Below are positions 1-44,790 of a stretch of 44,790 nucleotides of DNA, in pieces (position 1 is the stretch's first letter; each line of letters begins with the position of its first letter). This stretch comes from Thraustochytrium sp. TN22 (Eukaryota; Sar; Bigyra; Thraustochytrida; Thraustochytriidae), in the NCBI GenBank assembly GCA_013306675.1, contig JABLUY010000052.1, positions 116,863 to 161,652 of the forward strand. Direction: 5' to 3'. The translations under genes were made by a program, and so were the position numbers. The notes under the pieces were generated by a model. That model worked only from the letters and a program-made list of their open reading frames with translations, ran no database searches and was not told the origin of the DNA.

Positions 1-1080
1 ACTCGCGTCGTGCTGTGGTACCTGCGCGCCTTGGGCTCGTCCATCGGGCGAGGTGTCTTCCTCACAGGCGCGTTGTGCATCACGCCGACCAGCGCGGATC
101 TCATCAGCATGGGCGATGAATCTATGGCCAGCGTCGTCTACGTTGAAACGCAAGCAGATGGCAAGCAAGCTCCCGTGCGTATTGGCACCAGGGCCGAGGT
201 GGGCGTGTTTGCTTCGCTCGGGCCCGGCAGTGCCTTGGAGCCGGGATCAAGACTTGCCATGCTTAGCTCTCTGGCACCCGGCGAGGTGCTACCGTCAAAC
301 CACCGCAAGTTCCACGGGGCGGCCTTTCCACTTGCCCATACTCAGCACCTGCCAGTCCGGTCGCAAGCGCCGCGTCCCTGGAGTGCTGCTGAGGACGCAT
401 TCCAGCTCGTCTTTCGCGCCGCAGTGATGCTCTTTACCGTAGCGGGCCTTATCCCAGCATTCGAGTTCGCCTCCTTCGTGCTCTTTGACGCCGGAATGCA
501 CCGTGACGCCGCCATTCTCCTTCTCGCTATTAGCCTCGCGCTTGCCATGCTAGCCATCATGCTAACGCAGCGCCTCGTGGCAGTCGCGGTACTTGGTCCC
601 TCACGCGCGCTCACGCATGTCCCGACCTCGCTCGCAGCATACTGCACGTACCAGAACTTCACGGCAACCTTCGAGGACTACCTCGTGCCCGTGCTCCACG
701 CTACCTTCATGTACAACCTATACGCGCGCTTCATGGGCGCGCGCATTGGCCGAGGTGTCATCATCAATTCAAGCCTCCGTGATCACCAACTGCTCACTGC
801 AGAAAAGGGCGCGATCGTAGACAGCGCCAAGTTCGAGGCGCACCAATTCGTTGACACTGCCTTTGAGCTCGGCCCCTCGAGGTTGGGTGCCCAAGCCGTG
901 CTCCACCCGGGCGCGATATGCAGCTGCAGAGGTCATGTGGCCGCAGGAGGCATGGTCTTTCCGCGCTCGTGCGCCCCGCAGCTTGCAGCAGAGCCAGCGC
1001 ATCACGGCGAGGACAAGGACGACCCCGGCAAGAGCGACTACCACGTCTCGCCCGATGATGGGATCGTTGCACAGGTATGA
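1..1080 (+). CDS. NRPS-type (Pls/PosA) terminal-domain protein, 3' part
   Basis: The reading frame is open from base 1, so the 5' part lies outside the window; about 359 residues remain. The sequence resembles the terminal domain found in Pls/PosA-type peptide synthetases: hexapeptide-like left-handed beta-helix segments (WYLRALGSSIGRGVFLTG near the start and YARFMGARIGRGVIINSS near residue 245) separated by two hydrophobic membrane segments (about residues 140-165 and 170-205). In that family the domain follows an adenylation and a carrier domain and is thought to act as a membrane acyl- or aminoacyltransferase; I cannot see those upstream parts. The last ~50 residues do not continue the repeat pattern, so the frame may end in low-conservation sequence. 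A donor-like CAG|GTATGA sits just before the stop, but the next gene begins converging only 40 nt on, which argues against another exon. Confidence 0.6.
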   Translation, partial: TRVVLWYLRALGSSIGRGVFLTGALCITPTSADLISMGDESMASVVYVETQADGKQAPVRIGTRAEVGVFASLGPGSALEPGSRLAMLSSLAPGEVLPSNHRKFHGAAFPLAHTQHLPVRSQAPRPWSAAEDAFQLVFRAAVMLFTVAGLIPAFEFASFVLFDAGMHRDAAILLLAISLALAMLAIMLTQRLVAVAVLGPSRALTHVPTSLAAYCTYQNFTATFEDYLVPVLHATFMYNLYARFMGARIGRGVIINSSLRDHQLLTAEKGAIVDSAKFEAHQFVDTAFELGPSRLGAQAVLHPGAICSCRGHVAAGGMVFPRSCAPQLAAEPAHHGEDKDDPGKSDYHVSPDDGIVAQV

Positions 1081-1120
1081 CGAGATCTCTCTAACGAAAA
1101 AGGTTTGTTCCGGATGATGT

Positions 1121-4100
1121 TCACAGGTTCATGGGGCTAAAGACTGTGGAGAGCAGATCGCCGAGGTGGTCTGACGGCTGCTGCTGCTGCTTGTGCTGCT
1201 TGTGCTGCTGCTGCTGCTGCGGCTGCTGCTTGGGCGGCGGTCCGTCATCTCCCAGGTCGGCTGCGGCTGCACCCCATGCGGCGTCGGCGTACGGGCTATC
1301 GACCTCGTCGAGGCTGAAGCTGGCACGGTGCACAGGGGCGTCCGGCACGCGGCGCGTCGGCTGCGGCGGCGGCTGTTGCGACGCTGGCGGCGCGTCCTCC
1401 AAGGCATCGCGCCGGCGGCCATCGTGTCGCGGCGGCCGATGATCCGCGATGCGGCCCACGAGGCCACCGGCGTTGCGGGCCTGCAGCGCGCTGGCGCCGT
1501 TGGCACCAAAGGGCGAGGCGTGGCGCCGCGCCTCGAGCTTGTGCATGAGCTGTTGACGGCGTAGGTGAAGGTCGTTGAGCGCACGCTCGGCCATCTCAGC
1601 GCCAAAGCGCAGCCTGCGCTGGCCGTCCATGGCTTGTTTGGCAAGCTCGTAATGGGTTTCGAGCTGCTCCAGGAGCGCACCGTCGCGACGCGGGCTCCAC
1701 GAATCATGCGAGGAGTCCACCTTGCTCCGCGCCTTGATGAGAACGCGCAGCGTCTCGCGGTCCAGAGGAGCCGCGGCCTCGGCGGTCGCGCCGGGTGCGC
1801 CCAGACGGAGCACGAGATATGGCTGCGCGCTGCCGTAGCCGGCCGCTGCATCCCCGGCGCGGGCCTCCTCCGGATCGCCGAGGTCGTCCATGACCCCAAG
1901 CAGCGCCTCGGGAGCGCCAAAGCGCGCCGCCCATCGCTCCACGGCAGCATGCACCATGAACAAGTCATCGCAGGCAACCACAACCAGATCGCAGAGCTCG
2001 GCCGGCTTGCGCGCCGCCATGGGCGCGGCCCCGTCCACGATGCGGCGCGTCAGCTTCCCGGCGAGCCGCAGGAGCACCTTGCTCTGCGCGCTTGGCGCGC
2101 TGGCCTCATCCGCCAGCTCGCGTCGCATCAGGTCCTCGAGCGCATCCATGCGCACGCGCGCGCGCCTGAACAGCGCCGGATCACCAAGCTCTGCCTCGCC
2201 GGGTAGAAAGCCGGGCCAATAGAGCGCCGGGAGAAAGAGCGCTTCGAAGAGGAAGCTGTGCAGCGTCGAGGCGCCGCCGATGTCGAAGAGCATGGCACCA
2301 ACGTTGCAAAGCCCCTGAGGCACGAGTTCCAAGCCGGCATCGCTTGCGATCACATCCAGCAGAAGACACGCCAACTCAAGCACCTTGGCACGCGTGTCGC
2401 CGGGCTCGATCAGCAGAGCTGCAAAGTCGTCCTTGATAGAGCCCAGGAGGCGGTCCAGGTAGCGCCTCGGCTCGGATCGCCGCGCAAAGGAGGCCAGCAG
2501 GCTTGGCAGAAAGGCGTCGTCTGTCTCAACGTCCGCATCGCGGCGGCGCATGCTCTCCAGCGAGGGTAGGCCTTGGTCCCAAAGCATCTCCACCGCCGCC
2601 GCGACCACGGCCTCAAAGCTGCACTCGTCCACGGAGAGCTCGTCGAAAAGAGCGTCCGCCACGACCTCAGCCAGGGCAGCCTGCTCCGCCGGTGGCACGC
2701 TCGCGCCCACCTGGACCAGCGACCGCGGGTCGGAGCGCAGGTGCGCTAGGAGTTTGCTATAGCTCACCAGCAGGTAGGCATTTGGGGGCGCCGGCCCGCC
2801 GTCCGCGCGGTCCAGCTTCCACTCCAGCCCCCTCACCTCGGCCAGCAACTTGTGGATCCGCACGTTCATGTCGCCCAGACGCTCCTGCATGTGGTGCAGA
2901 TATGCCTCGGTCGGGTACGACTCCGGCGACTTCATGGGCTCGACACCAAGCGAGGTCAGCAGCGCATCCAAGTCCTCGCGGCGCCGGCGCGCCTCGATAC
3001 GGCGTTCTACGCGGTTCATTTCCGTGCGCAGCCCCTCGCCGCTCTCGCCGCCGGCCTCGCGGCCGCCACGCGACCGCACGCTTGGTGTCTCGGCCGCAAC
3101 GGCACGCCCCGCACGTGCTGCCTCGTGGCCGCTCAGGAGCGTCACGCTCTCCGGCATGAAGTTGCCCACGCGGCCCTTCACCTCGCCCACCCACCAGCGG
3201 TCGTCCTCCGACATTTGCAGCACGCGGATCGTGTCGCCGCGGGTCAGCCGGAGCATGCCCGGCTCCGAGCTCGCCACGCTCTCCGTGCACCGGGCGTAGA
3301 CTTGCTCGCCGGCGTCAGGGCCGCCGCGACTCGGGGCCGAGGCCGCCGATTCCTGCTGCTGCCGCACGAGGCGAGACCGGAGGGCTGCCATCCACATCTT
3401 GCGATCATGCGCGGACTCCGCGCGCAGCAAGACCAGCACGCCCAGAGCGCCGCGCCCGTACACGCCAAACAAAAAGCCGTCCTCGCTGTCCTCTGGCTCC
3501 ACGTGGCTCACCTTGGTCAGGTCCACACGCGCCAGGGCGTGCTGCGCGCCGTCGCGCGCCGCTGCAGTGGCCTGGCGCTCCGACTCAAAGTACCGCAGGT
3601 ACCGCTCATCGAGCGCGAAGAAGCGCCGCTGCCACTGCTTGCGTCCGTGGCGCGCGCGCTTCTCCAGATACCCGCTCAGCGGCGCCAGCGCGCTCACCGC
3701 AGACGAGCTCGGCGCCCGCTCGTCGCCGCCCATCCACGAGGCGGCGGACGACGATGACGAGGAGGAGGAGTGCTTCTGGCGCGTGAGTGGGACAGTTACC
3801 CGCGGCGGCGAAGCGGCGCTACGGACGGCTGGGAACCCGAAGGCTTCGTCCGCGTCGAACCCATTCAACGCGATCGGGCCAGGCAGGTGGTGCCCGTTTA
3901 CCGCCGCCCCCCCGGGCGGCGAGCCATCCTCCTGTGCACCATCCGAAGACCGCGTTGATGAAGTGGCGCCGTCGTGTTCCGAATCCACGCTGGCCCTCTG
4001 GCGCAGCGCTGCCTCGTCGGGCCGCGCGAAGACGTTCTCCGGGCGGAATTCGTCCGGGATGCCCTCGCGCCAGCCGCTCACTCCGCCACCCTGGTGACGA

Positions 4101-7100
4101 AATCCACGATCTTTCGGCGGCGGGTGCTCCGGCGGACTCATGCCAGCCACGCCACCGGCCTCCTCCTCATCCTCTTCACCAGGCTCGCCCTCCGCGATGC
4201 TGTCAACGTACGGCGAGAAGGCGAGCAGGGATGGCTTGCGTGGCTGCTGTTGCTGCTGTTGTTGCTGCTGCTGCTGCTGTTGCTGTGGATGTGGCTGTTG
4301 ATGCGTCTGCTGCTGCGAGCCCTCATAAACTCCGGCCAGGTAGCTGGCCATAAGCCCCGGTGCCGGTCCTGAGCGCTCCAGGAGCGCGTCGGCGCGAAAA
4401 GCGTCCATCCCGGAGCTGGAGCCGACGTTCAAGTCTGGCATAGCAGACGCACGCCTCGGCTTTGGGTCTGCCGCTGCCGACGCGTGAGTCGCGGCAGGAC
4501 GCGGGCCGGAGCCGACGTTCAAATCAGGCAAAGCTGACGCACGCCGCGGCTTGGGGTCTGCCCCTGCGGATGACTGAGTCGCGGCAAGCCGCGGCTCGCC
4601 TAGAGCGTCCTCCTCCTCCTGCTGCGGCGAGTGCATGGGGGGCGTCGCCTCCCCGGTAGCCTCGCGGTCCTCGGCCAGCGGCGAATGGCGGGGCGGGCTA
4701 GCATCGCGGGCCTCCTCCGCATCTTCCGCCTGGGGCGAATGACGAGGCGGCACGGCGTCGTGCGGCACTTCGCCGTTCAGGGGCGAGGGCGAGGGCGCAG
4801 CGTCTGCTGGAGGCCAGGTGAACTCGCGCCCGCCGGCCAAGCGGGGCATGGCACTCATCCCGCGCTCGCGCTCGCCGTGACCGGACCCGCCACCGTCCCG
4901 CAGCGTCTCCGTCTCGCTGCGGTCCAGACGGCGGTCCGAGTCAAAGTCGCTCAGGTCCACCACCGCCCGGCGCGGTGCGGCGCTTTCTGCCGCGGGAGGC
5001 AGACCTGCTCCGTCGAAGCCGCTCGCGAAGCTCGGCATGGCACTCCCGCGTCGTGGCTCCGCCTCGCGAGTGGGGGGCCGGACCTCGGTCTCGCTTCGCT
5101 CGAGTCTCTGCCCCCCGTCAGCGAAAGGGTCAGGCCTCTCCTGGCGGAACGTGGTTTGCAGCGAGCCCGATGTAGTTGGCGATGCCTCTGGGCTGCGCTC
5201 GCGCTCGCCGGGATGTACGTTGATATGCGCCATGGCGCTTGCGCGCCGCGCGGCCTCGGGCGACGAGGAGTGCGGAGACCGCGCGAAGTCGGCCGTTCCT
5301 GTTCGAAGCCGACGCTCCGCCGTATTGCGCGCGCCGGGCTCGACACGCGGAGAACTCGCAAGGCTCGGCATGGCGCTTCCGCGACGCGTCTTGTCCGCGT
5401 CGGCGCTGCCGCTTGGCTGCTGGTGCGCCTCCGTCTGACTGCGTTCCAGCCGACGGCCCGAGTCGGTAAAGCTCGTGTCTTGCGAAGGCATGCCGGCCAG
5501 GCTCGGCATGGCGCTTCCACGGCGGGACTTGTCCATGCTGGCGCCGTCATGGGCGAAGGCCTCCGTCTCGCTGCGGCCCAATCGGCGACCAGAGTCGACA
5601 AAGCTCGACGCGCCGGAGTTCAACGGGACGTTCTCCGCATTGTCGCGCACGGGCGAGCCCAAGCCAGGCGCCGCACTGGCGCGACGTGTCTCCTGTGGCC
5701 TCGCGGGGCCCTCCGTGCCAACAGGGAGGGTCTCGCTGCGTTCGGGGCGGCGCTGCGCAAAGGGTGAAGCGCTACCGTTTGCGGTTGAGGCATCGACGTC
5801 GGTCGTCCTGCTGGGCTGCGCTTGCGCCTCGAGATTCCACCGCGACTCGCCGGTCTTCTTATTGTAAAAGTACTTGCGCTGCGTGTTGGCGTCGACGATC
5901 TCGCACCAGTCCTCGTCCACCTGCGTGGTTTTCCGCGGGTCGATCCACTGCGACTCGCCTGAGACCTGGTTGAAATAGTACGTGCGCCCGGTCGTCTCGT
6001 CCACGAGCTCGCGCCAGTCCGCCATGGAGCCCATCGAGCTGGCGCGCGAGGGCGCAGCGTTGGTGGTGGTGTCCTCGTGGTCCGCCTCATCTCTCGCGGA
6101 GTCCTCTTGTCCACGCTCACGCAGGTCAACTTGCTCCTGCGGCGCAGCAGGCATAGCAGGCGCAGCGGGTGCAGCATGCCCGGGCATGGGTTCGGGCGCT
6201 GGTGCGCGTGCAGGCGCGGGCGTGGGCTCCTCCGGGGCGTCCGGGGCCAAAACGAAGGCCGGCTTGTCTGCGGCCTCTGTCAACACCTCCTCCGGGCTGG
6301 GCGCCTCCCCAGCGCCGGCGCCCATGGCGCTGAAATAGTTCGGGTGCCCAGTCGGCGCCCCGGACGCCCGGCGCGGCGCCCGAACGTAGGTGCTTTGGAG
6401 CGTCTCTGCGTCCTCCTGATCGCCGTCCTCCTGGTCGCCGCGCCAAGGCTCCCTGGGTGGATCGTCGTGCTGAGCCTGCGCAGGCAGCGGCGGGGCCACA
6501 GGGGGCTGGTCGAGCGGCTCAGGCTCCTCATCCTTGATCGCAGAGGGATGCTCCCAGCGCGACCGCCCGGTCTTGCGATTGAAAAAGAATGTTCGGCCGG
6601 TCCCCGGGTCGAAGATCTCCTCCCAGTCGTCCTCGGCTTCCTCGCCCCCCTCCTCGGCGTCACCGTGGAAGCTGGCCCCATTGCGCCGCTCCATGCTTCG
6701 CATGCTGCCGCCCCCCGGACTGCCGTTCCGTATGCCTGGCGAGTCGAGCTCGCTGGGGCGTTCCCACTGCGCGACACCCTCCTCACGGTTAAAGAAGAAG
6801 ACCCGGCCGGTGACTGGATCGTGCAGTTTCTCCCAGCGCTCGGACGCCGAGTATAGCTTGCCGGCGACTGCGCTCGGCCCGTCAAAGGCGTCGGGACGCT
6901 CCCACTGGCTCTGGCCGCTGTGCACGTTGTAGAAGAAGACGCGACCCGTCACGTTGTCCTTCATCATGCGCCAGTCGCCGTCCTCATCCAGCACGCTGCC
7001 CGCGGTGTTCTGGCGGCGCCGGCCGGCGTGCGACAGTGCGCCGGGACCAAGCTCGCTGACCGGCACGACGTCGGCCTGCCGCCGCTCGAAGGGGCCGGGC

Positions 7101-7980
7101 CGCACCCAGCGCGACTCGCCCGTCACATCGTTGTACCAGAACTTGCGCTTGGTCTTTTCGTCCCAGACCTCGCTCCACGCATCCTCGTCCTCGTCACCAG
7201 CCTCGCCCGAGCGGGCCTCGTCCTCGTCGCTGTAGTGCATGCCGCGGGCCTCCAAGGCGTCCCCGTCAATGCTGCTGCTGCTGCTGCTGCTGCTGCCGCT
7301 CCTCCTCTTGAAGGCCTCCGAGGGGTGCACGAAAGCTTGCTCGGGCCGCTCCCACTGTGAGACGCCCTCATACTTGTGAAAGTAGAAGATGCGCTCCGAG
7401 GCGGGGTCCATCATCACCTGTGACGCGCGGTCGCCATCGTCAGTGAGTGAGGCGGGCAGCGCCGCTGGCGTGTGCCGGACCTACCTCCCAGTCGCCGTGG
7501 AGGACGCGATCAGGCGTCTCGTACGTAGTCTGCAGTCGTCGCATCGCGCTCGTGCGTCAGTCTCCTCCTGCTGCTCCCTGCGCGCGTGCAGGTCGCCCGC
7601 CTTGCCTCGCTCGCTCGGCCGGCCCGCCAGAAAGCCACTGCCGCCAGCCGCGGCCGGCCGGCCCGCCCGCCAGCTTTGCGCCAGCCGTCTGCGCGGCTTT
7701 CGCCGCGCGTCTCGACGCCTGCGTGCCTTCCGCGCGGCCGCCTCGCTGGCCAGCCTCGCGCCGCGCCGCGCAGCGCCGCGCAGCGCCGCGCCGCGCCGCG
7801 CCGCGCAGTGCCGCGCAGCGCCGCGCAGCGCCGCGCCGCGCCGCCATGCCGCGCCGGCGGCGCACCCTGCTCGCGCCGCGCCCGCGCGCCACCTACCTCC
7901 TGCGTGTCGAGCTCGAAGAAGAACCATCGCCCCGACCGCGGGTCGCGCCGCCGCACCCACGCGCCGCCGCGCCCGGCCAT
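1121..7980 (-). CDS. Multi-WW, PH, SH3, RasGAP-like scaffold protein
   Basis: Three exons, 7897-7980, 7485-7529 and 1121-7417, give about 2141 residues. Seven WW domains are complete or nearly so in the two 5' exons and early exon 3, and another follows; I count eight, each with W/Y...GR.F(F/Y)(F/Y)N...(W/Y)xxP. Examples are GDWRMMKDNVTGRVFFYN and DDWEEIFDPGTGRTFFFN. Then come a long repeat linker with RRxSAMP and RSETE motifs, a polyQ tract (encoded near 4228-4300), a PH domain (about residues 1289-1399, starting LSGYLEKRARHGRKQWQRRF) and an SH3 domain (about 1414-1471, ALYD-like start degenerate but DDRWWVGE and GNFMPESVTLL clear). The helical region after that contains SFLFEALFLPALYWPGFLP, resembling the RasGAP FLRFxxPAI..P block; this assignment is my inference. 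The C-terminus ends with another Q/H-rich run. WW domains bind proline-rich ligands, PH binds phosphoinositides, so a membrane-associated GTPase regulator is likely. Confidence 0.8.
7418..7484 (-). other. Intron 2 of the WW/RasGAP-like gene (67 nt)
   Basis: On the minus strand the exon ends GACTGGGAG and the intron opens GTAGGT; it closes at CGTCACAG before GTGATGATGGAC. Both junctions are phase 0. Joining them makes the uninterrupted WW start GDWEVMMDPASERIFYF, which neither side has alone. This is why the gene cannot start at the methionines right after the acceptor. Confidence 0.8.
7530..7896 (-). other. Intron 1 of the WW/RasGAP-like gene (367 nt)
   Basis: On the minus strand the exon ends CAGGAG followed by GTAGGT, and the acceptor is CGACGACTGCAG before ACTACGTACGAG. 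Both junctions are phase 0. Joining creates a WW domain whose front half is WVRRRDPRSGRWFFFELDT and whose back half is QETTYETPD, with Tyr in place of the second Trp. The intron holds a GCGCC-type short tandem repeat block. Confidence 0.7.
7757..7842. repeat. GCGCC-type pentamer tandem repeat
   Basis: Runs of CGCCG/CGCAG pentamers fill this stretch inside intron 1 of the WW gene. The same kind of tract recurs at 35102-35148 and 39424-39482, each time outside coding sequence and near a gene's 5' side. It is simple sequence that is likely prone to slippage; no coding value is seen. Confidence 0.7.
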
Positions 7981-9031
7981 GCTCGCCGGCGCGGGCTCGG
8001 TTTGAACGTGCCGCGCCGCCGCCGCCGAGACCGCGGCTCTGTTGATGTCAGGCGAGCGAGAGCGCGCGCTTGAGCCTTGTGCAGCGCAGTGGACCTAACT
8101 AGGTCTCTCTGTGTCGGGGCAGCGCAGAAAGCGCCGGAAAGGCAGGCGCAAGCGGCGCAAGGGCGGCAGCGGCAGGGAGCAGAGCAGACAACGCGCTGGG
8201 GCCCGCGACCACGACATGCTCTTCTCTGCTGCCGTTTCATCGCCCCATGGCATCATGATGCCGCATGACCGTCGTGACCGGCGCTCGCAGTTAGCTAGGC
8301 TAGCTAGCTAGCTCGAGCTTGCAAGCGAGCAATCAGCGCCCGGCCTGGTGGGGGAGGCCGACGATGGGAGCACCTTTTGCTGCAGGATGACCGCCGTGGG
8401 CTCGGGCACAAGCTCTGCTCTTCAAGGAGAGAGCGAGCGAACGAGGTGGAGAGCGGCACGTGGTACGAGGGAGGATACGAGGATCTGCCGGCCGCGTCTC
8501 CGTGATGAGGGCCGAGCCGGGGCGTGCCCGCGTGAACGGCGAGTCGGAGAGCGACCTGGCTAGGTTATGCCGGAGCGGTGGCAGCACGTGCAAGACCTCT
8601 TGAGGCCTGACGGACGGACGGCATCATGATGGACCAGCCCGCCCGACCGCGATCTCATTTGTAGAAAACTCGTTGTCTTGAGGAAGGCTGCAGGCACTGG
8701 ATGGGCGTGCTCGCTGGGCTCGACATCCTCGACGACCTCGCCGAAGACGACGAGCCTCGGGGGAGAACTCGCAGAGTAGCCCTGCGCAAGGCGGACGGCG
8801 CAGCCTGGGAAGAGATGGCCGGGGCGTACGGAGCGAGTTGGCTTCGCCGCAGCGTCGTTGGGCGGCGCGCATTGGCAGACAAGCATCAGCGCGGGGGGCG
8901 ACGGCGGCGGACGTGCGGCGGCGGCGGCGGCGGCGGCGGCATCAGCGCGCGCCGCTCGGCCGGCTCCCCGTGCTGCTGCGATACCTGCGCGCGACCCGGC
9001 CGTGCGCTCGCGCGGGAGGGGCTTCGACTCC
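7981..9031. other. Divergent intergenic region, WW gene / UQCC6-like gene
   Basis: About 1.05 kb between two head-to-head gene starts. It holds a GCTA tetranucleotide run near 8291-8315, a GGC run at 8917-8940 and no convincing gene. A short open frame from 8701 on the plus strand (MGVLAGLDILDDLAEDDE...) has an acidic coding-like start but soon becomes glycine/arginine low complexity, so I leave it uncalled. Promoters of both neighbours should lie here. Confidence 0.5.
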
Positions 9032-9222
9032 ATGGGCCTCGGCTACGTGGCCAAGCAGTACGCCATCGTGGGCACGGGCGCGCTCCTGTCGCTCTTCGCG
9101 GGCTCTAGCGCCGTGCACTACCTGCTGCGCCCCGACCTCACGCTCGACGTGGACCGCCAGCGCGCCGAGGAGGAGGGCCGGCGGCAAGCTCTGCTTGACC
9201 AGCAGCGAGTGCCGCCGCCACT

Positions 9223-9253
<31 letters not shown>
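9032..9253 (+). CDS. UQCC6: Brawnin/UQCC6-like mitochondrial microprotein
   Basis: A 73-residue protein starting MGLGYVAKQYAIVGTGALL. It has one hydrophobic segment (about residues 9-27) followed by AVHYLLRPDLTLDV, which matches the invariant VVHRYYRPDLTIPE region of Brawnin (UQCC6, about 71 residues), an inner-membrane factor for assembly of respiratory complex III. After a charged stretch the protein ends in a polyglutamine run encoded by CAG repeats that leads directly into TAG. I chose this ATG because it gives the family length and puts the membrane segment near the N-terminus; the frame stays open upstream through Gly/Ala-rich sequence that is more likely untranslated. The next gene on the same strand begins 23 nt after the stop. 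The match rests on a short motif recalled from memory, so it needs a profile search. Confidence 0.6.
9223..9252 (+). repeat. CAG microsatellite at the end of the UQCC6-like gene
   Basis: About ten uninterrupted CAG units, translated as glutamine and followed directly by TAG. Because the stop follows in frame, changes of whole units would alter only the tail length. Confidence 0.85.
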
Positions 9254-9276
9254 GCGTAGCCCCTTTCCTTGGCACG

Positions 9277-10851
9277 ATGGACGAGGCGGAGGAGGGCGAG
9301 ATCGTGGACTCGCCGCACGCGCGCGAGAGTGAGTCGCGAAGGAGCAGGAGGAGCAGGAGTCGCAGTGGGCGGCGCAGGTCTAGCAAGAAGAGCAGGCGCG
9401 AGAGAGACCGCGAACGGGACTACGACCGGGACCGGCGCAGCGAGCGCGACCGGTCCCGCGGGCGCTCGCGCGATCGGTCTCACTCTCGTTCCCGCTCGCG
9501 TGACCGCAGGTACTCGCGCGATCGGCGTGACCGTGACCGCGACCGTGATCGCGGCGATCGCAAAAGCAGCCGCGACCGTGACCGCGATCGAGATCGCAAG
9601 AGCAGCCGCGACCACGATCGCAAGAGCGATCGCGACCGCGACCGCGACCGCGACCGCGATCGCAAGAGGGATCGTGACAAGGATCGCGACCGCAAGCGTG
9701 ACCGCGACCGCAAGAGTGACCGCGATCGCAAGGGTGACCGCGACCGCAAGAGCGACCGCGACCGCAAGAGCGACCGCGACCGCGACCGCGACCGCAAGAG
9801 CGACCGCGACCGCAAGAGTGACCGCGACCGCAAGAGCGACAGGTCAAGCGAGCGCAAGCGAGACAGGGACCGAGACCGGGATCGCGACCGCGACGCCGAC
9901 CGCGACAGGGAGCGTGACAACGACTCAGACAGGTACCGTCGTGATCGCAAGCGGGACCGGGACCGGGACCATGAGAGCGATCGTGACAGAGACCGCGAGA
10001 ACCGGCGCAGAAGCAGCGTCGAGCGGAGTAGCTCGAGCCGTGACCGGCATTCGCAGCGCGAAGAGGAGGGCCGCAGCCGGCATGAGAGGGAAGCCAGCAG
10101 TGAGCGCGCGCGAGGGGCTGGGCCTGACCACGAGCGGTCACCGCATCCGAGCGAGGCGCGCGAACCCTCGCCAGCCCCCGAGCCGCAAGATCGGCGCCAC
10201 GCCGACGATCGCTCCCGCGATCGCTCACGAGACCGCGGCGATTCGCACTACGGCCGGCACGAGTCGCGGCGGAGTAGCCGCGCTGATGACCCGGGTCATC
10301 TCCTTGAGCGCAACCAGTCATACTCGAGCTTGGCCTCTGCGGATCACCAGCGGCAGCACCATGACGATCGGCATCACCAGCAGCGTGACGGCCGCCAACG
10401 CTCGTTTCAGCAGCCTCAGCCGCCACAGCACCACCTGCACCACCTGCACCAACATCACGAGATGAACCAGGATGCTGTCTGGTGGCAGCAGCAGCAACAG
10501 CAGCAGCAGCAACAACAACAACAACAACATCAGCAACATCAGCAGCAGCAAATGATGATGATGCAACAACAGCAACAGATGCAGCAAATGCAGCAAATGC
10601 AGGCGCAGGCAGGCGGCGCCCAGGGTGGGCGGGGGCCGTGGCCCGCTGGCGCTGCGCATGACTTCATGCAGAGCTATCACTTCAGGGCGCTGCCTCGCGA
10701 GCACCAGGAGTTCCTCGCAACCGAGCGCGAGCTCGTCATGCGGCGAGTAGAGCTCGTCAAGCGCGAGGAGGCACTGTGCAAGTCGCGCATGCAGCGCGTA
10801 CTCTCGCGCGCTAGAATCCATGAGCTGCAGGTACTCCAGCAGGCGCAGTAA
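9277..10851 (+). CDS. RD/RS-rich protein with polyglutamine region, SR-like
   Basis: The 524-residue protein opens MDEAEEGEIVDSPHARESES; the EEGEI motif is common at the start of nuclear RS-rich splicing-related proteins. Residues about 20-260 are alternating Arg-Asp, Arg-Ser and Lys-Ser dipeptides, with repeats of SDRDRK. Residues about 355-445 are Gln/His-rich, with mixed CAG and CAA codons. The last ~65 residues are different: DFMQSYHFRALPREHQEFL leads into a charged helix rich in Glu, Arg and Val that looks like a coiled coil. I do not recognise a defined family. RS/RD proteins generally act in pre-mRNA splicing or nuclear speckles, so that is the best guess. It lies 23 nt downstream of the UQCC6-like frame and its stop is 33 nt from the stop of the convergent coiled-coil gene. 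Confidence 0.7.
   Translation: MDEAEEGEIVDSPHARESESRRSRRSRSRSGRRRSSKKSRRERDRERDYDRDRRSERDRSRGRSRDRSHSRSRSRDRRYSRDRRDRDRDRDRGDRKSSRDRDRDRDRKSSRDHDRKSDRDRDRDRDRDRKRDRDKDRDRKRDRDRKSDRDRKGDRDRKSDRDRKSDRDRDRDRKSDRDRKSDRDRKSDRSSERKRDRDRDRDRDRDADRDRERDNDSDRYRRDRKRDRDRDHESDRDRDRENRRRSSVERSSSSRDRHSQREEEGRSRHEREASSERARGAGPDHERSPHPSEAREPSPAPEPQDRRHADDRSRDRSRDRGDSHYGRHESRRSSRADDPGHLLERNQSYSSLASADHQRQHHDDRHHQQRDGRQRSFQQPQPPQHHLHHLHQHHEMNQDAVWWQQQQQQQQQQQQQQHQQHQQQQMMMMQQQQQMQQMQQMQAQAGGAQGGRGPWPAGAAHDFMQSYHFRALPREHQEFLATERELVMRRVELVKREEALCKSRMQRVLSRARIHELQVLQQAQ
9521..9860 (+). repeat. Tandem array coding for RD/RK/SD hexapeptides
   Basis: Degenerate repeats of GACCGCGACCGCAAGAGC-like units within the RD-rich gene, with periods of 6, 12 and 18 nt. 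They stay in frame, so slippage would lengthen or shorten the basic-acidic domain without breaking it. Confidence 0.8.
10485..10615 (+). repeat. CAG/CAA polyglutamine tract
   Basis: Runs of CAG and CAA with CAT interruptions, followed by ATG and CAG codons giving a Gln/Met/His-rich stretch. The mixture of CAG and CAA suggests selection for the amino acid and not just repeat expansion. Confidence 0.85.
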
Positions 10852-10884
10852 GAATATAGAATATCCATCGCGAGCTCTTATGCC

Positions 10885-13107
10885 TCACTTCTTGGGCCGG
10901 CGCGAGAGCGGGGAGAGTGGCGCTGCCGGCGCCCCGGCTTGGCTCACATCCAGCTCCTCCAGGCTCTGAATTGCGCGGTCCACAAGGTGCAGCAGCCGCC
11001 CGCGCTTCTTGTCGGACCCCATGTGATGTGGTCGCAGGCCGCGCGCTCCGCTATCCGCGTGATGGTGGTACCGAGCGTCCGCGCCGGCCGACTCCGCGCC
11101 CAGCGAGCCCTGGCCATGCACTTGCACCTGCAGGGCGCTCAGCTGACTCTGAAGCGCCTCCACCTGCGCTTGGTGCTCGTGCATCAAGTGCTGCAGCTGG
11201 CGCTTGCTCTCGTTGCGCGCCTCGACAATTGCAATGGCCGCCATACGGCGTTCCTCTTCGACGATGACCTTGATGTCACGCGTCAGCCCCGTGTTGACAC
11301 TCTGCAGCCGGCGGATCTCGCGCTCCTGGTCCTTGGTGTGCTTACGCAAATAGTCGAGTTCCTGCTGCATCTTGACGACCGTCTGGGCGCGCCGTTCGGC
11401 ACGCGACTGGGCGCGAGCGGCCTCGACCTGCTTGTCCTTGTCCTGCGCCTCCGCTTCCATCTCCTTGCTCAGGTAGCTCTGAACCTGCGCCCGCACGGTG
11501 CGCTTGACCTCTGCGACGATCATCCGCTTGATCGCAGCCGGATCGCCGCTGCTCGCGCTGCCCGCCAGCCCCGGAGGCCCTCGAGGTGATCGGTGCCCGT
11601 CGTGGCCCGAGCTCGACAGGGACTGGCTCGACATTGGGCTGTGCGGCGCTTTCCCCTTTGGAGAACCTCCCGAGTGACTCTGCTGTGCGGACTCGCGCAC
11701 GGCGGCGGCCTGGCGCGCCCGGAAGGCCTCCAGCGGGCTGGGTGGCGTGCGCGCTTCGTCGCGGTACGGACTTGGTAGACGCACCGACGGCTCTGAAGAG
11801 CGCCGCCCGCGTCCTGCATGCGCATCGTCGGGGGAGAGCGGCCGCATGGGGCCCAGCGCACTTGGGCTCGTCGCCCTTGGTCCACCTTTGCGCTGCCGCG
11901 CCGCAAGGGCCGTCGCAACCGGCGACGGCGCGCCGCGCCGCTTCGCTGACGTTGCCGCCGCCGCCGTAGCAGGCGACGATGACGATGACGATGAAGAGGA
12001 GGACTTGGCTTGCGGCAGTGCGCCCCCAGACACGGCCTTGCGGTCGAGCGTGACACCATCCACCGTGCGGTGTACAGCGGGCCGCCCGGGAATCTCGCGC
12101 TTGGTCCGAGGCTGACCAGACGATCTTCCGGCGCTTGTCCTAGTCGTCGTCCCCGCCGTCGCCCCCGCCGCGGTCCGCGGGCCACCCGAGGCTCGCGACC
12201 GTCCTGCAGGAAAAGCCCTCTTCTCCTTGGTCGGTGCTGCAGCCGGAATAAGCTCATCTGCTCCAGGCTGAGAACGGCCCTGCGCATCCGAAGGACAATG
12301 GTGCTTCTCCTCCGCAGCTTGTTCGCGGTGCCGCTCTTGCTCGCGGTGCAACTCTTGAAGGCGTCGCTCTTGCTCGAGCTCATCAGTATCGGTCAGAGTA
12401 CTGGGTATTGCCTCGTCCGTGGCAGCGATCGAGCGTTGAAGCGCCTCATCTCGCGAACCTGCCGAATCCTTTTGTTCAGGCTGGGGTGCCTGCCCAGGCT
12501 CCAGCTGGGGCTGAGCTGATGACGTCTGCTGCTCGGATAAGTTTTGGGAAGGCGAGGTCTGGGGCTTCGATGGCGTCGATAACGGCAACGCCGATGGCGA
12601 TGGCGACGACGAAGACAAAGACGACGATGGCTGAGACGCACTGGAATTCACCTCCTCAAGTTGTGACGTTTCTTGAGCTTGTGGTACCACCTGCTCAGAC
12701 TCGCCTGCAGGTTCAGCAGGTTCAGTTTCTGCCGCTGGACTCGGAGCCGGGAAAGGCTCAGGCTCCGTGGGCTGCACGACCAGAGGGGACGGTGAGAGCT
12801 CAATCCTTTGCTCTTCAGGTTGCGTCGGCTGCTGGGCCTGCTGGGCCTGCTCCTCTTTAAGATCGTTCTGCGCCTCCACATGAGGAATCCGCCCTTCTCC
12901 GGCCGCCAGGCCCTCCTTTGCGGCAGCACTGTCAGCCGCCTCGGGCGCTGGCGGCGCCTCAGCCTGCTCCAACATATTAACCTCCTCCTCGGTGATTCTT
13001 ACGTCCTCCCCCTCTTTGCACGTCCCATCTCCCGTCTCCTCCAGCTCGTCGTCCTTGCGCTCGCCTTCGCCCTCGGCTGCACAGTTCCCAGCGTCCACCT
13101 CAGCCAT
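10885..13107 (-). CDS. Coiled-coil protein with long disordered N-terminal region
   Basis: From the ATG at 13107 (context GCCATGGCTG) the product has 740 residues. The first ~530 residues are low complexity, rich in Glu, Gln, Pro and Ser, with serine runs and RRxS/SP sites. Residues about 530-690 form a strong coiled coil with heptad spacing, including MQQELDYLRKHTKDQEREIR and VIVEEERRMAAIAIVEARNE. The extreme C-terminus reads LSPLSRRPKK. I recognise no named family; an adaptor or cytoskeletal scaffold would fit. The true N-terminus is unsettled: a coding-like stretch on the same strand at about 13197-13302 may be a further exon joined to VDAGNCAAEGEG. If so, the ATG used here would lie in an intron. 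Confidence 0.65.
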   Translation of the reverse strand: MAEVDAGNCAAEGEGERKDDELEETGDGTCKEGEDVRITEEEVNMLEQAEAPPAPEAADSAAAKEGLAAGEGRIPHVEAQNDLKEEQAQQAQQPTQPEEQRIELSPSPLVVQPTEPEPFPAPSPAAETEPAEPAGESEQVVPQAQETSQLEEVNSSASQPSSSLSSSSPSPSALPLSTPSKPQTSPSQNLSEQQTSSAQPQLEPGQAPQPEQKDSAGSRDEALQRSIAATDEAIPSTLTDTDELEQERRLQELHREQERHREQAAEEKHHCPSDAQGRSQPGADELIPAAAPTKEKRAFPAGRSRASGGPRTAAGATAGTTTRTSAGRSSGQPRTKREIPGRPAVHRTVDGVTLDRKAVSGGALPQAKSSSSSSSSSSPATAAAATSAKRRGAPSPVATALAARQRKGGPRATSPSALGPMRPLSPDDAHAGRGRRSSEPSVRLPSPYRDEARTPPSPLEAFRARQAAAVRESAQQSHSGGSPKGKAPHSPMSSQSLSSSGHDGHRSPRGPPGLAGSASSGDPAAIKRMIVAEVKRTVRAQVQSYLSKEMEAEAQDKDKQVEAARAQSRAERRAQTVVKMQQELDYLRKHTKDQEREIRRLQSVNTGLTRDIKVIVEEERRMAAIAIVEARNESKRQLQHLMHEHQAQVEALQSQLSALQVQVHGQGSLGAESAGADARYHHHADSGARGLRPHHMGSDKKRGRLLHLVDRAIQSLEELDVSQAGAPAAPLSPLSRRPKK

Positions 13108-13196
13108 GGCGTGCAGGCCAGCCAGCCAGCCTGCCTGCCTGCCAGCCTGCCTGCCTGCCTGCCAGACCTGGCCGGTGCCTCGCGCTCTGCGAGCAC

Positions 13197-13302
13197 CTCG
13201 CGCCCCGACGCCACCTCGGGCGTGCTCGCGACGATCTTGTCGTCGAGCGCGAGGTCGCGCTCGGCACCGAGCGCCTCCAAGCTCGCGTTCACGCGCCGCC
13301 TT
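13197..13302 (-). other. Possible extra 5' exon of the coiled-coil gene
   Basis: On the minus strand a good acceptor (TTTTTTCTTATCTCGCCGCAG spread over the bases before 13302) is followed by an open frame reading VNASLEALGAERDLALDDKI and on to VASTPEVASGREVLA with strongly GC-ending codons like the neighbours. No ATG in that frame precedes it. Phase-0 donors GAG|GTG at 13197 or 13215 could join it to the GAG|GTG acceptor at 13098. The donors are weak, so this stays a candidate. Confidence 0.35.
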
Positions 13303-13571
13303 CTGCGGCGAGATAAGAAAAAACGGATCAATCACCAACCAACAACCAACCAACGAGCGGCCACCGTGCACGATAGGCTGGATCGGGGAGAGAGATAACC
13401 GCCCGGGTTGAGGCCTCGAACTCGGAGAGCCTGCTGGCCAGAGCAGAACCGAGCCCGCGTCGCGACGGCGCGCGAGCAGGGCGCCGCCGAGGTCGCCTGG
13501 CTGCAGAGCGTGCCGTGCGTGCGAGCGGTTACTAACTTAGGAGCGCCTCACCTCGAGCGGAGCCCAGGGTG
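13303..13571. other. Divergent region, coiled-coil gene / EF-hand-like gene
   Basis: About 270 nt between two head-to-head 5' ends. It contains TTGGTTGG repeats on the minus strand and, on the plus strand, TACTAACTTAG at 13530-13540, which resembles a branch point placed right against an acceptor just ahead of the ATG at 13572. I see no gene. Confidence 0.4.
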
Positions 13572-15080
13572 ATGGGACGCGAGGAGGACGAGCGCGTCCT
13601 GGAGGCGCTGCGCGCGGCGGCGGGCGGCGGCGGCCAGCGCGTGAGCGCAGGGGCATTCCAGGACGCGCTCGAGAAGGCCGGCATCCCGCTCGGGACGCCG
13701 TCTGCGGACGAGATCGTGCTGCAGTGCAAGGTGGAGAGCGACGGCCAGATCGACTTTGGCCCGCTCGAGGCGGCGCTTGCGCGCACCGGACCGGCGCCCA
13801 GCCCGCCCAAGATGGCGCAGCCTGCGCCGCCATCGCCGCCGGCGCCGCTGCATGTGAGGCCTGCGCCGCCTGTGAATGTGAAGGTGGGCATGCCTGCGGA
13901 CTCGTCCTGGGACCCGAAAGAGCGCGTGCACCAGGCCGTGGACGCGCTGCACGATGCCTTCCGCAAGTACGACAACGGCGGATGCACGCTGACTGACCTG
14001 CAACAGACGATCCGCGGGCTCGGACTCGAGGAAACGCCGTCGTTCCAGTCGCTGATGCGGCACGCGCCGCTCGACATGACCTTTGCGCAGCTCTTCCAGG
14101 CGCTCCTGCGCACGGCGCCGCGCGAGGCCGCACCAATGGCCGCAGGCCCGGTCGGCACCTCTCGCTTCGCGAGCAACGCGCGGCGGCCGACCGACGTGGT
14201 GACGTGGCGCCATGTTCCCCCTGAGCCGGCACCGCCGCCGCGGGCGCCCGTTTCGCCGCGTGCTCGCGAGAGCGTGAATTCGCCGTGGCACACGGCCCAA
14301 ACCGAGCTCTCGCTGGCGCCCAACGTGTATGTAGCGCAGCCGCACGTATACACTGCGCATCAGCACCCTTCGCGGCGACGCTTCGAGCCCGGCATGGTGG
14401 AGGCGCTGGAGGGCCACATTGTCTTCGACGAGTCGCCCCGCAGGCCTGGCCTGCCGCCCGAAATGGAGGCGCTCAAGGAGAAGGTGTACGAGAGCATCCG
14501 CCAGCTGGATCAGGGCCAGCTCACAGCGCGGTCCTTTGAGGGGCGCATGGCGCACCTTGGCATTGACATGCCCGAGGACGTGCGCACACTCCTGGAGCAC
14601 GCCAAGCTGGACGGTACTGTGCGCTTCCGCGACTTTGCGCTTGCCTTCGAGCCGGTCTTCCGCCCGTGGCTCGGGCCTGCAGGGGCAGTGCCCGCTTCGC
14701 CAACCTCGCGGCAGCCTCCTCATCCGCCGCCGCCGCCGCCGGTGCTTGGCGCGCCCCCGCCCGTGGGCTACCAGCCGACGCCGCAGCCGGCGCAGCCCCT
14801 CGCCACGCCAGCTGGGAACGTGTCACGGGCCAGGGCGACACACGGCGACCTCATCGCCTGGACGCAAGCGCCCAACGCTCTGGAGCAGAGCGAAGGTATG
14901 GTGCAGCACTCGGGCCGCCGCCACGAGCGCGGCATCGACGCTCACCGCCACCAACAGGTTGACCTGACTTGGGACACGGAGCGGCCCACGCAGACGGCCG
15001 CTCCGCAGGTCCGCGTCTACGCATCCAACGTGCACAACCGGCCCACCACGAATTTGCTTGCATGGGAGACCCGGCCATAG
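13572..15080 (+). CDS. Protein with degenerate EF-hand pairs
   Basis: The 502-residue product starts MGREEDERVLEAL. Three helix-loop-helix regions look like EF-hand pairs whose loops lack the usual acidic ligands: about residues 1-70 (VSAGAFQDALEKAGIPLG and SDGQIDFGPLEAAL), 115-180 (FRKYDNGGCTLTDLQQTIRG, then MTFAQLFQALL) and 295-360 (LDQGQLTARSFEGRMAHLGI and LDGTVRFRDFALAF). Calcium binding is therefore doubtful. Linkers are Pro/Ala rich. The C-terminal 90 residues carry three similar short motifs, DLIAWTQAP, DLTWDTERP and NLLAWETRP. Proteins with repeated degenerate EF-hand pairs are frequent in axonemes and calcium signalling, but I cannot name this one. The first possible codon is GTG at 13569; the ATG at 13572 is used. 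Confidence 0.6.
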   Translation: MGREEDERVLEALRAAAGGGGQRVSAGAFQDALEKAGIPLGTPSADEIVLQCKVESDGQIDFGPLEAALARTGPAPSPPKMAQPAPPSPPAPLHVRPAPPVNVKVGMPADSSWDPKERVHQAVDALHDAFRKYDNGGCTLTDLQQTIRGLGLEETPSFQSLMRHAPLDMTFAQLFQALLRTAPREAAPMAAGPVGTSRFASNARRPTDVVTWRHVPPEPAPPPRAPVSPRARESVNSPWHTAQTELSLAPNVYVAQPHVYTAHQHPSRRRFEPGMVEALEGHIVFDESPRRPGLPPEMEALKEKVYESIRQLDQGQLTARSFEGRMAHLGIDMPEDVRTLLEHAKLDGTVRFRDFALAFEPVFRPWLGPAGAVPASPTSRQPPHPPPPPPVLGAPPPVGYQPTPQPAQPLATPAGNVSRARATHGDLIAWTQAPNALEQSEGMVQHSGRRHERGIDAHRHQQVDLTWDTERPTQTAAPQVRVYASNVHNRPTTNLLAWETRP

Positions 15081-15478
15081 GTGGAGCTTTGCCGCGTGCT
15101 GCGTGCAGTGCGCTGCCTCCCTTGCCTCCGAAAAACACCCCAAGCCAGAGACAATCAAAAGAGCTAGTCTACAGTAGATTTACTACAGCGAGCGTCATGC
15201 GAGTGCAATGCCTAACTGTATGTTGGGAGAACCAAAAGAGGTGTTAGTCGATCGGATATGCAAGCAAGCGAGCGCGCTCCCTCCTGTTCCTTTCCAGCCG
15301 CTCAACTCCTGGCACCTGCCCTCCCTTTGAGCTCAGATTCTATGGGTGTATAATGAAGACGCTCACAGACGCGCTCGCGTTTGATCTTGTCTTTCGTGAT
15401 ATTTTTCGTCATTGCTCGCTCACCTCACCTAAACTTCCCCGCCCCGTTCCCTCCTTTCAGAGCTCACGTACCCTTACC
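15081..15478. other. Convergent intergenic region with no recognised gene
   Basis: About 400 nt between the ends of the EF-hand-like and Rtt106-like genes. It is less GC-rich than its flanks, as expected for 3' untranslated sequence, and includes GTGTATAATGAAG near 15345-15357. Nothing else is seen. Confidence 0.5.
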
Positions 15479-16896
15479 TCAGCTCGTCTTGGAGCGCTTC
15501 ACAGCGCTCGCGTTGACCCTGGTGGCCACGAGCGCCGCGGCGCGCTTCTGCCTCGAGACCGCGATAGTGTCCGACTCGTCCAGCTCCACGTCCTCGTTGA
15601 AGTTGATATCATCCGCGTCGATGTCGCTCGCACGGTCGCCGCCGCTCGAGTCATCATCCTCTTCATCGTCTTCGTCGTCTTCGTCGTCCTCGTCATCTGC
15701 GGCGGCTCCATCTTCTTGTTTGACTGGACTCTTGGCCTCATGCTCTTCCTCGTCGCTGCTGTCGTGAAAGTCTGAGTCGCCGTCCTCGTCGCTGTCGTCG
15801 ACGGCGGCTCCGGGCTCGTCCTCAGCCAGGGCAACCTTGGTGTCGGCGGCAGCGTCAGCGTCGGCCACCGCGGCGTCGTTGATGCCCGTGGCCTCCACGT
15901 AGGCCGAGATGTTGTCAAACTCGGCCCGCTCAATCATGCGGATCTCATGCACCGTGCCGTCGCGCATGACAATGTTGAGGTCGAAGTTGCGCGTGGCAGA
16001 CGACAGCTCACGCTGCAGCTCGATGCGCTCGATGTCAGCGAGCATCAAGAAGAGCAGCGGAGAGCGGATAAAGACGATGCCGTGCGGCAGTGGGTACAGA
16101 ATGCCGTCCTTGACGTTGTGATAGCACTTGACCGCGCAGAGCCCCTGACTGCTGCGGAACATGCTCGCGTCCGGCTCGCGCAGCTCGATGGATGGCGACA
16201 TGGCGTCCAGCAGCAAGCGCCACACGTGCACGGGCGCGTCCTCTACGGCGTCGCCCAGCGCCTGCCCGCTCGGCGCCTGCCGCCGTACCTCCACGCGAAG
16301 CATCTTGCTCTTGGGGCTCGGCTTGGGCGTCATCAGCAGTGTGTTGATCAAAGACTTGCCCACCTGGACGGGCTCGCGCAGCTGCAGCACCACAGAGGAG
16401 CCCTCCGTGGCCAGCATTGGAAGCTCGTACGCGACTACGACGCCGCCCGGCGGGATGACGAGGCCCACCGACTTGCTGTACAGCCCGACGCTGCCGTCGT
16501 CCTGCAGCTCCACGTCAAACGTGCCGCGCGGCGTCTGGAAACTCTGCGCGGCGATCGTGCACCACCCCGGCGCGCGCTCGGCCAGCGCCGTTGCCGCCGC
16601 GGCCGCCGCGGCTGCGGCCGCCCCCGCCGCGCCATCCGACTTGGCGGCCTCCGCCCCGCTCTTGCCGAGCTTGCGCAAAATGCTCAGCACCAGGTCCGCC
16701 TGCGCTGGGCACTGCCGGCACAGCTCTTCCACCTGCGTCACGTCGCGCGTCGCGCCGTGCGTGCTCGACGTTAGCCCTGTCGCCGCCCGCCCCGTGCAGC
16801 TGCGCTGCCCGCTCCGCGTGCCGCCTCCGCGCGCTCACTCACTTCATCGCGCACGCCCAGCGCCGCGGCCAGGTCCGCCGCCTGTGCGGCCGCCAT
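15479..16896 (-). CDS. Rtt106-like histone chaperone
   Basis: Two exons, 16843-16896 and 15479-16732, encode about 435 residues. The protein has a tandem PH-like arrangement. The first covers roughly residues 60-170 (GTFDVELQDDGSVGLYSKS). The second, around residues 215-310, contains AVKCYHNVKDGILYPLPHGI and FLMLADIERIELQRE, resembling the Rtt106/Spt16/Pob3 middle-domain fold. A long Asp/Glu tail follows, typical of histone chaperones, and the extreme C-terminus is basic (RQKRAAALVATRVNASAVKR). Family members bind H3-H4 and act in nucleosome assembly. An alanine run sits between the short N-terminal helix and the first PH-like domain. The exact orthology among Rtt106, Pob3/SSRP1 and related proteins is not settled. 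The frame stays open upstream of the chosen ATG (MAAAQAADLAAALGVRDE), so a longer N-terminus is possible. Confidence 0.65.
16733..16842 (-). other. Intron of the Rtt106-like gene (110 nt)
   Basis: The exon ends GATGAA, followed by GTGAGT. The acceptor is CGTGACGCAG before GTGGAAGAGCTG. Both junctions are phase 0. GGGCTAACG, a branch-point-like sequence, lies about 45 nt before the acceptor. Splicing replaces an N-terminus without an ATG by MAAAQAADLAAALGVRDE. Confidence 0.65.
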
Positions 16897-17475
16897 GCTC
16901 GCGCGCGCGCGCACGCGCCCGCCGCCCGTCCGCCCGCGCGCCGCGCGCCACCTCTCGGAGTCGATCGGGCTCTGCTGCGCGCCGTGGTCGTTGGATCCAT
17001 TCGCTTGGTCGCTGTCAGTGCCAGTGCTCTCTGTTCTGCGGACTTTGCGGACTTGAGCAGCGGCTAACCACCGCTGCGCTGGGCGCCCCATCTCGGTGAC
17101 CTTCACGCGAGGTGGACGTTGCACAGCATCAAGCACCGCTCGCGAGCTTCGCCTCGTTGCGAGACACGGCGCTAAATCGCTCTGCGTCGTGCTGCTCCAT
17201 GTCACGCGGCGGCTTTGAACGCCGCGTTGCTCTATCCTTCGATGCGCAGCGTCGCTCTGCGCGCCCGCGGTATGCGAAACGTCTGTCCAGCAGAGAGTGC
17301 TGCGGGGCAACCACTTGATCGTCGACTTCGCACGTGTCCTTCCACGAAGCGGGGATTGCCAGATCATTCCATCGCAGCCGCGTTGCGTCGAGGCGAAAAG
17401 TTGACGCGCAAAAACGAAAGCAGAAAAACCTGACGTGAGTGGATTTACTGCGGTGGTCCACCACTCAAAGAAGCG
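16897..17475. other. Region upstream of the Rtt106-like gene, no recognised gene
   Basis: About 580 nt. A minus-strand frame in phase with exon 1 of the Rtt106-like gene is open through much of it, but its composition is not convincing. No RNA gene is recognised. Confidence 0.4.
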
Positions 17476-17844
17476 TCAGGTGATGGCGAAGACGGATCTG
17501 CTCACGTTTTCGCATCCTACCTTGGCTGAGAGTGAGCACGTATGATGTGGCATCCACATCATCCCGCGCGATGGCGTCTCTGCCATGGCCTTGTCCGCTG
17601 CATCGCCATTGTCCAGAGCTCGCACAGCTTGCTCGACGCTGGTCTGGTGGTCGCCACACGTAGCTCCTGCTTCGCTTGCGCGACGTGCAGCCTCCTCTTG
17701 CACTTCAAATCCGCCTTGCCAATCTATGTAGTCCGTCTTCCAGAGTCCAGGTGTGCGGTGCTCATTCGCAGCGGTGGCGCGCTCGACGCCGGCGAGCATG
17801 TCGCGGTCGTTCATGTCCTCGAGGGTGAAGATTCTGGGCACCAT
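17476..17844 (-). CDS. Possible small protein gene, head-to-head with the USP gene
   Basis: A 122-residue frame starting MVPRIFTLEDMNDRDMLAGV and ending SVFAIT. Its composition is balanced, with Trp, Tyr, Cys, His, Met and Asn present (GLWKTDYIDWQGGFEVQEEA), unlike the Arg/Ala/Pro-rich shadow frames common in this DNA. I recognise no family. Its ATG shares the palindrome CCATGG with the ATG of the plus-strand deubiquitinase gene, so the two genes cannot both use these starts without overlapping 5' leaders. Either this frame or the first stretch of the deubiquitinase frame may be wrongly started. A hairpin-forming inverted repeat (9-bp arms, 17542-17562) lies within it and encodes part of MMWMPHH. 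Confidence 0.35.
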   Translation of the reverse strand: MVPRIFTLEDMNDRDMLAGVERATAANEHRTPGLWKTDYIDWQGGFEVQEEAARRASEAGATCGDHQTSVEQAVRALDNGDAADKAMAETPSRGMMWMPHHTCSLSAKVGCENVSRSVFAIT

Positions 17845-20800
17845 GGGCGAACAGACCGAGTCCGAGTCCGAGCCCGAGGCGGCGGCGGGCGCGCGGCGAC
17901 GGCGGCGGCGGCGGCGGCGAGCGAGTGTGGCGCGGGAGCAGCGGCGCGGCGGCACCCGGCCGCGTGGCCACGCCCGGCCGCGCGCGGCGGCCGGTGGCGG
18001 CATCGCGCGAGTGCGGCGGGGCGGGATGGCGTCGCGCGAGCCGACCGCGCGGCGGCAGGTGCGGCCGCGCGGCGCCGGGCAGGAGGCCGCGAGCGGCCCG
18101 GCGTCGCCGCCCGCGACGCCCAGGTCCGTCTGCGAGCCGCAGCAGCCCAGCGCCGTGGAGCTGGACGAGGAGGACGAGCGCAAAGAGGACCTCTCCGACG
18201 GCTCGCCCCGCGCGCACAGCGCGCAGGACGACGCACACAACCGCGCGGAGCAGGCCCGCATCGTGCGGGTACTTTTCGAGCAGGCTGGAGGTCCTGACGC
18301 GGCAACGCGGCCGCTGGAGGAGCTCGAGGCCGCGGGCTTGCGAGGCCGCTTCGTGGCCGTCGCGGCGACCTGGTGGGCGCGCTGGGCGGCTTGGTCCGGC
18401 TTCGACCGGCCGGCGGCGTCGCCAGCGTCCTTGCCATCGCCCTCGCCAGCCCCAGGCCCTCTGCGCTTGAGCGCGGCGGGCAGCGGCGACGCCCTGGGCG
18501 TGCCCTCCGTGGACTTCCGGTGGGTACCGGAGGAGGCTTACCGCGCGCTGCGCGTGTGGCATCCGCCTTGCGACGACTCAGAGGTAGCGGCACCGGTGGG
18601 CACCGTCCACGCGAGCGAGGTGGCACTCTATGTGCCGAGCCTGGCAGCGAAGGACTGCCCGACGGCCACTGCGCGGAGGCGACGCGCGGGTCGCCGGTCG
18701 AGCAGCATCTACGAAGACTACGACCTGCCCAAGGACCCGGCGCACTGGGACTTGCGCTGGCCGCACCTGGCGGCCGGACAGCCCCACGCGGACTCGGCCG
18801 CAGCTGCGGGTCAATGCGAGACCTGCTGCGAGGACGGGGCGCGCAAGCTATGCGGCAAGTGCCGGCGCGCGCGGTACTGCAGCGAGGGGTGTCAGGCCGG
18901 TGCGTGGCGCTTTCACCGGCCGGTTTGCGGCAGCAGCGCGTCGCAAGCGAGCGCCGCCACGGCGCAGCGCGGGCTGGTCGGCCTGCGTAACCTGGGCAAC
19001 ACGTGCTACATGAATGCGACGCTGCAGTGTCTGAGCCACTGCTGGCCGCTCACACGGTACTTTCTGTCGAACCGCTTTCGGCAGGACCGCAACCTAGAGA
19101 GTGTCTTGGGTACCGGCGCGCGCTTCGCCATGGTCTGGGGCACACTCATCAAAGAGCTCTGGCTCGGGCCGCGGGCCGCCATTACGCCCGTTGCCATGAA
19201 ACGCGCCATTGGCACGCTGCCCGGGTCCGGAGGGCAGTTCGCCGGCTTCTCGCAGCACGATGCGCAGGAGCTCCTCATCTTTTTGCTGGACACGCTGCAC
19301 GAGGACCTCAACCTCGTGCAGTCCAAACCGTACTTTGCGGAGGTAGACAACCTGAGCGAGCCGCCGCGGGCCATCGCCGACCTCGCGGCCGAGTCGTGGG
19401 CCAACCACCTCAAGCGTGAGCACTCCATGGTGACGCATCTCTTTCAGGGCCAGCTGCACAACACGGTGGCGTGCCCGCAGTGCAAGTTTCAGTCCCACAC
19501 CTTCACGCCGTTCATGTACCTGCCGCTCGCCATCCCGGTGGACCGCGACCGCATCCTGCCTGTGACGGTGGTCCGTCAGGCTGTGGACGCCTCGGGCGCG
19601 CTGCATCTTAGCAAGGTGCGCTATGCTGTTGGCGTCCGGCCCGCGGCGCACTGCCGGCTTCTCAAGGTCCGGCTTGCAGAGCTCTGCGGGGTGCCGCCGC
19701 ACAAGCAGCTGCTTTTCCATACGCGCGATCAGACCGTCGAAGCGGAGCTCCTCGACGCCGACCCAGTGCGCGACATCCCAGGTGATGCAGACCTGGTCGT
19801 GTACGAGCTGGTCAAGCCGGCCGTCTTGGCTGCGGCGGCCCGCCGCCCCACGAACGCAGTGCAGATGGACGTGGACGAGGGCGCGGGCGCGGGCGCTGGT
19901 GTGAGCGTCCATGAGGATGACTTTAAGCTGCGCGAGATCATGCTGCTAATCAAGGCCGGCGCGGAAGACGGCGCGCAGACGCTGAGTCTCCCGCTCTTGA
20001 TGCGCGTGCCCACGGACCTGTCGTGCCGCGGCGTGCGTCGCGTTGTGGCGCGGGTGCTGAACGTCCTGCTCCTGGGGCGCGACCCGTGTGATGTCTCGGT
20101 GCTGGATCAACAAGCGGCCACCTTGGACCTTCGTCTGGTGGACGAGCATGGCAAGGCCGTCTCGCTTGACATGCGGGGCGTTGCCTCACCGCCTCCCTCG
20201 GATCAGGACGCCGCGCCGAACGCAGAAGCAGGGGCGGCCGAGCGCCCGGGCGGCGCCAGCCAGTTCTGCGATCGCGAGGACGTCCTTCTTGAGGACTATG
20301 TGGCCAAGCCCTTCTTCTTTCTGGCCGTGATGTGGAGCGAGGCTGGCGCCGAGGAGCAAAAGGGCGAGAACCAGAGCAAGCCTCCTGCCGCGGGCGGCAG
20401 ACAGAAGCAGCGTAAGCTGGCGGAGCGGCAGGAGCGCGCGCGGCCGCAGAACGCTGCTGCTGTTGCTGCTCCTCCTCCTGCTGTTGTTGCTGCTGCTGCT
20501 GCTCCTCCTGCTGCTGCTGCTGCTCCTGCTCCTGCGGCGGCGGCGGCGGTGGCGGCTGCGGCGGCTCGCCCTTTTAGCCCGAGTCTGCGGGGCGCCTTTG
20601 AGGAAGCGCCCTCGAGCGCGCTTGTTGAACACGAGTCTGTCCACCGGTGGCGGTCGTCCTCTCGTGTCCAATTCGCGCCGCGGGGGCGGCGCGGCGAGAC
20701 GTACAATCTACAGGAGTGTCTGGAGTTCTTCTCCAACAGCGAGCGGCTCGGTACCGGTAATGCGTGGAGCTGCCCCAAGTGCAAGACGGCGCAGGAGGCG

Positions 20801-21190
20801 GATAAGACCATGCGCATTATCAGACTTCCGGAGGTTCTGATCTTCTGCTTGAAGCGATTTGAACACCGCGGCCATGGCAAGATCTCCGCGCACGTGGACT
20901 TCCCTCTGCACTCCTTGGAAATGGCGCCCTTCCTCGCGGAGTTTGGTGGCGACAAAGAGAAGGAGGACTCGGTCTTTGACCTCTTTGCCGTCACGAACCA
21001 CATGGGCACCTCCGGTATGGGCCATTACACTGCCTTTGTGGCGCGCCAGGACGCCAGCGACGGCCCGGTGCGCTGGTTCCTCTGCGACGACAGCCGCGTC
21101 TCTGAGGAAGAAGCGTCCTCGGTCGTCTCCGCCTATGCGTACTGCCTGTACTACAAGCGCCGCCGGCCCTCGTCCACGCCCGAGTCTTGA
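17843..21190 (+). CDS. Ubiquitin carboxyl-terminal hydrolase with DUSP and MYND domains
   Basis: About 1115 residues from the ATG at 17843. An Arg-rich, acidic N-terminus leads to a DUSP-like region (about residues 150-275, RFVAVAATWWARWAAW and VPEEAYRALRVWHPP). A MYND zinc finger follows (about 325-363, CETCCEDGARKLC, CRRARYC, CQAGAWRFHRPVC). The USP catalytic domain begins at GLRNLGNTCYMNA, with nucleophile Cys388, and ends with the histidine box GHYTAFVA (His1061) and WFLCDDSRV. CPQCKFQSHTF and CPKCKTAQEAD provide the fingers' zinc ligands. A ubiquitin-like insert (around LKVRLAELCGVPPHKQLLF) splits the catalytic domain, as in USP4/15-type enzymes, and an Ala/Pro low-complexity run follows. 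The enzyme should remove ubiquitin from proteins. The start is uncertain: ATG at 18028 is an alternative that would avoid overlap with the minus-strand frame. Confidence 0.85.
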   Translation: MGEQTESESEPEAAAGARRRRRRRRRASVAREQRRGGTRPRGHARPRAAAGGGIARVRRGGMASREPTARRQVRPRGAGQEAASGPASPPATPRSVCEPQQPSAVELDEEDERKEDLSDGSPRAHSAQDDAHNRAEQARIVRVLFEQAGGPDAATRPLEELEAAGLRGRFVAVAATWWARWAAWSGFDRPAASPASLPSPSPAPGPLRLSAAGSGDALGVPSVDFRWVPEEAYRALRVWHPPCDDSEVAAPVGTVHASEVALYVPSLAAKDCPTATARRRRAGRRSSSIYEDYDLPKDPAHWDLRWPHLAAGQPHADSAAAAGQCETCCEDGARKLCGKCRRARYCSEGCQAGAWRFHRPVCGSSASQASAATAQRGLVGLRNLGNTCYMNATLQCLSHCWPLTRYFLSNRFRQDRNLESVLGTGARFAMVWGTLIKELWLGPRAAITPVAMKRAIGTLPGSGGQFAGFSQHDAQELLIFLLDTLHEDLNLVQSKPYFAEVDNLSEPPRAIADLAAESWANHLKREHSMVTHLFQGQLHNTVACPQCKFQSHTFTPFMYLPLAIPVDRDRILPVTVVRQAVDASGALHLSKVRYAVGVRPAAHCRLLKVRLAELCGVPPHKQLLFHTRDQTVEAELLDADPVRDIPGDADLVVYELVKPAVLAAAARRPTNAVQMDVDEGAGAGAGVSVHEDDFKLREIMLLIKAGAEDGAQTLSLPLLMRVPTDLSCRGVRRVVARVLNVLLLGRDPCDVSVLDQQAATLDLRLVDEHGKAVSLDMRGVASPPPSDQDAAPNAEAGAAERPGGASQFCDREDVLLEDYVAKPFFFLAVMWSEAGAEEQKGENQSKPPAAGGRQKQRKLAERQERARPQNAAAVAAPPPAVVAAAAAPPAAAAAPAPAAAAAVAAAAARPFSPSLRGAFEEAPSSALVEHESVHRWRSSSRVQFAPRGRRGETYNLQECLEFFSNSERLGTGNAWSCPKCKTAQEADKTMRIIRLPEVLIFCLKRFEHRGHGKISAHVDFPLHSLEMAPFLAEFGGDKEKEDSVFDLFAVTNHMGTSGMGHYTAFVARQDASDGPVRWFLCDDSRVSEEEASSVVSAYAYCLYYKRRRPSSTPES

Positions 21191-21491
21191 TTGTTGTTGT
21201 AGACCGTGAACGTCTGATTCTTCTTTTGTGCGGAGGTGGGATGGGATGAGACCAACTTCGAGCAACAAGGTTTGACGCCGGGCACCGGCCCCGGCAAGCG
21301 ATGAATCAAAAGGACGCGGAAGTGGAACAACGATGCAAATATCTTAGAATTGATCGCACGAAAACAAACACAAGCCTCTCGGAGCTCCGCGCGCAAAAGA
21401 GAAGCGGAGTCACAAGGCAATTTGACGAACGAGATTTGGCTGGCAAAGCTGCCTTCCGCACCCGTCCCCTCTACCGTCGCTCGCGCACAGG
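21191..21491. other. Convergent 3' region, no recognised gene
   Basis: About 300 nt between the ends of the deubiquitinase and the PH coiled-coil gene. Sequence is lower in GC and includes AAATATCTTAGAATTG. No gene or structure is seen. Confidence 0.45.
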
Positions 21492-23870
21492 TCAGGTCGC
21501 CGAGGCGGAGGCCGCGATGGCGTCGTTGAGCACAACACACCAATGCGTGAGCTCCTCGCCACTGGACCGGAACAGAAACGGAGGGGCACGCCGGTCAAAC
21601 TGCGGGCGCTTTGCTTGCACGAGCTTTTGCACAGCCTTCTCAGGACCCACGACGAGGCAGAGGCGCGCAGCAGCAGAAGACGAGGACGACGGAGAGGGAG
21701 ACAAAGCCAGGGGCGACACGGCGTCCAGCTTCATCTCCGCCGGCTCATCCTCGTCGTCCTCGTCATCCTCCTCGTCTTCGTTCAGACGGTCGCTGGCCGT
21801 GTGGCCGTCACTATCCGTGTCGGTCGCCGTGTCGGCAAGCGCAATGGGCATGGACTGGGAGTTGTCCAGACTAGACGTAAGCATCGCCAACATGTCCGCC
21901 GTGTCAAGCCAGGCCTTGTCGTCATCCTCGGCGGCGGCAAACACGCGCTTCGTGGGGAAGACCGCGAGCGAGCGGTCCGCCACGACCAGGTACTGCCGTA
22001 CCCAGCGCGTCTCGTTGGTGATGGTGAGGCCGTCGGCCATGAGCACATATCCAGCCTTGCGCAGCGGGCCCGGGGCGCCACCCGGACCGCTGGTGATGGT
22101 GGTGGCGGTGCTCGACGACGACGACGAGAGCGCCCTCTTTACATTGTACATGCGCTTGCCCGCGCGGGTAGCCGCAGCGGACGCCAGCGGCGAGCCATGG
22201 GGTCCCGACGACGATAAGGAGGAGGAGGAGGAGGAGGAGAAGTCAGCGGCAGCGACCTTGGTCACGCCGAGGAATGCGCTGCTGGCGCGCCGCAGACCGC
22301 GCAGGCGGCCGGCGGAGCCCACGCGCGGAAGCTGCGCCTTGGGCGGGCTGGTCAGCGCCACCGCGGCAATATCTGGCGTGCCCCGTGGCGTGTAGCCGGG
22401 CACCTGGTCGGCAAGCCGCAGAATCTCAGCCTGCGCGGCCTTAACCTGCTTCCGAAGCACCGTGTTCTGGTCAATGAGCAGCTGGTTTTCGACTTGCAGG
22501 AAGACCATCTCCTCGTCCACCGGGCCCTCGTGTTCGTCCTCCGCGTCTGCACTTTGAGTGCCGGCAGGCGCAGACCGCGACGAGAAGCCCACGGACGAGA
22601 GCGCAAGCTCAGGGATGCCACGCTCCTCCAGCAGGCTGCGGCCCGACGCCTCGCCCTTGGACTGCGCCTGCGAGGACGGCGATTCGGCCGCCGCCGCCGC
22701 CACGGCTGTACGCAGCTCGGCGGCCTCCGCCTCGAGACTATCGCGCGCCTCGCGCAGCGCGTCAGCCTCATCTGCCAGGACGGCGCGCTCCTCAGCGGCC
22801 TGCTCGGCCTTACGCAAGAGCACCGCGAGGTCACGCTCGCCCTCGTCGAGGCGTGTCTGCAGGCCGGCGCACTTTTTCTCCAGACTTGCGCGCGACTCGC
22901 GCAGCCGCTCGGTCTCCTCGTCCATGAGCGCACGCTGGGCGTCCATCGCCTCCAGCCGGCTCTCTGCGACCTCTAGCTCCATTTCCAGCCGCTCCACCTT
23001 AACGCGCAGCGCGTGCACGTCCTCCTTCGGCTCTGCCAGCGATACCTCGTCGTGCTCTTGCTCTTGCTCTTGCTCTTGCTCTTGCTCTTGCGCTTGCACC
23101 TGCATCTGCATGTTTTGTGCCTTGGCGAGCTCCGCCTGCTCGGCCATGTCTTGATTCTCCGTCCTGAGGCGGTCGACCTCGGAACGCAGTTTGGCAGCTA
23201 CTTCGCCTTCTGCCTTGAGGCGCTCGACCTCCGCGCGCAGCTTGGCGACCTCGGCATTTTCCGCTTGGAGGCTCTCGACCTCGGCGCGCAATTTGGCGGT
23301 CTCCTGGCCCTCCGACTTGAGGCGCTCGACCTCGGCGCGTAGCTTGGCGGTCTCCCCGGCCTGCTCTTCGGGAGGCTCCTCGACCGGCTGTTTGACCTGC
23401 TGCTGTTTGGCGGCCTCTTCCTTGGCACGCGCGAGCGCTTCCCAGTCCTCGGCGAGGCGGCGGCGCTCCTTCATAATGTCATCGCGCGCCGCTGCGAACT
23501 TGGTCTGAATCTGCGTCATCTCCTGGCGGCCCTCGGTAAGGCGCGCCATGCCCTCGTGCAGCGCCTCCTTGAACTCCTCCAGGTCCGCGCGGGTCTTGCG
23601 CAGCTCGCCGCGCTCCGCCTGCAGCGCGCGCGCGTCCTCATCGCACTTGTCCTGCCAGGCCGCGACCTGGGCCTCGAGGTCCGCGGCGAGCGCCTCGAGC
23701 GCCCTGGCGTCCACGTCGGCGTCGGAGTTGCCCGCGCCGGCGGCGCCCGCCTGGCCCTGCACCGACAGCCGGCGCGCGATCTTGGCGGCGGCCGACCGCG
23801 TCGCTCGCGAGCTCTCCATCATCTCCGCGCTCGCGCCGCCGGGCCTGCCCTGCCTCGCGAGCTGCGCCAT
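21492..23870 (-). CDS. Coiled-coil protein with C-terminal split PH domain
   Basis: From the ATG at 23870 (MAQLARQGRPGGASAEMMES) the product has 792 residues. Most of it is coiled coil, with a 20-residue repeat AKLRAEVERLKSEGQET occurring four times around residues 150-240, then an EQ repeat (QAQEQEQEQEQEQEH). The C-terminal 190 residues start with LRKAGYVLMADGLTI and WVRQYLVVADRSLAVF, which are the first strands of a PH domain; an acidic, Ser-rich insert of about 80 residues follows before RLCLVVGPEKAVQ and the closing helix ELTHWCVVLNDAIA. A role as a phosphoinositide-binding membrane tether is plausible. Coding-like sequence continues upstream (GSIDGDSPAARLCEEDMAQL), so the real start or a first exon may lie further 5'. 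Confidence 0.65.
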   Translation of the reverse strand: MAQLARQGRPGGASAEMMESSRATRSAAAKIARRLSVQGQAGAAGAGNSDADVDARALEALAADLEAQVAAWQDKCDEDARALQAERGELRKTRADLEEFKEALHEGMARLTEGRQEMTQIQTKFAAARDDIMKERRRLAEDWEALARAKEEAAKQQQVKQPVEEPPEEQAGETAKLRAEVERLKSEGQETAKLRAEVESLQAENAEVAKLRAEVERLKAEGEVAAKLRSEVDRLRTENQDMAEQAELAKAQNMQMQVQAQEQEQEQEQEQEHDEVSLAEPKEDVHALRVKVERLEMELEVAESRLEAMDAQRALMDEETERLRESRASLEKKCAGLQTRLDEGERDLAVLLRKAEQAAEERAVLADEADALREARDSLEAEAAELRTAVAAAAAESPSSQAQSKGEASGRSLLEERGIPELALSSVGFSSRSAPAGTQSADAEDEHEGPVDEEMVFLQVENQLLIDQNTVLRKQVKAAQAEILRLADQVPGYTPRGTPDIAAVALTSPPKAQLPRVGSAGRLRGLRRASSAFLGVTKVAAADFSSSSSSSLSSSGPHGSPLASAAATRAGKRMYNVKRALSSSSSSTATTITSGPGGAPGPLRKAGYVLMADGLTITNETRWVRQYLVVADRSLAVFPTKRVFAAAEDDDKAWLDTADMLAMLTSSLDNSQSMPIALADTATDTDSDGHTASDRLNEDEEDDEDDEDEPAEMKLDAVSPLALSPSPSSSSSAAARLCLVVGPEKAVQKLVQAKRPQFDRRAPPFLFRSSGEELTHWCVVLNDAIAASASAT
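23040..23100 (-). repeat. Hexanucleotide repeat coding for Glu-Gln
   Basis: Tandem CTCTTG units on the plus strand (CAAGAG on the coding strand) give alternating Gln and Glu in the coiled-coil protein. In-frame unit changes would only extend the helix. Confidence 0.75.
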
Positions 23871-24993
23871 GTCCTCCTCGCACAGCCTCGCCGCGGGCGA
23901 GTCGCCGTCGATCGAGCCCGCCTCCCGGCCCGGCCCGCGCGCCGCCCCGCCCCGGCCCGCCCTCCGCCGCGCGCGCGAAAGCCGGCCACGAGGCGGCCGG
24001 CCGCGGCCGCAGGCAGGCTCGCCGCTCGCCGCTCGACTGCGCGCGCGCGCGCGCCCGTCGCCGCCGGCGTCGGGGTCCTGGGCGCCGCCGCCCTCGCTCG
24101 CTCGCCGCGATGCGCGATGGCAGCCGGATCCTCGGAATCCCCGCCCGGCCGCCGAGCGGCCAGGCCCAGGCCGCGCCGCGGTCGCCGCGCCGCGGGAGGG
24201 CCGCCGCCGCGCCGCCGCCGCGGGCGCGCGAGCAGCCGGCCGCCGCGCGGGCCGAGCGCTCGAGGTCTGCCGCGCGCGGGCGACCGCGGCGCGGCGGCGC
24301 GGCGCGACCGCGGCGCGGACGACTTTGCCCTCGTCCGCGGCGCGCCCTGCTTGCGCCGTCTGCGCCATTTGCCCGCGCCGCCCGGACTCCGCCGGGGCCC
24401 GTGCGCGCGGCGGGCCTCTCCGGGACCTGCCCGCGCGCAGCGCTCGCGCACCGGGGCATGGGGCGCGTTGGAATCTTGGCGGCACGCCTGGCGCGTGCTC
24501 GTCTCTCCAGTTGGCAAGTTGATCAGCGAGCACTGCACACGCCAGCTGGCCACAGGCATGCCATCGGAGTTGGTCATCGCTGGCGCGCGCGCAGCGTTTG
24601 TTGGCAGCTAACGTTAGCTAGCCTAGCGCTGGACTTCTTCAAGTGCAAGGCTCATCCTGTGTCGAAGAGCTCGGCGGTTTTGGTTGGCGTTTTCGACGAC
24701 GAACTCTTTGCTGCCCACGCTGGCCGGCTGACTGGCTGGCTGGCTGCTGGCTGGTCGTGGTCGCTCATGGCTGCTGGCACGCGCTCAGCTGCCGGGTCAG
24801 CGAGACGGCCTGCGAGCCGGGCTTGCTGTCCTCCCGCGCTCCGACTCGCAGTAGGGGGCACTGCACGAGTTGCCATGAAACCAACGCCACAACCTCAAGG
24901 CCTTAGCTACCAGGCTAAGCCCGCACAAATGCGGCGGCCAAAAAGATTCTGTCGCGTCGCGCGCTTGGCACCTTTTTTATACAAGATAAAGCA
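23871..24993. other. Region between the PH coiled-coil and TCAIM-like genes
   Basis: About 1.1 kb. The first 600 nt are extremely GC-rich and open in several frames without coding character beyond the first ~60 nt. From 24480 the GC falls; there is TTAGCTAGCCTAGC near 24612 and CTGGCTGG repeats near 24728-24756. No gene is recognised. It should hold the promoter, and perhaps a first exon, of the PH coiled-coil gene, and the 3' end of the TCAIM-like transcript. Confidence 0.45.
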
Positions 24994-26075
24994 TCATGGC
25001 CGCGCCCCCGCGGCCAAGGCGGCCTCTTCGCGGGCGAGCTTGTCGCGAGCCTTGGCGATGGTCCTAGTGACGTCGAGGAGGTAGCGGCCGGCGCGCTGCG
25101 GCGAGAGCCTGGTGCTGAGGAGCACGGCGCGGCCCTTGAGTGCGGTTTTGGCGTCCGGGCCAACCACCTGCAGCACGTAATCGCGCATAGTGACGGACTC
25201 GAGCACATGGAGCGCCTCGAGGTCGAGCTCGCGGAGGAGCTTCGTAGCGAACTGCACGCCAATGAGCGGGTCCACACCGGGCCCGCAATGCACACGGTCG
25301 CGCTCGAAGAGAAGCGTGATGGCGTCACCAGGTGACTTGCTCAGGCTCTCGCCGGGCGCCGCCATGGTGTAGGACATGAGCGGCCGCAGCACCTCGCGGC
25401 GGAACTTGTCGTACTGAAACTTGGATTGCCTCTCCACGGCGATGTAGTCCTTGTGCATGCGATTCCACTCGCCGCTCTGCTGCATCCTCTCCACGTTCTC
25501 GCGGTCCTCCTGCTGGCGCAGCTTCTGCCGCACAGTCTCGCCCACGTGCTTTGGTAAGAGGTCAGGGCTCACCACATCGCGCACCAGCGAGAGCAGCGCA
25601 TTATCGAGCTTGCGCGGCCAGGCCGCGTCACCGGCCGAGCTCTGCGCCACCACAGCCGACGCCACGCGCTGCACGCTGCTGCGGTCCTCCTCTGCCACCA
25701 CGTGGAAGCGTAGCTGCAGCTTGCGGTCCGGCGGCGCGCCCGAGAGCACGCCCTCGAGCTCTTGCATAGCCGCCTGGTTCTCCGCACGCACGCTCTCGGG
25801 CAGCTGGCCCAGCACGTCGGGGTGCACCCTGCTCGCCAGCGCTGTCGTCAGTCTCCATCGTCCGGCACCACGCGCCCAAGCACAAGCGCAAGCGCAAGCG
25901 CAAGCACAGAAGCAAACGCGCTCCTCGTGCATCGTGCGCGCATGCGTCAGGTCCACGAGGCCGCGCCTTGCAGGCCGGCCACCTCGACGCGCGGCTCGCC
26001 GCCGGAAACCACCTACCTCTTGTAGAAGGCGCGCAGCGCGGGCCGCCACGCCGCCGCCGCCGCGCGCCCCGCCAT
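24994..26075 (-). CDS. TCAIM: TCAIM-like protein (DUF4460/DUF4461), mitochondrial
   Basis: Two exons, 26017-26075 and 24994-25828, give about 297 residues starting MAGRAAAAAWRPALRAFYKR and continuing VHPDVLGQLPESVRAEN. This matches the DUF4460 start of TCAIM (ALRPFYFAVHPDFFGQHP in animals), a J-domain-like region with an HPD tripeptide. The rest (LQLRFHVVAEEDRSS, WNRMHKDYIAVERQSKFQYD, VDPLIGVQFATKLLREL) fits the C-terminal domain of that family. Vertebrate TCAIM is a mitochondrial protein that affects T-cell activation; in protists the function is unknown. The arginine/alanine N-terminus could be a mitochondrial presequence. The protein is shorter than the animal form (about 500 residues). 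A continuous frame without the intron would begin with unrelated Arg/Cys-rich sequence. Confidence 0.65.
25829..26016 (-). other. Intron of the TCAIM-like gene (188 nt)
   Basis: The exon ends TACAAGAG and the intron opens GTAGGT; it closes CTGGCGAGCAG before GGTGCACCCCGAC. The junction splits a codon (AG|G, Arg). GACTGACGA lies about 25 nt before the acceptor as a possible branch point. The intron carries a GCTTGC/GCTTGT hexamer repeat. Splicing restores the conserved FYKRVHPDVLG. Confidence 0.75.
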
Positions 26076-26570
26076 CGCGCGCGCCGCAGCGGCCGCTCCT
26101 GGCCGAGCGAGACTGTCTGCGACGCTCGCGCGCCAACCACAAGGACTCGGACACGACACGGAAGGAGGAGTCTAGAGTCTCTAAGTCTGATAGGAGGCGC
26201 CACGAGGCCCAGGACGCCGAGCGCGGCCCCTCACGGCCCCTCGCTGCCGTCGCTAGCTAGCTAGCTAGCTCGCCAGGCTGCGACGGAATGCTCGCGAGGA
26301 CGTCAAAGCACGCTGGCCGCTGCGAAGGAGAGAACGCTCAGCGGAAGAGGTCGACGCGAGTGCGGTCTTCCCTGCGGTGAGGACGTGAAAGCTGGCAGCA
26401 GCCAATCATGCCCGCCCGCTGCAGTAGTCAATGCGAAGGAGGAAATGCTCATAGCGTTACACGAAGACAGAATACTTCTAAAGAGGTGGTCACTACCACC
26501 AAGCAGAAGAAGAAGGGGAGAGGGCGAAGTCGCCTGGCGGTGGCGGTGATGGTCGGCGCACGCATACGCA
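26076..26570. other. Upstream region of the TCAIM-like gene, no recognised gene
   Basis: About 500 nt. A run of GCTA units lies at 26251-26270, about 180 nt upstream of the TCAIM-like ATG. The part near 26420-26520 is lower in GC and A-rich on the plus strand, consistent with the 3' end of the MED30-like transcript. No gene is seen. Confidence 0.45.
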
Positions 26571-27251
26571 TCACGCGCCCCGCGGCACCGAGAGCGCGGC
26601 GAGTTGCTGCTGCAGGAGGCGCAGCCGGTCAATGAGCAGCTTGAGGCGCGCGTTCTTGGCGCGAGCCTCGGAGCGCAGACGATCGAGCTCCGCAAGCTCC
26701 TCCTCGGACGCGGGCTCCGAGTCGGCGGCCGGCGGCGGCCCGTCGCCGCCGGCCTGTTTGTGCGCATCGAGCTTGGCCACGAGCGGCCGCAGCAGCTGGA
26801 TGGCGCCCTCGTAGCGCTTGAAGGCGGCCGTGAAGCCGTCCGCGTCGCGCGCCTCGTCGTCGTGGTCGTTGCTGTTGCCGGCGTCCTCCTCGCTGTCTTC
26901 GTCCTCCTCGTCCTCCTCGTCTTCGTCCTCCTCTTCCTCCTCTTCCTCCTCGTCGTCGTTATCCTCCTCCATGGCCGACCCGCTCTGCTCGAAGGTGGGC
27001 TCCAGCGCGGGCTCCTGCGCCAGCGCCTCCTGCTGCTCCTCCAGCACGTCCAGCAGGTCCTCGTCGATGAACCCGCTGCGCAGCTGGCTCTGCTGCTTCG
27101 CGTGCAGCTGCTGTCCGGAGCTGGCCTTGCCGCCCTCCACGCGCAGCGCCAGCCCCACGGCCAGCTGCCCGAGCGCGTCGCTCGCGGCCGACAGCGCCTC
27201 GTGCACGGCGTCCACGCCGTCGTGCGCCAGGTCCAGCGCGCCGCCGCCCTC

Positions 27252-27292
<41 letters not shown>

Positions 27293-27311
27293 GCGCCGCC
27301 GCGCTCGCCAT
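26571..27311 (-). CDS. MED30: MED30-like Mediator subunit
   Basis: A 246-residue protein. After a glycine run, residues 28-65 (DLAHDGVDAVHEALSAASDA) form an amphipathic helix. The middle holds a long Asp/Glu tract (residues about 115-150). The C-terminus has EARAKNARLKLLIDRLRLLQ, which parallels the MED30 end (KLKQKNQQLKQIMDQLRNLI). The family is a head-module subunit of Mediator, bridging activators and RNA polymerase II. The match is limited to helical segments, so a generic coiled-coil protein cannot be ruled out. It is divergent from meckelin, with about 550 nt between start codons. Confidence 0.45.
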
Positions 27312-27865
27312 CGCGCCGGCCCAACCGCGCGAAGCCGCTCTGCGCCGCCCGTCTGCCCGGAGCGGCAGCAGCCTCAGCTGCCGAGTCGCAGCGCATCTTC
27401 ACATCTATCATCATATCTCACCAGCGTCAGCCGGGCGCCAGGTGAAGCGCCGCTCGAGCTCTCCCTGTCGGCGTCAGGACTCGGACTCGGACGGCACGAC
27501 ATCTCTGCGCGCTGCCAGCGCCGCGCCACGCCCGCCCTCCGAGCCTCGTAGCGAGCTCCAGCGCGAGCTCGAAGCTGCTCGACGATGCGAGGCGCGCTGC
27601 AGGAGCATGCGTGCGTCAATGGACGCTGCACCGCGCGCACGCTGGGCGCCGCGTGCGGCAGCGGCGCCTGGGCCTGCGCCGGCAGGACTCGCGCGTCGCC
27701 CGTGGCTGTGACCAGTGAAGTCGCTGCGCTGCGCTGCCAGTGCGCTGCGCTGGAGGCTGCCTGTCCCAGGATTGGGCGGTCCATGGCGAAGTTGGGGTTG
27801 CGCAGAGTTACCGTTCACCAGGGACTTGGGTCAAGCTAGCAAGCGAGCAAGCAAGCAAGCACGCA
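27312..27865. other. Divergent promoter region, MED30-like / meckelin
   Basis: About 550 nt. Overlapping frames exist but none is convincing. A CAAG/GCAA tetranucleotide run (27840-27861) lies immediately before the chosen meckelin ATG. Confidence 0.45.
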
Positions 27866-30800
27866 ATGGGCTCGCGCGAGGCAGCCGCCATGGAGCGCTT
27901 CGAGGCGAGGCGGCTGCGGGCCCTGGGCCCGGCGTCTTCGGGGTTCTTGTCGAGGCCGTCTTCGGGGTTCTTGTCGATGACCTCCTCGAGGGCGGTGCTG
28001 CTGGGCGTGATCGTCTCAGTGGTGCTGGGCGCGGCGCGCGGCGCAGAGAAGAGCATCGCCGTGACCGACTGCAGCGCGGACGAGTACCTGGACACAACGA
28101 ACTTCCAGTGTGTCACGTGCCCGAGTCCGCCCAACATGCCGCTGGCGACGGACGGCCTGGACATGCGTGTACCCGACCTCGAGCAACTGCTGCAGCCGTA
28201 CACGTCGCGGGACTATACGGTGGCGGCCGGGTGCCGGTGCTCCCCGGGCTGGATGGAGAATGAGGACGATCTGTACTCCGCGACGCCATGCCAGACCGCG
28301 GGCGCGCTGAGCAGCTACTGGTGCGACGCCTTCCGCTGCATGGAGTGTCCGACAGCGTCCTCAGTAGAAAACGATGCATGCATGGCGTGCGGGATGGAAA
28401 ACACGACGGACGGCTTGGGCATCTCATATGACGCGGCCTCGCACCAATGCGTGTGCGACGATGCGTCGCACGTACTGCGCGAGCGCGACGCGCACGGCGC
28501 CCTCCTCAACTACAAGGTCTGCGAAGAGTGCCCGGAGGGGTCCGTGCTGCGCACGCTGTACTTGGCGGCACGCGCAGCGGACGGCGTCACGGGCGACCCG
28601 GCTGTGACGGAACGCGATAGCTACATCTGCCAGCCGTGCCCGCACCCGTCCATGATCGTGCACAACAACCGATGCGTGTGCGCGCTCCCATCGGACAATG
28701 CGCCGCTTTGGACGCAAGTCGGTACGGAGGGCGTGGGCGACGGCGTGACCTGCGTGCTCACGTCCGAGCTGGCGTACTCGAACAAGCAGGGCTACGCCGA
28801 AGTCGAGTACACGCACGTGGTGCCATCGACGACGCCAACTGCGGACCTGCGGCGGGTCTTGCAGAGCGAAGGGCCGGGGACGTCGCTCGCGCCGGCGCCG
28901 GCGCCGGCGCCAAGGCAGGCGCGGCTGCGCAGGCGCGAGCTAGCGACCTCGAGGGAGGGCTACAGCACGTACACAGTGCGCAATTCGGTCGTCTTCTCGC
29001 ACTACTTTCCGCTCGCTGGCGCGCGGTGCCGCTACCTGCGGGACACGGACGGTGTACGTGCGTGCCAGACGCTGGCCAATCTGTGCGTGCTGCAGCAGTA
29101 CAATGACGAGACGCCGGCATGCGAGCTGCTCGCGGACATCCACCAGAATCGCAACCAGTGGAACGATGTCTCGTGGGACTGGCGCGAACTAACGCCCTGG
29201 GTTCGCTACGAGAACCTGGCGTCCTCAGTGCTCTCGGACACGGGCATCACCACCGAGTACTCCTTCGACATGGCCAAGAAGTCAGGCACCATGGACTACC
29301 TCCAGTTTGTCCTGGCGCGCTACAGCCTCGACGGCCGCTTCTTGGGCTGGTCCAATGTCACGACAGAGTTTGAGTTTTGTACGCCGACCGAGAACCAAGT
29401 CCCCCAGTGGCGAAACTTCGGCTACGGCTACGGGCGGTCCTATTCGTGCAACCTCTACAACCTGATGAGGTACTTTGACGAGCCGGAATTCTACGACCTG
29501 TACTTGGTGGACCACTCAAACGATGGCCGCCTCTTCCCGGTGCCGGTGCGCAACCGCAACCTGCGCGACGCGGGCAGTTTCCCGAACGAGAACGGAGAGC
29601 TGGCCGAGGAGGCCAACGACGTGCTCACGCGGCGCTTCTTCCTCTACGATCACATCTCCTCCAAGGTGTCAGTGAACGCGGAGCCTTCCGTTGTGCGCTA
29701 TGCCAAGGCCATCAAGCTCACCACAATGGTGCAGGACCTGGTCACGGAGCGCATCTTGCCGCCGGTGCTTGAGATCCTCTACGAGGAGCGCCTGGTGGCG
29801 GACTTTTACAGCGACGGCGTGGACGCGGACGGCGAGCCAAGCGACGACAACACGCACGTGACGCTCACCTTCACAGTCGAGTACACGGAGGACTACGAGG
29901 GTTTCTGGCGGTCGACCTCGGCCTTCTTCGGCATCACCATGACCGTGGTGGGCCTCTTCGGACTGCTGCGCATGTACAACTGGACACGGCGGAACTCCCG
30001 GCTACCGGGCGACACGCCAGTGGACTTTTCTTTCCTCATGCGCGGCGCCTCCTATATGCTGTCAACCTTCTCGCAGGTCTTCTTTTGGTTCCTCTTCGCG
30101 TACGCCTCGTACTTTTTTGTTTTCTTCAAGATGCAGGACAGCGTTCACCTGCTGCTGCCGGTCAACCGCGAGGAGTATGGGTCGGAAAACGACTACTACC
30201 CGTTCATGCTGCTGCTGCAGCTGTGCTTCTTTGGCCAAGTGGCGCGCATGCTCGAGATTGTCATCGTGCAGTCGAATGTGGACATCTTCTTTCTGGACTG
30301 GGAGAAGCCGCGCGGCCGTATTCAGAGCAAGCGCGGCGACGGGACCAAGACCAAGTTTGCGCCCATCAGCGTCTGGCGCACCATCTTCATGGCAAACGAG
30401 TGGAACGAGCTGCAGCGTCTCCGCAAGTACGACCTGGAGTTCGTGCTGCTGCTCTTGGCCACCATCCTTGTTGCCGGTGACGTTCAGTACGCGGCCACGC
30501 CCACGCCAAACTTCCGCGACCTGACGGCAGGCCCACTCAACGTCGTGCTGCGCTTCTTCAACACCTGTTTCTGGTACATGCTCATCACGGCCTCGCAGAT
30601 TCTCTTCAAGTGGCTCATTCAGGACCGCTACATCACCGAACCGCCGACGCACTCGCTCATTGACCTCTGCACCATCGCCAAGGTGTCCATCTTCGTGCTT
30701 GACGAGGAGTACCACGGCTACTACCTGCACTGCAGGTCTCAGCACGAGTTCGCGGACTGCAGCATGTTGGAAATCTCGCGGCAGCTGCGCCAGGAGGAGG

Positions 30801-31393
30801 AGGGCCTCACCACGGACCGCGGGCTTCCGGGCTGTCCGGAGCGCGGGATGCAGGCTTTTGAGATCTACCTCACCGGCGAATGGAAGCGACAGTACAACCA
30901 CATCTTCAGCAGCATGATGGCCGAGGAGATCCAGGGCGCGCACAGTGAGACGGGCTCCTTCTTGCTGCGCGTGCTGCGCCGCAAGAGCGGGCGCCCGGTC
31001 GCGGAGAAGCTTGTGCGCGCCTCGCGCAAGCTGTCCGCCTTCCTGCGCACCTTTGTGGACCAAGACACCTCCGAGTATCCGATCCAGCATCGCGAACAGA
31101 CCTTCTTCCATCGGTTCCTGCACACGCCGCCGGAGATGATGAACTCCAAGGACAACATATTCTTCCCGGACCGCTTCTACCAGTACGACCGCGTGCTGCT
31201 CTACGGACAGACGTGGAACCTCGTTCTCTTCAACATGCTCTGCATTACCACCTTCGACCTCTGGTGGGACGACACCACGCTCTCCATCTTTGCCGCCTTT
31301 CTGCTCGATCGCTTCTTCCTTGTCATTCGCGAGCTCTTTGGAAACGCCAACCTATCCCAGAAGACGCTCGTCGATGACAGATTCCTCGTGTAA
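27866..31393 (+). CDS. TMEM67: Meckelin (TMEM67/MKS3)
   Basis: About 1175 residues (human about 995). A signal-peptide-like segment (MTSSRAVLLGVIVSVVLG) follows a short repeat; its own ATG at 27977 is an alternative start. Residues about 70-320 are the cysteine-rich domain (CSADEYLDTTNFQCVTC, CDAFRCMECP, CEECPEGSV). A Pro/Ala/Arg linker precedes the conserved beta-rich region. Several membrane segments follow from about residue 690 (FFGITMTVVGLFGLL, FFWFLFAYASYFFVFF), and the meckelin hallmark VWRTIFMANEWNELQ preceded by DIFFLDWEKPRGR is present. The C-terminus ends NLSQKTLVDDRFLV, complete for the family. Meckelin sits at the ciliary transition zone with other MKS proteins and affects ciliary membrane composition; loss in humans causes Meckel syndrome. 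No intron interrupts the frame. Its presence implies a ciliated cell stage. Confidence 0.93.
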   Translation: MGSREAAAMERFEARRLRALGPASSGFLSRPSSGFLSMTSSRAVLLGVIVSVVLGAARGAEKSIAVTDCSADEYLDTTNFQCVTCPSPPNMPLATDGLDMRVPDLEQLLQPYTSRDYTVAAGCRCSPGWMENEDDLYSATPCQTAGALSSYWCDAFRCMECPTASSVENDACMACGMENTTDGLGISYDAASHQCVCDDASHVLRERDAHGALLNYKVCEECPEGSVLRTLYLAARAADGVTGDPAVTERDSYICQPCPHPSMIVHNNRCVCALPSDNAPLWTQVGTEGVGDGVTCVLTSELAYSNKQGYAEVEYTHVVPSTTPTADLRRVLQSEGPGTSLAPAPAPAPRQARLRRRELATSREGYSTYTVRNSVVFSHYFPLAGARCRYLRDTDGVRACQTLANLCVLQQYNDETPACELLADIHQNRNQWNDVSWDWRELTPWVRYENLASSVLSDTGITTEYSFDMAKKSGTMDYLQFVLARYSLDGRFLGWSNVTTEFEFCTPTENQVPQWRNFGYGYGRSYSCNLYNLMRYFDEPEFYDLYLVDHSNDGRLFPVPVRNRNLRDAGSFPNENGELAEEANDVLTRRFFLYDHISSKVSVNAEPSVVRYAKAIKLTTMVQDLVTERILPPVLEILYEERLVADFYSDGVDADGEPSDDNTHVTLTFTVEYTEDYEGFWRSTSAFFGITMTVVGLFGLLRMYNWTRRNSRLPGDTPVDFSFLMRGASYMLSTFSQVFFWFLFAYASYFFVFFKMQDSVHLLLPVNREEYGSENDYYPFMLLLQLCFFGQVARMLEIVIVQSNVDIFFLDWEKPRGRIQSKRGDGTKTKFAPISVWRTIFMANEWNELQRLRKYDLEFVLLLLATILVAGDVQYAATPTPNFRDLTAGPLNVVLRFFNTCFWYMLITASQILFKWLIQDRYITEPPTHSLIDLCTIAKVSIFVLDEEYHGYYLHCRSQHEFADCSMLEISRQLRQEEEGLTTDRGLPGCPERGMQAFEIYLTGEWKRQYNHIFSSMMAEEIQGAHSETGSFLLRVLRRKSGRPVAEKLVRASRKLSAFLRTFVDQDTSEYPIQHREQTFFHRFLHTPPEMMNSKDNIFFPDRFYQYDRVLLYGQTWNLVLFNMLCITTFDLWWDDTTLSIFAAFLLDRFFLVIRELFGNANLSQKTLVDDRFLV
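27934..27977 (+). repeat. 24-nt direct repeat in the meckelin N-terminus
   Basis: GTCTTCGGGGTTCTTGTCGA occurs at 27934 and again at 27958, giving SSGFLS twice in frame. The second copy ends at the internal ATG of the signal peptide. Confidence 0.85.
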
Positions 31394-31668
31394 AGTAAGA
31401 ACATGCTACAAGAATGGGCGACCTGGTATGACACTGCCTGCAGAGTTTATGACACGAAGTACAACAACAGCAAGCAGGCAAGTCACGAAACGTCACATCA
31501 CGTGTGGTGCTTGCTTCGCAATAATACAGCGAGGAAAGAGCATGAGGGCGCCACCTTGCATCATCCGATGTGTGAGCGGGAGAAGCTCTCGTGATACTTG
31601 AACTCGATTCGCAACGCCGCGATCGTCGGGGATGGCGATGTCCTCACGACGTCCGACAATATGGGCGG
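31394..31668. other. Convergent 3' region, meckelin / DENN-ENTH
   Basis: About 275 nt, lower in GC than the genes, with no gene recognised. It should contain both 3' untranslated regions. Confidence 0.45.
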
Positions 31669-32569
31669 TCACTCGCGATGCTCAAACTTGCTTCGCAACG
31701 CGGCAATCGACGAGGACGCCGACGAGGTTGTCTCCGCATCATCGGACGATGCTGCTGTCTTGAGGTCCTGCTTTTCTTGCTGCTGGGGCTGGAAGCGGGA
31801 CGCCAAGTCCGCCACACGGTGTGGCGTCGCGGCGGTAGCTTGCGAAAGCGGCCGCTCCGTCAAGCTTGGCCTCGCTGGTGAAGCGGCGTCCGTGTCCTTG
31901 GTCTTGCCACGCTGTTGGAAGCGCGAGGCGAGCTCCGACACATGCGGAGGGGTGCTGACCTCCTCGGCAGGCTTCGATGGCGACGAGGACGGTGATGGTG
32001 AATGCGGCGCGCTATCGCTCTTCTGCTGGAAGCGCGACGCCAAGTCTGCGACGCTGCGCGGCCGCTCCGAAGGACCTCGGCTCGACGGGGCAAAAGTGGC
32101 GGTAGCACTGCCTTCACGGGGCACTGCGCCTTCGGATTTGACTCGAGGAAGCATTTTGCGCTCCGGAGGGGACGCGCTCTGCGGGGGTACGGCTGCAGTG
32201 ACGATGTCCTCCTCGGCAGCCTCGTCATCCTCTTTGGCTGGAGGGCTCCTGGAGGGCGGCGGCGGCCTCGACCCGGACTGCCGTCGTGGAAGACTCGTCT
32301 TGGTGGGCGGCGGCGGGCGCGAGGTGGTGGACTTGGACTTTTGCGGCGGCGGCGGCCTAGAGCCGCTGGACCCCGCGGTATGCGGCCGGGCTGTGGCCGC
32401 GCTACTTCGAGCGCGCACCTGCGCCTGAGCCGAAGCATCCTCGTCCAGGTCGCCCTGGGACGAGGAGGACGAGAATGAGCGAGTACGCTGCGGCGGGCTA
32501 CGTCGCGGCGGCGGTGCTCGCGTGGGGGCGAGTGGCTCGCTGCTGCTCAGCATCTCAAAGGCCCGCGGC

Positions 32570-32607
<38 letters not shown>

Positions 32608-35007
32608 ACCTATCGACGCTGTCTCAAAGGCTCGCGCCGGGGGCGGAGGTGGTGGGGGCGTGCCCGATGGTTTAGGAGGCGGCGGCGGGGGCGTGCCAGA
32701 CGGCTTCGGAGGCGGCGGCGGCGGAGGAGGAGGACCAACGCCCGAAGTCGGCGGCTTGGGCGGCATGGGTGGTGGCACCTCGGGCTGCAGCGGCTCGTGG
32801 GACGCAGCTGCAAAGGACGTAGCTGCCTGCGACGCCAATGCCGGAGCAGGAACATAGGTGGAGAGCCCAAGGAGATCGGCAGACTTGCGCGGGGGTATGG
32901 GCGGGCGTTCCAGCATGTCTGGGGTGAGCGGCGGCTTGAGCGGGATGTTGGGCGCAAAAACGTGCTCATGCAGGTCGCGGAAGCCAGGAATGGGCGCCGC
33001 GGCATAACGCAGATTGCGCAACTGCGCGTCGGACTCCTTCCGGCGCGAAGCGAGGAAGAGGCGATGGCCGCCCTGGGGCGCGCGCTCCCAGCACAACGTC
33101 CGGCGGTCCATGAGAGTGTGGAAGACAACAGCGGCGGCGCGGTGCAGTTGCTTGATGGACTCGATGGAGCGGGCACGGCGCAAGTCGCCACCAAGGCGAA
33201 GCAGGCGCGCGATGAGGTCAATGTGGCGCCAGGCGGAGGCCAGGGTGACCTCGGAGCCGGCGGAGAGCAGGAAGCGCAGCAGCAGCATGGCGTTGTAGCC
33301 GCCTCGCCACGCCTTGGGCGTGGTCTGCGCGACGCGGCGCCAGATGGCCTTGTTGGTGGCGACTGCGACACTGACATTGTAGGAGCGGCGCGCGAGCTTG
33401 TTGAAGGCCTCGTCGGTGTCCGGGTCGAACTTGGGGTTGGTTCGGATTGACGTGGGCATGGCGAGCAGCGCCTCGTTTATGGCGGCCTGCGGTGTGTGGC
33501 AAGTGCGCACCGGGAGCGCTCTGGCGAAGACGCGCTTGATATCGGCCCAAGGCGGGTCGGCACCGTGAACCTGGTCGCAGACGGAGAAGAAGACGCGGTC
33601 TTCGAGCGCCTGGAGCTCGCGCATCTCGGCCTCGCGGCGGAAGCCGCCCGTGGCAGCGGAGGTGGCGCTGGCCGCGGGCAGCTGGCTGCGACGCTGGCTG
33701 CGGTGCTCGACGAGGCGCTCGACGTAATGATTGAACATTTGTGTGTGCGCGAAAATGCGGCAGAAGCGCTGCAGAGAGGGGTCGGCGACGCGAGCCACGA
33801 AAGCCTCCTTGTGAATTTCGCCCGAACGAGCGTCGACGTCACGGTCCGCACGGCCGAATACGTACACGAAAAAGGCCATCCAGCAGGTGCGCATGGCCTG
33901 CTCGTCAACGTGGCGCGTGCCGCCGCCACCGGACCTGTTGCAAAGCGCCTGGACGTCGGCGGCGAAGATGGAGGAGATACGTTGCGGCTCCTCGGCGCGC
34001 GCGCGGTCGGGGCGCGCGCGCGCGGCCAGGCCCTTGTCGGGCGAGAGCTCGCCGAGCGGCGTCAGCTCCTGGCTATGAATAAGATTGCGGTCGAGGTCCA
34101 CCTTGATCACGCTGCCGAGCGGCAGGTGCTGGAGGCGCGGCTCGAGCGCGCGCACGACGCCGACAATGTAGGGCGACGGCGCGCCAAGGTAGTCGAGCAG
34201 GTGCTCTGGCATGAGCGGGACGAGCATGTGCTGCCAGACGAACGGGTAGATGAGTGCGAGGATGCCGTGAATGATGGTCGAGATGACGGACTCGCGCTCG
34301 CTGATGAAAATGAGGCGATTCTCGTTCATGACGAGCCCGACCAGGTGGTGCACGAGCTGCGCGGACAGGTGCCTGAAGACCAGGTGCACATGGCCCTTTT
34401 CGTGAAGGAGCGGGCGCGTGAACCTGTAGTCGCACATGACGCCACCGACGGGGCTGCGCACGCGAAAGTGGGCGCCCGGTGGCGGTGGCGGGTTCATCCC
34501 GGCCAGCGCGTGCAGGAGGCCGGTGGCGGCCTCGGGCTCGAGCAAGAGGCGCGCCTCCACGCAGTCCAGGATGCGGAGAAAGAGGTCGACCTCGAAGCGG
34601 CGAGTCATGAAGCAGAGCACCTCTGGGAATCTGGCCTCGGCGTCGGCGCGTCGCGGGTACTTGCCTGTGGGCAGCACCTTGCGGCAGAATCCGTACATGT
34701 ACTCGCCCGTCTGCATCGTGAGCGCGAAGACATAGGTGTACGGCTTGAGGTATTGCCTGCGCGTCTCAAAGCTGAGTCGCGGGAAGCAAAAAACAGGCAT
34801 GCCCGCGACGCCCTCCTGCACGCCCTCCAGCTCCGCCTTGCCCTCCGGGAACTGCCACTTGAGCACGGCCCTGCGCTTCTCGCCGGCGCTCTCCTGCACC
34901 GCGGCCACCAGGAAGCTTTCAAACAGCGGCCGCTGCTGCAGCACCGCCGCGCCCTGCGGCTGCAATTGCTGCGGCGGCATTTGCTGCGCCTGCTGCTGCC
35001 TCTGCAT
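31669..35007 (-). CDS. DENN-domain protein fused to an ENTH-like domain
   Basis: About 1112 residues from MQRQQQAQQMPPQQ. Residues about 27-450 form the tripartite DENN module: uDENN (LFESFLVAAVQE, PVFCFPRLSFETRR), core DENN (NENRLIFISERESVISTIIH, LIYPFVWQHMLVPLMPEHLL, LGAPSPYIVGV) and dDENN. DENN proteins activate Rab GTPases. After it, residues about 515-650 match an ENTH fold: LARRSYNVSVAVATNKAIWR, AWRGGYNAMLLLRFLLSAGS and a following helix IDLIARLLRLGG align with epsin (LTYNVVAFSEIMSMIWKR, NWRHVYKAMTLMEYLIKTGS). ENTH domains bind phosphoinositides at coated pits. The C-terminal part has poly-Pro runs, then the repeated motif LASRFQQ (three clear copies and one weaker). Upstream of the ATG the frame stays open but is Arg/Gly-rich. 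The stop is 276 nt from the meckelin stop. Confidence 0.8.
32570..32740 (-). repeat. Polyproline-coding repeat
   Basis: CCG/CCT/CCA tracts give runs of 7-13 prolines separated by KPSGT and RAFE, resembling the FH1-type profilin/SH3/WW ligands. The WW/SH3 scaffold at 1121-7980 could in principle bind such runs. Confidence 0.75.
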
Positions 35008-35717
35008 TCCCCCTCCCTCCCGCGCGCCAGGCCGGCCTCCAAGGCGTCGTCCTCCGCGTCGCCGAGCTTGCTCGTCCCAGCCGCGCCGCGTCGCCCGCCC
35101 TGCGCCGCGCCGCGCCGCGCCGCGCCGCGCCGCGCCGCGCCGCCGCGAGGGCCGCCTCGCGCGCCGCGGCCCGCCGCCGCGGCCCCGCGCGCGCCCTCGC
35201 GGTCTGCCCGCGGCGCGCGCGCGCGCGTTCAAAATTCGAAATCCGAAGCTGCGCCGCTGGGAGCTCAGCCGAGTCAGGTCAGGCTGCGCGAGCTTGCTTG
35301 CCGCACGTGGTACTATCTAACAGCCACGGTACCATGGTAAGGTTAACGAAGTAGTAACACGACGAAAGCAACTCGAAGGCTGGCTAGCTCTAAGTTGAGC
35401 AGGGCCGCGCCCAACACCTTCTGGGCACGGCGGTTGGGCGACTTTGGACTCTCGGCGCCAAGTGGCGGCGGCGGCGGCGGCCAGTGGCGGCTTGGCCCAG
35501 AAAGTCGACCTCCCGGGCGCTGGCACTGGCAGTGGATCCGCACTGCGCGCGCAAAGCAAAGCGAGCAGCGGGCACTGGCACCACCCATCCCGGTCAACGG
35601 CGGGCGAGGAAAGGTCGCGGGCGGGCGGGCGGCTGGCGGCGCAGAGCGGGATCGAGGCAGGCAGCGGGGAGGCGCGCGAGCCGGCAGGCTGGCAGGTGGC
35701 GGAGCGCGGGAGGGAGG
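35008..35717. other. Divergent promoter region, DENN-ENTH / ADSL
   Basis: About 710 nt. It holds a GCGCC pentamer repeat at 35102-35148, a CGCGCG run near 35215-35228 and GGCTGGCTAGC near 35379. No gene is seen. The ADSL frame stays open upstream of its ATG but shows no family sequence there. Confidence 0.5.
35102..35148. repeat. GCGCC-type pentamer tandem repeat
   Basis: About nine perfect CGCGC/CGCCG-type pentamers, just 5' of the DENN-ENTH gene start. It is of the same type as the block in the WW-gene intron. Confidence 0.8.
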
Positions 35718-37166
35718 ATGGAGGCCGCCAGGATGGACGACGTGTACGAGAACCCGCTGACGAAGCGGTACGCGTCGGCGGAGATGAGCTTCTTGTGGAG
35801 CGCGGACAAGAAGTTCTCGACGTGGCGGCGGATCTGGCTGGCGCTGGCGGAGAGCGAGCAGGAGCTCGGGCTGGAGATCTCGGACGAGCAGCTGGAGGAG
35901 ATGCGCGCGAACCTGCTCAACATCAACTACGAGTACGCGGAGATGATGGAGAAGGAGCTGCGCCATGACGTCATGTCGCACATTCACGCGTGGGGCGAGC
36001 AGTGCCCCAAGGCGCGACCGGTGATCCACCTGGGTGCCACGAGCTGCTTCGTGGTGGACAACACGGAGCAGATCCAAATGTTCGAGTCGCTGGAGCTCGT
36101 GCACCAGAAGCTGCTCGTGCTCATGAGCCGGCTCTCGGAGTTCGCCATGGAGAACCGGTCGCGGCCGACGCTGGGCTTCACGCACTACCAGCCCGCGCAG
36201 CTCGTGACGGTGGGCAAGCGCGCGTCGCTCTGGCTGCAGGACTTTCTGCTGGACTTTCAGCACCTGGAGCGCGAGATGAACATCCCGCTGCGCGGCGTCA
36301 AGGGCACCACGGGCACGCAGGCGAGCTTCCTGGAGCTCTTCGACGGCGACCACGACAAGGTGCTGCAGCTGAACCAGCTTGTGCTGCGCCGGCTTGGTTT
36401 TGAGAAGTCCATCGCGGTCTCGGGCCAGACATACACGCGCAAGCTCGACTTTTACATCCTCACGGTGCTCTCCGGCCTGGCGCAGTCGGCGCACAAGATG
36501 TGCACGGACATTCGCCTGCTGGCGAACCTCAAGGAGATCGAGGAGCCCTTTGGCAAGAAGCAGGTGGGCTCCTCGGCCATGGCGTACAAGCGCAACCCGA
36601 TGCGCTCGGAGCGCGTCTGTTCGCTGGCGCGCTACGTCATGTGCCTGCTGCAGAACACCGCCATGACGCACAGCACGCAGTGGATGGAGCGCACCCTCGA
36701 TGACTCTGCGAACCGCCGCCTCGTGCTGCCGGAGGCCTTTCTGGCCACGGACGCCCTGCTCACCATTTGCATTGACGTCGTCACCGGCCTGCACGTGTGG
36801 CCCAAGGTCATCGAGGCGCGCGTGCAGAGCGAGCTGCCCTTTATGGCCACCGAGAACATCCTCATGGAGGCCGTCAAGCACGGCGGCGACCGTCAGACGC
36901 TGCACGAGGTCATTCGCGAGCACTCCATGGCCGCGGCCCGCGTGGTCAAGGGCGAGGGCGGCGCCAACGACCTCATGGAGCGCATCCAGGGAGACGACCG
37001 CTTCTCCGCCATCCATGACAAGCTCCATGAGATCCTCGACCCGCTCAACTTCGTCGGCCGTGCGCCCGAGCAGGTGCAGGACTTTATCGCTACCGAAGTC
37101 CAGCCGGTCCTCGATGCCAACGTCAAGGTGATTGATGACTTCGTCGACAGCCAGCTCAAGGTTTGA
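35718..37166 (+). CDS. ADSL: Adenylosuccinate lyase
   Basis: A 482-residue enzyme (human 484). It cleaves SAICAR and adenylosuccinate to release fumarate in purine synthesis. The sequence is intact: HLGATSCFVVDNTE, FTHYQPAQLVTVGKRA, RGVKGTTGTQASFLELF and the fumarase/aspartase superfamily signature GSSAMAYKRNPMRSE, where the usual AMPYKRNP has Ala in place of Pro. WMERTLDDSANRR and FMATENILMEAVK follow, and it ends DDFVDSQLKV. The version resembles the animal type rather than the short bacterial PurB. MDDVYENPLTKRY, the conserved N-terminus, starts five codons after the chosen ATG, so either methionine could be used. There is no intron. A decayed copy of its own 3' end lies about 120 nt downstream. 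Confidence 0.95.
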   Translation: MEAARMDDVYENPLTKRYASAEMSFLWSADKKFSTWRRIWLALAESEQELGLEISDEQLEEMRANLLNINYEYAEMMEKELRHDVMSHIHAWGEQCPKARPVIHLGATSCFVVDNTEQIQMFESLELVHQKLLVLMSRLSEFAMENRSRPTLGFTHYQPAQLVTVGKRASLWLQDFLLDFQHLEREMNIPLRGVKGTTGTQASFLELFDGDHDKVLQLNQLVLRRLGFEKSIAVSGQTYTRKLDFYILTVLSGLAQSAHKMCTDIRLLANLKEIEEPFGKKQVGSSAMAYKRNPMRSERVCSLARYVMCLLQNTAMTHSTQWMERTLDDSANRRLVLPEAFLATDALLTICIDVVTGLHVWPKVIEARVQSELPFMATENILMEAVKHGGDRQTLHEVIREHSMAAARVVKGEGGANDLMERIQGDDRFSAIHDKLHEILDPLNFVGRAPEQVQDFIATEVQPVLDANVKVIDDFVDSQLKV

Positions 37167-37688
37167 TTCCGTTCGATGTGATCTGATGTGCTGTGATGTG
37201 CGCAAGTCATTTCATGCCTCAAGCAAGCAAGCAAGCAAGCAAGCAATGTTCAACTGAATTACGATTGTCCGGAGAACTCTTTCGTACGCCGCGCTGCACG
37301 GGGTCTTTCGTGAGCACTTCACGGCCGTGGCCCGGGCCCGCCGGGTCGAAATGGGCAAGGGCGGCGCCAACGATTTGACGGAGCGCCAGACTTTCGCCCC
37401 TTCAAATTTATCGGCCGCAGGTGCAGGCCTCTGTCCCCGCCTGTCACCACCGATGCTTGGAATACCACTATGATTTTTGTTTCTTTGGTGTGCAGTGATG
37501 TTCTTCTCGAGCAAGCAAGTCAGCAAGCGTGGTTGCTCCAAAGAGACTTGTGCCCCGGCGGTATCGCCACCACACTTTTGAGAAACAAGAAAAAAAGCGG
37601 GGACAGAGGTTTTACAATGCTATTGCTTGCAGACAGAAAGAAAGACAGGCGCTCTTTTGTGTTTGCTTTGTCTCTCTCGCCTTGCCTC
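37167..37688. other. Convergent region, ADSL / thiolase
   Basis: About 520 nt holding a CAAG run (37217-37245), the ADSL relic described separately and A-rich sequence (GAAACAAGAAAAAAAGCGG) near 37580. No intact gene is seen. Confidence 0.6.
37289..37428 (+). pseudogene. Relic copy of the ADSL 3' end
   Basis: The stretch GCTGCACGGGGTCTTTCGTG and what follows aligns to ADSL 36899-36991 at roughly 80% identity by eye, including GGGCGGCGCCAACGA unchanged. After GGAGCGC about 55 nt of the source are missing, and it resumes with ATTTATCGGCCGC...AGGTGCAGG against CTTCGTCGGCCGTGCGCCCGAGCAGGTGCAGG. A 9-nt insertion disturbs the frame, so it is non-coding. GTGCAGTGATGT with CAAGCAAG at 37491-37520 also echoes the ADSL 3' flank (GTGCTGTGATGT, CAAGCAAG at 37187-37240). 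This indicates a tandem duplication of the gene end, later decayed. Confidence 0.7.
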
Positions 37689-38996
37689 TTACTGCTCGTT
37701 CTCAATGAGAGCGGCAGCGCCCATGCCGGTGCCGATGCACATGGAGACGACGCCGAGCTTGCCGTGGTCGCGGTTGAAGGTGTTGAGGAGGGTGGCGACC
37801 TGGCGCGCGCCGGTGCAGCCGAGCGGGTGGCCAAGCGAGATGCCGGAGCCGACCGGGTTGACCTTGGACATGGGGATGTTGAGCTTCTTGACGCAGTAGG
37901 TGGCCTGGGAGGCGAAGGCCTCGTTGATCTCGAAGACGTCGACGTTCTCGATGGGGACGTCGGCGGCGTCGAGGCAGGCCGGGATGGCGGCGGCCGGGCC
38001 AATGCCCATGATGCTGGCCGGGACGCCAACGACCTTGTAGCCGCGGAAGACGGCCTTGATGGGGAGGCCGAGCTCCTTGGCCTTGCGGCGCGTCATGAGG
38101 AGGACGGCGGCGGCACCGTCGCTGACCTGCGAGGCGTTGCCGGCGGTGGTGGAGCCGCCCTCCTTGAAGGCGGGCTTGAGCTTAGCGAGGCCCTCGAGGG
38201 TGGTGCCGGCGCGGGGGCCCTCGTCCTTGTCGATGACGACCTCCTTCTCGTTGCCCTCGGCGTCCTCGACGGTGACGGTGACCGGGACGATCTCGTCCTT
38301 GAACCAGCCCTGCTCCTGGGCCTTGAGCGCCTTGGCGTGGGAGTCGACGGCCATCTGGTCCTGCTCCTGGCGGGTGATGCCGAACTTGGCAGCCACGTTC
38401 TCGCTGGTGATGCCCATGGGGGTGAGCGCCTCCTTGGCGACCGGGTGCTGGAAGATGGAGTTGAGGTCCATCGGGGGCAGGCCCGAGACGTCGCCCGGGG
38501 CGCCGCCCTTGGACATGGACTCCACGCCAGCGCCGATGCCGATCTCGACAACGCCGGACTTGATCTTGGACGCGATGGTCGCCACGGCCTCGAGGCCCGA
38601 GCTGCACTGGCGGTTCAGGGCCACGAAGCCGGCCGACTCCGGGATGCCGGCCATGACGGCGGCGGCGCGGCCCGGCATGCTGTAGGCGCCGGCCATCTGC
38701 ACGTTGCCCACCACGATGTCCTGCACCAGGCTGGGGTCCATCTTGGAGTCGGCCAGCACGCCCTCAAGCACCGACTTGAGCAGCACGTCGGGCGTGGTGT
38801 CCTTGAAGCCGCCGCGGCGCCCGCGCCCGATGGCCGTGCGCTTGGCCGACACGATCACCACATCGTCGTCCGACTTGCTGCCCACCGCGCCAAACACCTT
38901 CTTCTGCTCGCCGTTCGTCGCCGACGCGCCCACGCCGCGCTGCACGGCCTCCGCGCCCGCCAGGTGCGCCACCAGCTTCTCCACGCGCCCGCTCAT
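37689..38996 (-). CDS. ACAA1: Peroxisomal 3-ketoacyl-CoA thiolase
   Basis: 435 residues, typical of the peroxisomal thiolase (human ACAA1 424). It carries out the last step of beta-oxidation, releasing acetyl-CoA. Catalytic motifs are intact: the nucleophilic Cys in ALNRQCSSGLEAVA, EINEAFASQA, the His in GISLGHPLGCTGARQ, and the second Cys in VVSMCIGTGMGAAALIE. The N-terminus MSGRVEKLVAHLAGAE contains R-V-x-x-L-V-A-H-L, close to the PTS2 import signal (R-[LVIQ]-x-x-[LVIHQ]-[LSGA]-x-[HQ]-[LA]; only position 6 deviates) and similar to the human RLQVVLGHL. This supports both the start and import into peroxisomes through Pex7. No intron is seen. Confidence 0.92.
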   Translation of the reverse strand: MSGRVEKLVAHLAGAEAVQRGVGASATNGEQKKVFGAVGSKSDDDVVIVSAKRTAIGRGRRGGFKDTTPDVLLKSVLEGVLADSKMDPSLVQDIVVGNVQMAGAYSMPGRAAAVMAGIPESAGFVALNRQCSSGLEAVATIASKIKSGVVEIGIGAGVESMSKGGAPGDVSGLPPMDLNSIFQHPVAKEALTPMGITSENVAAKFGITRQEQDQMAVDSHAKALKAQEQGWFKDEIVPVTVTVEDAEGNEKEVVIDKDEGPRAGTTLEGLAKLKPAFKEGGSTTAGNASQVSDGAAAVLLMTRRKAKELGLPIKAVFRGYKVVGVPASIMGIGPAAAIPACLDAADVPIENVDVFEINEAFASQATYCVKKLNIPMSKVNPVGSGISLGHPLGCTGARQVATLLNTFNRDHGKLGVVSMCIGTGMGAAALIENEQ

Positions 38997-40183
38997 CCTG
39001 CTGCCTGCCCTGCCCTGCCTGCCTGCTGCCTACCTCCTTGCTGCTCTCCTCTGCTCTGCTCTCCTCTCCAGTTGCGGTTCTGCCCGCCGCCGCGCGGTCC
39101 CGGTCTCGCCGCTCGGAGTCGTATCGTAGCCTGGCTTGCCTTCGGGATCGGCATCAGGTGGCTTGGATGACACGCCTGATTCGGAGGCGGCCAGGCAGGC
39201 GGGCAAGTTGCCAAGCGCGGCCGAGCAAGGCATTCATTTCATTTCCTCTCGCCCGAAGCGCATTCCATTTCATCTCCTTGCATCCAACTTGAAGTTCAAA
39301 TCCACCCGGCTCCCCGCGAGCCTTGAAATTTGAAATGGGACCCGGCCGGCGGGCCTGGCGGCGCGTGGAAAGCAGTCACGCCCCGCGGCGCCGCGCGCAG
39401 GCCGCCCGCCAGGGCCGCGCAGGCTGCGCAGCGCAGCGCGGCGCGGCGCAGCGCGGCGCAGCGCGCGCGGCGCAGCGGCGCGGGCAGGAGGGCGGGCTTT
39501 CGCGGCGGGCTTTCGCGACGGCGCGCAGCCCTTTCATCGCGCGCCGCGACGATGTCGCGCCCCGCGCCGCGGGGGGGGGACCCAGAACTCCGCGACTGCC
39601 CCATTCCGATCTGCGCGCGCTTGCGCCGGCGTGGCGCGGGTGCGCGGCGCCGGGGGATTCGGGGTAATTCCACCGGGGTATGCGCGATGTCGTGCGGCGC
39701 GATGATGGTATGTCCCCATTGTCCCGGGCGCTGTGACTGGTGACGCGATGCGAAGGACAGCGGACCAGGGGCGCGATACCAGGGGGGGGAAGACGATGCC
39801 GCGCGGGGTTCGGTGCGATGTGAGCGGCTGGGACGCGGGGACGAAAAGGGCAGGCGTAGTAGAGCAGATCCGTGGTGAGATCCTTTGAGCTCCTGTGATG
39901 GCCGCTGCAGGCAGGTTCTTGAGCTAATAAACGAAGAGAGAATCCGGCAACGCAACGCCGCACGCAACCGCACGCTACGCTGCCGCCCCGCGGCGATGCC
40001 GTGCCGTATGATGGCCGCATAGTTGACGTTCAAGTTATGCCATACATGGTCACTGGCACGGCCCGGGCTGGCCGGCACTGACAGTGGCAGGCGGGAGAAT
40101 GGAACATTGAAGCATCGTTTTGCTTTGCTTTTGCATTGTACAACAGGGCAGTCACAGGCTGGTTCGGAATTCGACAAGCGTGG
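38997..40183. other. 1.2-kb region upstream of the thiolase gene, no recognised gene
   Basis: Open frames exist on both strands, but they are Arg/Ala/Pro-rich and mutually overlapping, without family sequence. The region contains CTGC/CCTG runs just before the thiolase ATG, the 39424-39482 GCGC repeat and two guanine runs (39570-39579 and 39783-39790). It should contain the thiolase promoter and the 3' end of the upstream kinase transcript. Confidence 0.5.
39424..39482. repeat. GCGGCGCA-type short tandem repeat
   Basis: Repeats of GCAGCGCGGC and GCGCGGCGCA, similar in style to the pentamer blocks at 7757 and 35102. It is non-coding. Confidence 0.65.
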
Positions 40184-42172
40184 TCACTGACGCGTGGAGG
40201 AGACGCGGCGCATGAGACTCTCGCGGCTCGCGCCCGAGTGCAAGCTGAGGTCGCGCAGGAGCTGCGGCAGACCGCCGCCTTTGCGCCAGACGGACTCACA
40301 GCCGGCGTCCAGCATGAGCTGCATCTGGTCAGTGTCCTCCTCGCCGGTGACGCCAATGATGCGGCCTTGGAAGCCGAGCTCGCGAATGCGGCGCGTGGCT
40401 TCGACTCCGTCGTAGTCGCCGGGCATGTGATAGTCCATGGTGATGGCGTGGAAGGCGGCGACGCCGCGGTCGGCGACGGCCGCGACGGCGCTGACGCCGT
40501 CGGCGGCCTGGACGATGTCGACCTCAAAGCCGTCCTTGGTGAGCTGGCGGCGAATGTAGTTGGCGAGCATGAGGCGATTGGTGAGGGAGTCGTCGACGAC
40601 GAGGACCGCGATGCGTTTCTCGAGCTCGCGCTCATCGTCCTGCGGGTTGCTCGGGTCGGCGGCCGGCGCCACGGCGGACTCGTGCACGTAGGGCAGGAGG
40701 ATGGAGACGCGAAAGGTGCTGCCCTGACCGAGCATGGAGTCGACGCGGATGGAACCCTCCTCGTAAGCCTCAACGATCTTCTTGGTGAAGGAGAGCCCGA
40801 GACCGGAGCCACCGAGCTCGAAGGTGTCGCCCTCGCTGGACTGCACGAAGGGCTCGAAGATACGCTGCTTGACCTCCTCGGAGATGCCGCGGCCCGTGTC
40901 GGAGACGCTGAGGCGCAGGCGCGCCTTGCCAATGTCGTCCAGGCGGTCAGCGTCCACGTGCACGACGACGCGGCCGCCCGAGGGAGTGAACTTGATGGCG
41001 TTGCTGACCAGGTTGTTGGCGGCCTGCAGGAGCAGCGAGGCGGACCCGAGCACCGGCGGCAGCGAGCGCACGACCTCGGTCTCGTGCAGCTCAAAGTGCA
41101 CGCTGTTGGCGCTGGCCAGCGGCGACACGCTGTGGCCCTCGCGACTACCAAAGCGCACGCCCGAGACGGCCTCGCCGTACTTGCGCAGCATGGCGACGAG
41201 ATCCTCGGTCACGGTGAAGGGCGCCACCTGGCCGACCCAGACCTTGTCATTCATGAAGTCGAAGCGCGTCATCTGCAGCACGTTCTCCATCAGAGCGGAG
41301 ATGTTGCGGTGCGCACGGTCCAGCACCTCGACGTCGCGCTGCGCCGTGGGCGACAGCCCCTGGTTGCTCGTGAGCGAGTCAAGCGCCAGCGTGCCGGCGA
41401 AGAAGTGGTTCCGGTACTCGTGGCTCACGAAGTGGAAGACCGCGCGCAGGTGCTCGACCTTGTCGGCCTCCGCGGCGGCCAGCTCGCAGTAAAGGATCTT
41501 GACGCGCAGCGTCGAGTAGATGAGGAGCGCCAGCAGCATCACCACAGCAAGCACGTAGGTGAGCGCCGTCATGTCCAGCTCCAGCTCCGACGCCTCGCCC
41601 GCGTTCTGCAGATCGCGCGCCCAGAGCACGCCCACAAAGAAGAGGTGCACCATACACAAGGAGAAGGACTCCTTGAGGAGGCAGACGGTCGTCACGCGGT
41701 GCCAGAGCAGCATGCCAAAGTACGAATCCACGCTCCAGCCGGCCTCCTCCAGGTAGATGGTCTTCCAGAAGAAGAGGATCATGATGAAGTTGGGCAGATC
41801 AAAGTAAAACCGGAGCCACATCGGATGGCGTCGCGCAATCAGCACCAGACAGTATTCGTGAATCAGCGTGCAGCCCAGGCCGCCGGCCAGCACCCACAGC
41901 GGTGGCGCCCAGTGGTAAGCCATGTCCGGTAGGTAGATGATGATCGTGAGCAGCAGCGTATAAAAGTAGACTTCATTGCCCCGCTTGAGCAGCTTCAAAC
42001 GCGTCTCGTCATACACGGACCGATTCTCCGGCTCCGGCCGCAGGCCGAGCGCCTTGTCTAACCGTCGCCCCATGCCGAGGGTAATGAAATCCTCCATGGT
42101 GTCTGTCTGCAGGCACAGCACGCCCACGGCCTCATCCACGGCGCTCAGCGCGCGGCTCGCCACCTTCATCAT
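40184..42172 (-). CDS. Hybrid histidine kinase 1 (membrane sensor, kinase, receiver)
   Basis: 662 residues from the MM at 42172. I chose this start because the tandem paralogue aligns from here (VASRALSAVDEAVGVLCLQT against RVDSALRWAFAQTD; both then share TLGxGxRLDxALG); the frame stays open upstream through Gly/Ala simple sequence. Five or six membrane segments cover residues about 55-235 (YFYTLLLTIIIYLPDM, LPNFIMILFFWKTIYL, ALTYVLAVVMLLALLI). The phosphoacceptor box is HFVSHEYRNHFFAG (His251) instead of the usual SHELRTPL. The ATPase has N box AANNLVSNAIKFTPSGG, SDTGRGI and GSGLGLSFTKK. The receiver has VLVVDDS, Asp580 in AITMDYHMPG, GVTGEED and Lys in SVWRKGG. Autophosphorylation with relay to the receiver is expected; the ligand is unknown. 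Confidence 0.85.
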   Translation of the reverse strand: MMKVASRALSAVDEAVGVLCLQTDTMEDFITLGMGRRLDKALGLRPEPENRSVYDETRLKLLKRGNEVYFYTLLLTIIIYLPDMAYHWAPPLWVLAGGLGCTLIHEYCLVLIARRHPMWLRFYFDLPNFIMILFFWKTIYLEEAGWSVDSYFGMLLWHRVTTVCLLKESFSLCMVHLFFVGVLWARDLQNAGEASELELDMTALTYVLAVVMLLALLIYSTLRVKILYCELAAAEADKVEHLRAVFHFVSHEYRNHFFAGTLALDSLTSNQGLSPTAQRDVEVLDRAHRNISALMENVLQMTRFDFMNDKVWVGQVAPFTVTEDLVAMLRKYGEAVSGVRFGSREGHSVSPLASANSVHFELHETEVVRSLPPVLGSASLLLQAANNLVSNAIKFTPSGGRVVVHVDADRLDDIGKARLRLSVSDTGRGISEEVKQRIFEPFVQSSEGDTFELGGSGLGLSFTKKIVEAYEEGSIRVDSMLGQGSTFRVSILLPYVHESAVAPAADPSNPQDDERELEKRIAVLVVDDSLTNRLMLANYIRRQLTKDGFEVDIVQAADGVSAVAAVADRGVAAFHAITMDYHMPGDYDGVEATRRIRELGFQGRIIGVTGEEDTDQMQLMLDAGCESVWRKGGGLPQLLRDLSLHSGASRESLMRRVSSTRQ

Positions 42173-42603
42173 GGCGCCGCGCGGGAGGCCGCGAGAAAGA
42201 AAGATAAGGGGCGTCGCCGCCGTCGGTGCTGCTGCCGCTGGTATCGCCGCCGCCAGTACCGCCGCCGGTGCCGCCCCGCCCCCGCCGCCGCCGCCGCCGC
42301 CGCTGCCGCCGCTGCCGCCGCGCTGCCGGCGCGGGGCGCTGGCGCTTTGCTGCAGAAAAGAAAGGGGCGCTGGTGCTGGCACCAGGCACCCGCCGGGTGT
42401 CCCTCGAATCGGGACCGGGTAGTCGGTGAGGTACCAGCAGAGCCTGGAGCATCTCAGCTGTGCTCATCAAAAAGAACTTTTAGTTTACTGACGTGACAGT
42501 GTCGGAGAGAAAGAAAAAGAGCTTGTAGCGATGGCTTGCTCGTGGCACGGCGCGTTCTTGCAGGTCTGGCAGCGAACGAGAAAGGGAGAGAGAGAGAGAG
42601 TTC
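42173..42603. other. Spacer between the tandem kinase genes
   Basis: About 430 nt with a CCG/CTG repeat (about 42277-42330) and a GAGA run at 42588-42600. It should hold the 3' end of the upstream kinase and the promoter of the downstream one. No gene is seen. Confidence 0.45.
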
Positions 42604-44724
42604 TCATCGCGGTGTTGGGGACCTGGAGCGGAAGCGAGCTCTGCTCCGCGTCGACCGCGACCTCGAGGACGATTCGCTGGGCCGGAGTGGCTCGCTACTG
42701 GTGGAAGCTTGGGCAGCCGCCTCGACGCGGCTGACGTCGCTTGACGAGGTCGAAGAAGATTTCGGGTGCGCATCGCTGGCAGGCAGGTGGATGCCGAGGA
42801 GCGAGAGAAGTACACGGAGCTGCTCGCCCTTGCGCCAAATGGCTGTGCAGCCGGCGTCCAGCAAGCGCTGCGTCTCGACCGGGTCCTCCTCGCCAGTGAC
42901 GCCGACAATGGGGCCCGTGTAGCCGAGGGCGCGGATTTCGCGCGTTGCGCCGATGCCGTCCAAGGGCCCGGGCATGTACTTGTCCATGGTGATGGCACCG
43001 AAGGCCTCGAGGCCGTGCTCCGCCAGGAGACGCACCGCGGACTCCCCGTCAGCCACCTCCTCAATGTGCACCGAACTTTCCGTCTTGCTCATTTGCCGGG
43101 TGATGAAGGTGCGCAGCATCAGCCGGTTCGTGGCGCTGTCATCCACAATGAGAAGACGCTTCTCCACCAGAGGTGATGGCGGGCGAATCGGGCTTGGTGG
43201 CGCTCGAGGTTGCGCCAAGATCGCAGGCGCAGGCGCCTGCGAGAAAGGAAGGCGCAACGAGGCCTCGAAGGCGCTGCCCACGCCGACCTCGGACTGGACC
43301 TCCAAGCGACCTTCGTCGTAGGCCTCGATAATGCGCTTCGAGAAAGACAGGCCGAGGCCAGCGCCACCGAGGTCGAGGGCTTCGCCGGGGCGAGTCCGCT
43401 TGAAGGGCACAAAGAGGTCGGCAATCACGGCAGGCGCAATGCCGGGTCCCGAATCGCGCACGAGGAAGTGCAGCAGCACGCTGCGCGTGGCTGGGTCCTC
43501 CTTTGCGCGCACTGCAACGTACACTTGGCCGCCATCCGGCGTGAACCTGATCGCGTTGCTCACCAGGTTATTGAGGGCTTGCGCGAGCAGCGCCACACAG
43601 CCGTCGACACGCGGCAGCGCTTTGACCGTGGGATCCTCCACAAGTGAGAAATGGACGGATTTCAGGACCTCGCCGGCGCCGGTGGATGCTGCAAAGCGGC
43701 GCATGCCGGCCACCAGGTCGCCGGAGACGGAAAAGGCGCTAGCCTGACCGCGCCACGAGCGAGAGGTGGCCTCCATACGCGAGAGGTGCAAAATGTTCTC
43801 CATGAGCGAGGAGATGTTGCTGTGCGACTTGGTCAGCACGCTGATGTCGCTCTGCGCCGCACGGCCGAGCGTGCGGTTGCTCGCGAGCGAGTCGAGCGCC
43901 AGCGCACCTGCGAAAAACAGGTTGCGGTACTCGTGGCTGACAAAGTGGAAGATGGTGCGCAGGTGCTGCAGCTTGTGCACTTGCATCACCTCCAGCTCGC
44001 AGTACACGGCCTTGGCGCGCATTGTCGCGAACAGCGTCCCCACGATCAAAGTCACTGCGTTGAATATCAGGGCGTAGTGGTTCGCATACCATTCCATGGC
44101 CTCAGGGTTAACCGCGCGAAGGTCAGCGACCGCGAACCAAGTAAAGATCAGGAGGTGGACCATGGTCGCTGCGAAGGAGTCCTTGATGAGGCAGTCAATG
44201 AAGAAGCGCTGCCACAGCATGCCAATGTAGATGGAGGAGAGGTTCCAACTGTAAAGTTCCGCCGTGCGCCTCGGGACGTCGCTAATCAGGTAGAGGTAGT
44301 CCGTCACGGTGTAGTGGAACCTCAGCGCATGGGGGTAACGTTTCGTGAGCGGTCTGGTCCCAATGATGTGCGCGCAAATGATGGGCACATGTCGCAGCGC
44401 CTTGGCGTTCAGCTCAAACGCGCTTGGAAGGAGGACGACAGCTGAGCAAACGTAAATCCAAGGGACTTTCTGGTTCGCCCACTCGAGCAGCTTGTGGCGC
44501 GCCTGCACGAAGTGTTGGTTGCTGTCCCTGCGCACCGCAACTCCGAGCGCACGGTCCAGCCGCGGGCCAAGGCCCAGCGTCACAACCTCCTCCGCCAGGT
44601 CGGTCTGCGCGAACGCCCACCGCAGCGCGCTGTCCACGCGCGCCGCGGCGCGCCGCGCCCAGGTCGTCGCCTCGCGCGCCTCGCCTGCTGCCCCAGCGGC
44701 GGCCGTGGTCGCGGCGCACGCCAT
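42604..44724 (-). CDS. Hybrid histidine kinase 2, tandem paralogue
   Basis: 706 residues with the same order as kinase 1: N-terminal LGLGPRLDRALGVAVRR, five or six membrane segments (WIYVCSAVVLLPSAFEL, YIGMLWQRFFIDCLIKDSF, ALIFNAVTLIVGTLFATM), HFVSHEYRNLFFAGALALDS (His264), ATPase motifs LNNLVSNAIRFTPDGG, RDSGPGI and GAGLGLSFSKR, and a receiver with LLIVDDS, Asp581 in AITMDKYMPG, GVTGEED and WRKGEQ. The C-terminal tail is Ser/Arg-rich (SSSRSRSTRSRARFRSRS), unlike kinase 1. Both sensors share the YFGM/YIGMLW..R....CLIK.SF...MVHL block, which I do not recognise from other kinases. The gene reads in the same direction as kinase 1, about 430 nt upstream, so the pair arose by tandem duplication and then diverged considerably. 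Confidence 0.87.
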   Translation of the reverse strand: MACAATTAAAGAAGEAREATTWARRAAARVDSALRWAFAQTDLAEEVVTLGLGPRLDRALGVAVRRDSNQHFVQARHKLLEWANQKVPWIYVCSAVVLLPSAFELNAKALRHVPIICAHIIGTRPLTKRYPHALRFHYTVTDYLYLISDVPRRTAELYSWNLSSIYIGMLWQRFFIDCLIKDSFAATMVHLLIFTWFAVADLRAVNPEAMEWYANHYALIFNAVTLIVGTLFATMRAKAVYCELEVMQVHKLQHLRTIFHFVSHEYRNLFFAGALALDSLASNRTLGRAAQSDISVLTKSHSNISSLMENILHLSRMEATSRSWRGQASAFSVSGDLVAGMRRFAASTGAGEVLKSVHFSLVEDPTVKALPRVDGCVALLAQALNNLVSNAIRFTPDGGQVYVAVRAKEDPATRSVLLHFLVRDSGPGIAPAVIADLFVPFKRTRPGEALDLGGAGLGLSFSKRIIEAYDEGRLEVQSEVGVGSAFEASLRLPFSQAPAPAILAQPRAPPSPIRPPSPLVEKRLLIVDDSATNRLMLRTFITRQMSKTESSVHIEEVADGESAVRLLAEHGLEAFGAITMDKYMPGPLDGIGATREIRALGYTGPIVGVTGEEDPVETQRLLDAGCTAIWRKGEQLRVLLSLLGIHLPASDAHPKSSSTSSSDVSRVEAAAQASTSSEPLRPSESSSRSRSTRSRARFRSRSPTPR

Positions 44725-44790
44725 GCGGCCGCCGCGGCACGGCCCGGACGCCCGCCGGCCGCCAGCGCGAGGGGCGCCCTGCCCTGCTCG
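44725..44790. other. Window end, 5' flank of kinase 2
   Basis: GC-rich sequence immediately upstream of the kinase 2 ATG; too short to interpret. Confidence 0.4.

Follow-up and report, generated by a model that had tools for sequence, protein, structure and literature searches.

A DENN module and an ENTH domain in a single reading frame of Thraustochytrium sp. TN22

The fusion of a DENN module with an ENTH domain within one open reading frame of Thraustochytrium sp. TN22 is well supported by sequence comparison. In the window, by which we mean the whole 44,790-nucleotide stretch of DNA analysed, the gene is a single uninterrupted minus-strand frame (31669-35007, 1112 aa; open reading frame listing and translation). 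Its predicted product carries, from N- to C-terminus, a uDENN domain, a DENN domain, a weak dDENN match, an ENTH domain and a 447-residue proline-rich tail. A sequence-only reading of this DNA had proposed that DENN and ENTH belong to a single protein, and the Pfam profile, shuffled controls, a profile–profile comparison and an unbroken coding signal at the join all bear this out. The interval given there, 32900-35007, holds at its start (35007), but the gene extends past 32900 to 31669.

Gene and reading frame

31669..35007, minus strand: whole DENN-ENTH gene, 1112 codons plus stop; first in-frame ATG at 35007, stop at 31669

The local DNA is 67% G+C, and the opposite strand is itself open for 629 codons (33451-35340, plus strand). 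G+C-rich DNA gives long open frames cheaply, and the case for the gene is therefore made by its domain matches and codon signal, not by openness alone. Third-position GC lies at 0.78-0.93 in every 60-codon window wholly inside residues 1-660. Across the join between DENN and ENTH, the six 60-codon windows covering residues 391-600 range from 0.78 to 0.92, and the coding signal is unbroken; in the windows from residue 661 onwards it drops to 0.65-0.78.

The DENN module

34678..34854, minus strand: uDENN (longin) domain, residues 52-110; Pfam PF03456, E 7.5e-7, 29.9 bits, cut-off 22.3
34084..34629, minus strand: DENN domain, residues 127-308; Pfam PF02141, E 1.4e-31
33700..33813, minus strand: weak dDENN domain, residues 399-436; Pfam PF03455, E 0.0012, 19.4 bits, below the cut-off of 26.8

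To call this a full DENN module, as was done earlier, is slightly too strong: uDENN and DENN pass their Pfam cut-offs, but dDENN, at 19.4 bits against 26.8, does not, though its match sits where the domain order would place it. A second stretch of alignment with DENND1A is co-linear with the dDENN region and not significant (-2.4 bits). The nearest solved relative of the DENN part is DENND1B (3tw8, E 1.6e-25, residues 33-323); no DENN chain other than DENND1A and DENND1B occurs among the four PDB matches found up to E=10.

At least 12 DENN loci are present in the genome, the DENN-ENTH gene included (all genome locus counts given here are lower bounds). Ranked against a DENND1B fragment, this gene comes first among the 12 with 88.9 bits, leading the next paralogue (82.3 bits) by 6.6 bits, with the rest at 62.2 bits or less; by the general DENN profile it is only seventh. 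Three of the 12 match part of the DENN profile only and consequently score low against DENND1B. The ranking points to a DENND1-like paralogue and falls short of proof, since the assignment is one-sided, with the DENND1B fragment as its sole reference. At the second-ranked locus (L003, 175-2637), the frame continues into what appear by eye to be pentatricopeptide repeats.

Identity of the ENTH domain

33103..33495, minus strand: ENTH domain, residues 505-635; extent judged by eye, with the core set by the profile and the outer helices by comparison with epsin rows
33193..33417, minus strand: ENTH core, residues 531-605; Pfam PF01417, cut-off 24

The ENTH pattern had been recognized by eye, in an alignment with epsin over about 65 residues. 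When the segment is compared with HMM profiles, PF01417 lies above its cut-off of 24 in each of three settings: on the whole protein (29.1 bits, E 1.1e-6), on the isolated segment of residues 470-690 (32.5 bits, E 9.7e-8) and in the genome search (33.8 bits, E 7.8e-7). Apart from it, Pfam lists just one family for the segment up to E=10, DUF5488 (E 0.079), in a listing from which HMMER's filters remove most matches above about 0.1. A four-row ENTH profile, built from the genome's own epsin, two near-identical epsin 1 rows and epsin 4, gives the protein 22.7 bits, against at most 5.2 for 2000 shuffled versions of the 221-residue segment, and hhalign returns a probability of 91.7 with E 7.9e-7 over 68 columns. 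Pfam, shuffles and hhalign thus agree that the alignment by eye was right, beyond what chance would give.

Within the aligned part, 9 of the 19 positions invariant in the four ENTH rows are identical, four are conservative replacements (I-L, T-S, Y-F, I-L) and six are otherwise different; the W, WR and GSE of the core are retained. The solved chains nearest to the segment are CLINT1 (2qy7, E 1.9e-4), epsin 4 (1xgw, 2.5e-4) and epsin 1 (5lp0, 7.6e-4). The Pfam match spans positions 20-93 of the 124 in the profile, some 60% of it, and the alignable stretch amounts to only about 60-75 residues; the first and last helices of the domain were placed by eye only. Two AlphaFold2 models computed without relatives are mostly helical, with low mean pLDDT values of 44.0 and 43.5, and indicate a helical tendency at most.

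Two other identities were considered for the segment and rejected. ANTH and VHS are listed by Pfam for neither the protein nor the segment. Designed ankyrin-repeat chains fill most of the PDB list, with a best E of 0.001 (query residues 87-122); the strongest single stretch of that best chain reaches 12.4 bits, and ankyrin is absent from the Pfam listing of the segment.

Lipid-binding features

33511..33552, minus strand: candidate internal helix 0, residues 486-499; amphipathic, net charge +2, hydrophobic moment 0.57

Among the lipid contacts of epsin 1, which we take to be R63, K69 and H73, the first two have kept counterparts (R558 and K565), and the counterpart of H73 is changed to glycine (G569). 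Residues 500-665 hold 28 lysines and arginines versus 13 aspartates and glutamates. Just ahead of the ENTH domain, residues 486-499 form a basic amphipathic stretch whose hydrophobic moment ranks fifth among the 1099 overlapping 14-mers of the protein. It might serve as an internal helix 0, although a proline stands at each of its ends. The helix 0 of epsin 1 arises at the N-terminus on PtdIns(4,5)P2 membranes and inserts into them, and phosphoinositide binding is a property of most ENTH domains (both from PMC6914677, in excerpt).

The proline-rich tail

31672..33012, minus strand: proline-rich tail, residues 666-1112; rich in class-II SH3 motifs, with long proline runs
32029..32052, minus strand: C-terminal repeat 1, VADLASRF, residues 986-993; DNA and protein pattern
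31918..31941, minus strand: C-terminal repeat 2, VSELASRF, residues 1023-1030; DNA and protein pattern
31792..31815, minus strand: C-terminal repeat 3, VADLASRF, residues 1065-1072; DNA and protein pattern
31684..31707, minus strand: C-terminal repeat 4, IAALRSKF, diverged, residues 1101-1108; protein pattern only, DNA pattern unmatched

The tail was scanned with patterns that we take to represent the SH3 and coat motifs. It contains 12 class-II SH3 motifs, overlaps counted, against 2.77 expected, a number reached in none of 2000 shuffles, and no class-I motif against 2.83 expected. The same scan finds no clathrin box, DP[FW], FxDxF, DxF, WxxF, FxxF or NPF in the tail, and a single DLL. Such motifs are rare by chance, with 0.00-0.10 expected in the tail for each of clathrin box, DP[FW], FxDxF, WxxF and NPF, and 0.00-0.41 when DxF and FxxF are included. 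Pfam lists no family for the tail up to E=10 and hence no UIM. In the tail of the genome's own epsin we count three DP[FW] (0.32 expected), eight DxF (2.85 expected), five FxxF (1.42 expected) and one DLL, with no class-II SH3 motif, clathrin box, FxDxF or NPF.

Near the C-terminus, a short motif recurs four times. The protein pattern, which was derived from these same four copies, finds a copy in none of 20000 shuffles of residues 966-1112, and the DNA pattern has three exact matches in the genome, all inside the DENN-ENTH gene. As a guess, the repeat might be a partner-binding helix.

Genome-wide context

In the genome (37.9 Mb, 453 contigs), two ENTH loci are found at E<=0.001: the DENN-ENTH gene and an ordinary epsin, with its ENTH domain at residues 22-143 (119.8 bits). 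In alignment with the DENN-ENTH gene product, this epsin is 20% identical. Across the 12 DENN loci, taken as stretches with about 1.5 kb of flanking DNA on each side of the DENN match, or less where the contig ends, and therefore not always containing whole genes, the four-row ENTH profile gives 23.0 bits for the DENN-ENTH frame and 5.7 bits for the next of 124 open frames of at least 150 aa. Further searches find one ANTH locus, two VHS loci, one clathrin propeller locus and three PF02883 loci; a bacterial control also gives one PF02883 match, which is below the cut-off. For PF02296 (the C-terminal part of the AP-2 alpha ear) the genome has no match, but the controls are silent too and absence is not claimed.

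Relatives were also sought in contig collections. Residues 1-692 yield no pattern match in viral contigs and 18 stretches in genome contigs, none confirmed; in viral contigs, the own epsin ENTH domain yields four stretches and the four-row ENTH alignment 84, again with none confirmed. These collections consist of viruses and prokaryotes, so the absence of relatives there says little about eukaryotes.

Neighbouring genes and other loci

Downstream of the DENN-ENTH gene, a single open frame (27740-31393, plus strand) encodes Meckelin/TMEM67 (Pfam E 1.5e-174). Meckelin is a ciliary protein, and the gene suggests a flagellated stage. On the other side lies an adenylosuccinate lyase gene (35484-37166, plus strand), oriented divergently to the DENN-ENTH gene; a megablast of this lyase gene against plasmids returns no match. 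Elsewhere in the window we find a ubiquitin hydrolase with a MYND finger (17753-21190, plus strand), a histidine-kinase ATPase with a receiver domain in one frame that is still open at the window end (42604-44790, minus strand), and a frame of 2098 codons that encodes six WW stretches along with a PH and an SH3 domain (1121-7417, minus strand). The WW and SH3 domains of the latter could bind proline-rich tails such as that of the DENN-ENTH protein. In the genome, a PfaA-type polyunsaturated fatty acid synthase occupies one 3044-codon frame (G000:C124, L016 and L017). This synthase, the Meckelin gene and the abundance of long open frames would suit a thraustochytrid or a different labyrinthulid.

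Comparison with known systems

DENND1A acts as a GEF on Rab35 and carries clathrin, AP-2 and SH3 motifs (PMC3785455, in excerpt). The protein described here resembles DENND1A/B (connecdenn) in its N-terminal DENN module, its proline-rich tail with SH3 motifs and the best DENND1B score of the 12 loci. It differs from them in carrying an ENTH domain between module and tail, and in a tail that, apart from the one DLL, holds none of the clathrin-box or AP-2 motifs. With the ENTH adaptors epsin 1 and EpsinR/CLINT1 it shares the ENTH core; here, however, the core is internal (531-605) and fused to DENN, only a candidate amphipathic stretch precedes it, and the tail shows no DPW, NPF, clathrin box or Pfam match. 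CALM/AP180 (ANTH) and the VHS proteins belong to the same helical-adaptor superfamily (PMC3473312, PMC6914677), but neither domain is listed for this protein or its segment.

In one collection of open-licence literature, represented mostly by titles and the starts of abstracts, no published DENN-ENTH protein was found. The available text of a DENN survey (PMC3521125) holds no mention of ENTH, and that of an ENTH/ANTH/VHS survey (PMC3473312) and of an endocytosis survey (PMC4824007) no mention of DENN. In two of the papers that contain both terms (PMC10323252 and PMC9492833), the contexts are unrelated as far as the available text goes. CALM is described as having gained few accessory domains in its evolution (PMC4450294, in excerpt).

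Discussion

On balance, we lean towards reading the protein as a connecdenn-like Rab exchange factor that is recruited to membranes by an internal ENTH domain. The ENTH domain would bind phosphoinositides on an endocytic or endosomal membrane that is budding or has just formed and would bring the DENN module there, the DENN module would load a Rab with GTP at that membrane, and the class-II SH3 motifs of the tail would draw in SH3 partners, perhaps from the actin machinery. ENTH recruitment would then directly fill the role assumed for the clathrin and AP-2 motifs of animal DENND1A. We infer each functional step (lipid binding, exchange activity and the Rab target) from sequence. In favour of this reading we count the ENTH match over its cut-off with no comparable rival family, the gap to the shuffles, the DENND1B ranking, the enrichment of SH3 motifs in a tail devoid of most coat motifs, the kept R558 and K565, and the basic amphipathic stretch before ENTH. 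Against it we count G569 in place of H73, the internal position of ENTH, the differences at six of 19 invariant positions, profile coverage of about 60%, the low-pLDDT models, the one-sided DENND1 assignment, the rarity of coat motifs by chance, the lack of some of them in the genome's own epsin too, and the failure of the viral and prokaryotic collections to yield a relative that would show conservation.

The ENTH fold may be real and yet serve to bind protein (cargo, a SNARE, or the DENN module itself, as a regulator), with lipid binding lost. The internal position, the glycine at the counterpart of H73 and the weak outer helices would fit, as would the ENTH domain of CLINT1/EpsinR, described as cargo-selective (PMC10323252, in excerpt); the kept R558 and K565, the 28 basic against 13 acidic residues and the basic amphipathic stretch ahead speak for lipid instead, and we regard a purely protein-binding domain as unlikely. 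Convergence is much less probable still: in that case a helical extension of a DENN protein, unrelated to ENTH, would have come to resemble it. The short alignable stretch and the low-confidence models would allow it; the Pfam cut-off is nevertheless passed, with an E of 9.7e-8 on the segment, the W, WR and GSE are kept, and a profile that gives 23.0 bits here reaches 5.7 at best in the other frames of the DENN loci.

Two separate genes, joined by an assembly or splicing artefact so that DENN and ENTH in truth sit in different proteins, would be about as improbable. Long frames do come easily at 67% G+C, as the 629-codon frame on the other strand illustrates, and introns could explain why three of the 12 DENN loci match their profile in part. 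Both domains nonetheless share one frame without a stop, third-position GC holds at 0.78-0.92 over the join, and no ENTH locus was found in the genome that might be a free copy, besides the 20%-identical epsin. A different kind of explanation, compatible with the others, is that the architecture is taxon-wide in labyrinthulids or stramenopiles and reflects ordinary domain shuffling with no special function. It may perhaps already be in automatic domain databases. Against it, the open-licence literature gave no text match and the surveys of DENN and of ENTH are, in their available text, silent on each other's domain; we hold this possible but not probable.

Returning to the connecdenn-like exchange factor, a tail rich in SH3 motifs and lacking most coat motifs fits an ENTH domain that takes the place of coat binding in bringing such a factor to the membrane. 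The earlier suggestion that the protein couples coat assembly to Rab activation is plausible from its domain content; with one DLL as the only coat motif found in the tail, any link to a coat would run through ENTH or through SH3 partners. Usually, several mutually binding proteins share the work of passing a vesicle from its coat stage to its Rab identity. We tentatively suggest, with less confidence than we have in ENTH-based recruitment itself, that ENTH replaced the clathrin and AP-2 motifs, so that one protein would sense the phosphoinositide and curvature of a forming vesicle and directly write its Rab identity, a lineage-specific rewiring from coat to Rab. If true, a membrane-sensing adaptor and Rab exchange would be united in one molecule, and their coupling could be tested by removing one domain; the link provided by connecdenn in animals would then have a differently constructed equivalent in a distant eukaryote.
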